Shown here in pieces: positions 1-64,000 of a stretch of 64,000 nt of DNA (the first letter of the stretch is position 1; each line of letters starts with the position of its first letter). The notes below the pieces were generated by a model. It was given only the letters and a program-made list of their open reading frames with translations, had not been told where the DNA came from and did not search any database. The stretch spans positions 55,537 to 119,536 of IMG/VR virus record IMGVR_UViG_3300035698_007036; one strand, 5' to 3'. This stretch comes from a virus. Position numbers and translations under genes: made by a program.

Positions 1-1
1 T

Positions 2-1084
2 ATACTTGATAGGATGAAAGAGATTGGGGGTTTAACCGGAGATCCTGAGAGCTACGGTAGAGAAAAATATGGACTTCGTAGAGTAGAGCCTAAGAAAAAG
101 AAATCCTTATTTGATTTATTCGATCAACAATTTGTAGGGGCTCCGACATCTTCTAGAGTTTTTCATGCTGGCGGTATTATGCCGTTTACGGGTAATGCGT
201 TTTTACAGAAAGGCGAGGTAGTAATACCACAATCGTTTGGCGACGGTGGCCCTGTGGCATCTAGTGTTAAAGCTCTAATGTCTAGAGATTCTAATGAGCT
301 TAAAGGCACTGCCACTGTCAAAATAGACGCCTCAGATTTCCAGAGAGCTGTTGATGATCTTACTTCCCATAAAATGGAATTAAGTAGGACTGAGGTTACA
401 GTAAATACAGAAGGAGTCAAAATACCAGTCGATGCGGAAGGCATCACTGTAAAAGTTGATACTACGGATGCTAGGGTAAAGGTTGACACTGAAGGTGCTT
501 TTGTTAAGGTAGACACTACTGGTGCTATGGTAGGGGTTGATACTTCAGGGGAGAAAGTTGGTGTAGACACTACTGGTGCTATGGTAGGGGTTGATACTAC
601 CGGTGTGTTAGTTGGTGTTGATACTACCAATGCTACAATTAAAGTTGACACGACAGGTATTAGTGTCCCAGTAAATACCTCCGGTTCGAAGGTAGCGTTA
701 GATGTTTCTGGTATTCAGGAAGCTGTTGAGACCGCTTTAAGAAACGCTAATGGGTCAAGTTCTGTTGGTGCTGAGGAAGTAGCTAGAGTGGCTGAAGCAC
801 TAGCTGATATCACTAATAGACTAGATTCTAAAATAGCCAATTTAGAAAACGATATGAGTAATGTAACTATGGTAAATATAGATAGGGAAACTTTAAGCCC
901 TGTAGTTTCAGAGATAGTGGGAGCCGAGATTGATCGTGTGAAGATGGATATTGTAGCCAATACTCAAACTATATCATCTTTGGAATCAGACATACTTAGA
1001 CAGTCAAGATACGTTGAGGTAAAGATGAGCCAAAAGGATGACGATATTAACGATCTTAAAAACTGGACAAGGAGCATGGCGTAA
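2..1084 (+). CDS. C-terminal part of a probable tail tape-measure protein (5' end outside window)
   Basis: The frame is open to the left window edge. The first in-frame ATG (14) has AGG directly against it rather than a spaced ribosome binding site, so this is most likely the 3' end of a longer gene. Numbering from ATG14, residues 51-75 carry a Gly-rich segment followed by KGEVVIP. That resembles the 'GG..PG....GE.g.EvviP' signature near the C-terminus of many phage tape-measure proteins, which set tail length. Residues 130-237 are twelve 9-residue repeats, and residues 250-350 look helical or coiled-coil. The stop overlaps the next start (TAATG), so translation is coupled to a tail gene. Tape-measure identity is inferred from this signature and from position upstream of hub-like genes. 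A separate tail-tip protein is the alternative. Confidence 0.6.
   Translation: MLDRMKEIGGLTGDPESYGREKYGLRRVEPKKKKSLFDLFDQQFVGAPTSSRVFHAGGIMPFTGNAFLQKGEVVIPQSFGDGGPVASSVKALMSRDSNELKGTATVKIDASDFQRAVDDLTSHKMELSRTEVTVNTEGVKIPVDAEGITVKVDTTDARVKVDTEGAFVKVDTTGAMVGVDTSGEKVGVDTTGAMVGVDTTGVLVGVDTTNATIKVDTTGISVPVNTSGSKVALDVSGIQEAVETALRNANGSSSVGAEEVARVAEALADITNRLDSKIANLENDMSNVTMVNIDRETLSPVVSEIVGAEIDRVKMDIVANTQTISSLESDILRQSRYVEVKMSQKDDDINDLKNWTRSMA
401..724 (+). repeat. Twelve tandem 27-bp units encoding a 9-residue repeat
   Basis: The encoded units follow VDTTGxxVG and occupy residues 130-237 of the product counted from ATG14. Two units are exact at the DNA level: the 36 bases at 509-544 recur at 563-598, offset by 54 bp (two units). 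Outer units are diverged (VNTEGVKIP, VNTSGSKVA). This is a coding repeat with recent local duplication in its centre. It has no spacers and is not a CRISPR array. Confidence 0.9.
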
Positions 1085-3087
1085 TGGCTGAGCAATATAT
1101 ACAAAATAATTTCTGGAACACTTACGGGAGTACCACTAACTTATACACTGTTAGTTGTGAACAAGAAAATACTACAAGCGTAGCAGCAGATGTACTAAAA
1201 TACTACGGTATAGAAGTTAGAAACGATGAGGTAGGTGGTAAATTACCTGATATAGATATACGACATATGAATGCTTTAGACCTAATCAAACTATCGCTCT
1301 TAGAAGCTTCCTGTGATGCTGAGGTTGGGAAGCCTTATGAGATGTTTATGGATTATGAAAACAATCAAGCAGAATTTAGACAAGTAGGATATAACTCTGG
1401 AAATATATTTGATGTTTACTACACTATCCAGACATCTTCCTATAATGAATATTGTAGTGGTGTAATGGTCACAGGAAGGGATCCTTTGCCTAGACGTAAG
1501 ACTGAAGCAGATGGACTAGAATGGAGACCTATATGGGGCACTGATCCTGAACTTAGGCACATATATGATACAACTGATATGGTTAGCAATTGTAACAGAT
1601 ACGAATTTTTTCAACAATGTACTATAGCCTTTAGAGACCCCCATTTAAATACAGCATATGCTGATGGTATTGATAATTTATACGAGACGCAAACTCCGTA
1701 TGAGAAGATACAAGGTTACGTTATACAAAGAAATAGTAGCTCTCTCTATATGACTGCAGATGTCACTATAGTAGACTCTAATAAGACACAGATACCTATT
1801 AAGCTAACCAATGATACTATAACGCCTGATATAGGTACGCTCTTTAAGCCAATTGCAGTTAGTACCGACATGCTTGAGACTGACTGTTGGACAGAGTTGA
1901 CAAGCGTACCATCAGAATTTGAACAAATAGGTGTAAAAGTAGAAATACCTGAAACATTTAGATTTACAACCAAATATGGACAAGTCGTAGATAATTTTGT
2001 TGATATTGTAAAAGTTTACGTTGTTGGTGTAAGATTGACTCAATGCCAGAGTTGGCCTAATGAGGACAAAGCCGGTATAGCTGATCCTTCAGCCAGTAAT
2101 TCAGAGATTTGGATAAGCATGAATGACTTTAAGGCGGAGATATTTGGCATGCAACCAGGGGTAAATTATGTGGTTGGGTATGACCCAAGCCCAAATGCAC
2201 AATTCAAAACACCATATATAGTTTTTGCCGATGCTTCATATGATACTGATAAAGCTATATATGGCACAGGGTGTACGTGTAATATAAGGCCTACTTCACC
2301 GGTAGCCAGCTATACCGATGACTTACTTAATATAAAGAGGACTATACTACCTACTGGAGGCGGCGGAGGGATAATGGTTCACGATGTTTGGGCTATAGTA
2401 GAACTTAACTGTCCATCTATAACTATAACAGATCCGAAGGGACATGCCAAGGATGTAGCTGAAAATCTGGATTATAATTTGTTTCCAGTAATAGTAGTAG
2501 ATGAACCCCCACCAGTAGCTTTTAATGGTACAATAATAGACCAAACTGTGGGTATAAAAGACAATGATCCTACTAAATCGCAGAATTTCACAGATACTCC
2601 TTATGAATTAGCTATGGACCAGATGGCTAAAGGTGGAGGTTTACAACTACATCTTTCTTTTTTAGAGGCTGAAGAGTGTAGGAAACTGTCGGTGTCTTTA
2701 CATACTTATATGAATAGAGGAAATAATATAGAAACGGTATCTATCTGTGGGCCCAATTGTGAGCCTGTATTAGGTGGCTACGGTGCCCACGGTATAGTAA
2801 ATAATATACAATATCAGTATAGTGATAGAGGGTCTTACACCATATCTGTTACGGAAGGTCCAGGTTTAATAGGGGATTTTGGAAGCTCTTCTACAGGTGT
2901 TAATTTAAAAGATGTAGAAAGCAAATCTTCACAAGCTACAGTTATAGATGATTTAGGTAACGGCGTGTATTTTAAAGTAAGGGTGGACGGCTTCGGTGAT
3001 TTTGTAGCCTTCAATATGTCACAAGATGTAATAAGGGTTGGTGATGTTGTACAAGTTACTATTCATAATATACCAATAGAGGATTAA
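1084..3087 (+). CDS. Tail hub/baseplate-like virion protein (667 aa)
   Basis: It starts at the ATG of a TAATG overlap with the tape-measure-like gene, with AGGAG about 10 bases upstream. I see no enzyme motif. The C-terminal 150 residues contain a YSDRGSYTISVTEGP segment of the kind found in tail hub or tail-tip proteins. This is followed by a short beta-rich, OB-like end (YFKVRVDGFGDF...GDVVQVTI). Position directly after the tape measure fits a distal tail or hub subunit. Function is inferred from position and this segment only. Confidence 0.5.
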   Translation: MAEQYIQNNFWNTYGSTTNLYTVSCEQENTTSVAADVLKYYGIEVRNDEVGGKLPDIDIRHMNALDLIKLSLLEASCDAEVGKPYEMFMDYENNQAEFRQVGYNSGNIFDVYYTIQTSSYNEYCSGVMVTGRDPLPRRKTEADGLEWRPIWGTDPELRHIYDTTDMVSNCNRYEFFQQCTIAFRDPHLNTAYADGIDNLYETQTPYEKIQGYVIQRNSSSLYMTADVTIVDSNKTQIPIKLTNDTITPDIGTLFKPIAVSTDMLETDCWTELTSVPSEFEQIGVKVEIPETFRFTTKYGQVVDNFVDIVKVYVVGVRLTQCQSWPNEDKAGIADPSASNSEIWISMNDFKAEIFGMQPGVNYVVGYDPSPNAQFKTPYIVFADASYDTDKAIYGTGCTCNIRPTSPVASYTDDLLNIKRTILPTGGGGGIMVHDVWAIVELNCPSITITDPKGHAKDVAENLDYNLFPVIVVDEPPPVAFNGTIIDQTVGIKDNDPTKSQNFTDTPYELAMDQMAKGGGLQLHLSFLEAEECRKLSVSLHTYMNRGNNIETVSICGPNCEPVLGGYGAHGIVNNIQYQYSDRGSYTISVTEGPGLIGDFGSSSTGVNLKDVESKSSQATVIDDLGNGVYFKVRVDGFGDFVAFNMSQDVIRVGDVVQVTIHNIPIED

Positions 3088-3098
3088 AGGAGCAGAGT

Positions 3099-3689
3099 AT
3101 GGCTATAGAAAGAGTAAAAATAAGGGCTAGAATAACTATAGGAAGTTTAGTAGTCGAGACTCCTTACATACAATCTTTCAATGTGAACGTCGCTAGAGGT
3201 CAGATATCTACTTTTTCAGCACAACTAAAAGTACTGGCAGCAGAAATAGTTGATAAAATAACAGGTTCTGGTATAATCATACAGGCTGGTGAAAATTCAC
3301 CAAGTAAAACAATTTTTTCTGGTGTAGTAAAGAGGGCGAAGATAACCCCAGTTTTTGACGATCCCTCTTTTATTTTAATGAGTCTGGATGGTCAAGACGT
3401 TTTAAGTTATCTTTCAGGTAAGAAATATACCAGGCGTTGCAGAGCAACTGCCGCAACATGGGTCAGTTTAGATAATGTTTTAAGACCTGGGCTTAGAACT
3501 GGTAAATTTAGAGCTCAGGGGTCTATGTCAACTACTATAGTTCCTGTAGATGGTCTTATGAATAATCAAAATCCGGTGACAACTACCCCCTCAACTATTC
3601 TTGACAGGGCTGCCTCCAACATGTCAACAACGGGAGATGTGATGACGATGTCTCAAATTGTTACTATTTTAAATTACGATCCTGACTAA
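3099..3689 (+). CDS. Baseplate hub domain-like protein (196 aa)
   Basis: The start ATG has AAAGGAG upstream. Residues 60-110 read IFSGVVKRAK...LMSLDGQDVLSYL, a pattern seen in the hub domain of phage tail proteins (gp27 or late control gene D type), where the barrel domain surrounds the tail axis. At 196 residues it is much shorter than full hub proteins, so the hub may be split over this gene and the 667-aa gene before it. Identity rests on pattern recognition and location. Confidence 0.45.
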   Translation: MAIERVKIRARITIGSLVVETPYIQSFNVNVARGQISTFSAQLKVLAAEIVDKITGSGIIIQAGENSPSKTIFSGVVKRAKITPVFDDPSFILMSLDGQDVLSYLSGKKYTRRCRATAATWVSLDNVLRPGLRTGKFRAQGSMSTTIVPVDGLMNNQNPVTTTPSTILDRAASNMSTTGDVMTMSQIVTILNYDPD

Positions 3690-3705
3690 GCTAAAAGGAG
3701 ACAAT

Positions 3706-4092
3706 ATGGCAGAACAATCAAGCACAACAGCTGTACACTTACTAGCTGGTATGAAAGCCGAAATGAGTATACCAAGACTGGCCGCTAATCCCAAAGCACC
3801 TTTTGCGGCCCAGGGCGAATATATGACTGAACATGGAACTAAAATAACTTTACAAAATGGATTTTATGTAGAGGATACTTCAGTAGGTGAAATAACTTCT
3901 GTATCATCAGACAAAATTGCCATAACTTATTGGCACAAGAAAGCCGAAAAAAACACAGTGTGGTTCATAGCAGCCAATAGATTACAAAAAGCTCGTTTTG
4001 ATGTCATAGCAGTATCAATCCACGACCATTCAAATATTGTACAAGGTGGTCCTGCTTATGGTACTTATTTTAGTGATAGTGAGGAGGACTAA
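3706..4092 (+). CDS. Small virion-cluster protein, unknown function (128 aa)
   Basis: A good ribosome binding site (AAAGGAG) precedes the ATG. The protein is beta-rich in appearance. It ends with IHDHSNIVQGGPAYGTYF and an acidic tail (SDSEED). The HDH plus Gly-rich end could bind metal, as tail spike-tip proteins do, but I see no clear PAAR repeats. The location suggests a minor tail component. Confidence 0.5.
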   Translation: MAEQSSTTAVHLLAGMKAEMSIPRLAANPKAPFAAQGEYMTEHGTKITLQNGFYVEDTSVGEITSVSSDKIAITYWHKKAEKNTVWFIAANRLQKARFDVIAVSIHDHSNIVQGGPAYGTYFSDSEED

Positions 4093-4095
4093 AAG

Positions 4096-4680
4096 ATGGC
4101 TAATGAGTGCTGTCAGATTGTTAGCGATCTAGATCTTGGTTTAGAGGCATGTATAATTTCTATAAATGTCAGTAGTAATACTGAAACATTTTGGTTATGT
4201 AACGAGGTCAAACTTGGCCCTACTATAGGCACTGTATCTATATCAGCCTATGCTAACAGTAGAGTGTACGTGGGATGTCCCAGTAAAGCTGGCGTTTCTG
4301 TAAATTGGATGAGGCGTTATGATTGTGATGATAACGTTGTACACTTTTTGAATAATGGTCAGGGACAGTCTTATATATCAGGAGAAACTGCAGGATTGGT
4401 TGAGATAATTAATACTACTGGCCGAACATATCCTGTAATCAGTGCCAGTGCTTCGTCGGGACCGGCTTCAACTTATATGAAGACTGACAGGGAGGATGGT
4501 TTTGGGTTAACGTACTCTGGAGACCCTTGGAATTTTGATACATCCGATTTGGAAACCATTGTAATAGATAATTTCGGAGTGGCGGCTGGAAATATGTATT
4601 TACAGAATTTTGATCTAACCCTAACCCCAGGAACTTTACCAGTGGCAAATTTCTCATTTATGTTTTTTATTGACGATTAA
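4096..4680 (+). CDS. Tail-cluster protein, unknown function (194 aa)
   Basis: It starts 3 bases after the previous stop, and the GAGGAGG near the end of the upstream gene serves as ribosome binding site. The product is Ser/Thr/Gly rich with alternating hydrophobic residues, consistent with a beta-sandwich virion protein. The N-terminal 70 residues contain four or five cysteines, including ECCQ. No family is recognised. It may be related in type to the 222-aa protein at 5504. Confidence 0.5.
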   Translation: MANECCQIVSDLDLGLEACIISINVSSNTETFWLCNEVKLGPTIGTVSISAYANSRVYVGCPSKAGVSVNWMRRYDCDDNVVHFLNNGQGQSYISGETAGLVEIINTTGRTYPVISASASSGPASTYMKTDREDGFGLTYSGDPWNFDTSDLETIVIDNFGVAAGNMYLQNFDLTLTPGTLPVANFSFMFFIDD

Positions 4681-4692
4681 GGGGGATGTACT

Positions 4693-4980
4693 ATGGCAGA
4701 TGAAATGCAACCGGGAGTACAATATAAACTAAGAGCTGGTTCTCCCATGCCCACAACTGGTGGAAAGTTTGTATGGCATACATTTAAAGTTGAAAAATTT
4801 TTAGTAGAGAATTATATTTGTACTGAAGATCTACCAGGAAGCGACGATTTTAGAGGTCAGGGTGGGGATTACATTTCGGCCAGTTTTTCTAGAGTAGGGG
4901 TGAGAGGTGGCACAGTTTTTCAGGGTAAGAAAACCAAAAGCCCTACATTTATTGAAGAAGATGATCCAGAAATGGGTTAA
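4693..4980 (+). CDS. Small tail-cluster protein, unknown (95 aa)
   Basis: AAGGGGG precedes the ATG. The product opens with QPGVQYKLRAGSPMP, has a short beta-rich body, and ends acidic (EEDDPEMG). It belongs to a run of tightly spaced small genes (3706-6969) with the same orientation and 2-15 base gaps, apart from a 40-base gap before 5504, probably one late transcript. No function is assigned. Confidence 0.45.
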   Translation: MADEMQPGVQYKLRAGSPMPTTGGKFVWHTFKVEKFLVENYICTEDLPGSDDFRGQGGDYISASFSRVGVRGGTVFQGKKTKSPTFIEEDDPEMG

Positions 4981-4995
4981 TAAAGGGAGTGTGTT

Positions 4996-5250
4996 ATGGC
5001 AGATAGTCCGGTGGATTTCATAGAATGTACGTCGTTAAACATATCTTATGATGTTATGGGTATAGCCACGTTAAGTTTTACTGTTGTTCATAATTATTAT
5101 TCTGCTAGCATGCTATCAAGTTATAAAGAGATAGGACCTGTTGGTGGTCAGACATTCAGTGGTTATATAACTGATGCTTATATGAGTGCTATATTAAAAA
5201 CTGACGGTTGGTATGAGACTCAAGTAACTCTTATAACTACAACTAATTAA
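4996..5250 (+). CDS. Small tail-cluster protein, unknown (84 aa)
   Basis: The ATG follows AAAGGGAG. The sequence (ISYDVMGIATLSFTVVHNYY) looks like a compact beta domain typical of tail proteins. There are no catalytic motifs. It is a single-domain protein, possibly a tail-tip subunit or decoration. Confidence 0.45.
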   Translation: MADSPVDFIECTSLNISYDVMGIATLSFTVVHNYYSASMLSSYKEIGPVGGQTFSGYITDAYMSAILKTDGWYETQVTLITTTN

Positions 5251-5262
5251 GGAGAAACTGAT

Positions 5263-5463
5263 ATGGCATGTGGCGGGTGTGCGAGAAGACAAGCAGCAAA
5301 AAGTGCTAACGCAGCTAACCCAGTTATGGGTGGATATAGATATCTTACCGATGTTCAAATAAGAGCAAGACTTGAGGCTTATAAAAAAAGATACTGTAAT
5401 GAATGTAGTAAAAGATACGAATGTGACTATTCTTCGTACATAACATGTAAGAATATCACTTAA
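5263..5463 (+). CDS. Small cysteine-rich protein, possible zinc-binding (66 aa)
   Basis: The start ATG has AAGGAG upstream. Cysteines come as CGGC near residue 3, CNEC near residue 45, then C about 6 and 14 residues later. A basic helix (RLEAYKKRY) lies between the pairs. This suggests a small zinc-binding fold rather than a structural beta protein, which is unusual among the flanking tail genes. No family is recognised. Confidence 0.5.
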   Translation: MACGGCARRQAAKSANAANPVMGGYRYLTDVQIRARLEAYKKRYCNECSKRYECDYSSYITCKNIT

Positions 5464-5503
5464 TAATGTAACTTATATAGATATAGAAAAGGAGGAAGTT
5501 GTT

Positions 5504-6172
5504 ATGGCCATTATTATAGGATTTGCCACCCAGGTAGGGGGAGATTTTGTTGGGGCCTGTGCGACATCGGTAAGTTGGGGTTACAGCCCTAATGTACAGA
5601 GACTTTATTGTCTAGGACCACCGGCTCAGGCAGCGTACAGTATTGAAAAACCAACAGAAAATTTAACTATAGCGATTTACCAAGAAACTGGTGGACCTTC
5701 TACCCATGATGTCTCTGCCAGTGAATCTTGTGACGATCTTATTACCATTTCGGCAGCAGTTGATCCAGGCTCTTGCGTTGGGTCAGTAGATGGAGTTTCA
5801 GGCGTGTGGTATTTAACTAGTTATGGTTATTCTAAAGGTGACCCACTTCTACCAGGTACGGAAACCTGGACCATGACAAGATGGGTTGACGGGGCAGACC
5901 CAATTTTGTCCCCTGCTCCAACACACTTTATTAGGAATGCTGCGGAAGCACAGGCGTCTGTAGAGACGGGAACCATTTGCGGTGTAAATTGGGATAGTAA
6001 TTATGCTATTCTGGAGGGTCGAACTGGAAGTGTTTCAGCCGGGTCACTTGGCCAGTCTAATTCCACTTATTATGGCGTAGCAACATCAGTAGGCGGAGCA
6101 GCTGCTCCAGCTGGGGATACATATAACGGCAGTGCCAGTTGTCCTGTTACCCCATTATGGACTGGTGTTTAA
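5504..6172 (+). CDS. Tail-cluster protein, unknown (222 aa)
   Basis: A strong AAAGGAGG site stands before the ATG. The product is rich in Gly, Ser and Thr with scattered cysteines, has no charged coiled-coil segments and no enzyme motif. The composition matches exported or virion beta proteins. A tail-tube or tail-tip role is possible from location, but not shown. Confidence 0.5.
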   Translation: MAIIIGFATQVGGDFVGACATSVSWGYSPNVQRLYCLGPPAQAAYSIEKPTENLTIAIYQETGGPSTHDVSASESCDDLITISAAVDPGSCVGSVDGVSGVWYLTSYGYSKGDPLLPGTETWTMTRWVDGADPILSPAPTHFIRNAAEAQASVETGTICGVNWDSNYAILEGRTGSVSAGSLGQSNSTYYGVATSVGGAAAPAGDTYNGSASCPVTPLWTGV

Positions 6173-6190
6173 TTAGAAAGGATTAAAGGC

Positions 6191-6625
6191 ATGGATAGTT
6201 TTAGCATATCAGAAATATACACTTTGGAATTAAGATGGAAAGACGTGTTATATGAGACGGACAATATATGTAAATTTGTAGGTGCTTATTTTGCTGGTCC
6301 TGCCCTAAGTAACGCTGAAAAGATAGGCTGCAATGATAGTATTAGGTTGGATTTTTTTAAACAGTATACTATTGTTATAAGAAATGCATATGTAGCAAGA
6401 TTTTCTTGGTCTGAGGTAGTTTACGCTGTGGATGGCACTGTTGCCCTTAAGGATGCCAAAATGGAACATGACAAGTTGAACAAGGTACCTAAGCTGACGG
6501 CCCCGGATTACATAGTAATAGACACACATGACCATGAGTCTGATATCCACGTTTATAATTTAAATTACACATCTTATGTTGTAAATGAGAATCATATCAT
6601 GTACAATTTCATTAAGGGGAGATAG
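6191..6625 (+). CDS. Tail-cluster protein, unknown (144 aa)
   Basis: The ATG follows AAAGGATTAAAGG. The protein contains a histidine/aspartate stretch (DTHDHESDIHVYN) near residue 115 that could hold metal ions. It resembles the HDH segment in the 128-aa product of 3706, though the two are otherwise dissimilar. No recognised family. Confidence 0.45.
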   Translation: MDSFSISEIYTLELRWKDVLYETDNICKFVGAYFAGPALSNAEKIGCNDSIRLDFFKQYTIVIRNAYVARFSWSEVVYAVDGTVALKDAKMEHDKLNKVPKLTAPDYIVIDTHDHESDIHVYNLNYTSYVVNENHIMYNFIKGR

Positions 6626-6627
6626 GG

Positions 6628-6969
6628 ATGGCACCAAGAGGACGAAATAGATTTTGTGGTAGAGATGATTTTTGGGAGCATGTCTATGGTACTACAGCGT
6701 CTGGTAATCTACCAGATTGGAAGAAAGATGACCATGAGGGACATTGTTGGGCACAGTGTCCGTATTCTACCCAAAGCAGTACATTAAGAACAAGGCTTTT
6801 GTTAGAGTTAGGAGACTCTGATCCTTTACCAACTAAAGTAGATCATACCGATAGTGGCAAAGTCCATTATATGAGAACACAAAGTAAAGGAAGTGCGTGG
6901 GGATTTGAATGTACATATGACAATTGCCCTTACTATTTGTCTAATGGGCGAAGATACTTTTATGTTTAG
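6628..6969 (+). CDS. Small Cys/His-containing protein, unknown (113 aa)
   Basis: The start lies just after the previous stop, with GGGGAG upstream. Cysteines and histidines cluster at residues 45-50 (HEGHCWAQC) and near residue 96-101 (CTYDNC), so a zinc site is plausible. Basic N-terminus (APRGRNRF). No recognised family. Its placement suggests a virion or assembly accessory. Confidence 0.45.
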   Translation: MAPRGRNRFCGRDDFWEHVYGTTASGNLPDWKKDDHEGHCWAQCPYSTQSSTLRTRLLLELGDSDPLPTKVDHTDSGKVHYMRTQSKGSAWGFECTYDNCPYYLSNGRRYFYV

Positions 6970-6980
6970 GAGGAAATAAA

Positions 6981-7952
6981 ATGGCGTTAAACGTTGACAC
7001 ACAAGATCTTACGAATTATCCTGGAACTGTTAAGAGGGTTTCTATCGACACAAGTTCCATCGTGCCCGCCGGTTATGAGGGGGACGAGAAAATCGTTATG
7101 ACAGGATCAACTACGGCTTACAGTGACAACACAGCAAGAACTGCTATTCAGTCTCTTTATATAACTGATTTTAAAACAGGTTGGTTAAAGAGTTCTGGTT
7201 TTGCTGGCTCTGGCGGAAAATTCGATTTGGATTTAACTCATTACAGTTTTATGTTGAAGTTCGACAGTACCGCAAGTGGTACTGATAGCTTAGGTTACTA
7301 TCAAGTGGATTTAGATTATGGTACAACGCCCATCTCAGGCGAAGCTATTGCGGCTGATATGGAAACAAAAATTAGGGCCTTGACAATGGCAACTGCAGAT
7401 ACTGGGTTCTCATTGGCTTACAAGAATGCTTCTGTAGAATTTATGAACAGTAAGTTTTATATAATTTCTGGAAGTATTGGTGAGTACTATACTGGTTCTA
7501 ATAGGACATCTGTTAGAGTTAAAGCCGCGAACACTAACGACTGTACATCAGAACTAGGATTTGACATGAATATGAACAGTGAACTAATGGCGGCTGTTTC
7601 TGTTAAAGAGGCTGCTCTAGGTGCTAATTATACATTAGGTACTACACCGCTTACTATAGGTGCTGGTACTGGTGTGGCGGCAGGTGATGCTATGATGATC
7701 ACTGACGGTACCAGTACTGATTATTTTACCGCTCTTACTGGAACAACCGATACATCGGTTGTAGTAGCAGTCAGTGCAACCAATGATTTTGACGGTATAG
7801 CCAGTAGCTATGCCACTGTTTCTGGGACTAAAGTACAGCTTCTTAGAGAGCAGGATCCGGACTCTGGGCCTACATCGTGGTATACAGATATGGATTCCAT
7901 CGCTCGTTGGGCTATTAAAACAATGATAAATCAGATTGATTATAGCTCTTAA
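6981..7952 (+). CDS. Virion structural protein with a shared 'ISGS..S' module (323 aa)
   Basis: AGGAGG precedes the ATG. Residues 145-200 contain FYIISGS followed about 25 residues later by a TSELGF turn. The same layout recurs in the products at 14426 and 22215 and occurs in phage sheath/tail-type structural proteins. The remainder is Ala/Thr/Gly rich and beta-like. A structural role is inferred; no exact family is named. Confidence 0.5.
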   Translation: MALNVDTQDLTNYPGTVKRVSIDTSSIVPAGYEGDEKIVMTGSTTAYSDNTARTAIQSLYITDFKTGWLKSSGFAGSGGKFDLDLTHYSFMLKFDSTASGTDSLGYYQVDLDYGTTPISGEAIAADMETKIRALTMATADTGFSLAYKNASVEFMNSKFYIISGSIGEYYTGSNRTSVRVKAANTNDCTSELGFDMNMNSELMAAVSVKEAALGANYTLGTTPLTIGAGTGVAAGDAMMITDGTSTDYFTALTGTTDTSVVVAVSATNDFDGIASSYATVSGTKVQLLREQDPDSGPTSWYTDMDSIARWAIKTMINQIDYSS

Positions 7953-7962
7953 GGAGAATTAA

Positions 7963-8457
7963 ATGGCTGAGTTTTTTATACGTAATAGTCTTAATCCTAG
8001 TAAAGTTGTTCTTTGCGGTATAACATACCGACAGGTTACACCTAAAGGTAACGACGGCGAAGCTATATGGGTTGTAGAAATAGCTACAAATGAACTGGAT
8101 ATCAATGACGATACTATAGCTTCGGAGTATCTTAATTTAGTAGACCTGTCCTACCTTGAAGATGAGATAACTGAAGCGGTGGTAAGGATTTCTACCAAGG
8201 TAGATTGGTCACCTCTAATAACAGATACTAGAGCTCCGTATGTTGAATCAGTTTTTCCTGCTGAGTATGAAGTTCCATTAGAAACTTCTATAGAGGTGGT
8301 AATAAGGGAGATATTACCAGCGGCTGGTATAGATATTGATTCCATAACTATGAGTGTAGCCGACTTTGATGTGTCAAACGAATTGGAAATAACTGGAGAT
8401 CCTTATGATTACAAAGTAAAATGGTCACCATTCATAAGGGTACAGGACGAATATTAA
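7963..8457 (+). CDS. Tail protein ending in a shortened Ig-like domain (164 aa)
   Basis: An AAGGAG site precedes the ATG. From about residue 88 the product reads APYVESVFPAEYEVPL, then IDIDSITMSV, then YDYKVKWSP. This matches the SbsA-like Ig domain pattern found in two copies in the 890-aa protein at 10715. Here the domain stops where the last strands of a full copy would follow. The next gene is the decarboxylase-like pair, so the 3' end may have been cut when that cargo arrived. That is an inference. Confidence 0.55.
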   Translation: MAEFFIRNSLNPSKVVLCGITYRQVTPKGNDGEAIWVVEIATNELDINDDTIASEYLNLVDLSYLEDEITEAVVRISTKVDWSPLITDTRAPYVESVFPAEYEVPLETSIEVVIREILPAAGIDIDSITMSVADFDVSNELEITGDPYDYKVKWSPFIRVQDEY

Positions 8458-8467
8458 GGAGAGTATT

Positions 8468-8884
8468 ATGATTAAGGCCAAAGAGTTTTGGAAATTTTTA
8501 TGTGAGGGCATGGATTATAGGATATTTTCCGGCGTGCCTTGTTTAGGTTTTGCAACCCTCTACGACTGTATGAGTTCAAAGTTTATGCACTATATTCCAG
8601 CTGTAGATGAGCACTCTGCGTTTGGGATATCTTTAGGTGCTGCCGTAGCAGGCGTTAGAACTGGTGTTTTAGTTGACTGTAATTATCTTGATTTGACTGA
8701 GGATTGGATGAAATTCTGCTTCGAGCATAAAAAGCACGTAGTCATACTAACTAATGGGGAGCCTAAGAATAACGTTTCCAAGTTGGTTTTTGACGGTGAC
8801 TACACTAAACTAGAAAAGTATTTATCGACTAAACGTAAAGGAGAGAAGCCAGCAATAATTGTATTAGAAGGGGTTAGCAAATGA
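8468..8884 (+). CDS. TPP-dependent decarboxylase, pyrimidine-binding subunit (sulfopyruvate/phosphonopyruvate decarboxylase alpha-like)
   Basis: This 138-aa product resembles the N-terminal TPP-binding half of phosphonopyruvate or sulfopyruvate decarboxylases. Residues 21-28 read SGVPCLGF, where these enzymes have a (T/S)GVPxS/G motif. DEH at 47-49 places a glutamate (E48) where the family has the Glu that activates the thiazolium of the cofactor. The following GISLGAAVAG matches the 'alAaGyala' helix. The usual NSGLGN loop is replaced by NYLDL. The ATGA overlap with the next gene implies co-translation of a two-subunit enzyme. The known reaction decarboxylates sulfopyruvate or phosphonopyruvate to the aldehyde. 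The substrate here is unknown. Confidence 0.65.
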   Translation: MIKAKEFWKFLCEGMDYRIFSGVPCLGFATLYDCMSSKFMHYIPAVDEHSAFGISLGAAVAGVRTGVLVDCNYLDLTEDWMKFCFEHKKHVVILTNGEPKNNVSKLVFDGDYTKLEKYLSTKRKGEKPAIIVLEGVSK

Positions 8885-9471
8885 AAAGGCAACCTGTAAT
8901 TAAAAAATGGTTAAAACTTTTGAAGGAAAATGATGCTGTAATAGTTTCAGGCGAAGGTCTTTCAAAGATAGTTTTTGGATTAGACGATCAAAGAGTTTTT
9001 TATTTTGATAAACTTGGAAGGGCCATACCGTTCAGTATAGGTCTTGCGATGGCAATAAATAAAAGAGTATTTGTCATATGTGAAGATATCGAGTTAATGA
9101 GGAACTTTAGTCTAATGGCCCAAGCAGCATCCAGTAGGTGTGTAAATCTTATTTTTGTGTTTGTGGGCTGTGGCACGCACCAGGATTCTGGTGGACAGCC
9201 TAATGTACTAAGCAATATAAAGGCACCCAAAGGGGTTCTGTTTAATATGGGCATAACGGTTTATGATTTTACTCCACATTTTAATGACAAGTATAATAGA
9301 ACGTTGCCTGATGTTTTTGAAAGACTACGAGGACCATCAGTTGCTTTGGTAGACGTAGATCCAGGAGTGACTAATATTACAAAAGTAGACATAGACAAAA
9401 TAAAAGTCGTAGCTAGATTCTCAGAATTTGTTCAGGATTTAGAGCTTGGAACTTCTCTGTTTTTACCTTAA
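8881..9471 (+). CDS. TPP-dependent decarboxylase, diphosphate-binding subunit (ComE/phosphonopyruvate decarboxylase C-terminal-like)
   Basis: This 196-aa product matches the C-terminal TPP domain. It has LGRAIPFSIGLAMAI at 45-59, then an ED pair (68-69) at the position of the GDG motif, and GGQPN (104-108), the family's hallmark GGQPT. The metal-binding pattern GDG...NN is only partly kept: the aspartate is present, but the DNG preceding GGQP is GCG (C97), so the usual Asn ligand is missing. The protein could be a weak or altered enzyme, or a non-catalytic partner. It overlaps the alpha-like gene by 4 bases and sits between tail genes, which is unusual for a metabolic enzyme. Confidence 0.6.
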   Translation: MKRQPVIKKWLKLLKENDAVIVSGEGLSKIVFGLDDQRVFYFDKLGRAIPFSIGLAMAINKRVFVICEDIELMRNFSLMAQAASSRCVNLIFVFVGCGTHQDSGGQPNVLSNIKAPKGVLFNMGITVYDFTPHFNDKYNRTLPDVFERLRGPSVALVDVDPGVTNITKVDIDKIKVVARFSEFVQDLELGTSLFLP

Positions 9472-9482
9472 GGAGGGTATAG

Positions 9483-10703
9483 ATGTCATACGAAAACATA
9501 AAACTTCGAAAATCTAATGTAGCCGTAGTTGATGGTTACTTCTATATGATGGACCAAGACGTAGATGCTTTGATTGTGAAGACAGATGATGGTACCCAGG
9601 CGTTTTCGTATCCATTAAGTAAGACAATATCTAATGCTGTTACCAGTATGGAGTGGGATGGTAGAAATTTTTGGACTTTAGAAACTTCAGATACTAATGA
9701 AGTCACTATCCGTAGATGGTATATAAATAACTACGTCTGTAAACTTAGAGATACTTTTACCTTGTCTCCAGGAGCTCATAATTATGTGTCCGAAGCTATG
9801 ACGGTAGAGCACTATCATAGAGCTTTCACAGGTGACGAGGTGGCAGGCTCTTCCACTTTGAGCATGGATAGCACTAATATGGCCAATGGCGAGACTTTAG
9901 CTTTAGGTCCTAATGGTAGTGGTCAGGTAGAGGAAGTGGTAGTAAACACGACTTCAGCAGGTTCTGTAACCATTTACGGTAATACAGCCTACTCTTATCT
10001 TACAGGGGATCTTGTGTGTTTCTACAAGGACATATGGCTGTTTAATAATTATGATGGCGTGTCCGCTAGTGCTGGAGCTCTATATAAGATAGATGGTTAT
10101 ACCGGTATATACACCACGCATTCCGGTGGTGGTGAGTTTTATAACATAAAGGCCTGTACTTTCTACGATATGTCCTATGTTGATGTTTCTTGGGATAATG
10201 CTATTAGTTACGTTAGAGGGACCAACATGATTTTCTTGAATCCACAAAACCTAGATGATAACTTTGGTTCTATGATAATGGACAATTTAAACGATAATTT
10301 AGCTGACACTATTATAATATACGATGTGGCTGTAGAAGGAGCGAATGTTTATAGATTACAGAGAGAAGCAACTTACTACGGAACGACCGCAACTTTTGCC
10401 GACAGTACTTACAATTACCAGTTAAGTACATTAGACGCATTTATTACAAGCATCTCTTTAAGAGCAGCACCTGCTATTCTCCCTGCCAATAGTGTTAATG
10501 AGTCCGATATAACAGCAGTAGTTAAAGACCAATTTAATCAACCTATAGTTAGTAAAATAGTTTCATTTACTGACGACGACACTAATGGTTACATAACATC
10601 ATCATCTGTTAATACAGATGGTCAAGGTGTCGCTGAGACTAAATACCATGCTGGAAATCAAGCTAGAGAAGTAAAGGTAACTGCAACCGCTCAGCAGAGC
10701 TAA
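9483..10703 (+). CDS. Tail fibre-like protein with C-terminal Ig-like (Big_1-type) domain (406 aa)
   Basis: An AAGGAGG site is followed by ATG. Residues 1-330 form a beta-rich domain. Residues 330-406 read ITAVVKDQFNQPI, then NTDGQGVAET, then VKVTATA, the pattern of invasin/intimin-type bacterial Ig domains found in adhesins and phage fibres. It is a paralogue of the next gene: both start M(S/A)YENI.L and share GTNM(I/V)F and a later YD(V/L)A segment. A role in surface contact is likely. There is no catalytic signature. Confidence 0.6.
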   Translation: MSYENIKLRKSNVAVVDGYFYMMDQDVDALIVKTDDGTQAFSYPLSKTISNAVTSMEWDGRNFWTLETSDTNEVTIRRWYINNYVCKLRDTFTLSPGAHNYVSEAMTVEHYHRAFTGDEVAGSSTLSMDSTNMANGETLALGPNGSGQVEEVVVNTTSAGSVTIYGNTAYSYLTGDLVCFYKDIWLFNNYDGVSASAGALYKIDGYTGIYTTHSGGGEFYNIKACTFYDMSYVDVSWDNAISYVRGTNMIFLNPQNLDDNFGSMIMDNLNDNLADTIIIYDVAVEGANVYRLQREATYYGTTATFADSTYNYQLSTLDAFITSISLRAAPAILPANSVNESDITAVVKDQFNQPIVSKIVSFTDDDTNGYITSSSVNTDGQGVAETKYHAGNQAREVKVTATAQQS

Positions 10704-10714
10704 GGAGTAATTAG

Positions 10715-13387
10715 ATGGCGTATGAAAACATAAGTCTCTCGTATCCTAATTTTTGTATAGCCCCAGTAGTTGGGACTTTTGCTACTATACATGGTACGGA
10801 CACTTTAAGAATAAAAAACGCTACAGGAGCTGTTCAAGGTGACTATTTATTATCGAATAGTATAACAGACAACCTCCTCTGCCTTGAGTATGTGGGGCCG
10901 AGAAATATACCAGCCGTTATTGATGGTTTGACATTTTTTACTATAGAAAAGGCGAGTTCTACATCTGTAAATATAAATAGGTGGGAGCTAGACGCTTCAG
11001 GGATAGCACTTGATCTTGTACAGACCATAACTAAAAGTACATCTGGGGTCAACCACTATAACGCCTTGACCGGGTGTGTTGAATACTATTCACGTAAGTT
11101 TACCTCGGCCGAGGGTAATGGTAGTGATCATATAACTACAACCTCCACAAGTAAGATAGCGGCTGGCATGAGATTATTCTTAGGCCCTAGCAACGACATA
11201 GATAATCTTGGAGAAGGTGAATGGATAACGGTAGACTATGTTTCCGGAAGTGATGTGTATTTCACTACTAATATTACGAAGGATTACCTGATAGATGACC
11301 AGGTAAATTTTTATAAGAACACTTATATTTACAGTTCATTAGGTTACAACGGAGCAGCTGACTATGGAAGTTTGTTTCAGTTAGACGCCAAAACAGGGAA
11401 TTTGTTAAACGTTAATTACGATGGCTTTTATAGAAAAGCACAAGTATGTAAATGGTATCCAGCTACTGGGAACATCCCTACAGTAGTCGGTACCAACATG
11501 GTTTTTGTGTCTCCGTATGATTCTTATCTAAACTGGAGATCCATGTCTTTAAACAATTTGGATGATGACAAAGCCACCACATTGTCAGTCTATGATTTAG
11601 CTTTTGACAGCAGCACAATATATAAGTTAATGCAGCAGATAACAAAGAAAGATGATGACGGTGATGAGGTTACAACTAATTGGTCACCCTATTATAATTA
11701 CCTACAAGATTCACTACTACCCTATACCAATAGTTTACAGATGTATACTGATAAATCGACTATGGTCGGCCAATATGACTCAACAGCCCTGACGGTGGTT
11801 TTAAGGGACCAATTTGGTGTAGGGCTGTTAGGGGTGGCGGTAACAGTAGCACGTGCTGACGGTGACTCTGGGGCCGTTTTAGACCCAATAGACGGACAGC
11901 TTACAACCAATAGCAGTGGGATAGCTCAGGTGGGTTATACCTCTGGAGCTATTTATGGTGGGTTGACCCAATTAACATGTAAGGCTTCTGGTGGATCACC
12001 TTCCACTGGGAGTGCTTGGGTATGGGATTCTACGCATATTATCAGCAAAATAGAGCACGAGAATACAGGCAGGGTGTACCAACTATTTGCCAATTCTACG
12101 TTTGCCGTAGAGTGTCCTACTCTTATGCGACAGGTTTTAAACATTTATACAAGTGACCAGACATTATTTTGTAGGACACGCTTTACTTCTCCAGGAGGAA
12201 ATTGGAGTAATCCCAGTTCCTATTCATCATTGGTGTCTACCTATCTCCCATCCTTAATAGTTGGATCTGGAGACGGCCCACAGGAAAGCTTTTTTGGTTG
12301 GGAAAACAAAGATAATCCAGGCAAGAATCATACTATTAGACAAGTAGTAGATGCAGAAGGGGAAGGCAGAGTGGAGCAGGTAGGGGATGCTGTGGGTTAT
12401 AATGATAGATTAAGACAAGTAGCAGATGCTGAATCCGACTTACAAGTTAGCCAATTGAAAATGAGTCAACATACAAGTTGGATAAACGGAATAGCTTACG
12501 ATGAACTGTTTACAGAGACTGTGATAAATCAGTTCGTTTTTGTTGAGGAGGCTATACCACAATTTTGGAGCGAGAAGAATCCTATAGACACTAATATCTG
12601 GATTAGATTGAGGCCATTTGCTTTCGATTTAAACCCAGCAACTTTGAAGTTTTATGTTAAGGAAGATTCTTATTCCGGAAATACTGGCTACGTAGATATG
12701 GCCCCATATTTAACTGTTACTGTTTTTGATGCTGGCGGCGGAATAGATGGACTTGATGTGACGTGTAATCCACCAAGCGATTTCCACTACAGCGGTATAG
12801 TATACGTCAGAATAGAAGTGTATGATTTAGCCGGAACTCCTAATTTTATTTGGGTCGATTATTGGTTCAGTATTATACCTGATTATAGATTTCCTTATCT
12901 TGAGGGGCTGAATCCAAGTAGAGAACAAGATAATGTTGCGGTTGACACCGATGTTTATTTTGAGATAAAGGACGTAGGGGTAGGCGTAGACATAGACACT
13001 CTTGAGATGACCGTCAATTCAAGGATAGTTGTACCTACTACTATAGTTAAGATAGATGATAATCATTACACAGTGGAGTATGATCCAAGTGATGATTTTC
13101 AATTTGATAAATCAATATTTGTTAATGTAAAGGTTAACGATCTTTCTAACTATGATAATTTGATGAATGACAGTTATAGATTCTATACAGTGTCCAGTGA
13201 CGAAGTATGGTATACCGACTTCTTTCCAGGCGTATGTAAAAGAGGTATGTCGAGATATTCAGATGTAAGAATTGTTTTACTTGATGCTGGTAGCGGAATA
13301 GATAGAGACAGTATAAGAGTTCAAGTTCTAGAAAGGGAGGCCACTAGTAGATTTAATATTGTTCCGATAGTATATAGAATTTCATAA
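10715..13387 (+). CDS. Large tail fibre-like protein with several Ig-like domains (890 aa)
   Basis: The N-terminal 350 residues are paralogous to the preceding gene. Residues 355-425 form a Big_1-type Ig domain (VVLRDQFGVGLLGV, TTNSSGIAQV). Residues 540-585 hold short QV.DAE repeats. From about 605 there are SbsA-type Ig copies, each with a 'D.G.GID.(D)(T/S)' turn: about 605-730, 731-830 and an incomplete third copy at 831-890. The incomplete copy stops shortly before the GIY-YIG gene. Ig domains in phage tails usually bind surface polysaccharides weakly. Confidence 0.6.
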   Translation: MAYENISLSYPNFCIAPVVGTFATIHGTDTLRIKNATGAVQGDYLLSNSITDNLLCLEYVGPRNIPAVIDGLTFFTIEKASSTSVNINRWELDASGIALDLVQTITKSTSGVNHYNALTGCVEYYSRKFTSAEGNGSDHITTTSTSKIAAGMRLFLGPSNDIDNLGEGEWITVDYVSGSDVYFTTNITKDYLIDDQVNFYKNTYIYSSLGYNGAADYGSLFQLDAKTGNLLNVNYDGFYRKAQVCKWYPATGNIPTVVGTNMVFVSPYDSYLNWRSMSLNNLDDDKATTLSVYDLAFDSSTIYKLMQQITKKDDDGDEVTTNWSPYYNYLQDSLLPYTNSLQMYTDKSTMVGQYDSTALTVVLRDQFGVGLLGVAVTVARADGDSGAVLDPIDGQLTTNSSGIAQVGYTSGAIYGGLTQLTCKASGGSPSTGSAWVWDSTHIISKIEHENTGRVYQLFANSTFAVECPTLMRQVLNIYTSDQTLFCRTRFTSPGGNWSNPSSYSSLVSTYLPSLIVGSGDGPQESFFGWENKDNPGKNHTIRQVVDAEGEGRVEQVGDAVGYNDRLRQVADAESDLQVSQLKMSQHTSWINGIAYDELFTETVINQFVFVEEAIPQFWSEKNPIDTNIWIRLRPFAFDLNPATLKFYVKEDSYSGNTGYVDMAPYLTVTVFDAGGGIDGLDVTCNPPSDFHYSGIVYVRIEVYDLAGTPNFIWVDYWFSIIPDYRFPYLEGLNPSREQDNVAVDTDVYFEIKDVGVGVDIDTLEMTVNSRIVVPTTIVKIDDNHYTVEYDPSDDFQFDKSIFVNVKVNDLSNYDNLMNDSYRFYTVSSDEVWYTDFFPGVCKRGMSRYSDVRIVLLDAGSGIDRDSIRVQVLEREATSRFNIVPIVYRIS

Positions 13388-13397
13388 AGGAGGCTTG

Positions 13398-13751
13398 ATG
13401 AAATTTAACATCTATGTGTTTCTGGATCAAAGGGGAAAACCCTATTATGTGGGCAGAACTAATAATTTCAGTAGAAGACGGAAAGAACATTTAGGTGAAA
13501 TAAAGAAGGGAAATAAATTACCGAAATATAATAAAGCCAGTAAGATGATTAAACAAGGTTATGGATTTAAAATGAAGACTATAGCTAAGACATTAGACTT
13601 AAAGGACTCTATGGAGCTAGAGAAATTTTTTATCAAGAGATACAGAGGACTAGGATACACGCTTTATAATCTTACATCTGGCGGAGATGATAAACAGAGG
13701 ATTAAGATAAATTATCCTAAAAAGAAAGTTTACAAAATAAAGAAACGTTAA
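13398..13751 (+). CDS. GIY-YIG family endonuclease, likely homing
   Basis: The N-terminal residues carry the fold signature as IYVFLD...YYVGRTNNFSRRRKEH. YV and YVG stand in for GIY and YIG, with the conserved Arg (R in GRT) and a following basic helix. The catalytic Glu candidate lies near residue 76 (MELEKFFI), and SGGD closes the domain. The full nuclease is about 90 residues, then a basic tail (KKKVYKIKKR). I chose ATG 13398, 4-5 bases after AAGGAGG, over the TTG at 13395. Free-standing GIY-YIG genes are mobile in phages. This one sits between two Ig-domain tail genes. It acts on DNA; its target site is unknown. Confidence 0.85.
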   Translation: MKFNIYVFLDQRGKPYYVGRTNNFSRRRKEHLGEIKKGNKLPKYNKASKMIKQGYGFKMKTIAKTLDLKDSMELEKFFIKRYRGLGYTLYNLTSGGDDKQRIKINYPKKKVYKIKKR

Positions 13752-13767
13752 TCGGAGGAGGTTGTGG

Positions 13768-14403
13768 ATGTCAATAGAAATCACCAATTTTTCACTTTCG
13801 ACAGGCGGGTGGGAATATGCTAGCGGCAGTATTGGTGTGGATATCATCGACCAGGTTTATAATGTAACCACTTCAGGCTGTTATTTAGAGATTAATGGTA
13901 CTACTGTAAGCACTGTTTTAACCCCTATTTCTGAAGGATATAGGATGACTTATGACTCTCCGGATAACTTTATATCTCTGACAGGCCCATCAACATTCAC
14001 AACCAATGGGTCTAATGACAATGGAGACCATGTTTACGAAGATTTTTATCTAACCTTCGGATATATAGTGGAGTATGTTAATACCCCATTGGAAGGTTGG
14101 GACTTTGGTTATAATACTGAAGTGGTAGTGAGGGCAAGTGCTGAGAACATGGCATCCTGTCCTATCAAGAACGCGGAAGCCTTTTGGTTTGAGACAGAAT
14201 CTAGGCCAAACAGGCATTTAGGTGCAAGTATAGTAGGAATTCCTGTTAAGTCAGACTCCGCCGTCCTGTCTGCATCTATTTATCCACAAAGCACTGCATT
14301 TTTCTATGGTAAGACTTACAAAGTTGTGCTTAGGGCCAGAGACTTCGTAGGAAACGAAATGATACCACTTGAATTCGAATTCAAAATTGAAGATAGGCCC
14401 TAA
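13768..14403 (+). CDS. Ig-domain tail protein (213 aa)
   Basis: GGAGGAGG lies 6 bases before ATG 13768, which is preferred over the TTG at 13762. Residues 20-75 contain GVDII, then LEING, then YRMTYDSPDNF, matching the SbsA-like Ig pattern of the 890-aa protein. Residues 155-175 carry LGASIVGI and LSASIYP, short strings like the repeat of the 655-aa protein at 39166. A beta-rich C-terminal domain follows. It is probably a fibre or tail-tip accessory. Confidence 0.5.
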   Translation: MSIEITNFSLSTGGWEYASGSIGVDIIDQVYNVTTSGCYLEINGTTVSTVLTPISEGYRMTYDSPDNFISLTGPSTFTTNGSNDNGDHVYEDFYLTFGYIVEYVNTPLEGWDFGYNTEVVVRASAENMASCPIKNAEAFWFETESRPNRHLGASIVGIPVKSDSAVLSASIYPQSTAFFYGKTYKVVLRARDFVGNEMIPLEFEFKIEDRP

Positions 14404-14425
14404 TAATTTTAAGGAGGAATAAGAT

Positions 14426-15982
14426 ATGGCTGCAACAACAAGGTGGGTAGAATATTCGGTATCTGATGCGGGCGTAGCAACAACCGGCGGGGGTACAGCT
14501 TCTGGAACAGGTACTCGTGGATTTTGTGAAGCTACTGCAAGTGTTGATGACACCTTTGATGTAGGCCCAACATCAAATAGACTATATTTAAATATCGACA
14601 GTGATCCTGCCAGTACTTATGTCACTCTAGCCAGTGGTACAGATCTAGACCCTAGGTTTGTAGCCAAAGATATTACCGAAAAGGTTCATGACCTAGGTAA
14701 GGTTGGTCAATATGAGATAGGCTACGATCACGCACAATGTGTTTGGGAAAATGACGATACTGCGAGTCGTTTTGTCATTTATTCTGGATCATTTGGATCA
14801 AGTTCACAGGTAACTGTGACGAGTGGTACTAACACTGTTCATACCGAGCTTGGTTTTGGTACCAAATCAGAAGTAGGCGGTTCAGCCACTTCTAATGCTG
14901 GTGATAGTGGTGTAACTATTTCTGGCTCGTATGATGGTTTCTATGATGAGTTTTATCATGTAATCATAAATAAAGAGGTTAACGTAGGTACACCAAGTAA
15001 GGGAGGCTCTAATACTTATGTTGGTAACATTACACAGGGCGGTGTGTTTACACACACAAGTGCCATTACCTATGTTTTATCCATTGACGTTACTAATGGT
15101 ACAACTCTGAATGGTGGTACTGGTGCTGTCCCCACTATGAGTTGGACATCTACTGGTAGTGCTGACGATGGCGGCCCCATTGAACTGTTGTTTGCCAACT
15201 ATTGGTATTCTGTAGGAACAAAGGGCGTTAAAGTAAAGTTCACAGATTCTGTTTTTGTTACTGTGGACCCAGCCTGGACTATAATTTGTACTTATCCGCA
15301 GTATGCCCAAGGGTTGAATACCTCAGCCCCAATAGCGACCGCAATGTTTACTTGGGCAAGTAATAGGGGCGACGATGCTACGGCAGCGGCTACAACAAAT
15401 ACAACTTATACCAGGTTAGGCACTAGAGGATTATATATTAAGTGGACAGGTACTTTGGATCTAACCGCTAATGAGGATTTCTATGTTGTATGTACACCGC
15501 CGCAACCGCAATCGTACGACATCACCAATTTAAATTACGGAAATGTCACAGTCTCTACAGAGTCTTCTGTAAAGGTATCTCTTTTCGAGATCATGTCTGG
15601 GGCTAAAGAGATATCTTCTGTTAAATTTGGTCTACAGGCTGAAGGAACTTTCTCTCACCATGACCAAGGGAATAATGATACCAAGTTTAGATTTGGTACA
15701 GTAGGTCCTGGGGCCACTGCTGGTTCTAGTCCCATTAACGGAAAGGAATGGCATTCTGCGGTAACTGCTGCTGATATAAGTAGCGATGTACAACCTAGTT
15801 ATTTAGCGGTAACTAAAGGTGATTTGGCTGTGGTAGCAGACGCCGATGCCAGTGAAATTATAGGTACTAGTGCCTCTAATGGCATGACCGCCGATCCTAT
15901 CTGGCTCGGAGTTAAATTAGGCTCTTCGGAAGTCGGTGCTAATAGCACCATTAACTATAGAGTTTATTTCGATTACGCCTAA
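14426..15982 (+). CDS. Large virion structural protein, shared 'SGSFGSSS' module (518 aa)
   Basis: AAGGAGG precedes the ATG. Residues 110-160 carry FVIYSGSFGSSS, then VTSGTN, then ELGFG, the same module as in the products at 6981 and 22215. The rest is Thr/Gly/Ser rich beta sequence with Trp and Tyr scattered, and residues 365-510 form a further beta domain. No cleavage or catalytic site is seen. It is likely a tail or fibre subunit. Confidence 0.55.
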   Translation: MAATTRWVEYSVSDAGVATTGGGTASGTGTRGFCEATASVDDTFDVGPTSNRLYLNIDSDPASTYVTLASGTDLDPRFVAKDITEKVHDLGKVGQYEIGYDHAQCVWENDDTASRFVIYSGSFGSSSQVTVTSGTNTVHTELGFGTKSEVGGSATSNAGDSGVTISGSYDGFYDEFYHVIINKEVNVGTPSKGGSNTYVGNITQGGVFTHTSAITYVLSIDVTNGTTLNGGTGAVPTMSWTSTGSADDGGPIELLFANYWYSVGTKGVKVKFTDSVFVTVDPAWTIICTYPQYAQGLNTSAPIATAMFTWASNRGDDATAAATTNTTYTRLGTRGLYIKWTGTLDLTANEDFYVVCTPPQPQSYDITNLNYGNVTVSTESSVKVSLFEIMSGAKEISSVKFGLQAEGTFSHHDQGNNDTKFRFGTVGPGATAGSSPINGKEWHSAVTAADISSDVQPSYLAVTKGDLAVVADADASEIIGTSASNGMTADPIWLGVKLGSSEVGANSTINYRVYFDYA

Positions 15983-16019
15983 TTTTGTTGTAGAATTTAA
16001 TGGAAAAGGAGGGGATGAA

Positions 16020-16226
16020 ATGCCTTTGTACGAATTTTTATGTACAGAATGTGGTAAACTACATACTGACTTAGTGAAGTTAGGCACCGAAACATCTAAA
16101 TGTCCGAAATGTAACAATGTTGCGGAGAGGGTGATGTCAGTGCCTAATTTTGTTTTAAAAGGGAATGGTTGGGCTAAAGATAACTATGGACTTAAAAAGA
16201 CTAAAAAGGGGAAATCTGAATCATGA
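16020..16226 (+). CDS. FmdB-family zinc-ribbon protein (68 aa)
   Basis: ATG 16020 follows GGAGGGG and the product opens MPLYEFLCTECG. CTEC near residue 8 and CPKC near residue 31 form the two knuckles of a zinc ribbon of the FmdB family (PLYEY.C..CG...), which are small putative regulatory proteins common in bacteria and seen in phages. A Lys/Gly-rich tail follows. The larger frame that starts inside the previous gene is rejected. The stop overlaps the next ATG (ATGA). Function unknown, perhaps nucleic-acid or protein binding. Confidence 0.8.
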   Translation: MPLYEFLCTECGKLHTDLVKLGTETSKCPKCNNVAERVMSVPNFVLKGNGWAKDNYGLKKTKKGKSES

Positions 16227-16525
16227 GACGTGGATGGGAAATAGAATTAAGTGACGGTACCATTATTAATGAATTTCAGATGGACTGGACAAAGGTCCCA
16301 AAGAAGGAGATAATCCGTTTAACTTTGAGATATGACGGAAGAGAGTGGAATCTACAGGGTCATGGGGCCTATTTACAAAAGAAGCGTGGGTCTATGACCC
16401 CGTTTCACCAAGATAGTTTTAGAGTAGAATCTCGATCGATAGGTTACTATGACGGTAACTCTAAAGTGTGGTATACAGTTAAAGAAAGTACAGGTAAAAT
16501 GAGGGTGGAAGTTGAGGATACCTAA
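16223..16525 (+). CDS. Hypothetical protein (100 aa)
   Basis: It is coupled by ATGA to the zinc-ribbon gene and by TAATG to the giant gene that follows. The small soluble product opens with WEIELSDGTIIN and is mixed alpha/beta and fairly basic. There is no signal peptide or motif. It may be a chaperone or assembly factor for the adjacent 1761-aa protein, judging only by coupling. Confidence 0.5.
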   Translation: MRRGWEIELSDGTIINEFQMDWTKVPKKEIIRLTLRYDGREWNLQGHGAYLQKKRGSMTPFHQDSFRVESRSIGYYDGNSKVWYTVKESTGKMRVEVEDT

Positions 16526-19500
16526 TGAGTAATTGTTTTTTAAACAGTGATAATTATTGGGATTGCTACATGCCATATCCAGGCACTAATTCTGAGGATA
16601 TAGTTTCTGGACTTAGAATGATCCCTAACATAGCCTGTCAGTACTGGGTAAAGGGATTGCCAGGCCTTTGCGTTAACTGGAACAAAACTGAAAATAAATG
16701 CTCTGTAGAAGATGGCAGTCCATCTGGATACGCCGAAAGTTATTGTGACGGTGTGGGGCGTAAATCCAATTGTAGTCAATATGATGATGCTGGACTGACA
16801 GATTTGGACGAATACGTATGTATAGCCCCTTGTTTTGAACGTAGTGGTATCGGTACACAAGTTGAAGGTGCCAGTACTGTTATGCTACAGGCCATAACAG
16901 CTTCTGAAATTTTAGGATACAATGAGGGCAAATGTGATAGTATGGGTATGGGCCGTGGCCAATCAGGCATAGGGCAAAGCCTTGAAAATTTGATAAAGAT
17001 GCAAAGAGTCTGTAATTATTATAGACCTTACGATATGGGTTTTGGATTTAAAGAACCTCAACAGCTTATAAAAAATAGTGACGGGTCTATAAATTTAACA
17101 GCAATGCAAGCAGCGGTAATGGATGAATTAGCCAAGCGTCTGCCTTTCCATTTTAAGTTATATAACTTAAGGGCTAAATCTCAAAAGTGTGCTTATTGGG
17201 ACCAGGATTATGGTTCAGACTTTCTTGTTAATACTGCCGGAGATGGGGTAATACTAAATGCTACATTTGATGCTGGAGGCAAGGTACGTGAGTGTACTTG
17301 TACTGACAGTGAGGCTATACCATATAATACTAGGGATTTAAGTGCTGCAAGCTTGCCAATATTGCGAAGAGTTTGGTCATCACAAGCCAATACTATAATT
17401 TGTAATGGGGCGAAGCCAGAATGTCCTTGTTATACTGGGGAATGGTTGTATTGTATAGATGTTCAAATGCTTTCTGGTATGAAGATAACAGCAGAGCAGA
17501 TGTTAGAGTTGAGATTTTGGACCAGAAATTGGTCAACTCAAGAGGAGTATGACCTTTATTACGAGGATTTGCCAGGTACAAATCCAAACGATCCAACTAC
17601 CGCTGACATTTATACATTTGAACAATGGAAAAGACTAGATCCAATTAATGTTGAGGATAGTATAATGCTTGGAGCAAGAGTTAGTATGTGCCAACCAGTC
17701 TTGCCAGGAGCTAAATATTTTGATACATCTACATTTCTAGAATATGATAGTATTACGTATCCTAGCTTGATGACACCAGTAGAATTTCCAGACAGTAAAA
17801 GTAAAGGTACTACTACCCCTAATCAGGTTTCGTTCCCGACTCTTGTAAGGGATCTCAACAGTGAGACACCGTCTCTTTTAGAGATTTTCTATCCTTATGT
17901 AGTAGATGATCCTTTTGGTAAGACGTTCGGTTGTGGGCAGGATTTAGGGAGCATACCATGTATAAAGAGAAGTTGTGATGCTGGAGGAGATTCAGTTTCT
18001 GTTGTAGGGGTTAGTGTAAGAAATAAGACTATATTAGGTATTAACTTAACTCGAACTAATGTAAAATTTGATATATTAAACGAATATGATAGTTTGTCAC
18101 ACTATCTTTTGAAAAATCCAGAAGCTGAATCAGAATTTAATCACAAAATAGAAAATTTTATTGGGGAAGTCAGAAGAGAAAACATTGAGGATGATCTGTT
18201 GTATGAGGAAACATCTGATAGTTTCGGATCTTTTAAGATAGGTCCGGTTGGGTTAGCCTACCAAGAAAAGAACACTATAGCAGTTATTGTTGACTTGGGT
18301 TCCACAAACAAACACCACTACGAGTTCAGGAAAGTAGACGTTTGGTCTCAATGGTATGGTGGTATATCTTTGCAGTCAAAATATAAGAGAGAGATAGAAA
18401 CTGGCGACGTAGTTGTAGATTCCGACGACCTGTTTATATCTCCATCTGCCGAAGCTGAGATTAGCATGATACCATTGAAAGGTGACAATCCTTATAATCT
18501 AACAGCAGGAGTACAACAATGTTTACCAGTCTCTGTAAACGAAAGAATGAATGCTCTTGTACAATATGATGAATATAGTTATTGTATAAAAAAGAAAACC
18601 GTTACGGATTTGGAAGTGTTAGATTGGCTAAGGGTAGGGAATTATGGCCTTGTTTGGATAGAAATACTAGATTCTAATTTGAACTATATATTGGACTGGG
18701 AAGTTGTTACAGCAGAAGTCACTAAGGTTCATACAGATGAGTTTGGTGTTGTAATAACTGACGAAACAGTAGAGATGGAGGTAGTTTTTCCTACAGGCGA
18801 TCATGAACAGGTAAATATACCAAGAAATGCTGTGTTGATTGGCCCTAAAGACGGAAAGAAAAGATGGTTTTCATCTGACGGAAGTCAAAAGATAACTGTG
18901 GATTACTATTACACATTTTTTAGTACTACTGATGATATAGATACTGATGAAAAGATTGTTTGGCCAACATTTGACGAAGGCGGAGATAGATTTGTTAAAG
19001 GAGAGATGGTGGTAGAATCTACTGTTGGTGATAGTTTCCTATCTGGAGAACAATTTAAGATAGCTGGTATAACCACCAATACACCGCAAATAGCTTGTCT
19101 ATTTACTTCTGAGGACAACGCATTGATTAGTTTAATAGCCACCAAGCTTCTAATTAACATACCTATATTACGTGCTAGGCCTGTTGAGATAAAATATAGT
19201 TGGACTGATTCTGGAAGCTCTTATCAGTTGAGACCAGAAAGATCTTTCGCGAAAGAATTACAAAGTGATAAAGCCTTAGGAGGAGCTACTCATAACTTTG
19301 TTCCTTATTGCGGAGATCATGAACTTACTTCACTTATGAATATAGGACCGATGTGGTACCCTTTCGGGGCGTGTGAGACCTTTGCAGCCTATAATGTATA
19401 TGTTAATGTAGCATACTGTACTCTGCCTATAGAAGATGCACCTAGGAATGATATGAGAGCCCGAGGTCCTGATGAGTATTATGCTCTTTTTCTGGGAGAG

Positions 19501-21810
19501 GGGGCCATTGCCGCATGTTCTAATAATTTTCTATATGGTTATACTGTTATGCAGAAGAGGCCAGTATTTACCGGTTATGGTAATATAGGCACTTATGTCA
19601 ATGAGACCTACTATAATGCTATGAATTGGGATATGCCGCCGTTTGGTAATACTTACCGAGAGTATGTGGAAAGATTTTTTAGCACCGACAGAGTAACTTA
19701 CCAATCATCTGATGGAGGTGAGGTTACTTTTGTAGCTAAATGGCTACCTAAAGTAATGGATAACACTGATTTTAATTTTACATTCAATTCGTTTGGGTAC
19801 AAAAAATCAGAAGGTGCGTTTGAATTCATTAGCCAAATGAATTATATGAAATCCCCCGCCGTTAATGAGAAAGTAGATAAAGCCCGCCTCAGATTCGGAG
19901 ATGTTTTTGACATAAGAAAAGAAGGTAGGGTGGCGTATCCACCTCCTGTAATAGAGGACGATGAGCACTCAACTCCTTTTTATTGTTTTTATAAATTCAA
20001 AGAGGAAGATGTGTTATGGGCTTGGCAAGATTACTGGAAGTCTATAGAGAGAGAAGTTAGTGAAAATAAACTGGAGTTCGTTCAGTTGACCAACCCTGAG
20101 TATACTTTTGATATGTACAAAATAGAGCATAGAAAGTGTTTAGAGGAGGGAGAACATAATATAGTGTTCGGACCACCTGAAGTAGAGGAAGGAATACTAA
20201 TCAAATATCCATTTATACAGGTAGACGGTGGGCCCAAAAGATTTTTTGAAATAGATTACGATGATTACAATTCAGAATATGTAGACTGGAAAGATGAAAA
20301 CAGCGGAGGCAAAGATGCCTCTGGAGAAGAAGATGAATCAGAGGAAAAAAAGGATGGCCTAGTATATGAGCAAACTAGCGATCCCGATGTATGGTATGTA
20401 GATGATAATATGCTATATGATGTTGAAGCTAGCTCGTCCGAAGACGCATGTGAAGCAGTAGGTAGAGTTATAAAATTAGGTTATGACTCTCTAACTGAAG
20501 AATGGACAAAGGGGTATTATAATAGAGGTATAATAGCCAAAATTAAGAAGGATAGACTTAAATACATGCCACATGTTGTAAATGATTGGGAAGTAGCCTC
20601 TGTATCCCGCGATCCAACTATAGGCCTCGATCCTTGTGTAAATGAACACACTGATAAATATTGGGTCACTTCAGGTGTAGGCTTAGAATGGCAGGTTACT
20701 TTTGGAGAGGAGGGGTGCCCAGCAAATATAAGATTTTTTGGTTACAAAGGGTTGTATTCTTGCACTAAACAGAATGCTATCAAGCTTACTACCTCTAATG
20801 TCTGTATACCAGGCTATAAAGTAGAAGCTATAGTAGATTCCAATAGGATTGTATTGGCTGACAGACCTTATATATTACCATCTAATAAGGAATTGAGAGA
20901 GAAAAGATTTGAATTTTATCAAATATACGAGGATTTTGATATACTACCTAAATTGATGATTAACAAAGTGACTGACTTGACTGTAACCTTTACAGTTCCA
21001 ACAAGTTATTACGCCTGTATTTTTAAGACTAATGGGTTTAAGTTCTCTAGAGCCGAGTATGTAAGTGAAACTGAGATAATTAATGTATGGGAACGTAAGT
21101 ACACAGTTTCTAGAGGTAGTACCGGTGATTACAATCCTAATGGTACACTGGAGCCCATGAAGCCTAATTTCGGCTTTATTAATGGCGGCATATATTGGCC
21201 ACCATGGACGACTACTGTATCAGAAATAAATGCTGAAGATAAGTTGAGAAGTATAAATACTAGGGAATTTAATCCAGACGCGATCGATATAACTTCTAAT
21301 GATATACTGTCTTTAGAAGAAAGTATACAGAAAGAATTATATGAGGATGCGATTTCTTTAGAGGTGGATAACGGTTATAAGACTTATAATCATTTTGTAC
21401 CACCACAACTTTCAGGTTTTTTTGAAACTATAGGAGATGTCTATTTCAGTACTGCTGTTATGATAGTCGATGTCAAGACTATCCCATGGAAGAATCATTA
21501 TCTTACAACAACACATGAAGAAGTAGAGGTTTGGCAACCAAAAGGTCACCTTTTTGGTTGGAATGCCGACACTACTGTGGGAACTAGGTGCTTTGAGTTG
21601 GGTCCTGTAGAGCCTATATTTAAGGTCAGGTTTATACATCGACATGGGTCTTCCCTTCTTTATGAACCTTTAGGAGGGACATTAGAGTCTTATGCCGGAG
21701 TAACTAAGCTTAAGTATATAGTAAGTAAGGCTGTATCTAACGAGGCTAATAAAATAAAAAAACTGAACCATGGTCCTGATTCCTTTTCTAGCCCAGATTC
21801 TGTGACTTAA
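16525..21810 (+). CDS. Giant cysteine-rich virion-type protein, unknown (1761 aa)
   Basis: It starts at the TAATG overlap. The first 400 residues contain more than 30 cysteines, many in CxxC-like or C..C pairs (e.g. near residues 95-100, 257-260, 301-304). This implies zinc sites or disulphides. The middle holds several W/Y-rich segments, and an acidic linker sits near residue 1265 (GEEDESEEKK). The C-terminal 400 residues are again beta-rich. I see no known catalytic motif and no transmembrane segment. Its size and location fit a tail-tip or fibre base plate component. The family is not recognised. Confidence 0.5.
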   Translation: MSNCFLNSDNYWDCYMPYPGTNSEDIVSGLRMIPNIACQYWVKGLPGLCVNWNKTENKCSVEDGSPSGYAESYCDGVGRKSNCSQYDDAGLTDLDEYVCIAPCFERSGIGTQVEGASTVMLQAITASEILGYNEGKCDSMGMGRGQSGIGQSLENLIKMQRVCNYYRPYDMGFGFKEPQQLIKNSDGSINLTAMQAAVMDELAKRLPFHFKLYNLRAKSQKCAYWDQDYGSDFLVNTAGDGVILNATFDAGGKVRECTCTDSEAIPYNTRDLSAASLPILRRVWSSQANTIICNGAKPECPCYTGEWLYCIDVQMLSGMKITAEQMLELRFWTRNWSTQEEYDLYYEDLPGTNPNDPTTADIYTFEQWKRLDPINVEDSIMLGARVSMCQPVLPGAKYFDTSTFLEYDSITYPSLMTPVEFPDSKSKGTTTPNQVSFPTLVRDLNSETPSLLEIFYPYVVDDPFGKTFGCGQDLGSIPCIKRSCDAGGDSVSVVGVSVRNKTILGINLTRTNVKFDILNEYDSLSHYLLKNPEAESEFNHKIENFIGEVRRENIEDDLLYEETSDSFGSFKIGPVGLAYQEKNTIAVIVDLGSTNKHHYEFRKVDVWSQWYGGISLQSKYKREIETGDVVVDSDDLFISPSAEAEISMIPLKGDNPYNLTAGVQQCLPVSVNERMNALVQYDEYSYCIKKKTVTDLEVLDWLRVGNYGLVWIEILDSNLNYILDWEVVTAEVTKVHTDEFGVVITDETVEMEVVFPTGDHEQVNIPRNAVLIGPKDGKKRWFSSDGSQKITVDYYYTFFSTTDDIDTDEKIVWPTFDEGGDRFVKGEMVVESTVGDSFLSGEQFKIAGITTNTPQIACLFTSEDNALISLIATKLLINIPILRARPVEIKYSWTDSGSSYQLRPERSFAKELQSDKALGGATHNFVPYCGDHELTSLMNIGPMWYPFGACETFAAYNVYVNVAYCTLPIEDAPRNDMRARGPDEYYALFLGEGAIAACSNNFLYGYTVMQKRPVFTGYGNIGTYVNETYYNAMNWDMPPFGNTYREYVERFFSTDRVTYQSSDGGEVTFVAKWLPKVMDNTDFNFTFNSFGYKKSEGAFEFISQMNYMKSPAVNEKVDKARLRFGDVFDIRKEGRVAYPPPVIEDDEHSTPFYCFYKFKEEDVLWAWQDYWKSIEREVSENKLEFVQLTNPEYTFDMYKIEHRKCLEEGEHNIVFGPPEVEEGILIKYPFIQVDGGPKRFFEIDYDDYNSEYVDWKDENSGGKDASGEEDESEEKKDGLVYEQTSDPDVWYVDDNMLYDVEASSSEDACEAVGRVIKLGYDSLTEEWTKGYYNRGIIAKIKKDRLKYMPHVVNDWEVASVSRDPTIGLDPCVNEHTDKYWVTSGVGLEWQVTFGEEGCPANIRFFGYKGLYSCTKQNAIKLTTSNVCIPGYKVEAIVDSNRIVLADRPYILPSNKELREKRFEFYQIYEDFDILPKLMINKVTDLTVTFTVPTSYYACIFKTNGFKFSRAEYVSETEIINVWERKYTVSRGSTGDYNPNGTLEPMKPNFGFINGGIYWPPWTTTVSEINAEDKLRSINTREFNPDAIDITSNDILSLEESIQKELYEDAISLEVDNGYKTYNHFVPPQLSGFFETIGDVYFSTAVMIVDVKTIPWKNHYLTTTHEEVEVWQPKGHLFGWNADTTVGTRCFELGPVEPIFKVRFIHRHGSSLLYEPLGGTLESYAGVTKLKYIVSKAVSNEANKIKKLNHGPDSFSSPDSVT

Positions 21811-21823
21811 GGTGGTAAATTAA

Positions 21824-22225
21824 ATGATTGGTAATTTAGTAGATTTCATAAAATGTCCAGTATGTATAGAAGGTAGTATGAGACTCTCTGTAAAGAACAC
21901 CTTTGAGTCTTACGGGCAAGGATTTGATTTGGATGATATAGATAAATTAGAGGACGGTATGATAGAACAATATTGGGTTTTTGATTGCCTTAACTGCGGA
22001 GCCACGCAGCGATACAACTTTAGGGATATAGAGAGATTGGCCAGGAAAGAAATATCTAAACGAGTGTTAACTTTGAAAGCAGCAGGAGAATTGGGTACAA
22101 CTATAAATACTAAGGTCAAGTATCTAGTCTACTGCGGAGTTTGTAATGGCTATGACTCCAATGGGTCATGCCCACAAAAAGTATACGATAAGTGCCAATT
22201 AAGGAGGATGCCAGGTGGCCTATAA
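21824..22225 (+). CDS. Small protein with zinc-binding cysteine pairs (133 aa)
   Basis: The ATG follows AAGGTGG, a weaker site. Cysteine pairs CPVC near residue 11, CLNC near residue 52 and CGVC near residue 105 can form two zinc knuckles. The C-terminal stretch is basic. The stop overlaps the GTG start of the next gene. Unrecognised. The zinc-ribbon look suggests an accessory factor rather than a structural subunit. Confidence 0.5.
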   Translation: MIGNLVDFIKCPVCIEGSMRLSVKNTFESYGQGFDLDDIDKLEDGMIEQYWVFDCLNCGATQRYNFRDIERLARKEISKRVLTLKAAGELGTTINTKVKYLVYCGVCNGYDSNGSCPQKVYDKCQLRRMPGGL

Positions 22226-25200
22226 TTTTATAAATGAAGCCTCTACTATAAAAGTGTCTACGTTGTGTTATCATGACAATACAGAGGGATATGCCTCTGA
22301 TTTTAGTGTCAATGGTGAGTTCAGCGATTGGGACTACTATAATGGTGTTCACACTTATGGATGTTGGGGAGGTTTTCTGTTCGGAACTCTTCATGGAACT
22401 TCTGGTTATATAGGTAGATACAATACATTTAATCCTGTGCCAGGTGAGGCATACTACTTCGTTAAGATAGCCATGAAATATAGTCCTGTAGAGAGCAGTG
22501 TGGCCTCTCAGGGCCGATTGATGTGGCGAACAATAGCTAACACCTCCTGGGGTGTTGACAAGCAAGAAGACTTTACTATATACGCTGACAATGAATGGCA
22601 TGTTTACACAATAAATATGGGTAATGCCCAATGGTGGCAGGGCGACATCAATGACTTACGTTTGTACCCTGCTCTTAACGGTAGAGCTGATGATAGTTTT
22701 TTTATAAAATATATAAAAATAGTTTCCACTGATACCTATAGATGTACTAATGGTGACTGCGACTACTACACAAGCTATGAGCACGATTGTCCTGGTGTTG
22801 GCACCAAAGGGGCGTGTACCTCCTCCCCTAATGAATCTGACTACTACACTGTTGGTGGCACTCTTGTAGTTAATATAAATGGTTATGGTCAGGAGAACAT
22901 ACAAATAGCTACTATGGTAGATGCTACAGGTCTACAGGTGGCTAAAGTTTTAGGCCAGTCTATATCTGGATTAGACATAGGTGGTTATGCTGAGGTGGAT
23001 GTAACTTACAATGAGGATAAAACGTTAACAATATACTCTGGTACATATGGGGCATCTAGTTCAGTGGATGTTGAGGACTCGGACACAGCCAAAGCTCTTG
23101 GATTCGATACTACTACAAAAATTGTAGGAACTGATTCTTCTTCTGGGTACCTACCTCGTTGTTCTTTTTCGCTTAAAACCTACCAGTTATACGATATATT
23201 CGATACAAATGATGATACAAACTTTATTTTCGATCCCAAACTTAATAACATAGAGGGAGGTAGAAGAGATGTTTTGGATAGTGGTTTAGGTACCGCAGAA
23301 CTTTCGTCTTCAAGTACCGGAGTTACTTCCAGAAGCTACACAAAAATTTCTAACTATGGCAAAACCATAATAGACTTCAGTAATCCGTTTAATGCTAGTG
23401 GTAGAATTAACAAGATAATGGCGGCCTGTACATTGACCATTGATGGAGGCACAGCCACTAGTTGTAAATTTAAAATATTTAGACCTACTAAGGATGGCAC
23501 TTTACGTTATATTACTTATGTGGATATACCCAATAGGGAGAGTGGCAGCACCTTACAATCAAGTAGCCAGGAATTTGTTTCTGTGGATTGTGATGTTATA
23601 GTAAATAAGGGCGATTTTTTAGGCATCTATAACGCCGATGTTTATGTAGGAAAGCATAAAGCTGGGGATGTGGATGCATTCTATACCCAAGTGTCAGGGG
23701 ACGTAGTAACTGATGTGATCAGTTATTCCACTTTAGGTGACGGAACAGCCGGATTTTCCATGTACGCTTGTGGTAATCAAAAACAGAATAGGATAACTTT
23801 GGATCTTGATTTGGGGGCTAGATATAATTTAAATAGTGTAGTTATAGATGGAGAAGTAACCTCAGACTATTTAGAGTACAATATAGCACGATGTAAGGAT
23901 GTAACTTGGAAGTTTGATACTTTCGGACTAACCCACACCACCGGTTATTGGGATGATTTACACGGTTATGGTGTTAGTTATACAAACCCTAATGCTGGTT
24001 ATGGGTTAAGCAGTCTTACAGATGGTATATTTGTTGTTGAGAATAATACAGCTGCAGATAGTTATGTTGTACAGACCGGAGATGATAAAGAAGGGGTTAT
24101 ACCCACTAACCCTAAATACTTTTTTTGTAATGGAGACGGTGAGTGGCTGTCCACACTTATGTTTACCGCAACATGGCAAATTGATCCATATATAGAAGAA
24201 TTTGAACACGATCCTGTAGCATTTTACATTGAGTTCCCTAACATGGTAGAGAAAGAAATATCTAGGTCTAAGATATATTTTAAGGAACCACAGAATTTTA
24301 GAAATTTTGGGTTGTCTTACTTGAGTGACACGGCAGGCCTATATGGCAATTCCGATGACAAACAATACACTTACATACCAGAGTACGTAGCAGTTACACT
24401 TAACGGATTAAGATACCACGATGGTATGTCTCTTTATTCTAATGTTGAGCCGTATTTGTTTAATAACCCGTGTACAGGGGAGCCTGAAATGACTTTTCCA
24501 GCCGCTTGGGTTGAAGGCAGTAGTGCCACTGTAACTAACGGTGATGAATACCAGGCATCAACCATGTGCGAATGGACCACTATAGAGCATGAATGGGATC
24601 CAGTAGTCTGTAAAGGTTTCAGAGTTTATTGTAATTTCCACAAGTCCACTAAAGTAACAGAGATGGAATTGTACTGTAGAACTGATGATGTAGGCTCAAG
24701 TTTAGCCGGTAGTACGTCACTTTTGTTTTCTAATTACGGAGACCATTGGACAGAGGCGAGTATGCTTCAGAATGGGCAAGAATCTGTAGAGGCCGTTATA
24801 GGGGATACCCCGAGATACTTTGTTTTGGATATAGAGCCTATAACTACTGTGAGACTAAAGAATGTAGTATTTAATATAGACAAAGAAGCGGGTTATGTAG
24901 GTAGTAAGGGGTGTGATTACGATGTATATTCAGGTGATGCCCGCCTTGGGGAGACTGGGTCTTCACAAATAGTCACTTTGAAAAATGTTTATGGAAGCCC
25001 TTATGATTTGTATGCTAACATTGCTCAAAAGAGCTTGAAGGAGTCTGGTTTAATTTTCCATAGTAGACTAAATGATGATGCTGCCGTAACGAATCCAATA
25101 ATAGGTGCTGATGCTAAATATAAAAAGGCGTCAGTCAGTCATGAGCTGATGGGAGTACAGAATAACTGTGCTATAAATTGTATAACTTATGGTCTTGGCA

Positions 25201-28200
25201 ATTTAATGGATGGTGCCAGGACTTTTTTTTCTAACGACGATGGACAAACTATAATTTATAACGGGACTGTGTCAGGTACAGACTCGATGGATTTCACTAA
25301 CATAAATACTGGGTCATTAACTACAGTGACTTTACCTACTACTTACAGGGATAGATATTGGAGATTTTATGCTCCATGGTCAGCTTTAGATATAAGCATA
25401 AGAGAGATTCAGGTTTTTGATGCTGATGGTGCTATTTATACTAATGTTACATGGTACTATGATTCCGGTGATCCGACTAATGTACCGATTTCCACATCAG
25501 CTCCTCATTTGACCAATGGTTCTTTGACTGGAAGTTACTATACCATTTCTGAGGGATTGTTCATAACAGTAGACCTTGGTGTTTCTACCACTATAAAGGA
25601 AGTGAGACTTTTTCACGAACCAGTTGCTGGTTATACTACCACGGTTGACCAAGCTGGTATAGATGATAGGGTGGTAATGTACATAGCTGGTGGAGATGGA
25701 ACGTCTGGTCATATTTTTTCTGATGAAAGTTATTATACACATTCACTTAATACGAACAACGGTGCTGTTAGCACCCCTATGGTAGGTTCTTTTTCTTCTG
25801 GGGCTATAGAGTTTACAGGTTCAGAATATTTAAAGTTTAATACAAGTGATGAGTGGCGACTTAATTTAGATATATACGATATAAGTGTAAGAGCTCGTTT
25901 TACATCACTACCTTTAGATGGAGAAGATGCTTGTTTTGTGGAGGGTACCTCTGCTGGAGAATACAAAGCATGGAAGTTTTGTTTAAGAAATGTCTCTGGT
26001 GTCTACTATTTGTCTTTTTATGAAAACAATTCTTTAAAACAAAACGCTGTTTGGACTCCTACTCTAAATACTTGGTACACATTGAAGGCCAGAAGAACCC
26101 CAGGTACTGGCAATCTTTACGTTGATGGTGCCTCTGTGTATTCGGCATCGGTCACAATAGTTAACATAAATACAGGTGTATATGTTTATGTTGGTAGGGG
26201 TTTTGATGGTCACATGGAAGAGCTTAGGGTTGGTAGAGAAGTAAATCGTTCCAATACCCCTCCAACTGTCAAATATGAAACATTTCTTAGACTCGATGTT
26301 TACACAAGTGCTGATGATGTAACTTACGCACTGCACTCTCAGAACAGTTTGGCATTTAATGGGCTTTCAAGTGAGTTAACCACAGGGGGAGTAGCTGCCG
26401 GGGGAACCAATCCGTATAATGCGTATGACAACAATGCTTCCACTGAGACCCAGTGGGGTGGTGGGTCAGGAGTTAGAACGTCTACTTATACGTTCTCTTC
26501 TCCACAAGAAATAGATTTTATAAGAGTAAGAGGTTCATATTACCCTTTTTACATTTATGGTTTCACACCTGAAGGTAATTCCTATTTATTGATAACTAGT
26601 AATGGTGGTAATAATACGTGGATCACGTTCTCTTTTGTTAGTTATGAGGCATACAGTTATATTTATTACAGGACTCAAATTTCTCAGTATTCGAATTCCT
26701 TAGATGAGATTCAGTGTTTTAAAAAGAACGATAGGTCTAATAGTACATTTATGTCTATCTATTACTCTTATTTTTATGTTGATTTAAATTATAGAAAAGC
26801 CTTATACCTTATTAGAAGTTGGGGAGCAGCCGATGCAGCGGATGTTTCTCTAACTGAAAATGTAGAGTACTCTACAGATATTACATCAGATGTTAATTCA
26901 GTAGTCTTTAATAGTAGTGAAACAGACGAGGTTAGATGGTTAAGAATAGCTATACCTAATACCAGTATTAACCGTACTATTCGAAAGCTGGGGATCTACC
27001 CCGATATAAGAAAATCTGTTGTTTATGGTCATTATAATTGTACTTGGCATGACTTAGGCACCGCTTTAACAGACTACGGTACTGGTACCAATGCTGCTTT
27101 AAACAAGACTGTAACTTCGTCAAGTCAATTCGGGGATTTGGGACCTGAAAGAGTAACTGATGGGGTTATAGGCGATACCATTTCCTACGCGTTTCTTTCC
27201 GGATATGAGACAGCTCCTTGGGTAAAAATAGATTTAGAGGAGGCTATGGATATATATAGATTCAAGTGTTATTTTGGTTACGATAGTTCTGATACTAGTT
27301 ACTTGATTACAAGTTATACAATAGCAACTTCATTGGATGATAGTGCTTGGACTACAAGATTTAGTATATCCGGCAATACTGAATTAGAAAGAACACATGA
27401 TCTCACTAGTAGTATATCAGTGAGGTATGTTAAATTGACCATTACTGGTTATAATAACACCTCAGTACTTATGTATTTATCTTCAGGAGATTACGAGTAT
27501 TTTAAAGGTACAGTTGTTAGAGAGTTAGAGGTATATGCTGATTACGGTGCTTCTTATATAAGTAGTAATGACTGGCCTATACTAATAACTAATTTAAATG
27601 ACCAATTTTATTTAAAAAGCCACTCTGTAGTTGGAATAGATTCACAAAGTACTACTGACGACTGGAGCAACATCGACTCTAATTTTTCATATTCTGATGT
27701 TGTTAGTGCTAACCCTAACATGGCAACCTTTGGTGACTGGGGAGATGCTCCGGTATATGATCAATGGGTAGCTGTAAAGAATACTACGGCTAGTTACTAC
27801 GATAGTGGGCCAAAATATATAAAGCATCTTGTTGTTGAAAACAGTCAAGGCTTAAGTTCATGTGAGTATAGTTGGTGGTGGAGATCATCTCTAAGCACAC
27901 TATCAAATGACCATATGTATGTTAAGGAGTCTGCACGATCTTTAAAAATAGAATATCCCACAAGCTCTGGGGTGGATAATATATCATTAATAGAAGGTGA
28001 TTATTTTGGAGTTGATGCTCAAGCAGGAGTAAGAGACGGCATGCGGTTGTGGCTTCATATTGACGACATAAACAATCTTGATACTGAATACGGTTATTTC
28101 TATTTCGGCAATGAAGAGACTCCGGTGGTATACAAATGGAACATAAAAACTTTTTATGACGCCGGAGCGTTAAGTACGGGTTGGAATAGTTTGTTTCTGC

Positions 28201-29180
28201 GATTTAAAGATTATGACGATATAGATTACACCAATTCACAAGATCCATATACTGTAGATGTTAGAGTACCAAGTACTATAAATTGGAAGTCCATAGGACT
28301 AGCTTTCAGGGGGGTGGGCACCGCACTGACTATGAGAATAGAGGGGTTTACTTTGTTAAAGAATAAATTCCTAGACAGAGGCTACTACAATTATGGCCTG
28401 TATCTTTTACAGAATGACACACTGACTATAAATATGAGCGAGTTAAGTCTAAGTGAAGGAACTATAGAGTTTGTAATTAGGCCTGATTATGATCCTAATG
28501 GACGAGGTTATTTCAATGTTTTTAAACTGAGAAGCCTTTTTGCTATGTGGAATTTGGCTAAAGACTTTTTCGGGGCATATATTTACGGAGGAAATTTAGT
28601 TATTTACTTCGGGAACCTAAATGGCAGCCTTACTTTTTTTGAAACCCCTGTGGCGGACTATTGGGAAAGGGATGACATAGTTCATATAGGTATAACTTGG
28701 TCCAATAACGGTTCAGCTATATCTTCGGACAGCAGTACTGTCCAAGTTTATGTTTATGGTGAGTTACAGAGTAGGTTGTTTGATACCTGGGAAGTGAATG
28801 AGGATAAGAAGGTTAATTTCACATTAGGGGGTAAGCCTCCGATTGCGGTTTCTCAGAACTATTCTGTGGATATCTCATCTATAGACTCGGTGGTTTCTGA
28901 ACTACGTATTTACAACTATTGTAAAACTAATTTTGATGACACTCTATACGATGTGTTTAATGCCCAAGGAAATCTGGAAGATCCTAGTCAATTTATTGAG
29001 ATATCAAAAGATAATCTAACCTTCTATAAAGTAGGAAATACGTCATTGCCTCTGTTTTGGGATGATGTGCCAGACGGTACTGCGGTTTCTCTTTATGTTA
29101 GAACTGTTTTACCTAGAGCCCTAACAGGAAAAGAGTTAAGAACTGCAGGAATAATAGTCAGTTGGGATGTGGGGGTATAA
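22215..29180 (+). CDS. Giant tail fibre / adhesin with LamG and discoidin-like domains (2321 aa)
   Basis: The GTG start at 22215 has AAGGAGG 7 bases upstream. Approximate layout: a beta-rich N-terminal part with the 'SGTYGASS...ALGF' module near 275-300; discoidin-like jelly rolls near 985-1150 (RYWRFYAPW, VTVDLG-type ends); a LamG/concanavalin-like domain near 1165-1345 (AIEFTGSEYLKF, VYVGRGFDG, EELRVGR); a discoidin-like segment near 1395-1505; a clear F5/8 C-like domain near 1622-1775 (ALNKTVTSSS, PWVKIDLEEA, RYVKLTI); and a second LamG near 2052-2235. These domains bind sugars, so it is likely a receptor-binding or surface-contact protein. Boundaries are estimated by eye. Confidence 0.7.
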   Translation: MAYNFINEASTIKVSTLCYHDNTEGYASDFSVNGEFSDWDYYNGVHTYGCWGGFLFGTLHGTSGYIGRYNTFNPVPGEAYYFVKIAMKYSPVESSVASQGRLMWRTIANTSWGVDKQEDFTIYADNEWHVYTINMGNAQWWQGDINDLRLYPALNGRADDSFFIKYIKIVSTDTYRCTNGDCDYYTSYEHDCPGVGTKGACTSSPNESDYYTVGGTLVVNINGYGQENIQIATMVDATGLQVAKVLGQSISGLDIGGYAEVDVTYNEDKTLTIYSGTYGASSSVDVEDSDTAKALGFDTTTKIVGTDSSSGYLPRCSFSLKTYQLYDIFDTNDDTNFIFDPKLNNIEGGRRDVLDSGLGTAELSSSSTGVTSRSYTKISNYGKTIIDFSNPFNASGRINKIMAACTLTIDGGTATSCKFKIFRPTKDGTLRYITYVDIPNRESGSTLQSSSQEFVSVDCDVIVNKGDFLGIYNADVYVGKHKAGDVDAFYTQVSGDVVTDVISYSTLGDGTAGFSMYACGNQKQNRITLDLDLGARYNLNSVVIDGEVTSDYLEYNIARCKDVTWKFDTFGLTHTTGYWDDLHGYGVSYTNPNAGYGLSSLTDGIFVVENNTAADSYVVQTGDDKEGVIPTNPKYFFCNGDGEWLSTLMFTATWQIDPYIEEFEHDPVAFYIEFPNMVEKEISRSKIYFKEPQNFRNFGLSYLSDTAGLYGNSDDKQYTYIPEYVAVTLNGLRYHDGMSLYSNVEPYLFNNPCTGEPEMTFPAAWVEGSSATVTNGDEYQASTMCEWTTIEHEWDPVVCKGFRVYCNFHKSTKVTEMELYCRTDDVGSSLAGSTSLLFSNYGDHWTEASMLQNGQESVEAVIGDTPRYFVLDIEPITTVRLKNVVFNIDKEAGYVGSKGCDYDVYSGDARLGETGSSQIVTLKNVYGSPYDLYANIAQKSLKESGLIFHSRLNDDAAVTNPIIGADAKYKKASVSHELMGVQNNCAINCITYGLGNLMDGARTFFSNDDGQTIIYNGTVSGTDSMDFTNINTGSLTTVTLPTTYRDRYWRFYAPWSALDISIREIQVFDADGAIYTNVTWYYDSGDPTNVPISTSAPHLTNGSLTGSYYTISEGLFITVDLGVSTTIKEVRLFHEPVAGYTTTVDQAGIDDRVVMYIAGGDGTSGHIFSDESYYTHSLNTNNGAVSTPMVGSFSSGAIEFTGSEYLKFNTSDEWRLNLDIYDISVRARFTSLPLDGEDACFVEGTSAGEYKAWKFCLRNVSGVYYLSFYENNSLKQNAVWTPTLNTWYTLKARRTPGTGNLYVDGASVYSASVTIVNINTGVYVYVGRGFDGHMEELRVGREVNRSNTPPTVKYETFLRLDVYTSADDVTYALHSQNSLAFNGLSSELTTGGVAAGGTNPYNAYDNNASTETQWGGGSGVRTSTYTFSSPQEIDFIRVRGSYYPFYIYGFTPEGNSYLLITSNGGNNTWITFSFVSYEAYSYIYYRTQISQYSNSLDEIQCFKKNDRSNSTFMSIYYSYFYVDLNYRKALYLIRSWGAADAADVSLTENVEYSTDITSDVNSVVFNSSETDEVRWLRIAIPNTSINRTIRKLGIYPDIRKSVVYGHYNCTWHDLGTALTDYGTGTNAALNKTVTSSSQFGDLGPERVTDGVIGDTISYAFLSGYETAPWVKIDLEEAMDIYRFKCYFGYDSSDTSYLITSYTIATSLDDSAWTTRFSISGNTELERTHDLTSSISVRYVKLTITGYNNTSVLMYLSSGDYEYFKGTVVRELEVYADYGASYISSNDWPILITNLNDQFYLKSHSVVGIDSQSTTDDWSNIDSNFSYSDVVSANPNMATFGDWGDAPVYDQWVAVKNTTASYYDSGPKYIKHLVVENSQGLSSCEYSWWWRSSLSTLSNDHMYVKESARSLKIEYPTSSGVDNISLIEGDYFGVDAQAGVRDGMRLWLHIDDINNLDTEYGYFYFGNEETPVVYKWNIKTFYDAGALSTGWNSLFLRFKDYDDIDYTNSQDPYTVDVRVPSTINWKSIGLAFRGVGTALTMRIEGFTLLKNKFLDRGYYNYGLYLLQNDTLTINMSELSLSEGTIEFVIRPDYDPNGRGYFNVFKLRSLFAMWNLAKDFFGAYIYGGNLVIYFGNLNGSLTFFETPVADYWERDDIVHIGITWSNNGSAISSDSSTVQVYVYGELQSRLFDTWEVNEDKKVNFTLGGKPPIAVSQNYSVDISSIDSVVSELRIYNYCKTNFDDTLYDVFNAQGNLEDPSQFIEISKDNLTFYKVGNTSLPLFWDDVPDGTAVSLYVRTVLPRALTGKELRTAGIIVSWDVGV

Positions 29181-31783
29181 TGAACTTTAATCTTTTAGAA
29201 TCTTCTTATGGGTCTTTTGATACGTCAGTTGGTACAGTAAGTGGTACCTTTGATGAAATGCGTGCCATAATGACGTTATCAGGAACCAAAGACATATATG
29301 GAGATGATATACTGTGTATGGATTTTGATCTCGGCTCACGAATAGAGACAGATAGTATGCATTACTATTTCAGCTGTACTACAGCCTCAGCCACCGTTGC
29401 TTCAGGTGTAGGTTTTTATTATAAGAACGACCCAGTAGATTCTTATGTAAATACACCCACTTTAATAAGTACTGGGTATTATACTACAACTATTTCCGGG
29501 CTTAATGCCCCAAGGTACATAAGAATAGTACACACAGTATCTGGAACTTCCATATCTGGTACAGTTACCGGAGTAGAGGTTACGAATGAGGATAACACAG
29601 TAGACTTTGGCACAGATGGCTCATTGGCAAGTTTAACCATACACAGTACTACCAACACGGCACAGTTAACTAGTTCCCATGTGTATAACACTAATGGTAT
29701 TCGGTCGAATGCCTATGTTAAAATAGAACCTACAGGCGGTATTGTGGATGAGGCTTTATTTTTGTCTGGCTCAGAAGATGGCCCTTGGCGTGGTCCAAGA
29801 AGTGACCAGTTCATGGATCCTACAGAATCTTCTCAGGCGTTATTGTATAATTTTCCCGAATGTGATAAGCGTGGCTCTATAACTGGTGATGTATTTACTG
29901 TATACCCTGATTATACTGAAGGTGTGTTCACCTCAAAAATAATGGACACTGGTGGTGAACCATTTTTCAATGTCAACCTGTCTTGTAATTTACCTGCTGG
30001 GACGAGAATAGCGGTTGATGAGTCTGATACGTCCTCGACAATAGAGGTTAGAAGCATTAACAATAGGCCTAAGAATTACGCCTATTACCGTAGATATTTC
30101 AGAAGCCCTTACCATGTTAGTACTAATTATGCCGGTGTGTATAGCACCTACAATTTAAAGGATGGGACCGTAAAAGCGGCTAATTGTAGAGACATAGAGG
30201 ATCCTGATTATAATGAATACGCTAGAAGTATTATGGAGACTATAGACCCCAATAATGAGTATACATACCTTCTTTTCAGGGGCAAAGAAGTAGTTTACAA
30301 AAAATTCACTACAACCGATATTGCCCACGATACTTACGATAAGAGTGTAAGGTTAAACTCTAATGCTATCCTGACTCCATGGGCAGTATTGCCTACCTCA
30401 ACAGGCGGCTGTTGGCTTTATTTTTATACGGCAACCGGGGACACTTTAAGTGTTGGCTACTATCTTAGGTACTATAATTCATCAGGCTCACTACTTTATG
30501 ATTCTACGGCGTCTACTAACAAAGATATATATTATTGTGACGTAGTTTATGCCACAGGTGATTTATGGTATAACTCAGGTGCAGTTATCAAGATCAACAA
30601 TGATGGTGACATAATATATACTATAGTGCCAGATGTTACGAATCTCGATTTAAGAGGCATTTGCACAACTTCCGACGGAGGCTGTTGGATTGTTAATGAT
30701 GAAGATCTTCATAGGCTGGATTCAGAGGGTAACGAGGTAGATTCTATTCTTGGGGTAAGTACTTACGGTTCACTGACCATGGTAGCCCTTGATGGTGAAA
30801 CAGGCCTTTGGTTAATGGATGGTAATTACGTTAGGAATATAGATATAGACACGGAGCGTGTGCTTTTCGACGTGTATGTAGGTCAGCCCAGGTTGTTTAG
30901 ACCAACTGGTACGGATGACGGAATTATGGTTCATTGTACAGATTATTATTGTAAATTTATAGATAAAGACACAAGAAGTATAACTAACAGCCATTATGTT
31001 TACACAACAATACCAGGGCCTTTTAGTGTCTCTTTTGATAACGATAATCATTCTGGAAAGATGTATAAAACCAATGATTTTTTCCCGATATCCGCATCTG
31101 CTTCCTCATACGAAAGTGATGGTTGGGCTAGCTACCACCCGCCTTACTACGCTGTTGCTAATAGTGAATATGTATATTGGGAGGCTGATCACAGCGTTAC
31201 AGGATATATACCCCAATGGTGGAAATGCGATGTTGGAAAATTCGTGGTACCTAAGATTTTGCGGATTAGTCAAGTAAGAAGTGATAACTACTGCCGGTTG
31301 GAGGCCAGTACAGATGATTCTAATTGGGACATATTATACAATTCTATGCGACCAAGTACCAGCAGTATGAGTCAGTACTCTTTTTATACTAACCAAAAAG
31401 CTTATAGGTACTTTCGGATATATTTCTATTCTGGGGCAAATTACTGTGGTATACGCGAGACTGAACTTATAAGTATATCTCCCTATTTTCCTAATGAGTT
31501 GGATACGGAATGGAATAATTTAGAATGGAAAAAAGTGTCGTTAGATAGTTACGATTTTTCTTCTGATAGATACCATCAGGTTAGGATTACTATGCGAAGA
31601 GACAGCCTGGCAATAGAGCCATCTGTTTATGGTGGATATGTAAACAAAAGCACAGATTTAGGAGATGTACGCCCTAATGGAAGTAAAGAGTTTTACATAA
31701 AATTAGAGACCCCCTCAGATACTAGTGATTACTTAGGTAGTGCTAATACTAACGTTTTAGCTTGGTGGGAGGTTCCAGTATAA
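29180..31783 (+). CDS. Tail fibre-like protein with propeller-like and discoidin-like segments (867 aa)
   Basis: The ATG at 29180 is coupled to the giant fibre gene by TAATG; I prefer it over the upstream TTG 29162. Residues 390-600 contain repeated blade-like strings (GGCWLYFY, DLRGICTTSDGGCWIV, GLWLMDG) of NHL or Kelch-like beta-propellers. Residues 635-765 are discoidin-like (YSWEAD-type start, then RLEASTDDSNW, RYFRIYFYSG). It ends with the TAATG of the next gene. Likely an adhesive fibre component. Confidence 0.6.
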   Translation: MNFNLLESSYGSFDTSVGTVSGTFDEMRAIMTLSGTKDIYGDDILCMDFDLGSRIETDSMHYYFSCTTASATVASGVGFYYKNDPVDSYVNTPTLISTGYYTTTISGLNAPRYIRIVHTVSGTSISGTVTGVEVTNEDNTVDFGTDGSLASLTIHSTTNTAQLTSSHVYNTNGIRSNAYVKIEPTGGIVDEALFLSGSEDGPWRGPRSDQFMDPTESSQALLYNFPECDKRGSITGDVFTVYPDYTEGVFTSKIMDTGGEPFFNVNLSCNLPAGTRIAVDESDTSSTIEVRSINNRPKNYAYYRRYFRSPYHVSTNYAGVYSTYNLKDGTVKAANCRDIEDPDYNEYARSIMETIDPNNEYTYLLFRGKEVVYKKFTTTDIAHDTYDKSVRLNSNAILTPWAVLPTSTGGCWLYFYTATGDTLSVGYYLRYYNSSGSLLYDSTASTNKDIYYCDVVYATGDLWYNSGAVIKINNDGDIIYTIVPDVTNLDLRGICTTSDGGCWIVNDEDLHRLDSEGNEVDSILGVSTYGSLTMVALDGETGLWLMDGNYVRNIDIDTERVLFDVYVGQPRLFRPTGTDDGIMVHCTDYYCKFIDKDTRSITNSHYVYTTIPGPFSVSFDNDNHSGKMYKTNDFFPISASASSYESDGWASYHPPYYAVANSEYVYWEADHSVTGYIPQWWKCDVGKFVVPKILRISQVRSDNYCRLEASTDDSNWDILYNSMRPSTSSMSQYSFYTNQKAYRYFRIYFYSGANYCGIRETELISISPYFPNELDTEWNNLEWKKVSLDSYDFSSDRYHQVRITMRRDSLAIEPSVYGGYVNKSTDLGDVRPNGSKEFYIKLETPSDTSDYLGSANTNVLAWWEVPV

Positions 31784-33618
31784 TGAGTGACTATGCTTCA
31801 GATATAGACGTCAGTGATTTTGATTTTATGGGAAGCATAACCGTGACTAATAATGTAGATGAGGACCTGATAAACTATTCTATACCGTTAGCACTAACAC
31901 CAGACAATTTTAATTTTGCGTTTGCCCAATCGGATGGTGCTGATATAAGAATAGCCGAAGGCTCTGGAGGAACTCAGGTTTTACACATGTATTTAAGAAG
32001 ATGGGTAGTTAATACCTACGGTGAACTCTGGTTTAAAATACCCAAGTTAGAAGCACTAGACACTAAGACTTTCTACATATATTTTGGTTTTGTCGGGTCC
32101 ATTTCGGATGCTTCTAATATAAGTGAGATGGATTTTTTGATGGCAGATAGGTTTGACAGTAATAACTATGATTCTAGTAAATGGTCACCAAGTACATATT
32201 ATTTAGATACCAAAAATTCCCCATTAGCTGGGGCTATCAATTGGCAGATAAGAGCATGGGTAGAGCACACCCCCTCATCTAAGAATGCCGGTGAGTACCC
32301 TAATTATGCATCACTGCGTCATTACTTTTGGGCGAACCCGTCACCTGATTTTTATTTTCGTTACTTTTATAATAATGTAGCGACTGATTTTGTTACTGAT
32401 AGTGAAGTAGGTTATTCTACGACTAATGGTACTATAGAAAAGGGCTCATTTCAGGATATAATTTACGATTATTATGAACCAATAGATACACTGAGATTGA
32501 GAATACAGAAGCATGATACATTTGCTGACAGTGACTACACATGGGAAAAGCAGACATTTGGTAATTTACGTTGTACTAATTTTAGGCATCAGTGGTATAC
32601 TAATAAGACCAGTGTAGGCCAGGTTTATATAAGACAGGGCGGAGTAATAATGAGGGACTATTGTGGTAGCGATCCTACCATAGATTACTCAGGCCTTTAT
32701 ATAGAATTTGCTAATATAGAACCTACGGTTCTTTCTACTAAAACTTATAATGATTATTCAACGGATTACATTTTCTATCACGAAACAGATTTAGGCGGTG
32801 ATCCACGAAATCTTTCTGATAATGCTAACAATAGTGTCTGGACCACAGATATTACAGTTGATATAGACGGCTATGCCTTAATAGACTTCGGTAGGTATGA
32901 CGACAGCCTAGTCAGTACAGAGTTTGTCCACTATGATAACGGGCATGTTAGATATTACGGTGCTTCTAAACTGTCAGATAATGAACTAGATATCAACGGG
33001 AGAGATTACTGGAGTAGTACCACCTCATCAGGTGCGTGGGCAGCTATAGAGTTTTACACAGACACAAAGGTTGGAAGTTTGTTTGTAAAGGCTGTACCTG
33101 GCGAATTAGATAGTATGATAGAAAGTTTTAGATTTGAGGGAACTGCCACCGATCCAAGACTCCCCACTACTGTCTGGAAGACACTTTGTAGCGGTATAGC
33201 CAATGAGGCTACAGGTTGGCAGGGATTCTACTTCACTAATGGCAGGCCTTTTAAATACTATAGACTGTTTGTTGATAGTACTTATGGTGGAAATGCGAAG
33301 ATCCAGGAATGGAAACTCTATGAGTTTATAGAGAATCCTGTTCAGTTAACTCAGAAAGCTATTTCGGTGCTTAGGCTAAAGCCTACAACGGCTTATGGTC
33401 AGTTTCCAAAACAGTTAGAGCTACAGGGATCTAATGGTTTAACATGGGATACCATCACATCCGCTAGTACCTATACACCATCAGACCTAAATTGGCAGGA
33501 ATTTGCTTTTACTAATACAGCCCTTTATTGGTCTTATAGAATTAATTTTACCGACAATTGGACTGGCACAAACGATAAAATAAGCATAGCAGAATGGGCT
33601 ATGCAGGAGGAGATATAA
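31783..33618 (+). CDS. Fibre-like protein: DUF2341 plus discoidin-like domains (611 aa)
   Basis: The ATG is coupled by TAATG, with GGGAGG 10 bases upstream. Residues 15-130 match the DUF2341 pattern: INYSIPLAL, GADIRI-type strand, LWFKIPKL, then FYIYFGF. Two discoidin-like modules follow, near 393-516 (WAAIEFYTD, KYYRLFVDS) and 523-610. DUF2341 occurs in bacterial and phage surface proteins next to LamG domains. Its paralogue is at 37564. The inferred role is contact with surface glycans. Confidence 0.6.
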   Translation: MSDYASDIDVSDFDFMGSITVTNNVDEDLINYSIPLALTPDNFNFAFAQSDGADIRIAEGSGGTQVLHMYLRRWVVNTYGELWFKIPKLEALDTKTFYIYFGFVGSISDASNISEMDFLMADRFDSNNYDSSKWSPSTYYLDTKNSPLAGAINWQIRAWVEHTPSSKNAGEYPNYASLRHYFWANPSPDFYFRYFYNNVATDFVTDSEVGYSTTNGTIEKGSFQDIIYDYYEPIDTLRLRIQKHDTFADSDYTWEKQTFGNLRCTNFRHQWYTNKTSVGQVYIRQGGVIMRDYCGSDPTIDYSGLYIEFANIEPTVLSTKTYNDYSTDYIFYHETDLGGDPRNLSDNANNSVWTTDITVDIDGYALIDFGRYDDSLVSTEFVHYDNGHVRYYGASKLSDNELDINGRDYWSSTTSSGAWAAIEFYTDTKVGSLFVKAVPGELDSMIESFRFEGTATDPRLPTTVWKTLCSGIANEATGWQGFYFTNGRPFKYYRLFVDSTYGGNAKIQEWKLYEFIENPVQLTQKAISVLRLKPTTAYGQFPKQLELQGSNGLTWDTITSASTYTPSDLNWQEFAFTNTALYWSYRINFTDNWTGTNDKISIAEWAMQEEI

Positions 33619-33619
33619 T

Positions 33620-36547
33620 ATGGACGCAACATATGTTAGTAGTAGTAGTTTTAAGGTGGCGGAGGATAAGACATTAGAATTTATAACTGATAGACGCGTC
33701 AAATTGGATTGTGGCGTTTCTGGGATAGTATACACCAATATAGTATCCAGTTCTTACGCTATTGGGTTTACTACCGTTGTCATAGATGAGTCATCCTTAG
33801 ACTCTAATTTAATAACAGCTCTTTATGGTGTAGTTGCTCCTGGAGAGACTGGGAGTTTACCAACCCATTCACACGACGGATCAGAAGGTAGTGGTGGTGG
33901 TTTAACAATAAGTGGTTCAGCTTCAACATTATTGGATCTTACAGATACTCCGTCTATTTATGATGACGGTAAGTACCTTCGTTCCACTTCTGATGGTACA
34001 GAGTGGGCCACGGTTTCAGGCGGTTCAAGTGTTGCGTCCTTCTTAGATTTAACTGACACACCTTTAGCCTATGACACTGGTAAATATGTTGTTTCTACCG
34101 CTTCAGGCATTGAGTTTTCTGACTATAGTATAAATTCGGCCAGCACAGATTTTGTGGCCAGGCGGTTGTTAGCAGATTATGATTTAGATAATGAAACACT
34201 AAGCGACACTATAACATTAGACCCTACAACACAAGATAGAGTAGTTATTGAAGTAGAGAGTATGGATACAAATGGCGGAGCTCCATATGTACAGCTTAAC
34301 GGAGACTCTGGTTCTAATTATACTTATGGTTATGTCGGTCAGGATGGGGCTAATACCATCCAAAATTCAGGACCAGCAACCAGTATTGGACTTGGTAGTG
34401 GTAACAGAGAGAGTTGTGCATCAATAACTGATCTATTCTTAAAAAAGACTGGTAATTATAGGAGTGCTATTGTACAACGAGCAGATTATGAAACAACAAA
34501 TACTGACAGTATAATAATAAACGTTCATTATTACTGGGCAAATACAGCAGATGACGTGACCAGTTTAGTTCTTGCAACGGCTGGGAATGTAACTGGAACC
34601 GTAAAAGTTTATAGTTACGAAAACATAGATGTGCCTACAGTCAGTGGTATTGACGGTGCCGATGGGGCCGATGGGTCTGACGGGGCTTCCACATTTTTGG
34701 AATTAAATGATACCCCAACAACTTACTCAGGAACTGAGGGACAGTATCTTGTCTCGACCGCTTCAGGCATAGAGTTCACTGACATAGCTTTAGTTGAATC
34801 AAATTTTAAAGCTTATGAGTTGGTAGTAGAATATGATTTGAGTGGTGAGGCTTTAAATGAGACTATTTCTAGTGTGTCTGGTGATACCAATGATAGGTGG
34901 ATGATTGATTATAATTTACTAGATACGTCAGGATCAAATAATGCTATTCATCTCAGCTTTAATGGTGACACAGGGACTAATTACTATGTAGGTAATATAG
35001 CGGAGAGTAACGATGCAGCAACAGCTGGGCATGACATCGGACTTACCTATACCCAGTTGGCATATGCTTATGCAAACACAGCGGTAAATGGTTACGCCAA
35101 TCTTTATCTTGAAACTGGTGCCCCTAGATCTGTTCACTCGTTTATGTCTAGAACAACCACAACTGATGCTGCTAAACATTTACTATATTATGGTTCAACT
35201 TGGTCGAATACAGTGGACGAAGTTTCGACTATTGAAATAACTTCTGCTGGAGCACTAACTGGTAAGATAAGATTATACAAATTCAAAGAAGTATCTATAC
35301 CTGTCAAGCCAGCATCTTTAACTGAGTCTACTTTCTATGCTGATGAACTGGTTAAAGAATGGGATTTAACAGCATCAGGTATAGATGAGGTATTCGATTG
35401 GGACGGTGAGAATGAAGAAGCTCATATGGAATTTGCTGTTACGAATAATACTTCCGCTATGACTTTCGTAGTCAGGCCTAATAGTGATACCTCCGCTACT
35501 TATGGTTTTTCCGCCCAGTATGTTACAGACACACCATCTGCTACTCAGTCCTGGAATGCTGATTTGGCTTGGGAGGGTCTTGCTGTAGCCGCTACAGGTG
35601 GTACAGACACAATGTATTTTAGAGGTTATTTTAACTCTAGTCTTAAAAAAGCTTCAGGAGGTCGTACTGGATATACTTGGCATGCAAGATCGGATAGTAA
35701 TAGACAAGGTTACTATCTAACTAAATGGGATGATTCAAGTTCTTTAGTAACATCTTTACAGATATATTTAACTGGGGCTCCCTCTGGATCAGTTAAACTG
35801 TTTAAGAAAAAGAAAGTGGCCTTACCTACAGTAGAGACAGAAGTAAATCTATACCGTGGTAAGCAGTCTATCAAGGTTAATTGGGCCACAGCTTCAGGTG
35901 TTGATTGTCTGCCTGGTAATGTAGAAATAGGTGGAACACTTTACAATATAGCCACTACTGTCAGTAAGGACGTGACGAGTTTGGACGTCAGTACCTGGTA
36001 TTATGTGTATATCGATCCACCATCAACAGGAATTTCTTTGGATGAGGGGGATGTAGAATATTCTACCACTGCTCCTACTCAAAATACTACACTTATGGGC
36101 CAGTATAATGGGAGCAAGAGATGTATAGGTGCTTTCTATTCTGATGTCTCTAGTAATATAGTAGAATTTTTTAACTCAAGGGGTTATGTAGAATGGACTT
36201 CAGGCGTACCATTGGATCAAACTGATCGATTTCCCAGTAATGTTTGGACCGATCAATCCCTTATAGTCCCACTTTGGGCAGATGGAGCAGTTAGTCTACT
36301 TGTTGCTGGCCAAAGTGTTAATTCAGAGGCTGGTTCTTTGTATATTAGGACTAATGGGACTAGCGGTAATGGTATATGGTGCGGTTACGTTTATACATCC
36401 AGCTTACGAACCGAGGTGGTAGTCGATTTAACTTATGATTCTACCGGGAAAGTCGAAACCAAATTTAATGCGGTGGCGGCAACTTCCAAGTTTGATTTGT
36501 ATAATATGGGACATTTTATTCCAGACGATATCTATACAGGAGTATAA
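33620..36547 (+). CDS. Tail fibre with tandem modules and collagen-like linker (975 aa)
   Basis: GGAGGAG precedes ATG 33620. An HSHDG motif and Gly/Ser stretch stand near residue 83. Three LTDTP-type segments (LDLTDTP, LDLTDTP, LELNDTP) are each followed by a GKY/GQY plus ST.SG segment, a pattern common in phage fibres. A short collagen-like GADGADGSDG lies near residue 345. Three tandem beta modules of about 175 residues run over 173-345, 390-565 and 568-740, and each ends in a K(V/I)(K)L(Y/F)K strand. A separate C-terminal domain covers 740-975. Trimeric fibre assembly is likely; receptor binding is inferred. Confidence 0.7.
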   Translation: MDATYVSSSSFKVAEDKTLEFITDRRVKLDCGVSGIVYTNIVSSSYAIGFTTVVIDESSLDSNLITALYGVVAPGETGSLPTHSHDGSEGSGGGLTISGSASTLLDLTDTPSIYDDGKYLRSTSDGTEWATVSGGSSVASFLDLTDTPLAYDTGKYVVSTASGIEFSDYSINSASTDFVARRLLADYDLDNETLSDTITLDPTTQDRVVIEVESMDTNGGAPYVQLNGDSGSNYTYGYVGQDGANTIQNSGPATSIGLGSGNRESCASITDLFLKKTGNYRSAIVQRADYETTNTDSIIINVHYYWANTADDVTSLVLATAGNVTGTVKVYSYENIDVPTVSGIDGADGADGSDGASTFLELNDTPTTYSGTEGQYLVSTASGIEFTDIALVESNFKAYELVVEYDLSGEALNETISSVSGDTNDRWMIDYNLLDTSGSNNAIHLSFNGDTGTNYYVGNIAESNDAATAGHDIGLTYTQLAYAYANTAVNGYANLYLETGAPRSVHSFMSRTTTTDAAKHLLYYGSTWSNTVDEVSTIEITSAGALTGKIRLYKFKEVSIPVKPASLTESTFYADELVKEWDLTASGIDEVFDWDGENEEAHMEFAVTNNTSAMTFVVRPNSDTSATYGFSAQYVTDTPSATQSWNADLAWEGLAVAATGGTDTMYFRGYFNSSLKKASGGRTGYTWHARSDSNRQGYYLTKWDDSSSLVTSLQIYLTGAPSGSVKLFKKKKVALPTVETEVNLYRGKQSIKVNWATASGVDCLPGNVEIGGTLYNIATTVSKDVTSLDVSTWYYVYIDPPSTGISLDEGDVEYSTTAPTQNTTLMGQYNGSKRCIGAFYSDVSSNIVEFFNSRGYVEWTSGVPLDQTDRFPSNVWTDQSLIVPLWADGAVSLLVAGQSVNSEAGSLYIRTNGTSGNGIWCGYVYTSSLRTEVVVDLTYDSTGKVETKFNAVAATSKFDLYNMGHFIPDDIYTGV

Positions 36548-36550
36548 AGT

Positions 36551-37552
36551 ATGCCAACAGACACTTGCTATGCCACCTGGGTAGAATCAAATACCCAATG
36601 GATTGATTACGATGACCAACAGTGGGGAGAGTGTCTACCAGGGCTGCTTAATCAAATATGGACAGATACAACTCTATATGTTTATGCTGCTTTAGACCTT
36701 GGTTTTGAGGTTATAGACATAGTAACAGAGAATAAAGTAGCCTACATAGATTATAGTGGAGGGTTCTCTACAGTGTGGGCTAATGATACTATTGTTTTCT
36801 TGGGCACATCTACAAATGGTATTAGTATTTTATATAAGACAGATATAATAGCAGATAGTCCTCCCACTGATTTAGCAAGCTATTCACAAAGTTTAAATTT
36901 TTTTTATGGGACGTCATCAAATAATATAAGATATCTACATGGTAATAATGATTTTCTGTTGTGCGTTACTGACACAGAGGTGGATATATTAAAGCTGGAT
37001 AACAATACGTATAGAAGTTCAAGTACAACAGTAAGTGGCAATGCTTACAAAGGTTTTATGACGTCAACAGGTAAATTTTATTACACCACAGTGAGCCCTC
37101 AGTGGTCTGTAAATCGCGTAGATAAGCCTATTATGGATTGGACCACCCCCCACGCTACTTATGTTGCTGATGGCACAATACTGGCCTCTGGTATAGCTAT
37201 AAATGATATATTTGTAACCGAGGGAACCTCATCTAATGGAATAGATAATGTGCTTTTGATAGCCACGAGTTCAGGCGTGTATGTAATAGACGAAAATGAT
37301 TCATTTGATATCTATAATACAACCGGTTCTGGCTACTCAATAGTACCTGGTCTGTCTAGTAACTTCACAGCTGTTTGGGCTGATGAAAACTCTAGCCTAT
37401 CGAGTGGGAAGTTATATGTAGCTAGTGAAGATGCTTTCACTATAATAGATTTAGAAACAAAAACAGTATACGATAGATATACACAAGAACTAAAGGGTAG
37501 AGGTAATGAAGTCCTAGATACTGATGGAATAATAGATATAAACGTAGTATAA
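36551..37552 (+). CDS. Propeller-like fibre or tail protein (333 aa)
   Basis: Its start lies 3 bases after the previous stop. The sequence has repeated blade-like strings: IWTDTTLYVYAALDLG near 37, TVWANDTIVFLGTST near 74, and TAVWADENSSLSSGKLYVAS near 272. W-N/D followed by Y/F-V-x-x-T is typical of beta-propellers found in phage tail proteins. There are no catalytic residues in evidence. Confidence 0.55.
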   Translation: MPTDTCYATWVESNTQWIDYDDQQWGECLPGLLNQIWTDTTLYVYAALDLGFEVIDIVTENKVAYIDYSGGFSTVWANDTIVFLGTSTNGISILYKTDIIADSPPTDLASYSQSLNFFYGTSSNNIRYLHGNNDFLLCVTDTEVDILKLDNNTYRSSSTTVSGNAYKGFMTSTGKFYYTTVSPQWSVNRVDKPIMDWTTPHATYVADGTILASGIAINDIFVTEGTSSNGIDNVLLIATSSGVYVIDENDSFDIYNTTGSGYSIVPGLSSNFTAVWADENSSLSSGKLYVASEDAFTIIDLETKTVYDRYTQELKGRGNEVLDTDGIIDINVV

Positions 37553-37563
37553 GGAGATAAAGT

Positions 37564-39165
37564 ATGGCACTAGTGGGCTGGAATCCTGCTCAGAAATTAG
37601 CACTGACCATAGATAATTCAAAAGTGGATGAGGATCTAATCGATTTCCCTATCAATATCGCTTTAACCTCTAATACTGGTATAGGAGGATTTGATGCTGT
37701 AGATATTTTTGACAAACTTTCCTATGCTGATAGGCATCATATCGTAGTTACTGATTCTAATGATAACAAGCTTTACACAGAGATAGCTTATTGGGATTCT
37801 ATAAATGAAAAAGCGTCTCTTTGGACTAAAGTGCCTACGGTTTCTTCTGGGACTGATACAGACTTATACTTATACTACGATGCTGCTGCCACTACTGCTT
37901 CTGGTTACACCAACGACACTGGTACGATCCAGGCCAAAGCTGTATGGGACTCTAATTTTGTTGGCGTTTGGCATATGAATCAAGATCCAGGTATTGGTGG
38001 GGCTTGTATATTAGATTCAACTTCGAACGAATTACACGGTACTCCTAATGGCTCCATGACGTCCGCTGATTTGGTAGATACCAACTATGGTATGAAAGCT
38101 ATAGATTTTGATGGTTTAAATGACTATATAAATGTACTGGATAACTCCAAATTAGATCTAACTACCGCACTCACAATGGAAGCTATAGCAAGACCACAAG
38201 ACTGGTCTTTAGAATCTTATCAAAAGATATTATGTAAGACGGATAATGCTAATACGAGTCCATACTTTATTCAAACAGACAACTCTGTAGTTACAACCGG
38301 CAGCTTTTACTATGGGGAATATATAAGTGGGGCGTACAGAAGTGCTAGGACGACGACTGGACTACCCGAGAATGCTGACTATTATTTAGCTGGTACCTAT
38401 AACGGCAGCACCAATCAAGGATATTTAAATGGGATACCAGGTGCGGTTTATAACATAGCTGGTAGTATAGACACATCAGGTTACCCATTAAGGTTTGGAG
38501 GTGAATATTTTACAAATAATTTTTTTGATGGTTATATCAATGAAATTAGGATATCTAAATCTGTAAGAACTCCAGGATGGCTTAAGACCACATATTACTC
38601 TAACTGGGATGACTTGTTAACTCTTAGTAGTGCTCTTTGGGCTAATTTTTATTTTTCTAACCCCACACCTTCTGGAATTACGGTATACGGGGTTACTGAA
38701 CCTCTTTACATAAATGTCACAATCAGCGGGTCCGAACCATCCTTTATGTACGATGCTGTATTTTATGATGTCGGAGATGTCCAAATAGGTTCTACCATTT
38801 CAGGATCAAGTAGTGGTAGTCAAGTGACAAGAACTCTTGACACACCGTCTGGCACATCTTATAGTTGGTATGTAACTGCTACAACTTTAGGTCTTAATGA
38901 CACAAGCCCGATTTATACCTTTGACAATAGGTTTATGTGTGAAGGATACGCTTCAGTTAACAGTGTCAGAGCGTCTGGGATACCAATAAGACTCTATAGA
39001 AGGAGTGATGGTGAGTTAGTAGACTCTGTGACCACGACTGGCACAGATGGTACGTTTCAAATCGAGACCACTTATAATGAATATCATTATGCGGTCGCCT
39101 TATACACAGATGACACAACAAACGCCTTGATCTATGACTACTTGACACCTTCCGGGATAAACTAA
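37564..39165 (+). CDS. Fibre/adhesin: DUF2341 + LamG + Ig-like domains (533 aa)
   Basis: An AAGGAG site precedes the ATG. Residues 1-125 are DUF2341-like (NPAQKLALTIDNS, LIDFPINIAL, LYLYYD). Residues 140-340 form a LamG/concanavalin-like lectin domain (VGVWHMNQ, AIDFDGLNDYINV, GYINEIRISK). An Fn3-like domain follows (360-460), then a carboxypeptidase-regulatory-like domain (GIPIRLYRRSDGELV, TGTDGTFQ). This is the most canonical adhesin layout in the block. The carbohydrate ligand is unknown. Confidence 0.75.
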   Translation: MALVGWNPAQKLALTIDNSKVDEDLIDFPINIALTSNTGIGGFDAVDIFDKLSYADRHHIVVTDSNDNKLYTEIAYWDSINEKASLWTKVPTVSSGTDTDLYLYYDAAATTASGYTNDTGTIQAKAVWDSNFVGVWHMNQDPGIGGACILDSTSNELHGTPNGSMTSADLVDTNYGMKAIDFDGLNDYINVLDNSKLDLTTALTMEAIARPQDWSLESYQKILCKTDNANTSPYFIQTDNSVVTTGSFYYGEYISGAYRSARTTTGLPENADYYLAGTYNGSTNQGYLNGIPGAVYNIAGSIDTSGYPLRFGGEYFTNNFFDGYINEIRISKSVRTPGWLKTTYYSNWDDLLTLSSALWANFYFSNPTPSGITVYGVTEPLYINVTISGSEPSFMYDAVFYDVGDVQIGSTISGSSSGSQVTRTLDTPSGTSYSWYVTATTLGLNDTSPIYTFDNRFMCEGYASVNSVRASGIPIRLYRRSDGELVDSVTTTGTDGTFQIETTYNEYHYAVALYTDDTTNALIYDYLTPSGIN

Positions 39166-41133
39166 ATGACTGATTACATCAAACCACCGTATAGCAACCT
39201 CCCTTTTACCTTTGGAACTGGGGGATATACGGCCCCAGACTTCAATGATGTTGATTTTCAGTTTAAAGCACGTGCTATAGTGTCTACTTATGCAGATATG
39301 GGAGCCTCTATTGTAGGTGTTAGAGACTACCTTAAAGATTGTCCTACGTATGTGGTAGGTTATGGCAAATACGGTGTACAGGTTATACAAGGTAAGTGTA
39401 TATATGGCGGAGTAAGAGATCTAGGGGCTTACATAACAGGTATTAAGCATAGAGGCCAATCCGATTTAGGGTCAATGATTATAGGTCTCAGCTCAATAGT
39501 CCATACCAATGCGGGCATTTTGGCCAGCATCTACGGTTGGAACGCATCTGATTTACCGTCTTATATCTTCCCCAAAATTAGAGAAATTAGTAATTTGTCA
39601 GGTTATATAGGGGCTCATGACCCTGTAGATCTTGGGGCTGTTATATCTGTATTACAATCGGGCAATTTATTAGCATCAATTTATCCTATTGCTGGAGGAG
39701 ATCTGAATGCTTACCTAAAAGTCTATCCACAAAGGGATTTTCCGGCCAGTATCTATGGTTGGGAGGAGCGGGATTTAACTGCTTCCATTAATTCTATGAT
39801 AGCCTATGATTTAGGAGCTACTATAGGTGGACATGATCCTAGAAATTTAACTGCGTGGATAAAGGGTTGGGTTAGAGAAGCCACACACGATCTTGGTGCT
39901 CATATTTTAGGTTATACCTATGGAGGTCTTGGTGCCTCTATTAGATCTACTTACCTGGCCGATTTGGGAGCCCTACTTAATCCAGTATTACCTAGAGACT
40001 TGACAGCCAATCTACATGGTTGGCAGTTATATGGTTTGAGTGGGTCAATAAACGGCATCACGCTTGATACAGATTTGTCTGCATCAATCAATGCTACTGG
40101 TGGCTTTAGTAATCTTAATTCCTATATTAGATGTATGTACGGGTCCAATATAAAAAATGACCTGTCAGCCAGTATTTCGTCTTGGTATACACAGAATTTA
40201 GGGGCCAGATTGAATACTATATTTCCTGGCAATTTAGGGGCGTATATTAATCCAGCTGGAGGGAGTAGCCATATTTCCGCATCTATTTACCCTAAGATGA
40301 TAAAATTAACTACTATAATTTCCTTTGTAACTATGGAACATAGTGATATGTCCGCCACCATTAATATTTGTATGGGGTCAGAGTCTAAAAATATGCCTGC
40401 TTATCTACGAGCGTTAGCTAAGGGAGATCTAGGTGCCACTATAGTAGGTCTTTGGGATTTGAATGATATTAGCAATCTAGGAGCATCAGTAGGACGAGAT
40501 AATAGATATTTTGTACTTGACAAACTCCAAATCAGTACTTATATTAGTTCTAGTGTGTATTCACAGAAGGATAAACTACCTTTAAATATATACATAAGTA
40601 AGCGTAGTGTAGGTATGGGGGCGTACATTAACGGTGTTTTAACAACTAAGGATTTATCTGCTCAAGTTCTAGGAGTCCCCCCAGAATCTTACGGTTTTTC
40701 TGGAGACAAAAACAGAGAATTTATTTACTACAAGAATTATATGGGAGAGCATTTAAGGTTTGAAACAGCAGAAATCTCTTTTAGATCTATAGTTAAGGAT
40801 TATTTTTACGTAAGTAACTCAGGCAGAGCTTATAAAACTGATAGACTGGATAGATGGGTGACAGATGTAAAATCTTACATCCCAAGAAATGTACGTTTGA
40901 ATATAAAGAGACGTTTTCATAGAATGCTAACTATACACGACATAACAAACTTTTCAAGTGTGGATCAGGCAATAAAATTTGCTATAGAATTTGTAACAGA
41001 CTACCCCGAGGTGGATATGGGGGCATATATAAATGTTACTGGACGTTACGAAGGGATGGGTGCTAGTATAACGCCTATATATACAAGATCTGAGATAAAT
41101 AATCTAACCTCTGATATAGTAGGAGAGACATAA
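39166..41133 (+). CDS. Repeat-rich virion protein with a 12-residue DLGAxIxG repeat (655 aa)
   Basis: Its ATG directly follows the previous stop. After a short N-terminus (residues 1-40), residues 45-505 carry about 28 copies of (D/N)L(G/S/T)A(S/Y/T)I, mostly spaced 12 residues apart between 119 and 370. This suggests a solenoid or an extended fibre shaft. The C-terminal 150 residues contain a basic, Tyr-rich globular region (KNYMGEHLRF, RRFHRML) and two more copies of the repeat. It is the last gene of the tail block. I do not recognise a family. Confidence 0.6.
   Translation: MTDYIKPPYSNLPFTFGTGGYTAPDFNDVDFQFKARAIVSTYADMGASIVGVRDYLKDCPTYVVGYGKYGVQVIQGKCIYGGVRDLGAYITGIKHRGQSDLGSMIIGLSSIVHTNAGILASIYGWNASDLPSYIFPKIREISNLSGYIGAHDPVDLGAVISVLQSGNLLASIYPIAGGDLNAYLKVYPQRDFPASIYGWEERDLTASINSMIAYDLGATIGGHDPRNLTAWIKGWVREATHDLGAHILGYTYGGLGASIRSTYLADLGALLNPVLPRDLTANLHGWQLYGLSGSINGITLDTDLSASINATGGFSNLNSYIRCMYGSNIKNDLSASISSWYTQNLGARLNTIFPGNLGAYINPAGGSSHISASIYPKMIKLTTIISFVTMEHSDMSATINICMGSESKNMPAYLRALAKGDLGATIVGLWDLNDISNLGASVGRDNRYFVLDKLQISTYISSSVYSQKDKLPLNIYISKRSVGMGAYINGVLTTKDLSAQVLGVPPESYGFSGDKNREFIYYKNYMGEHLRFETAEISFRSIVKDYFYVSNSGRAYKTDRLDRWVTDVKSYIPRNVRLNIKRRFHRMLTIHDITNFSSVDQAIKFAIEFVTDYPEVDMGAYINVTGRYEGMGASITPIYTRSEINNLTSDIVGET
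39298..40680 (+). repeat. Protein-level 12-residue repeat (DLGASI-type), about 28 units
   Basis: Units such as DLTASINS, DLGATIGG, NLTAWIKG, DLGAHILG and GLGASIRS follow at intervals of 11-16 residues, most often 12. The repeat is conserved in protein but diverged in DNA, so it is old and held by selection. Confidence 0.85.
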
Positions 41134-41158
41134 AAATTTCACGTAATTGAAAATTTTA
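41131..41158 (+). terminator. Hairpin at the end of the tail block, possible terminator
   Basis: Two 11-base arms (41131-41141 and 41148-41158) pair with one A:A mismatch around a 6-base loop (CGTAAT). The left arm includes the stop codon of the preceding gene. The stem is almost pure A:T and there is no long T tail, so termination would be weak. It marks the boundary between the tail and replication modules. Confidence 0.4.
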
Positions 41159-41220
41159 TTTAATAAAACTCATTTCTGTACTATATAGTGATTGAAGGGC
41201 TAATTTGAAAGGAGAATTTA
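41159..41220 (+). promoter_or_regulatory. Leader of the replication operon, promoter candidate
   Basis: This is most of the only non-coding gap (41134-41220). It is AT-rich and contains TACTATATAG around 41179-41188 that could serve as a -10 element, with no convincing -35 at 17 bases. GAAAGGAG (41206-41213) is the ribosome binding site of the sliding-clamp gene. A phage-specific promoter is possible. I cannot identify one with confidence. Confidence 0.25.
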
Positions 41221-42360
41221 ATGAAATTTAGTATTGACGCTGTAGAGCTGCAGCGTGTCCTGCATCTGTTGCAGGTTCCCGCTGTGGTGAATTCAAAAGA
41301 TGCAAGTGGTAGGGTTTTAATTAAGGCAGATGCCGATGGTACCTGCCTATTTTTATGTAGCAACAACGAAAAAAAGATATATCTCGTTGTACATACAGGG
41401 AAGACCATGGTTGATGAACCAGGAGAAACCTCTATAGTGTACGGAGAGCTTAAGTCTTTTGTTACTCCTATTCGTCCATGGGACGGGGAGATTGGTGCGA
41501 AAGATTTTTGTTTTTCGGAGACCGACAATGACTTGATAGTCACTACAGAAAATGTCCATGAGAATGGGAAGAAAACAAAAGCCAGATTGAAGTTAAGTAA
41601 GTATAACATCCACGATATTAGACAACCAAAGCCCTTCAAAACACCAACCTTTACACTAACTTCAGACATGTACAAAAAAGCTCTAAATAGAATATCTTAC
41701 GCCATAGCTTCTGATGAAACTAAAGAAAATATCAGAGGAGCCAACGTCATATTTGAGGAGGACTACATCTATTTCGCTGGGACTAATGGTGTTAAAGTGG
41801 CTGAACAAGCTCTAAAGAATACCAGTGGCCTAAAAGACACGAATATAAGGTTAAATTACGAGTTTATTCAAGGCCTAAAGAGAATTGTCGGCTCAGGTCA
41901 GAGGCTTGATTTTGAGGTTGATGGTAGAGATATCAGGGTTTGTTTTGATGGTGTAGTTTTCGGTTCAAGTCTTATAATTGGTAGGGAATATGCTAATTAT
42001 AGGAGTTTATTTGACAAATTTACTGATTCTATCGTCCTTGATAAGGACATTTTACTGGAGAACGTACGACCTATAATCGACCTACTTAATATGGAAGATG
42101 GTTATAGGACTACACTATCGTTCGATGGTAAGGAGATGGTAATTTCCTGTGATATGGCTGAATTTGTTTATGGCGGTGATGTAAAATGTGATAGAAAGAT
42201 AAGCATAGATTTTAATGGTAGGCTTTTCTTTGACACAATAAATGCCATCAGTGACGATAAGATAATGTTTAAATTTGCGGAAGGGTCGGACAGTATGATC
42301 TTTGATTCTGACAGTTTTGAGGATCAAAAATCTATCTTGACGGTACTTCGTAGGCGGTAA
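41221..42360 (+). CDS. dnaN: DNA polymerase sliding clamp (DnaN-like beta subunit)
   Basis: The clamp forms a ring on DNA and tethers the polymerase. At 379 residues it is close to the 366 of E. coli DnaN. It shows the three-domain clamp layout: an N-terminal MKFSIDAVELQRVL helix, a central domain starting near 145 (FTLTSDMYKKALNRISYAIASDE), ANVIFEEDYIYFAGTNGVKVA, then NYRSLF and a third domain. The C-terminus (ILTVLRRR) departs from the usual LMPMRL end. It opens the replication operon after the hairpin. The match is by pattern, and clamp identity is well supported. Confidence 0.85.
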   Translation: MKFSIDAVELQRVLHLLQVPAVVNSKDASGRVLIKADADGTCLFLCSNNEKKIYLVVHTGKTMVDEPGETSIVYGELKSFVTPIRPWDGEIGAKDFCFSETDNDLIVTTENVHENGKKTKARLKLSKYNIHDIRQPKPFKTPTFTLTSDMYKKALNRISYAIASDETKENIRGANVIFEEDYIYFAGTNGVKVAEQALKNTSGLKDTNIRLNYEFIQGLKRIVGSGQRLDFEVDGRDIRVCFDGVVFGSSLIIGREYANYRSLFDKFTDSIVLDKDILLENVRPIIDLLNMEDGYRTTLSFDGKEMVISCDMAEFVYGGDVKCDRKISIDFNGRLFFDTINAISDDKIMFKFAEGSDSMIFDSDSFEDQKSILTVLRRR

Positions 42361-42361
42361 T

Positions 42362-42964
42362 ATGAAAAAACTTTTAAAAAAACTTCGTACAGCTGCTGTT
42401 AAAGCTGAGGCTGGAAACCTCTTTGGTGACGAGTCAGCCGATTTAAAAGAAGCTTGTATAGAGTATCTAAAAGAAGCAGGTTTTAAGGTCATAGAGCCGT
42501 TTGACTACACTTATAAGCAGGTAAATAGCATAGACAATTTGATAAAGTTGTTCTATAACCTGTATAAAATGCATCATCCTACTGATGCCAATGCTCATAG
42601 GTCTGGGCCTACTATTGATAGGAAAATAGCAAAGCGATTTGTAGAATCGCGTATGGAAACTGGCGGGTTAAGTAAAGAGTCTGCTCTACTTGAGTGTGCT
42701 GAGCTAATAGGAACAATATTTGAATTCGAAGATCGATTTGGATTTGAAACCTCTCTAACTTTCAGCATGCTTGGTCAAGATAAACTTGGTTGGATTACAG
42801 AAAAGGCAGTATTACTTCTTAATGCCAGAAAAAAATTAAGAAGAAAGCAACAACATAAAGAGCTACAAGGAAGATTAGGGGTTATGTATGATGAAGAGAG
42901 TGATGAAAGTATAGGTTACTCTAATCTTGATGAAATCCTTGTGCGAGTAAAACGACATCCTTAA
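42362..42964 (+). CDS. Hypothetical protein between clamp and RecA genes (200 aa)
   Basis: It begins one base after the clamp stop. It is mostly helical, and both the N-terminus (KKLLKKLRTAAVKAE) and the stretch near residue 160 (ARKKLRRKQQHK) are basic. An FNLYKMHHPTD-type segment stands near residue 65. No nuclease or helicase motif. Likely a replication accessory by context. Confidence 0.5.
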   Translation: MKKLLKKLRTAAVKAEAGNLFGDESADLKEACIEYLKEAGFKVIEPFDYTYKQVNSIDNLIKLFYNLYKMHHPTDANAHRSGPTIDRKIAKRFVESRMETGGLSKESALLECAELIGTIFEFEDRFGFETSLTFSMLGQDKLGWITEKAVLLLNARKKLRRKQQHKELQGRLGVMYDEESDESIGYSNLDEILVRVKRHP

Positions 42965-42978
42965 GGAGGTAAAGATTA

Positions 42979-44043
42979 ATGGCAAAGATTAAAAGAGCAG
43001 TTGTTACAAAAGATACAGACAGTCTTTCTATCGCCAAGAAGGCTATCCAGAAAAAATATGGTAGCGTGTTGTCTAAGCTAGGCGACCACAGGGATTTAAA
43101 GATACAAACTATCTCTTCCGGATCTATTGGATTAGACATTGCTTTGGGGAGAGGCGGTTTCGCCCTCGGTAGAATCTATGAGATTTATGGCCCACCATCT
43201 GGAGGTAAAACTACCCTATCTATGAGTGTCATAGCAGAAGCACAACGTAGAGGCCTGAAATGTCTATTTTGTGACGCAGAACACAGTGCTGACCCAACAT
43301 TGTTTGAAGCTATGGGTGTAGACATTGCAGAGCTTGATACTGTTAAGGCTTACAGTGGTGACGAGAATTTAAATGCTATTGAAATGCTTATAAAAACTGG
43401 AGAATATTCAGTAGCGGTAGTGGATAGTGTTAGTGCCCTTATTCCTAAGCAGGAAGCTGAAGCTGACGTTGGAGACCAGTTCATGGGTCTACTTGCCCGT
43501 CTTATGAGCGGGGCTTGTAGAAAATTTGCTCAAATTTGCAGTGAGACAAACACACTTCTTATTTTCATTAACCAAATTAGAAATAAGATAGGAGGATGGG
43601 GGGATCCCACTACCACTACAGGTGGTTTAGCTTTAGATTTCTATGCCACAGGGCGTATTAAGGTTGTCGGAGGCGAGTTTGCTAAAAGTCATATTAAAGA
43701 TCCAAGCGGTGAGGTTATTGGGCATAGAACAGATTTCACTATAAGGAAGAATAAACTTGCTCCTCCATTTAGAAAAGCACAAATTCCGCTAATCTACGGT
43801 GTTGGGTATGACAATTACTGCGAGGTTACCAGCTTGGCTGAGGGTCTTGGTATTCTAGAGAAATTTGGTGCTTGGTATAGGTACGAGGGCGAGAAGATTG
43901 GTCAGGGAGCAGATAACGCTATCCAGTTTTTGAGAGAAAATGAGGAGATTTACACCAAAGTAAGGGCAGCTATCATTGAACAGACTGGACTAAAGGAGCT
44001 TTATGAGCAGCAAGCAAGCGGACCAAGTATTCAAGATACTTAA
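42979..44043 (+). CDS. recA: RecA-family recombinase
   Basis: RecA binds single-stranded DNA and drives strand exchange. At 354 residues it is close to E. coli RecA (353). Walker A is GPPSGGKTT at 71-79. DAEH follows as the switch/catalytic Glu motif, and VAVVDSVSALIP is Walker B. The L1/L2-type DNA-binding region includes GDQFMGLLARLM and INQIRNKIG...TTTGGLALDFY. A strong AAGGAGG site precedes the ATG. Its last 41 bases overlap the next gene. It works with the clamp, helicase and nucleases here in recombination-dependent replication and repair. Confidence 0.95.
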   Translation: MAKIKRAVVTKDTDSLSIAKKAIQKKYGSVLSKLGDHRDLKIQTISSGSIGLDIALGRGGFALGRIYEIYGPPSGGKTTLSMSVIAEAQRRGLKCLFCDAEHSADPTLFEAMGVDIAELDTVKAYSGDENLNAIEMLIKTGEYSVAVVDSVSALIPKQEAEADVGDQFMGLLARLMSGACRKFAQICSETNTLLIFINQIRNKIGGWGDPTTTTGGLALDFYATGRIKVVGGEFAKSHIKDPSGEVIGHRTDFTIRKNKLAPPFRKAQIPLIYGVGYDNYCEVTSLAEGLGILEKFGAWYRYEGEKIGQGADNAIQFLRENEEIYTKVRAAIIEQTGLKELYEQQASGPSIQDT

Positions 44044-44362
44044 GAGTGCTTTTCCTAATAATGTTGTGTTGAAAGAACATTACGTTAAGTATAAGTACAC
44101 TCGTCTATTCTTCGACTTCTATATAAAGGATCTTGGCGTCCTTATAGAAGTCCAAGGCAGACAGCACACCGAGTATGTTGACCATTTTCATGGTAACAAG
44201 GAGGCTTTTAGATCACAAAAGCGAAGAGACAACCTTAAAATTCAGTATGTGGAGGAGCAAGATAGTCTTACCCTCATCAGATTCAATTATGATGAAAAGG
44301 TAAGCAAGACAATGGTTTTAGCAAAAATTTGTAAGGGTATAGAGGGGAGTTTTTATGAGTAA
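44003..44362 (+). CDS. Vsr/DUF559-like PD-(D/E)XK endonuclease (119 aa)
   Basis: The ATG overlaps recA by 41 bases. The predicted nuclease core is short: E26, then a D at 38 (FFDFY) and E49-V-Q51 (LIEVQGRQH). This resembles the DF.I...iEvDG.qH core of Vsr/DUF559 nucleases, with Gln in place of the usual Lys or Asp. Such genes in phages can be homing-type or repair nucleases. The target is not known. Confidence 0.6.
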   Translation: MSSKQADQVFKILKSAFPNNVVLKEHYVKYKYTRLFFDFYIKDLGVLIEVQGRQHTEYVDHFHGNKEAFRSQKRRDNLKIQYVEEQDSLTLIRFNYDEKVSKTMVLAKICKGIEGSFYE

Positions 44363-44666
44363 TATTATTGTTCCAGGCAGTAAATTAAATCAGACCGCTG
44401 ATACTAAGAAATATAAGAAAGATTGTGCTGATTTCGAGTGCCTACCCGATGGTACCATTACAGGTGAGTATAAGTACTGTAAATGGAGCCTTGAATGTCA
44501 GCAAATAGATTATGATGGGGATGGTAATGTCATACCCATGGCAGTTCATTTATTGGCCATAGCAGACCCAGAAACTGATGCGATTATAGAGCATCAGTTG
44601 TTTTGTACTGGATTTCATGACCATCGGCCTAGAAAAGAGCGTTTAGAAGACGATAAAGTATCATAG
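44355..44666 (+). CDS. Hypothetical protein (103 aa)
   Basis: It overlaps the nuclease gene by 8 bases, with GAGGGGAG before the ATG. Acidic, with DYDGDGN and a HDHRPRKE C-terminal region. No recognised family. Likely a small replication-module accessory. Confidence 0.45.
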   Translation: MSNIIVPGSKLNQTADTKKYKKDCADFECLPDGTITGEYKYCKWSLECQQIDYDGDGNVIPMAVHLLAIADPETDAIIEHQLFCTGFHDHRPRKERLEDDKVS

Positions 44667-44679
44667 GGGGACTTGACAA

Positions 44680-45138
44680 ATGGATAAAGGTGTCTTATAT
44701 TTTCAGGAGGTCAGACCGGATTTAGATTTAATGAACGAAATTTTTCAATACGATTCAAGAACTTTACCACAAACCAGCTCTGAAACCATCAGTCAGTATT
44801 GCATAGCTCTTAGCCAGTTTGTAGTCTATTTAGAAAGTGAAATGAATAAAACTAAATCTGAAATAAACATGAAGAAACGATTTGTTGACTCGACAGTCAA
44901 TATGGTTATATCATCGGATTTAATAAAGCAACATAAAACTAAAGCTGCGGCTACCGAGTACATAATAAGCAATTCAACAGGTTGTATTAGTGCCCGTGAG
45001 GAGGTAGGTTTGTTGAATGATGAACTAATACTTGTAGAGGGACAGGACAAAAATCTTTTAGAGCTTGTAAATGCTTTCAAACGAGAACTTACACGCAGGG
45101 ATAATGAGTTATATGCCACAAAATCGGAGAGACGTTAA
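44680..45138 (+). CDS. Hypothetical coiled-coil protein (152 aa)
   Basis: The site upstream is weak (GGGGGAC). Residues 45-75 (FVVYLESEMNKTKSEINMKKRF) and 115-150 look like amphipathic coiled-coil helices. Its stop is coupled to the next start (TAATG), so it may be made together with the helicase. A helicase-loader role is conceivable but unsupported by motif. Confidence 0.45.
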   Translation: MDKGVLYFQEVRPDLDLMNEIFQYDSRTLPQTSSETISQYCIALSQFVVYLESEMNKTKSEINMKKRFVDSTVNMVISSDLIKQHKTKAAATEYIISNSTGCISAREEVGLLNDELILVEGQDKNLLELVNAFKRELTRRDNELYATKSERR

Positions 45139-46562
45139 TGGATAGATCAACTGTTGCGGACACTTTCCGTAAACCGATAGCAGAAAGGGCTATATTGGCG
45201 TTTGCTATGGCAGAAGCCGACTACTATTATGATCTATCTTCCAAGATGGTTTTAGAGGACTTTCTAGACCCTGAAAATAGGGTAATCTTCTCCATTATGG
45301 CTTCTTTAGTGAGGAAAGGTTATGAGAAATTTGACATGACTGCTATCGCTAACGAAGCACAGTCTAATGGAGCTCTTGAGGCTTGTGGCGGCTACAAATA
45401 CCTTAATTCTTTGGGTATGATTGAGAAGAACTTTGGTAATTACGCCACTTATCTTAAGGAAGTACTCAATGCGAGTACCAAATTTAAATTACATGCGTCT
45501 CTTGTTAGTAGTCTTACCGATCTAGAAACAAAACCTGACATGTCCGCAGACGATTCTATAGGGCAAGTCGAGAATAGGATCATTGATCTCTCTACAAGAA
45601 GTAAGGCTATCGATGAACCGATAAATATTGCTGATGAGATAGGTAGTTACATTCGGCATATGAAAGATAATCCTGTCGAAATGACAGGAATTCCATCAGG
45701 TTATACTATCTTGGATAAACAGATAGATGGCCTTGAGCCTGGAACGCTTTTTCTCATTGCTGCCCGCAAAAAGATGGGTAAGAGTGCTTTTCTAACCAAT
45801 GTAGCCTGTCATTTAGCCTACGAAGCTCCCGAAAAATATAGATGTCCTGTATTATATGTTGATACTGAACTTCCATATAACCAGTGGAAGACTCGTGTCC
45901 TGGCTAATATTAGTGGTGTTAAAGAGCGTGTCATAAAGCATGGCAATTATTCACCTGAACAATATGAAAGACTGCAAAAAGCAGAAGAGTTAATAAATTG
46001 TGGCAAACTATTTCACCATTATATGCCTGGATTTAGCGTAGATAAGCTTGTGGCTCTATATAAAAAGTATAAGATAAAGGAAGATATTGGCCTGATAGTG
46101 TTTGACTACATTAAGGAGCCAGGTTCCAGAGAAAATGAGAGAAAAGAGCATCAAATACTTGGTGAGGTTACCACTAAACTCAAGGATCTAGCTGGTCAGA
46201 TGGCTATTCCAGCCATTGGTGCTGTTCAGTTGAGTAGGGCAAATGATGTAGCTGATAGTGATAAGATCTCACGTTATGCTGACGTTGTAGCCTTCTGGCA
46301 AGAAAGAGACCCTGAAGAAATAGAGAAAGCTGGCTATGCCGCTGGTAATTTTAAGCTTGTAATAAGGGATTCAAGACGTGGTGGAAGAACAAGTGATGAG
46401 GGAATAGCTTACAAATTTTACAAACAACGCTTGGCCATTAGAGAAGTAAGTCCTGACATGCAAACGGTTCCATACGACTTTGAGGGCGTTATAAATGCCG
46501 GGGACGCAGAGTACGAAAATGATACAACGGACACAGCATATGAAGACATCCAACTCCGATAA
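45138..46562 (+). CDS. dnaB: DnaB-type replicative helicase
   Basis: The helicase unwinds DNA ahead of the replisome. It has the DnaB layout: an N-terminal domain at 15-125 with VLEDFLDPENRVIF, then GIPSGYTILDKQIDGLEPG leading into Walker A (AARKKMGKS, 208-216), as in the AARP.MGKT of DnaB. VLYVDTELP, VFDYIKEPG (Walker B region) and QLSRANDVADSD (sensor region) follow. At 474 residues it matches DnaB (471). The 3' end overlaps the primase gene by 68 bases. Confidence 0.9.
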   Translation: MDRSTVADTFRKPIAERAILAFAMAEADYYYDLSSKMVLEDFLDPENRVIFSIMASLVRKGYEKFDMTAIANEAQSNGALEACGGYKYLNSLGMIEKNFGNYATYLKEVLNASTKFKLHASLVSSLTDLETKPDMSADDSIGQVENRIIDLSTRSKAIDEPINIADEIGSYIRHMKDNPVEMTGIPSGYTILDKQIDGLEPGTLFLIAARKKMGKSAFLTNVACHLAYEAPEKYRCPVLYVDTELPYNQWKTRVLANISGVKERVIKHGNYSPEQYERLQKAEELINCGKLFHHYMPGFSVDKLVALYKKYKIKEDIGLIVFDYIKEPGSRENERKEHQILGEVTTKLKDLAGQMAIPAIGAVQLSRANDVADSDKISRYADVVAFWQERDPEEIEKAGYAAGNFKLVIRDSRRGGRTSDEGIAYKFYKQRLAIREVSPDMQTVPYDFEGVINAGDAEYENDTTDTAYEDIQLR

Positions 46563-47583
46563 TAAAGATTGGCAGAAGCTATTGGATGATCTCCAGTACC
46601 TTAAACAGTCAGTAGACCCACGGTATTTATTAGAGGGTTTAGGCTTTAAGATAGTACATGAGAGCAAAAAAGAGCTACGTGGTTCCTGTGCTGTCCATGG
46701 TGGTGACAACAAGACTTCGTTTAGATTCAATAAAACTACAAGGTCCTGGATCTGTTTTAGCCATGCCTGTCATGAGAAGATGGGATCGGATATTGTAGGC
46801 TTAATTAGAGCAAAAACAGACAAAACCTTCATAGAAGCGGTCGATTACTTGCGAGAGTTAGTGGGTGATGTTAGTTCCAGTAATGTAACCGAGTTCAAGC
46901 GGCGACGAGAGCGTGAAGCTTTTATGGATGCCTATTCTGATGTCGAACCCTCTATAGATGAGCGTGTTTCAGAGTCAAAATTGAAGATATTTATGGCATA
47001 TCAGTCTGATTACTTCATTGATAAAGGGTACACAAGAGAGATCTTGAACACGTTTGAGATCGGTGGTGGCTTTACAGATAGTTATGACTTGGTTAGGGAG
47101 GTTATCCCTATTAGAAGCGTGGATGGGGTACTTTTAGCCTATTCTTTACGTGATAAGAGGGGCCATGCTGCAGAGGAGTACAAGTATATATTTACTGAGG
47201 GTTTTAACAAAGACAACGTGTTATATAGCTTACACAGATCTTGTAAACATCTTAAGAATGGGCCTTTAATACTTGTCGAAGGCTATAAAAGTGTATGGAG
47301 ACTATGGCAATACGGTATAAGAAACGTGGCCGCAGTAATGGGCTCCTCAATCACCTCAGGTCAAGAGTCATTAGTACATTCTTATGCTATGAATGGCGTA
47401 GTAATTATGTTTGATAATGATATAGCTGGTGTGGCCGGGGCGGTAAAGAGTTGTAAAGAGCTCAGCAAGAAAGTAAATGTAGAAGTAATATTCATGACTG
47501 AAGTTGATGAGAATGGTAAGGGGCTAGATCCATCAGATTTGTCTTACGAACAAGCTCATGAGTACTTAAAAAATTATATATAG
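46495..47583 (+). CDS. dnaG: DnaG-type primase (zinc finger + TOPRIM)
   Basis: The primase lays RNA primers for DNA synthesis. The CHC2-type zinc finger has C65/H68 and C87/C92 as likely ligands (with the SFRF strand between). A TOPRIM domain follows, with LVEGYKSVWRLWQYG and MFDNDIAG (acidic pair), then DPSDL. It is short for DnaG (362 aa), consistent with phage primases without the C-terminal helicase-binding domain. The start is uncertain: ATG 46495 has GAGGG 8 bases upstream; 46519 and 46540 are alternatives. Confidence 0.85.
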   Translation: MPGTQSTKMIQRTQHMKTSNSDNKDWQKLLDDLQYLKQSVDPRYLLEGLGFKIVHESKKELRGSCAVHGGDNKTSFRFNKTTRSWICFSHACHEKMGSDIVGLIRAKTDKTFIEAVDYLRELVGDVSSSNVTEFKRRREREAFMDAYSDVEPSIDERVSESKLKIFMAYQSDYFIDKGYTREILNTFEIGGGFTDSYDLVREVIPIRSVDGVLLAYSLRDKRGHAAEEYKYIFTEGFNKDNVLYSLHRSCKHLKNGPLILVEGYKSVWRLWQYGIRNVAAVMGSSITSGQESLVHSYAMNGVVIMFDNDIAGVAGAVKSCKELSKKVNVEVIFMTEVDENGKGLDPSDLSYEQAHEYLKNYI

Positions 47584-47594
47584 GAGAATAGGCA

Positions 47595-47918
47595 ATGGAC
47601 GGTGAAAATTTTGTAAGACTTAAGGGCACAATTAAGTGGCCTGAAGTTAAAGAAGTGGGGCAGAACAATACCCCTCTATTTAAGGGTAAATTGGCAATCC
47701 CAATTGCTGGACAGGTTGGTAAGAGTCAGTGGCTTAAGATTGCTGCTTGGAATTCTGTAGCAGAAGGCCTTGGAGCATTACCAGAAGGTACCCCTATTAA
47801 GGTACATGGCCATATCGAGGAAAGAACCTTTGATGGTAAGTGCAAGCATTGTAACGGTTATGATAAGAAGTTTTGGACCGAAGTAGTTATAGATAATTTT
47901 GTTGTCGAGGAGGATTAA
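47595..47918 (+). CDS. SSB-like OB-fold protein (107 aa)
   Basis: GGAGAA precedes the ATG. The sequence shows an OB-fold pattern with alternating hydrophobic strands (FVRLKGTI, WLKIAAWNSVAEGLGALPEGTPIKVHGHIEER, VVIDNF), as in single-stranded DNA-binding proteins. A CKHC pair is inserted between the last strands, which is not in standard SSB. No acidic C-terminal tip is seen apart from EED. Position in the replication module supports a ssDNA-binding role. Confidence 0.65.
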   Translation: MDGENFVRLKGTIKWPEVKEVGQNNTPLFKGKLAIPIAGQVGKSQWLKIAAWNSVAEGLGALPEGTPIKVHGHIEERTFDGKCKHCNGYDKKFWTEVVIDNFVVEED

Positions 47919-47919
47919 T

Positions 47920-48294
47920 ATGCCTAATAAGTCTAATTTTACACCAGAATCACCTGAAGAGGTAGGAATTCAGCACGGAACACCTTCACTAGCTATGTTA
48001 CCAATGGCTAATTTTAAATTCTCTTTAGATGAGAGTCTTCATCATATTACGGTACCTAGAAGAGGTTCCTACAAAGATCTTGATCCTGAGTTTTTCAGTG
48101 AAGAGGACGGGGAATTTTGTTTGTATGACAAGAAAAGTAACATCATGTGGCTCCCATCTATACAGAAGGTTCTTGTGGCCACTAAACAATACCCGGATAT
48201 GGAACCTAATCAGATGTTTGTTCTTCTATCTTTACAGTTTAGTAAAGATGAGGTGGAGATAGTGGGCCAGGTTATAGAAATGTTAATGCCTTAA
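47920..48294 (+). CDS. Hypothetical protein in replication module (124 aa)
   Basis: ATG 47920 follows GAGGAGG and is preferred over a start inside the SSB-like gene at 47899. The product is acidic, with VPRRGSYKDLDPEFF in the middle and no motif. Unrecognised. Confidence 0.5.
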   Translation: MPNKSNFTPESPEEVGIQHGTPSLAMLPMANFKFSLDESLHHITVPRRGSYKDLDPEFFSEEDGEFCLYDKKSNIMWLPSIQKVLVATKQYPDMEPNQMFVLLSLQFSKDEVEIVGQVIEMLMP

Positions 48295-48305
48295 GGAGAT
48301 TTAAT

Positions 48306-48749
48306 ATGAATTGTCCAAATTGCGGAAATGAAGAGCTTAAAATTATTATGATCGAGCCTATAGAGTGTACCCATTGCCACGAACTAACCTACATTGAATA
48401 TAATAGGTGCGATGAATGTAATTGTATGTTTAAAACTGTGGGAGGAAAGCTGGATGAAGATTCAGTCATGGCTGTTCCTGAGAATTTCATGCCTATAGTA
48501 GGTGATATAATGAGTCTTATACTTGACTCCACACATGAAATGATGAGTGAAGACGAGTTTAAGAGCTTGGTGGATAATATGGATGGTGGGGAAATAGATT
48601 TTAAAGAGATTAAGATAGGCCCTACTGAGAATATGACTGATATGATACACAGATGTTTAAACTGTGACGCTGTAGCCTATGAGGTAGGTAATGGTAAGTA
48701 CGAGTGCCCTGTATGTAGTTTTACCTGGGAGGTTGTAAGCTGTGGATAA
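48306..48749 (+). CDS. Double zinc-ribbon protein (147 aa)
   Basis: AAGGAG precedes the ATG. Cysteine pairs occur near residue 3 (CPNC), 21 (CTHC), 35 (CDECNC), 118 (CLNC) and 134 (CPVC), enough for two zinc ribbons at the ends with an acidic helical centre. It overlaps the DnaJ gene by 8 bases. It may be a transcription or replication accessory. No precise match. Confidence 0.55.
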
Positions 48750-49527
48750 GAATTTTTACGACGTATTGGGGGTAGATAAGACAGCCTCTAAAGAAGACAT
48801 AAAGAAGGCTTACAGAAGACTTGCCACCGAACATCACCCTGATAAAGGTGGTGACGCTGAGAAATTCAAAGAGCTTAGTGGTGCATACTCCGTGCTTTCC
48901 GATCCCAATAAGCGTAGAGAGTACGATAGTCCTATGTCAAGTATGGGCGACTTTCCAGGCTTTGGTGGTCAAGGAGGCCCTTTCCAGGGGTTTAACATGC
49001 ATTTTGGTCAGGGTATGAGTGCCAGGCCTCCCAAGAATAGGCCTGTAAGGGGCGGGGACCTAAAGTTTGTGCTCGAAACTCCATTAAGCCATTTTATTTT
49101 TGGTGGTGAACTATCTCTAAGCATATCTTACGAAGAGGCCTGTATCATTTGTAATGGTGACGGGTACACAGAAGCAAAAACATGCGATAGTTGTAATGGT
49201 AATGGCCAGAGAATACAGGTGAAATCAGCCCAAGGTGTGTATATACAGACTGCTATCCCATGTGAGGTATGTCATGGCCAAGGCGAGATAAGTATAGTAG
49301 ATTGTACAACTTGTTCCGGTAGTGGTAGGCATGAGATTAAAAATAGGGTATTTAAGATTCCGGTTCACTCGGGAGCTAGAGATGGAGAAGTAATATCACA
49401 GCGTGGTATAGGCAGGAAGGGTATATTCGGTGGCCTAGATGGTGATTTACACATCAAGCTGAAAATGATTTTACCAACCCCTGATTCTCTTACTAAAAAA
49501 CAGAGAGAGGTTTTGGAGGGCTTGTAA
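48742..49527 (+). CDS. dnaJ: DnaJ-type co-chaperone
   Basis: It stimulates Hsp70 (DnaK) ATPase, so it must work with the host DnaK, as no DnaK is seen here. The GTG start at 48742 has GGGAGG upstream. It shows a J domain with HPD at 32-34 (HHPDKGG), then a Gly/Phe-rich linker ([10 protein letters not shown]), and four CxxCxGxG zinc repeats at 134-141, 148-155, 174-181 and 188-195. The C-terminal substrate-binding part is short. At 261 residues it is shorter than E. coli DnaJ (376). Phages such as lambda need host DnaJ to load helicase, so a phage copy here may serve replication initiation. Confidence 0.9.
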
Positions 49528-49901
49528 TGACTATAAAAACCAGTAGTGCTAAAGCTAAAGGGAGAAGATTACAAAATTGGATGGCTGAAAAGATATCCGA
49601 AATGCTTGATATACCTATGGGCAAAGATGAATGTATAGCACCAAGAGAAATGGGACAATCAGGAACAGATGTCAGGTTGATAGGTAAGGCAAAAGAACTA
49701 TTTCCATTCGCAGTAGAATGTAAATACCAAGAGACTTGGTCTATCCCAAAATGGATAAAACAAGCAGAGAGTAATGTGCAAGATGGTACTTGCTGGTTGT
49801 TAGTTTGTAAAAAGAATAGGATGGATCCAGTAATAGTAATGGATGCCGAGAAATTTTTCGAGCTCTATAATAGGACACTAAAGAGGAGTAAAAATGGCTA
49901 A
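49527..49901 (+). CDS. PD-(D/E)XK nuclease, resolvase-like (124 aa)
   Basis: It is coupled to dnaJ by TAATG. The core residues are GTDV (D48) and VECK (E64, K66), the PD...ExK pattern of small Holliday-junction resolvase-like or RusA/VRR-related nucleases in phages. The N-terminal KGRRLQNWMAEKI helix and the QAESN helix after the core fit that fold. It probably processes branched DNA. The exact family is uncertain. Confidence 0.65.
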   Translation: MTIKTSSAKAKGRRLQNWMAEKISEMLDIPMGKDECIAPREMGQSGTDVRLIGKAKELFPFAVECKYQETWSIPKWIKQAESNVQDGTCWLLVCKKNRMDPVIVMDAEKFFELYNRTLKRSKNG

Positions 49902-51069
49902 AGAAATTAAGATTAGTGCCACTAGAATCAGTTCGTTTCTTCGATGCAAGAAGAAATATTGGTTCAATTATGTGGTAAAGATGCCCAAAGTAGCAAATCC
50001 TGCTTTTAGATTGGGAATCGCAGTTCATGAATCTTTAGAAGAGGCTGGTAAGATATGGATGAAGAAAGAGAAGTTCAGTGCTGCTGATGCCAAGAAAATT
50101 TTAGAGGTTTATCGTAAGGTGGCTGTAAAAGAGGGTATTATAGATATGACTATCCATTTACAAGGTCTAGAACTTCTTAAGAACAGGCTTAAGAAATTTG
50201 ATTACGACACTAAAGTCATAGGACTGGAGACTAAGTTTGGTTTTATGGGAGGCAAAGATGTTGAATCAAAGTATGGTGTACCCCTTATCGGGGCCATTGA
50301 TAGGGTGGATATAAAAGATGAGGATACCCTTGTTATTGTAGACTATAAGACTAGTGCTACTTCGCCAACACCTGACCAATTAAGAACTGATACGCAGCTT
50401 TCTATATATGATGTAGTAGCGAGACAGTTGTGGCCTGATTATAAGAGGGTTGTATTGAGCTTAGACATGTTAAAGGCAGAGGCACTATTTACGTATAGAA
50501 CAGAAGAAGAAAGAGAAGAGTTTGAGCTATATTTGAGAGAAGTATACGATCAAATGACCAGTTTTACAGAGAAGGACGCTAAGGCCGAGCTTAACATGTT
50601 TTGTCCTTGGTGTGATTATAAGGGCCATTGCCCTGCTTATAAAAAAGCTTATGAGAAAACAGATTACAAGTTCGATGAAGTGGCTAATATGCCTAATTCC
50701 GATCTTGTAACTGAATGGAAACAGGTCAGGAATACTAAAAAGATTCTTGAGGAACGTGAGCGTGAGTTGGGAATGGTTATAAGAGAAAAGATTCATGACA
50801 CTGGTGAGTCTATCCATAGCGATAGTGAGCAAATCTACATCAGACAGAATGCCAGAACTACTTATGATAGCACTACTGTCAGTGATTTAGTGCCTTATGA
50901 GTCTTTTGTTAAGATGGCTAATTTAAACAAGAGAGCCGTAGATAATTATCTAGACGCCAATCCGGCTATCAAGGCTCAAGTAATACGGGCTTCGGTAACT
51001 AATTATACAAGTCCTTTCTTAGCAACCAAAAAAGTTAAGAAGATCAAACCTGAAAAAGAAACTAAATAG
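49894..51069 (+). CDS. Cas4/RecB-like PD-(D/E)XK exonuclease with Fe-S cysteines
   Basis: C18 followed by C237, C240 and C246 give the four cysteines of the 4Fe-4S cluster of Cas4/AddB-type nucleases (SFLRCKKKYWF at the N-terminus, CPWCDYKGHC at the C-terminus). The nuclease core shows H45 (VHE), D136 (AIDRVD) and D150-x-K152 (VDYKT), with QLSIYD as the QxxxY motif. At 391 residues it has an extra C-terminal region after the cluster. Probably used in recombination or end resection. No cas1 or cas2 is nearby. Confidence 0.85.
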   Translation: MAKEIKISATRISSFLRCKKKYWFNYVVKMPKVANPAFRLGIAVHESLEEAGKIWMKKEKFSAADAKKILEVYRKVAVKEGIIDMTIHLQGLELLKNRLKKFDYDTKVIGLETKFGFMGGKDVESKYGVPLIGAIDRVDIKDEDTLVIVDYKTSATSPTPDQLRTDTQLSIYDVVARQLWPDYKRVVLSLDMLKAEALFTYRTEEEREEFELYLREVYDQMTSFTEKDAKAELNMFCPWCDYKGHCPAYKKAYEKTDYKFDEVANMPNSDLVTEWKQVRNTKKILEERERELGMVIREKIHDTGESIHSDSEQIYIRQNARTTYDSTTVSDLVPYESFVKMANLNKRAVDNYLDANPAIKAQVIRASVTNYTSPFLATKKVKKIKPEKETK

Positions 51070-51082
51070 GAGGGGAATGATT

Positions 51083-52366
51083 ATGAATGTAATACAAGGA
51101 AAGAAAATTAAAGTTTTGGCCTATTGCGATAGCCCTACATGTGCTACAGGTTTTGGAACTGTTAGTAGAAACATTTTTGAAGCCCTTTATAAGACAGGAA
51201 AGTACGCTATTGACATTATGGGCATAAATTACTGGGGCGATCCTCATGATTTTCCTTATAGAATTTGGCCTACTGGGACTAATCAGGACCGTGATCCTTA
51301 TGGAAGAAAGAAAGTTTGTAGTATGATACCGCGTATGGAGTATGACGTACTTTTCTTCCTACAAGATACGTTTATCCTCGATTTTATGCCCGAACTACTT
51401 ACTTACCTTGCACAACAAAATAAGACGTTGCCTTCTATTTGTTATTTCCCTATCGATGGTACTCCCAAAGAGGCATGGATTAAAAATATTATAGTAGCGG
51501 ACCATCTAGTAGCCTATTCAGAGTTTGGTAAGGCTGAGTCGGTCCAGGCATGTGAGGATTTGGATCCAGAAAGAGTTAATGTCATACCTCATGGTGTTAA
51601 TGTAACGGACTTCCATCCACTTCCAGAGGAAGAGATTAAACAGTTTAGACGGAAATATTTTGGAGTTCATGCTGACAAGTTCGTCTTTACAAATTTGAAC
51701 AGAAATCAGCAAAGAAAGGACATTCCAAGGACTATTGCAGCGTTCAAAGAGTTCAGAAAAGAAGTACCTGAATCTATACTATATCTACATATGGCCAAAT
51801 CGGATCAGGGTTGGAATCTACCAGAGGTGGTCAAAGCTTATGGTTTTGATATGTCTAAGGATGTTATTTTTCCTGAAAATTTTGGACCTAACCAGGGCTA
51901 CCCACTACCGATTGTTAATATGCTTTACAATTGCAGTGACTGCGTGGTCAGTACCACTCTTGGTGAGGGATGGGGCCTCAGTTGGTCGGAAGCTATGGCC
52001 ACTAAAACCCCTATTATTATGCCAAACAATACTGCATTAGGTGAATGTATTAATGACGAGCGTGGCTGGCTTGTAAAGAGCGGGACTAACCCTTCTTTAA
52101 GCACTGTTCTTCCCCACGATAACGAAATCATTAGACCTCTAGTTGATGTTGAAGATATGGCAAAGACCATGCTTGAGATCTATAGAAATCCACAGGAGGC
52201 TAAACGTAGAGCAGAGAATGCTTACACTTATACTATTACCAACTTGGATTGGCAAGGACCTATTGCTGACAAATGGGTAGATCTATTCAACAAGGTAGCA
52301 ATGTCAGGCCCTAAAGCTATTTCAGAGGGTCAATCAAAAGAACTTATTGGAACGGAGGAGTTTTAA
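51083..52366 (+). CDS. GT4-type glycosyltransferase
   Basis: I chose ATG 51083, 8 bases after AGGAGGGG, over ATG 51077. The GT-B features are a GFGTVSRNIFEAL glycine-rich N-terminal loop, HGVNVTDFHP, VFTNLNRNQQRKDIP as the acceptor/donor linker, and EGWGLSWSEAMATKTPII, the family's ExxxxxxxE region. It transfers sugar from an activated donor. Its location at the head of the glycan cluster suggests an early step or a backbone linkage. Substrates are unknown. Confidence 0.85.
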   Translation: MNVIQGKKIKVLAYCDSPTCATGFGTVSRNIFEALYKTGKYAIDIMGINYWGDPHDFPYRIWPTGTNQDRDPYGRKKVCSMIPRMEYDVLFFLQDTFILDFMPELLTYLAQQNKTLPSICYFPIDGTPKEAWIKNIIVADHLVAYSEFGKAESVQACEDLDPERVNVIPHGVNVTDFHPLPEEEIKQFRRKYFGVHADKFVFTNLNRNQQRKDIPRTIAAFKEFRKEVPESILYLHMAKSDQGWNLPEVVKAYGFDMSKDVIFPENFGPNQGYPLPIVNMLYNCSDCVVSTTLGEGWGLSWSEAMATKTPIIMPNNTALGECINDERGWLVKSGTNPSLSTVLPHDNEIIRPLVDVEDMAKTMLEIYRNPQEAKRRAENAYTYTITNLDWQGPIADKWVDLFNKVAMSGPKAISEGQSKELIGTEEF

Positions 52367-52938
52367 TGAAAGTAAAAATTTTGGGAGAGGCCGGATATGA
52401 GTTCGCCCTCCAAGGCATAGGTAAGAGCTATGGTGTGTCGGATTTTGATAAACTTGAGAGCATAGCACTCAAATTGTGTAAAAAAGATGGTGGTCATAAC
52501 AAGTTTCTTGAATCTATTGTGGTGTGGTTGGATATTAAGGCTCCTAGATATTGGTGGCAGGAGTTTGATACATACCGGGTTGGTACTACTAAACAATCCG
52601 AGAGTACCATTCATACTATTACTAAAAAGCCAATTACACAGTCTGATTTTAGTGCTAGTATACATCCTGATATGATAATACATCTTAATTATCTTATAGA
52701 TCTTTACAAAAGAGAAAAAGGTGAAAGAAGAGATGTAGTCTTTCATATTATAAAAGCTAATTTACCAGAGGGTTACTTACAAAGTCGTATTGTTTGTACT
52801 AATTATAAAGTATTACGTAATATGATTATGCAGAGGAGAAAGCACGTGTTGGTTGATTGGCATGTTTTTATTGACGACCTGATAGTATTAAAACATGGCA
52901 ATTTGTTGGAGAGTGCTTATGGATATAAGGGGGAGTAA
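52366..52938 (+). CDS. ThyX-like (flavin-dependent thymidylate synthase fold) protein
   Basis: A 1-base TAATG overlap joins it to the GT4 gene. A WWQEFDTYR stretch, then KQSEST, then a C-terminal NYKVLRNMIMQRRKH segment follow the order of ThyX: a RHR...NE.S motif, then NYR.L...R. The canonical RHRxxSxNExSxRY is not intact, so activity is doubtful. Known ThyX makes dTMP from dUMP with folate and FAD. Its place between glycosyltransferases is odd. Confidence 0.5.
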   Translation: MKVKILGEAGYEFALQGIGKSYGVSDFDKLESIALKLCKKDGGHNKFLESIVVWLDIKAPRYWWQEFDTYRVGTTKQSESTIHTITKKPITQSDFSASIHPDMIIHLNYLIDLYKREKGERRDVVFHIIKANLPEGYLQSRIVCTNYKVLRNMIMQRRKHVLVDWHVFIDDLIVLKHGNLLESAYGYKGE

Positions 52939-54057
52939 ATGGATATAAAAGGGATAAAATTTGTAGGCCCATTTTTAGATAACTCAGGATATGCACAGGC
53001 AACTAGAGATAACATAATAGCTTTACATATGGCCGGAATACCTCTAACTTTAAAGTCAATGTCCTTTGAGGATGCCAGACCGGATATTGGAGTAGCAGGT
53101 GATATTATAATGCCGCTAATTGACAAAGATATAGACTACAATATAGTTATCATGGAGTGTACTCCTGAATTCTGGGAGAAAAATAGAGAGGACGACAAAA
53201 CTAATGTAGGTTTTGTTTTCTGGGAGACCACTAAATTTCACCCGGATTGGCCCGGTTTCATAAATGAAGGGGTGGATAAACTTTTAGTCAGCTGTGAATG
53301 GAACAAAGAGGTTGCTAAGGATTCGGGCATTAAAGTACCGATAGGTGTGGTACCTAATGCTATAGATGTCAGTAAAAGCAGAAAAGCTAGACCTTTCAAC
53401 GTTGAAGGTGTAGACAATAGTACTTTTATGTTTTATTCTATTTTTCAATTTACAGAGCGTAAGAACCCGCCAGCTCTGATTAAGGCTTATTGGCATGCCT
53501 TTCAGGCCAATGAGGATGTGGCTTTAGTACTTAAGACTTACAGAAATAACTATGACGAAGAACAGAGAAATTTTATTAGAGAAACTTTGCGTCATCTTAA
53601 GAGAGTAACTCCTATGCTTAATTACCCAAAGATTTATTTGATCCCTAATATGCTGTCTAATGACGAGATATTTGGCCTTCATGCAAGGGGGGATTGTTAT
53701 GTTTCTTTTGATAGGGGCGAAGGGTTTGGTCTCAGTCCTTTTATGGCTGGAGCTGCCGAAAAACCCATAATAGTGACAGGTTTTGGCGGGGTCAAAGAGT
53801 ATGCTAAACCTGAAAATAGTTATCTTATCAATTATACTCTGGAGCCTGTGTATGGAATGCCATGGTCGCCTTGGTATAGAGGTGATCAACTATGGGCGTA
53901 TCCAGATGTAAAACATGGAGCGGATTTAATGATGCATGTTTATAATAATAGAGAAGAAGCAGTAGGTAAAGGTAAACTTCTTGGCAAGTATATAAAGGAA
54001 GACTTTAACTTTGATACAATAGGTAAAAGACTAATAAAAGAATTGGAGGCTATTTAA
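52939..54057 (+). CDS. GT4-type glycosyltransferase
   Basis: It begins immediately after the ThyX-like stop with GGGGGAG upstream. GT-B traits: SGYAQATRDNI at the N-terminus, VGFVFWETTKF, IGVVPNAID, FMFYSIFQFTERKNPPALIKAY, and the donor-site segment SFDRGEGFGLSPFMAGAAEKPII. At 372 residues it is typical for the family. It is not a close duplicate of the GT4 at 51083. Confidence 0.8.
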   Translation: MDIKGIKFVGPFLDNSGYAQATRDNIIALHMAGIPLTLKSMSFEDARPDIGVAGDIIMPLIDKDIDYNIVIMECTPEFWEKNREDDKTNVGFVFWETTKFHPDWPGFINEGVDKLLVSCEWNKEVAKDSGIKVPIGVVPNAIDVSKSRKARPFNVEGVDNSTFMFYSIFQFTERKNPPALIKAYWHAFQANEDVALVLKTYRNNYDEEQRNFIRETLRHLKRVTPMLNYPKIYLIPNMLSNDEIFGLHARGDCYVSFDRGEGFGLSPFMAGAAEKPIIVTGFGGVKEYAKPENSYLINYTLEPVYGMPWSPWYRGDQLWAYPDVKHGADLMMHVYNNREEAVGKGKLLGKYIKEDFNFDTIGKRLIKELEAI

Positions 54058-54058
54058 T

Positions 54059-54823
54059 ATGAAAACTTTAACTTTCCCGGTTGGATATAGACCTAATTAC
54101 TTGACTAATTTTTTGGGTTATTTAAAGAAATATGATTTGTCTGACTACACAATTATATGTAGTGCGGAGAATTCTCCTGAGTGTTTAAAGATATTAGAAG
54201 ATACCACTCTACCTGTTAAAGTTTTAAAGAAGCCTAATTCTTCTGGCCGTAAATCACACTCAGGTGCCAGAGATAACATGTTTAATGTCCTTAATCATGC
54301 GTTTAGTTTAGGGTCAGACTTCAATGTACATCTCGAAGACGACTTTGTGTTAGCTCCTGATGCATTTCATTTAGCCAATTGGTATCATGAAACTTTTAAG
54401 GATAAACCTTTGACTTATATGAGTTACGGTCTTTTTAATCATGAGAGTAGGGGTACAGACTACGCTGCCTTAGAGACTATTAGTATGTTTGAAGGCCTAG
54501 GTTGGTGTACCTTTAAAGAAGGTTGGGAAGCATGTTATAGTAAGAACTGGTACGATGATACCTATGCTCAAAAACATTTTGGTACTTACGGGTGGGACTG
54601 GGCTGTCTCTGGCTATTTTAGAGAGTTTGGATATAAGGGCATTAGACCCTTGATTGCCAGAACAAACCATGATGGTAGATATAATGGTACATGCTGCACT
54701 GTCGCTCATCATGATAAACATTATGGTAGATTGATGTGGAACCAGACAGAGATAGTTACGGAATTTCATTTACCAGACGCAACCCCTAGAGATGACAAAC
54801 CGGTATTGGAGGCTATATTATGA
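54059..54823 (+). CDS. GT-A type glycosyltransferase (254 aa)
   Basis: The short protein has an N-terminal RPNYLTNFLGYL-type loop and a central HLEDDFVL motif near residue 92. The acidic EDD takes the place of the DxD that holds the metal and nucleotide sugar in GT-A enzymes. A WDWAVSGY segment lies near the likely acceptor site. The closest family may be GNT-I/GT13-like or GT2. Its stop overlaps the next start (ATGA). Confidence 0.65.
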   Translation: MKTLTFPVGYRPNYLTNFLGYLKKYDLSDYTIICSAENSPECLKILEDTTLPVKVLKKPNSSGRKSHSGARDNMFNVLNHAFSLGSDFNVHLEDDFVLAPDAFHLANWYHETFKDKPLTYMSYGLFNHESRGTDYAALETISMFEGLGWCTFKEGWEACYSKNWYDDTYAQKHFGTYGWDWAVSGYFREFGYKGIRPLIARTNHDGRYNGTCCTVAHHDKHYGRLMWNQTEIVTEFHLPDATPRDDKPVLEAIL

Positions 54824-55890
54824 AGATAATGACTGTAGCAGGTACACGACCTGAGTTAATCAGACTTAGTGTCCTTATAAAGAAGTTAGATGGGTTAGTA
54901 GATCATATGTTTATATATACTAATCAGAATTATGACTACAACTTGTCTGGTTTGTTCTTTGAAGAGATGGACATTCGTGAACCGAACTACACTTTGGATT
55001 TCAAGAGTGAGTCTTTTGGTAAGTTTATGGGACAGACCTTTGAACTTCTTGAGATGATTTTTAATACAGACAAGCCTGACAAGATTCTCATACTGGGAGA
55101 CACCAATTCTGGGTTAGTTACCGCTTTGGTGGCTAATAAGCTTAAAATTCCTGTCTATCATATGGAGGCTGGTAATCGTTGTCTGGATGAGCGGGTACCA
55201 GAAGAGTCTAACCGCAGGGTAATTGACACTTTGTCTACTTATAATTTGCCTTACACAGCCAATAGTAAGGAGAATTTAATAAGGGAAGGTTATAACAAGA
55301 ATTTCGTTTTTAAGACGGGCAATCCCATTAACGAGGTTTTAATTAACTATAAAGATAGTATAGATAGTAGTAATATATTAAGTGAGTTAGGCGTAGTAAT
55401 GTACAAATTTGTTCTAGTAACGGCCCATAGGGCGGAGAATGTGGATGATAAACGTTCTTTAATGGATATAGTGGAGGCAATAAATACTATATCGTTAAAG
55501 TATCAGGTTGTGTTTTCTGTACACCCTAGAACAAAAGATAAGTTAGATAAGTCGGGGTTTGTATTTTTAAACAACGTTATACTGAGCAAACCACTAGGCT
55601 TCTTTGACTTTGTTAAGTTGGAGAAGACGGCTAATGTAGTTATCAGTGATAGTGGGACTGTACAAGAAGAATGCTGTATTCTTGGTGTACCTACTATAAC
55701 TATAAGAAGGACTACTGAACGTCAAGAGACCATAGAGTGCGGGTCTAATATATTATCTGGTACAGGTTCCGATAGTATTATAGAGATTTTTAATATGGTT
55801 GTAGACAGAGATTACGCTTGGGTTGCTCCAGAAGACTACACCAAATACCATGTTTCAGATACGGTTACTAATATACTTTTAGGGAGGTAA
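54820..55890 (+). CDS. UDP-GlcNAc 2-epimerase family, FnlC/CapG-type
   Basis: It has GTRPE at the N-terminus, LGDTNS, HMEAGNRC...RVPEESNRRVID, TAHRAENV and SDSGTVQEE, the whole set of WecB-family active-site motifs. The AGNRC.DERVPEE form matches the FnlC/WbjD/CapG subgroup, which acts on the 6-deoxy sugar made by FnlA and FnlB and yields UDP-L-FucNAc. Normal length (356). Together with the enzymes at 62498 and 63484 it completes that pathway. Substrate assignment is inferred from this motif form and from context. Confidence 0.85.
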   Translation: MKIMTVAGTRPELIRLSVLIKKLDGLVDHMFIYTNQNYDYNLSGLFFEEMDIREPNYTLDFKSESFGKFMGQTFELLEMIFNTDKPDKILILGDTNSGLVTALVANKLKIPVYHMEAGNRCLDERVPEESNRRVIDTLSTYNLPYTANSKENLIREGYNKNFVFKTGNPINEVLINYKDSIDSSNILSELGVVMYKFVLVTAHRAENVDDKRSLMDIVEAINTISLKYQVVFSVHPRTKDKLDKSGFVFLNNVILSKPLGFFDFVKLEKTANVVISDSGTVQEECCILGVPTITIRRTTERQETIECGSNILSGTGSDSIIEIFNMVVDRDYAWVAPEDYTKYHVSDTVTNILLGR

Positions 55891-55892
55891 GG

Positions 55893-56459
55893 ATGATTTT
55901 AGAAACGTTAGATTTTACTAGATTTTTCTCTAATACCAGGACAATTTTTTCCGAAAACTTTAGAGATTTAGAAGTATCACAGCTAATGGGCTATGTTGAA
56001 GTACTTGCTGACGCCAACTTCAGATGTTATAAAGCGAATATGCTTGTTATCGCTGAACGAAAGAAGGCCTCCCCTGATGTTAAACTAATAGCGGATATGG
56101 AATGGGTAGCTCGTAGTGTTGGTGAGTATAGGGTGTCATCTAAAGCCCGAATTAACATATTTATTTCTGACGTAATTCCAAAACTAGTTGGGCCACCAAC
56201 AACTAAATGGTCCGATGACGATGTTGTTTACAGTATTGGTGAAATGATGGATCGTCTTTCAATTGAATTTATTAAACGGGAAGACTTCTTAAAAAACAAC
56301 AGAGCTAAACATATGACCGATAGTTCACAAGATTTAAGTGACCGGGTGACACGTTATCTTAAACATAAACTTTATACATTAGGTAGTAGCGGTTACGAAT
56401 GTGTACATGAGCAAAGAACTTACGACCTTGAGGGCATAATGGAGGAGCTGGCCATATAA
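55893..56459 (+). CDS. Hypothetical protein in glycan cluster (188 aa)
   Basis: Its start lies 2 bases after the epimerase stop, with GGGAGG in the overlap region. A SIGEMMDRLSIEFIKRED helix near residue 113 resembles strings in small unknown proteins found next to phage glycosyltransferases. No catalytic motif or transmembrane segment. It is coupled to the next GT by a 1-base overlap. Confidence 0.4.
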   Translation: MILETLDFTRFFSNTRTIFSENFRDLEVSQLMGYVEVLADANFRCYKANMLVIAERKKASPDVKLIADMEWVARSVGEYRVSSKARINIFISDVIPKLVGPPTTKWSDDDVVYSIGEMMDRLSIEFIKREDFLKNNRAKHMTDSSQDLSDRVTRYLKHKLYTLGSSGYECVHEQRTYDLEGIMEELAI

Positions 56460-57292
56460 TGGACCTGATACCCAAAGAACTTCACTTGTATTGGGATAGA
56501 GGTAAGATGTCTAAGTTACAGACATTCACTGTTACTTCTTTTCATAAACTTAATCCTGATTGGAAGATAAATGTTTACGTACCTAAGCAGGCGTACATTG
56601 GTAAAGCTAGATATATCCCCGATTACACAGGAGTAGACCATTTTCCTTCAGTTGAGACTTTAGACTACGTTAACATTCAAATTGTAGACTTGGATGATTA
56701 TGGTATAGACCATAATCTACATAACATATTAAGATCAGATATACTACGTTACCATATATTATATAATGTTGGAGGCGTTTGGTCAGATTTTGACGTGTTG
56801 TGGCTGAAACCTATGGAGCACTTCCGTAATATAGAGTATCATGGAGATACTCCTATAGAAGAAGTGACTACTGTAGTGTCTTTTATTCGTGGTACGGGTG
56901 GGGGGCATAGTATAGGAATTTTAATTCATTGTAAGAATGACCCCTACATGTTGTCTTTGGTGGAAGCTACAAAGAGGTATAAAGGCGGTCATGGTCATGA
57001 AGTATTCGGAGCCATGTTGATAAATGGGCTTTATCCAACATTGAAATCAATACCTTTCACTAATGTTATAGGAGCAAAGTTTGAGACTTACTATCCGTAT
57101 AATATTCACCCTCCTGTACAAACTATTGGGCAACTTTATAATGGACAAAATGTAAGCAATATTGCGGATAACAATGTTATGTGTTTACATTGGTATAATG
57201 GTCATGTATTAAGTAAGCAATACATTAATGGTAATGGGTTCAGTAGAGCCTGTAGTATGACTACTATATTAAAAAATGAGGGGTACATTTAA
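56459..57292 (+). CDS. GT32-type (OCH1-like) glycosyltransferase
   Basis: The classic family run is visible: IPKELHLYWDRG at the start, then SDILRYHILYNVGGVWSDFDV, whose DFD is the DxD motif. At 277 residues it is normal for small bacterial GT32 enzymes, which transfer mannose, galactose or similar. It overlaps the previous gene by 1 base. The acceptor is unknown. Confidence 0.85.
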   Translation: MDLIPKELHLYWDRGKMSKLQTFTVTSFHKLNPDWKINVYVPKQAYIGKARYIPDYTGVDHFPSVETLDYVNIQIVDLDDYGIDHNLHNILRSDILRYHILYNVGGVWSDFDVLWLKPMEHFRNIEYHGDTPIEEVTTVVSFIRGTGGGHSIGILIHCKNDPYMLSLVEATKRYKGGHGHEVFGAMLINGLYPTLKSIPFTNVIGAKFETYYPYNIHPPVQTIGQLYNGQNVSNIADNNVMCLHWYNGHVLSKQYINGNGFSRACSMTTILKNEGYI

Positions 57293-57303
57293 AGGAGATT
57301 ATT

Positions 57304-58143
57304 ATGACTAACGATAAACTAGTAAACGTGTTCTTATTTAAAGCCGCACCACATGAAAATTTTGGAGAGTACTTATGTAAGAAAATTTTAGATAAGATGG
57401 GAATCAAATGTAAACACTATTCTCAAGCTAACCCACCTCCCGCTGGTATTGGTCATATAATGACAGGGATAGGTGGTTTCTTGAATAATAATATTTATTC
57501 TACTTTTTTTGGAAATAAAATAGATAAATGGTATGTGTGGGGAAGTGGTGTTGAGTGTCAACCAGTTCCAGGACAGACTGAGTTACCTGAGAAAGTATTA
57601 AAAGAGAAATGTGTTATTTCTATGTTACGTGGCCCTATGACTAAAGACTATTACAATATAAAAGAAGATATCTTGTTAGCAGACCCAGGTTATTTAGCAT
57701 CATATTTTTTCAAGTTTCCTGAGGAAGATAAGAAGAGTGTTTTTATTCAGTTTTACTATGATAAAGTTCCTACAGTCATACCTGATGTGGATGTACATTT
57801 AACAACTCTTTTGAAGGTACGAAGCGGCTCATTTGATTTAGATTTTTTTGAAATTTTGAGAAGCATAAGTAACGCTAGTATAGTTCTAACAGGGTCCATG
57901 CACATTGCTATTGCTGCTCATTCTTACGGAGTACCTTGGGCTATAGTTTCTAAGGAGAATGTGGATGCGTCTAAAGAATGGAAGTGGCAGGATACTACAG
58001 CTTGTATGGGGTTAGACAAAGAGGACTTAAAGATATGTACTGGTCCTGAGGACGGGCTTGTGTGGTACAACAGTGTTAAGGCTAAATTTAAACCTGTTAC
58101 TAAAGAATATCAAGAGAAAATAATAGGAGCATTCCCGTGTTAA
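57304..58143 (+). CDS. Polysaccharide pyruvyltransferase
   Basis: It adds a ketal pyruvate from PEP to a sugar of a polysaccharide. Family traits are ENFGEYLCKKIL at the N-terminus, VWGSGVE, LRGPMTKDY, LLADPGYLAS and a final VLTGSMHIAIAAHSYGVPW. At 279 residues it is short for the family (about 300-400), but all these segments are there. An AAGGAG site precedes the ATG. It is often next to FrhB-like genes in polysaccharide loci, as here. Confidence 0.85.
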   Translation: MTNDKLVNVFLFKAAPHENFGEYLCKKILDKMGIKCKHYSQANPPPAGIGHIMTGIGGFLNNNIYSTFFGNKIDKWYVWGSGVECQPVPGQTELPEKVLKEKCVISMLRGPMTKDYYNIKEDILLADPGYLASYFFKFPEEDKKSVFIQFYYDKVPTVIPDVDVHLTTLLKVRSGSFDLDFFEILRSISNASIVLTGSMHIAIAAHSYGVPWAIVSKENVDASKEWKWQDTTACMGLDKEDLKICTGPEDGLVWYNSVKAKFKPVTKEYQEKIIGAFPC

Positions 58144-58895
58144 TAAGAAATTATTTAGCGTATTCTTTAAATGATAGTGTTAGATATATGGCCTCAAGTG
58201 GTGGTTTTTGCAAAGAGTTTTTGAGATTCACTCTTGAAAATAAAATATCCGATAAAGTAATTATAACTGTTTTGGGGGAGGGAAGTACAGCTCTAGTCCC
58301 TAAGACAATAGTAACTAATGACGTCGATAAAATAATGTCTACAAAAAGCAATACGATATATGATAAGACTGATCCGCTATCTATTCTGAAAGAATTAGAT
58401 AGCACTCAGAGGTATACATTTGTAGGTTTGCCGTGCCATATCAAACCATTTCAAACATATTGTGAGCGTAACCAGATAAAAGCTATTACTATAAGTTTGT
58501 TTTGTAATCATACTTCTAGTAAGTACTCTAAGAGTGTATTGGATAAACTACATCTTACTGAAGAAGACGTCAAGCATTTTGAATACCGAGGCTCAGGATG
58601 GGCCGGTTCAGTAAAAGTTACTACAGACGCTGGGGAGATAAAACTTGATCACCATGAGTGTTGGAATTATTATATGGCTAATTACTACGCCCCATTAAAC
58701 AAATGTAAGACGTGCATTAAACCTAAAGATGCTGATATTTGTGTCGGCGATGCCTGGATACCGAGGATAATAAACTCTGACAAGGAAGGCACGTGTATAG
58801 TATTATCAATTAATTCAAATGCTGACAAATTAATTAATGAGTGTGCTAATAAAAGATATATATCTCTTGATGTACTTAGAGATTGGAATGATTAA
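58137..58895 (+). CDS. FrhB-like (coenzyme F420 hydrogenase beta-type) protein
   Basis: GTG 58137 overlaps the pyruvyltransferase end, with AGGAG before it. Family traits: SSGGFCKEF, VGLPCHIKPF, LFCNHTSS, YRGSGWAGS and CKTCIKPKDADICVGDAW, where the cysteines would hold an Fe-S cluster. The N-terminal region is shorter than in FrhB (252 versus about 280 or more residues), and there is no separate ferredoxin domain. In bacteria such proteins sit in exopolysaccharide clusters next to pyruvyltransferases. F420 use is not implied. Confidence 0.8.
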   Translation: MLIRNYLAYSLNDSVRYMASSGGFCKEFLRFTLENKISDKVIITVLGEGSTALVPKTIVTNDVDKIMSTKSNTIYDKTDPLSILKELDSTQRYTFVGLPCHIKPFQTYCERNQIKAITISLFCNHTSSKYSKSVLDKLHLTEEDVKHFEYRGSGWAGSVKVTTDAGEIKLDHHECWNYYMANYYAPLNKCKTCIKPKDADICVGDAWIPRIINSDKEGTCIVLSINSNADKLINECANKRYISLDVLRDWND

Positions 58896-58909
58896 GGAGA
58901 AAGTTAAAT

Positions 58910-59170
58910 ATGAAAGGAAAGATAGTAGTACCTACTTTTTATAAAGATAAACATGCAGATAAGTCTGGGATGTGTGCTAGAGGGGCTATTCTATTGCATG
59001 GCCTTAGTGAACTATATAATATTCCTTTATATTACACTGACACACCTACATTTGAAGACGTAGATTTTGCTTTAGTGCATGCTGTCCCTTATCACAATAG
59101 ACCAAAATTGCCATCCGGTTTAGTAGATACAGATCCACGTGTAAAATTAATAGGTTTTTTGAAGATTTAG
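58910..59170 (+). CDS. Glycosyltransferase N-terminal part (frame 0 product of a frameshifted gene)
   Basis: The ATG follows AAGGAG. Translation ends at a TAG just after a run of six T. The N-terminal part reads KIVVPTFYKDK, then GAILLHGLSEL. The reading frame of the C-terminal half is open across this point, so the two halves probably make one GT of about 299 residues. See the slippery site (59155-59161) and the C-terminal half. Alone, this 86-residue product lacks the donor-binding domain. Confidence 0.7.
   Translation: MKGKIVVPTFYKDKHADKSGMCARGAILLHGLSELYNIPLYYTDTPTFEDVDFALVHAVPYHNRPKLPSGLVDTDPRVKLIGFLKI
59155..59161 (+). other. T TTT TTG slippery heptamer, likely -1 frameshift site
   Basis: In the frame of the upstream half the codons are GGT TTT TTG. 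The heptamer T TTT TTG fits the X XXY YYZ rule for -1 slippage. Moving back one base gives GAA GAT TTA, which leads into the C-terminal half. A single T lost from a run of seven would look identical. Confidence 0.55.
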
Positions 59171-59808
59171 AGTGCTGGTATGATGAAGAGTGTGTAGAAA
59201 ATAAACTTTTAGCATTTAAAAGATATGATGCATTGGTTGGCCCGTTTCATGAAACTTTTATTGAATGGTACCCTCAATTTTTACATAAACATATTCATTT
59301 TCCTCATTATTTTGCACCATTTGAAAGATTTGCTGCATTAAATCCATCACCCAATCCTATAATGAAGTGTTTATTATCAGGCAATGTGAATAAGTGGTAT
59401 CCTTTTAGACAATATATTATTGATGAAGCCCCTAAGGGTATTTTTCACTATAGCGGGTCAAATGTAGAATTTGCTGAGTATCCTAAATTTTTAAATAGGT
59501 ACTTTTGTGCTATTGCAACCGGTGCGGCCTCTCATTTAGTCGTTGCAAAATACTTTGAAATACCGGCCGCTGGAACTTTATTGTTAGCCGAGGAAATAGA
59601 TGATGCCATTTTGGTGGGTTTAAAAGCAAATGTTCATTATGTACCAATTACACGGGAGAATGTGATTGAAAAAATAAGAGAGGTTTTAAGAAATCCTGAA
59701 AGATATATAGAAATTAGGGATAGAGCCACTGAATTTGTGCGAAAGAATCATAGTGAACTTAATAGGTTTGAAGAATTTAAGAAGGTATTACAATTTATAG
59801 GAGAATAA
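59161..59808 (+). CDS. Glycosyltransferase C-terminal part (-1 frame)
   Basis: The frame is open from before the T run and has no good start: the first candidate is TTG 59233 without a ribosome binding site. It shows a donor-binding pattern typical of GT1/GT4 C-terminal domains (PF13524-like): KYFEIPAAGTLLLAEE, VPITRENVIEKIREVL, then RNHSELNRFEEF-type end. It probably is read only by frameshift or after restoration of a lost base. The join gives a normal-length enzyme. Alternatively it is a pseudogene remnant. Confidence 0.65.
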   Translation, partial: EDLECWYDEECVENKLLAFKRYDALVGPFHETFIEWYPQFLHKHIHFPHYFAPFERFAALNPSPNPIMKCLLSGNVNKWYPFRQYIIDEAPKGIFHYSGSNVEFAEYPKFLNRYFCAIATGAASHLVVAKYFEIPAAGTLLLAEEIDDAILVGLKANVHYVPITRENVIEKIREVLRNPERYIEIRDRATEFVRKNHSELNRFEEFKKVLQFIGE

Positions 59809-59809
59809 A

Positions 59810-60922
59810 ATGGGAAATGATAAGTTATTGGGGTATCGAATACATGAGTTAAAGAGGTGTACTCGGTGTATTCTACCGGAAACGATGCCCTTTATAGAGT
59901 TTGATTCGGCCGGTGTGTGTAATTATTGTCACAATTACAAGGTAAGACCTAAACCTAAACAGAAAGAAGAGTTGCTCAACATAATCGAGCCTTATCGCCA
60001 CAAAACTGGTAATGACTGTATTGTGCCATTTTCCGGAGGCCGCGATAGTAGTTACGCACTGCACTTAATTGTAAATGAACTTAAGATGAAGCCAATAACC
60101 TATACTTATGATTGGGGGATGACTACTGAGCTTGGTGAACGTAATGCTAGTCATATATGTGCAGAACTTGGCGTAGAAAATATTATGGTTAAATCGGATA
60201 TCTCTCAAAAACGAAAAAATATAGCTATGAATCTTAAAGCTTGGTTAAGGCATCCACATTTAGGCATGATCGTTGTATTAACAGCTGGAGATAAGCATTT
60301 TTTTAAGTATATAGAAACAGTTAAGAAGCAAACATCCATTGATTTAAATCTGTGGGGATTTAATCCGTTAGAGACTACTCATTTTAAGGTAGGTTTTCTT
60401 GGTGTACCTCCAGATTTTAAGCAGGGGGTTTATAGTCACGGTATTTTTAAGCAGTTAAGGTACCAGAGTTTTAGATTTAAAGCCATGTTAGAAAACCCGA
60501 GTTATTTTAATAGCTCATTATGGGACACACTTTCTGGGGAATATTATCGAAGTTTCACTGAAAAGCGTGATTATTACCACATTTTTGACTACTGGCATTG
60601 GGACGAGGAAATAATTAAGGATACACTTGATTCTTACGGTTGGGAACGGGCAAACGATACGAGTACTACGTGGCGAATTGGTGATGGGACAGCTGGTTTT
60701 TATAATTATATTGGTTATACTGTTGCAGGTTTCACTGAACATGACACGTTTAGAAGTAATCAGATTCGAGAAGGTGAAATGACCAGAGAAAGAGCTTTGG
60801 AATTAGTCAAAGATGAGAACAGGCCAAGATATTCAAACATACGTTGGTATCTTGATACTCTTGGAATGGATTTTAATTCAACAATAAAAAGAATTAATGA
60901 AATTCCTAAATTATATAAATAA
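59810..60922 (+). CDS. N-acetyl sugar amidotransferase (WbpG/PseA-like)
   Basis: The family converts an N-acetyl group of a sugar into an amidine with ammonia from a glutaminase. Two zinc CxxC knuckles (CTRC, CNYC) stand near residues 17 and 38. The PP-loop is PFSGGRDSSYAL near residue 73, the ATP-binding site of N-type PP-loop enzymes. Length (370) is normal. The usual HisH/HisF-like glutaminase partner is not in the window. The ATG directly follows AGGAG. It suggests an unusual acetamidino sugar in the glycan. Confidence 0.85.
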   Translation: MGNDKLLGYRIHELKRCTRCILPETMPFIEFDSAGVCNYCHNYKVRPKPKQKEELLNIIEPYRHKTGNDCIVPFSGGRDSSYALHLIVNELKMKPITYTYDWGMTTELGERNASHICAELGVENIMVKSDISQKRKNIAMNLKAWLRHPHLGMIVVLTAGDKHFFKYIETVKKQTSIDLNLWGFNPLETTHFKVGFLGVPPDFKQGVYSHGIFKQLRYQSFRFKAMLENPSYFNSSLWDTLSGEYYRSFTEKRDYYHIFDYWHWDEEIIKDTLDSYGWERANDTSTTWRIGDGTAGFYNYIGYTVAGFTEHDTFRSNQIREGEMTRERALELVKDENRPRYSNIRWYLDTLGMDFNSTIKRINEIPKLYK

Positions 60923-60941
60923 AAATTGGAGGGTTACTATT

Positions 60942-61523
60942 ATGGAAAGATATATTAATAAAGATGGGTATGAATCACATATATTCATGGGTATAAAACG
61001 ACTTACATATAAAGGTATACCAGTATCACAGGTAGTGGGTGTTGAGGACAAATTCTCTAAGTTACTAAATAATGAGGAGTTCGATGTAATAATCGAGATA
61101 GGAACACTGCACGGAGGATTAACACTAGTACTTTCTGACTTATTTAACGGGCATATATATAGTTACGATATAAATAAAGTTGAAAATAAAGCATTATTAA
61201 AAGAAAACATAACACTTGTGCTTGGAGATGTGTTTTCTAACACGGAGATATATAATATTATAAAGAATAACAGGGTTCTTGTACTGTGTGATGGTGGCAA
61301 TAAGATAAAAGAAGTAAATCATTTTGCCAAATATATAAAACCTAACGACTACATTATGGCACACGATTACTTTCACCTCAGGGAAGAGTTCAGTAGCGAT
61401 AAGTGGACTGGTTGCGAGATAACTTATGCTGATATAAAAACTGAATGTGAAAAAAATAATATAGAAAACACAAGAAACTTTGAAGACGTGTTCTGGTATT
61501 GTGGGAGGAAAAAGGAGATTTAA
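60942..61523 (+). CDS. CmcI-like methyltransferase (193 aa)
   Basis: The start is ATG 60942 after GGAGGG, preferred over the ATG at 60897 inside the previous gene. IIEIGTLHGGLTL is the SAM-binding motif I and IYSYDINK is motif II. LVLCDGGNK and IMAHDYFHLRE follow as in CmcI/rhamnosyl O-methyltransferase proteins. It probably O-methylates a sugar of the glycan. Confidence 0.7.
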   Translation: MERYINKDGYESHIFMGIKRLTYKGIPVSQVVGVEDKFSKLLNNEEFDVIIEIGTLHGGLTLVLSDLFNGHIYSYDINKVENKALLKENITLVLGDVFSNTEIYNIIKNNRVLVLCDGGNKIKEVNHFAKYIKPNDYIMAHDYFHLREEFSSDKWTGCEITYADIKTECEKNNIENTRNFEDVFWYCGRKKEI

Positions 61524-61524
61524 C

Positions 61525-62484
61525 ATGAAAAAAGTATTAATAACAGGCATAACAGGTATGGATGGTAGTCATTTAGCGGATTTTCTTTTGAAAAAAGACT
61601 ACAAGGTTTACGGGTTAGAGAGAAGGGCCTCGGCTAAGAGTCACGGCAACATAGCACACATTGAAAATGACATAGAGCTTATTCCAGGCGATGTGACAGA
61701 TCAGAATTCATTAGCTCGAGCTTTAAAGATTAGTACTCCGGATGAGGTATACAACCTTGCCGCACAATCTTTTGTTGGTGAGAGCTGGAATACCCCTGAG
61801 TATACCAGCGATGTTACTGGGTTAGGTGTGTTAAGAGTACTGGAAGCTATAAGGGAGTATGAAAAGCCTGTTAAATTTTATCAAGCGTCCACATCGGAAA
61901 TGTTTGGTAGAATGGTAGAGAATCCTGCTAATGAGAATACCCCGTTTTATCCCCGAAGCCCTTATGGTGTAGCTAAACTATATGGGCATTGGATTACAAA
62001 GAATTACAGGGAGTCCCATGACATGTTTAATTGTAGTGGTATCCTGTTCAATCATGAGTCTGAGCGTAGAGGTATTGAATTTGTAACTCGGAAGATATCT
62101 GATGCGGTAGCTAGAATCTCTTTAGGGTTACAGGATAAAATTATGTTGGGCAATCTTGATTCATTTAGAGACTGGGGCTATGCTCCTGACTATGTAGAAT
62201 GTATGTGGTTGATGTTACAACAAGATGAACCAGATGATTATGTAGTAGCCACTGGGGAGACCCACTCCATTAGAGAATTCCTTGATAAGGCTTTTGAGCG
62301 TGTGGGGATATCGGACTGGTCCTCTTATGTCGGACAAGATCCAAGATTTATGCGGCCTGCTGAAGTCGATGTGCTTAGAGGTGATCCTGCCAAGGCTGAA
62401 GAAAAATTAGGGTGGCGATCTTCGACACCGTTCGAGGATTTGGTCTTCAGAATGGTTGACAATGACATAAAACTTTTGTCTTAG
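61525..62484 (+). CDS. gmd: GDP-mannose 4,6-dehydratase
   Basis: It converts GDP-D-mannose to GDP-4-keto-6-deoxymannose, the precursor of GDP-fucose, rhamnose and related sugars. The start at 61525 follows AAGGAG; the ATG at 61480 lies in the previous gene. GITGMDGSHLADFLL is the NAD(P) Rossmann motif. YQASTSEMFG, then SPYGVAKLYGHW give the S/T-E and YxxxK catalytic set. FNHESERRGIEFVTRKI is the family signature. At 319 residues it is shorter than most (about 370). The next enzyme of any GDP pathway is not in view. Confidence 0.9.
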   Translation: MKKVLITGITGMDGSHLADFLLKKDYKVYGLERRASAKSHGNIAHIENDIELIPGDVTDQNSLARALKISTPDEVYNLAAQSFVGESWNTPEYTSDVTGLGVLRVLEAIREYEKPVKFYQASTSEMFGRMVENPANENTPFYPRSPYGVAKLYGHWITKNYRESHDMFNCSGILFNHESERRGIEFVTRKISDAVARISLGLQDKIMLGNLDSFRDWGYAPDYVECMWLMLQQDEPDDYVVATGETHSIREFLDKAFERVGISDWSSYVGQDPRFMRPAEVDVLRGDPAKAEEKLGWRSSTPFEDLVFRMVDNDIKLLS

Positions 62485-62497
62485 GAAGGGGAAAATA

Positions 62498-63487
62498 ATG
62501 TTTAAGGATAAAACAATACTGATTACAGGCGGTACAGGGTCATGGGGCAACGAACTAACAAAACAATTACTTGACAAACACCCAAAGATGATTATAATAT
62601 ACTCACGGGGAGAGCTGGCCCAGGTTAACATGCAGCGAAAGTTCAATGACCCTCGTATAAGATATATTATAGGTGATATAAGAGACTCTGGTGCTGTGGA
62701 TAGGTTATTTAGAATGGGAATAGATATAGTTTTTCATTTAGCCGCACTGAAACATGTACCAGTGTGCGAAAACCAACCACAAGAGGCTTGTAAGACCAAC
62801 ATAAATGGTACTGCTCACCTAGTTAATGCAGCGGTTAGATACAAAATAGAAAAGTTTATAGACGTTTCTTCAGACAAAGCCGTGGCCCCAACCAATTTGT
62901 ACGGGTTCACTAAGGCTGTGGGGGAGAAGCTAACTATCCAGGCGAATAATCTGTCAGAGGATACGGCCTTTGTGTGTATTCGTGGCGGTAATGTTCTTGG
63001 CTCTAACGGTAGTGTGGTACCATTCTTTATAGAGCAGATAAGGAAGTTTAACAAGGTAAGTCTTACCGATGGCAACATGACAAGGTATTTTTTGACCTTA
63101 CCAGAGGCCATTGGCTTGCTTTTTCAGGTGGTAGAGGGCAGCGTTGGTGGAGAAACTTATGTAATGAACATGCCAGCTTTTAAAATTTCCGATGTCGCTA
63201 AAGCCATAATTACTCATTATGGAAATGAGGATACAGAAACAGAGACCCTTGGTGCCAGAGAAGGGGAGAAGATGGACGAAGAATTAATTTCTGAACATGA
63301 GTCTAACCGAGCGTATGTTTTTAATGAGAACTACTACATCATAATGCCGGACATAAAAATCAACCGAGACTATAGGTACATTGATCATTTAGATAAGGTG
63401 TCATTTGATAAGTTCTCTTCTTCTGATAATGTGGGTACTATTGATTACTTAACAGGTTTACTGGATAAGGGAGGCTTTTTGCCATGA
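62498..63487 (+). CDS. UDP-GlcNAc 4,6-dehydratase/epimerase, CapE/FnlA-type
   Basis: It makes a 4-keto-6-deoxy sugar from UDP-GlcNAc. LITGGTGSWGNEL is the NAD(P) motif. DVSSDKAVAPTNLYGFTK holds the SDK and YxxxK set. CIRGGNVLGSNGSVVPFF and MTRYFLTLPEA match the FnlA/CapE/PseB family. At 329 residues it has normal length. The neighbouring reductase and the 2-epimerase at 54820 favour L-FucNAc (CapE/FnlA) over pseudaminic acid (PseB). Its stop overlaps the next ATG. Confidence 0.85.
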   Translation: MFKDKTILITGGTGSWGNELTKQLLDKHPKMIIIYSRGELAQVNMQRKFNDPRIRYIIGDIRDSGAVDRLFRMGIDIVFHLAALKHVPVCENQPQEACKTNINGTAHLVNAAVRYKIEKFIDVSSDKAVAPTNLYGFTKAVGEKLTIQANNLSEDTAFVCIRGGNVLGSNGSVVPFFIEQIRKFNKVSLTDGNMTRYFLTLPEAIGLLFQVVEGSVGGETYVMNMPAFKISDVAKAIITHYGNEDTETETLGAREGEKMDEELISEHESNRAYVFNENYYIIMPDIKINRDYRYIDHLDKVSFDKFSSSDNVGTIDYLTGLLDKGGFLP

Positions 63488-64000
63488 GAGTTTTAGTATT
63501 AGGTAAGAACGGCATGCTTGGTCGATATGTTCATAACTATTTAATCGACAAGTATGAGGTGGTTGGCACTACTAGAGACCAGCTAAATGCTATGACAGCA
63601 GATAAGCGTTTTATAGCAAGCAATGTAAAGTCCGGTGACGTGATCATAAACTGTGTGGGGGTTATAAAGCAACGACAAGATTCTAAAAGAATAGATTTTG
63701 TAGCCGCTAACACGATGTTTCCTTTACTACTACAAGAGGTTTGTAGTGATAAGAACGCCCATCTTATTCATATAACTACCGACTGTGTTTATGATGGACT
63801 ACATGGGCGATATCCTGAGGACGCAAAACATACTGCTACAGATTTGTACGGTGTGTCTAAGTCTTTAGGGGAGGCCGAAGAAGCTTCAGTTATAAGAACT
63901 TCCATAATTGGAGAAGAATTAACAGGCAAGCTGTCATTGTTGGAGTGGGTTAAAGCCCAAGCAGGTAAGGAAGTCAATGGGTACACCAATCATTATTGGA
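63484..64000 (+). CDS. SDR reductase, FnlB/RmlD-type (3' end outside window)
   Basis: The ATG overlaps the previous stop (ATGA). At least 172 residues are coded before the window ends. VLGKNGMLGRYV is the NAD(P) motif, INCVGVIKQRQDS the family segment, TTDCVYDG the reductase region, and DLYGVSK the YxxxK. RTSIIGEEL and LLEWVKAQ agree with FnlB/WbjC-type reductases, which reduce the CapE/FnlA product. Partial: 64000 falls in the gene. No stop is seen to the edge. Confidence 0.8.
   Translation, partial: MRVLVLGKNGMLGRYVHNYLIDKYEVVGTTRDQLNAMTADKRFIASNVKSGDVIINCVGVIKQRQDSKRIDFVAANTMFPLLLQEVCSDKNAHLIHITTDCVYDGLHGRYPEDAKHTATDLYGVSKSLGEAEEASVIRTSIIGEELTGKLSLLEWVKAQAGKEVNGYTNHYW

Follow-up and report, generated by a model that had tools for sequence, protein, structure and literature searches.

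Why would the tail module of a virus carry two small genes that resemble the two subunits of a ThDP-dependent decarboxylase, and what might their products do there? The question is raised by a stretch of 64,000 nucleotides (the window), which takes up the last 64 kb, at the right, of a virus record 119.5 kb in length (IMG/VR IMGVR_UViG_3300035698_007036, positions 55,537 to 119,536); the end of the record falls within the last ORF. The first gene (8468–8884) codes for a 138-residue α subunit that resembles PYR domains (RhiE/ComD-like), and the second (8881–9471) for a 196-residue β subunit that resembles PP domains (RhiF/ComE-like). Both lie on the plus strand, as do the motifs and tail genes located below. 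The stop codon of α and the start codon of β overlap by four bases (ATGA).

An earlier note on this DNA had described these coupled ORFs together with three hallmarks of ThDP decarboxylases and an altered metal motif, and all of these are present. In α, the SGVP segment spans residues 21–24 (8528–8539) and Glu48 (8609–8611) aligns with the glutamate that activates ThDP. In β, the GGQPN motif (residues 104–108) completes the loop H100-Q-D-S-G-G-Q-P-N108 (9178–9204). The position of the GDG motif is occupied by E68-D69-I70 (9082–9090), which retains the aspartate and has lost both glycines, and Cys97 (9169–9171) replaces the Mg-ligand asparagine of the NG/NN pair.

Profile searches with both products matched ThDP decarboxylase families. 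The β subunit gave a full-length match to sulfopyruvate decarboxylase β (TIGR03846, E = 4.4e-11) and a second match to phosphonopyruvate decarboxylase (TIGR03297, E = 6e-8). By itself, α matched weakly (0.0014 to TIGR03297 and 0.002 to TIGR03845). The Pfam family TPP_enzyme_C (PF02775) scored 15.5 bits in the window, below its gathering cut-off of 21.9. The homology is nevertheless firm, because relatives in other phages (L109 and L106, see below) score strongly: the α subunits of L109 and L106 each match TIGR03845 at about 1e-9, and the β subunit of L109 matches TIGR03297 at 2.4e-23 and PF02775 with 40.4 bits, above the same cut-off. Profiles built from the phage family found RhiE (1.7e-11) and RhiF (1.4e-7) in the PDB, and weakly AzcB/AzcC (E = 0.0045–0.015). 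A PHROG search with the pair gave no match.

AlphaFold2 models, computed from 12-row alignments of α and β, point in the same direction. The α model (pLDDT 89, pTM 0.85) has RhiE as its best Foldseek match in the PDB (TMq 0.78–0.81; 9iz3_C, 0.81). For the β model (pLDDT 76, pTM 0.79), AzcB/AzcC is the top match (9U8Q_G, TMq 0.70), and RhiF (9iz4_B) aligns with a TMq of 0.76. This structural likeness, the absence of which the earlier note had named as refuting its proposal, therefore exists. A PYR-like α and a PP-like β encoded by adjacent genes define a two-subunit ThDP decarboxylase fold, and both are found here. Since profiles, predicted structures and the family of relatives agree, the pair is a real, distant homologue of split ThDP decarboxylases.

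RhiEF and ComDE are heterodimeric ThDP enzymes (PMC12141560). RhiEF, a phosphonopyruvate decarboxylase (PDB 9IZ3/9IZ4; PMC12141560), is the nearest solved relative by sequence profile and one of the two nearest by fold. Like the phage pair, it consists of two small subunits, one PYR-like and one PP-like. RhiEF has a GDG...DN motif and an NSGLG block and binds ThDP, whereas the window pair has EDI...C, and its α subunit lacks NSGLG and about 25 residues. ComDE shares with the phage genes the tandem arrangement of separate α and β genes and the full-length β profile (TIGR03846). In contrast to ComDE, the phage pair scores far under the cut-offs, has degraded catalytic motifs, and lies in a tail locus without coenzyme M context. 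The α-imino acid decarboxylase AzcB/AzcC (PDB 9U8Q-S) and the heterocycle decarboxylase LumK/LumL (PMC12746152) are also two-subunit ThDP enzymes with non-standard substrates; unlike the phage pair, they are functional enzymes in metabolic clusters. AepY, a fused phosphonopyruvate decarboxylase, contains the same domain pair and gave the strongest plasmid match in tblastn (E = 1e-4), but it is a single chain, adjoins the PEP mutase gene aepX and has every motif intact.

The locus is anchored as a tail module by the 3′ end of a tape-measure ORF (1–1084). In full, this ORF extends over 8,048 codons (record C1:32474-56620) from a TTG start with no in-frame stop, and it gave nine tape-measure matches among PHROGs (best 1e-69). 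Tape measures set about 0.15 nm of tail length per residue, so that 8,048 codons suggest a tail longer than 1 μm. The tail of P74-26, at nearly 1 μm, is described as the longest known (PMC10034513). Between the tape measure and the pair lie a conserved 323-residue tail-module gene (6981–7952), which serves as locus marker in relatives, and a 164-residue gene (7963–8457) directly upstream of α. Downstream follow a 406-residue gene (9483–10703) with a C-terminal Ig-like Big_1 domain (E = 8.9e-10) and an 890-residue gene (10715–13387). The pair had been placed between Ig-domain tail genes; the tail context and the downstream Ig domain hold, but the upstream 164-residue gene has no match in Pfam. 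Because most remaining tail-module genes have no family match either, the tail context is based mainly on position. A GIY-YIG nuclease gene lies between tail genes at 13395–13751. The far end of the window (51077–63999) contains a glycan cluster with a WecB-type 2-epimerase (54820–55890) and a GDP-mannose 4,6-dehydratase (61480–62484), both over their NCBIfam cut-offs, a WbuX-like amidotransferase (59810–60922), a PseB/FnlA-like dehydratase (62498–63487), glycosyltransferases and an RmlD-like protein at the contig end. This cluster suggests that the phage produces its own sugar nucleotides.

To look for the pair in related phages, as the earlier note had proposed, single proteins were of little use. 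Scans of IMG/VR with α, β or the 323-residue neighbour returned no match because the pair evolves too fast; tblastn against named phages gave no match for β and chance-level matches only for α. Relatives were reached by phylogenetic walking, from the major capsid protein to alignments of neighbouring genes. The capsid protein has at least 178 close relatives in IMG/VR, and the pair occurs in 2 of the 80 that were kept. Capsid relatives (L005–L084) are 81–94% identical among those listed, and the only match among named phages is a remote one to Bacillus phage G (23%); by these comparisons the capsid group is apparently common, with no near isolate among named phages. The same protein found no host in 400 genomes of the phylum reached via a Chloroflexi MAG, nor in 399 genomes of the phylum reached via a Clostridia MAG. 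Alignments of the 323-residue and 406-residue genes led to 25 and 24 loci, respectively, in overlapping sets. Counting the window, the pair was found in 18 distinct records, each time with both genes at this tail locus, and a last scan with the best-preserved β sequences found no further records.

Two arrangements occur. In the window and in L106, L108, L109, L118, L120, L127, L213, L217 and L218, the order is 323-residue gene, 164-residue gene, pair, 406-residue gene. In L107, L110, L112, L116, L117, L223, L226 and L227, the 323-residue gene is followed directly by the pair, then by a 172-residue gene, the 164-residue gene now standing downstream of the pair, and by a 418-residue gene. The same tail module also exists without the pair, for example in L113, L119, L121–L126 and L128. 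By eye, homing-endonuclease-like ORFs were recognized in the pair's gap in three of these (L122:6140-6643, L124:5963-6889, L125:4096-5031). A gene with an HNH-like C-terminus precedes the 323-residue gene in L114 (L114:4075-4974); it is intact in L114/L115 and broken into two ORFs in L113 (L113:4088-4974). The pair itself is without a homing-type domain, and we rejected the idea that it is a homing-type mobile gene, although the same site in other phages holds homing-endonuclease-like ORFs.

With this family in hand, we turned to the question as to whether these proteins could still be enzymes. As reference we used 21 α halves and 23 β halves from cellular genomes, in which the motifs are invariant or near-invariant. 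This set, mostly fused phosphonopyruvate decarboxylases and not the split enzymes, stems from a genome contig scan with patterns from a Bacteroidales AepY and therefore favours fused enzymes. We used it for comparison and not as the source of the capture. On the substrate side, the QNSGxGN motif of α is absent in all 18 phage members, which keep at most single residues of it. Ten conserved α positions (GDEPQH and those following), kept by the cellular phosphonopyruvate decarboxylases, are also deleted in 18 of 18. On the cofactor side, the Mg-ligand asparagine is gone in 15 members and both GDG glycines in 14. G-D/E-G together with the asparagine survives only in L109 (GDG...DN), L217 and L218 (both GEG...DN), and the complete Mg-ThDP motif GDG-X(24–27)-N is found in L109 alone; EDI...C of the window does not conform to it. 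The GSMG segment for the aminopyrimidine has disappeared from 17 members, L217 having GSVG. Other positions are better preserved: the aspartate of GDG is present in 16 of 18 (glutamate in the other two), the catalytic glutamate of α in 12, including Glu48 of the window, and within SGVP, Gly22 is invariant while valine and proline are each kept in 12. His100 of β is peculiar to the window, as the other 17 members have tyrosine. Judged from these motifs, it is unlikely that the window protein retains a functioning Mg-ThDP site, and L109, L217 and L218 may still bind ThDP.

These losses bear directly on the proposal that the phage edits a phosphonate or sulfonate, which we do not uphold: QNSGxGN and the adjacent substrate-side stretch are gone throughout, 15 of the 18 members no longer have the cofactor motif, and the PEP mutase family PF13714 occurs in none of the 18 records. 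The last observation agrees with the earlier note, which saw no PEP mutase in the window; the records are fragments, and one could be encoded by the host or by phage DNA outside them. Among the 18 records, the absence of PF13714 led us to reject a PEP-mutase-linked phosphonate pathway. That the pair is a true sulfopyruvate or phosphonopyruvate decarboxylase seems the least probable explanation of all: TIGR03846 and TIGR03297 are its best profiles and the window keeps the HxSGGQP loop, but the scores lie far under the curated cut-offs (β, 43 against 221.5 bits for TIGR03846 and 32 against 312.5 for TIGR03297; α, 18.1 against 147.95 for TIGR03845 and 17.7 against 312.5 for TIGR03297), and the substrate-side block and a PEP mutase are both missing.

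An active ThDP enzyme whose cofactor site is unusual and whose substrate is neither phospho- nor sulfopyruvate, perhaps a 2-oxo or α-imino acid, and which would act on host metabolism or a phage surface glycan, is easier to imagine. Split ThDP pairs such as LumK/LumL accept varied substrates, the top structural match of β is the α-imino acid decarboxylase AzcB/AzcC, and the right end of the window contains a cluster of sugar-nucleotide and glycosyltransferase genes. The catalytic glutamate of 12 members and the G-D/E-G and asparagine residues of L109, L217 and L218 would also fit. We consider such an activity unlikely in view of the widespread loss of the asparagine, the GDG glycines and GSMG, the loss of the QNSG block in every member, and the fact that no pathway partner adjoins the pair in any phage.

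Motif loss does not amount to decay of the genes. Both genes are under purifying selection: dN/dS ratios of related pairs (Nei–Gojobori) are 0.12–0.47 for α and 0.24–0.38 for β, rough values because dS is near saturation, compared with 0.06–0.41 for the neighbouring tail genes. Low ratios extend to the motif-less lineages L116/L117, L118/L120 and L107/L110. The phage proteins have also acquired conserved positions of their own, namely Cys12, Met35, His41, Pro44 and Phe83 in α and Gly24, Gln81, Ser85, Cys87, Tyr100 (17 of 18) and Phe134 in β, which argues for new constraint and not for decay. On the dN/dS values we rejected a pseudogene. A decaying remnant free of selection, as the progressive loss of catalytic motifs might suggest, is very improbable, since both frames are intact in 18 records at 25–60% identity, the ratios are well below 1 and new positions have become conserved.

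The phylogeny is consistent with a single origin. Against 23 cellular sequences, the phage β subunits form one clade with a support of 100/100. On a tree of three tail genes that adjoin the locus, presence of the pair requires 3–4 changes, most simply explained by one gain followed by two losses. L109 comes out as the first branch, and a short one, although the final tree gives this node weak support (87/81; 96/85 with fewer rows). The simplest reading is that an intact enzyme was captured and then lost its motifs stepwise.

The phage tree, on which the pair is gained and lost, would also suit a cargo function among the late genes, with the pair acting outside the virion as a host-interference or counter-defence factor, or as a decoy or sensor for ThDP or 2-oxo acids. 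The pair evolves faster than most of its neighbours and has two placements relative to the 164-residue gene, and the homing-endonuclease-like ORFs that fill the same gap in L122, L124 and L125 indicate that the site accepts cargo. The pair is, however, found at one place only among the records searched with P0002, each time next to the same tail genes, and it has been inherited vertically with these genes over large divergence instead of moving about. We give this function a low probability as well.

With little better than even confidence, we favour the explanation that the pair is a decayed ThDP heterodimer, a non-catalytic pseudoenzyme with a tail-linked role in binding, assembly or structure. 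Profiles, fold and tree show its descent from a split ThDP enzyme, its single capture and its placement in the tail module. The enzyme that an ancestor of this phage group captured once and set into its tail module was a 2-oxoacid decarboxylase of the ComDE/RhiEF/AzcBC type. All members have since lost the substrate-side block, and most of them, including the window, the Mg-ThDP site. The heterodimer appears to have been kept, since the genes always occur together, are usually translationally coupled and are both under purifying selection; the motif losses make it most likely non-catalytic, with catalysis presumably gone in most members. The pair may bind a tail protein or a ligand of host or virion, either in the former cleft between its subunits or at a surface acquired since, and its location suggests that it helps to assemble the tail, serves host contact or is a minor constituent of the tail. 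Against a pseudoenzyme stand the near-complete cofactor motifs of L109 and, with GEG, of L217/L218, as well as the persistence of Glu48 and the β aspartate; some members may therefore still use ThDP or metal. Sister phages have the same tail module without the pair, which means that the tail can do without it. The earlier suggestion that the fold is reused fits better than editing of a small molecule, although the pair would be no more than a putative virion part, as its link to the tail is indicated by gene position only. More tentatively, and possible rather than probable on these sequences, the heterodimer may have become a structural or adhesive element of the very long phage tail, along a series that leads from the near-intact L109 to the motif-less L116/L117.

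The fold and the split architecture of these proteins were already known. The phage family of mostly motif-less pairs in a tail module appears to be new, as no such pair turned up in PHROGs or in the literature searched. These genes also give a warning that profile matches alone are insufficient to list such genes as metabolic (AMG). Because its members range by degrees from an almost intact cofactor site to none at all, under continued selection, the family offers a tractable case in which to study how a metabolic enzyme turns into a viral pseudoenzyme. If the pair is indeed a structural or adhesive part of the tail, the series would be a record of an enzyme turning into a virion component.
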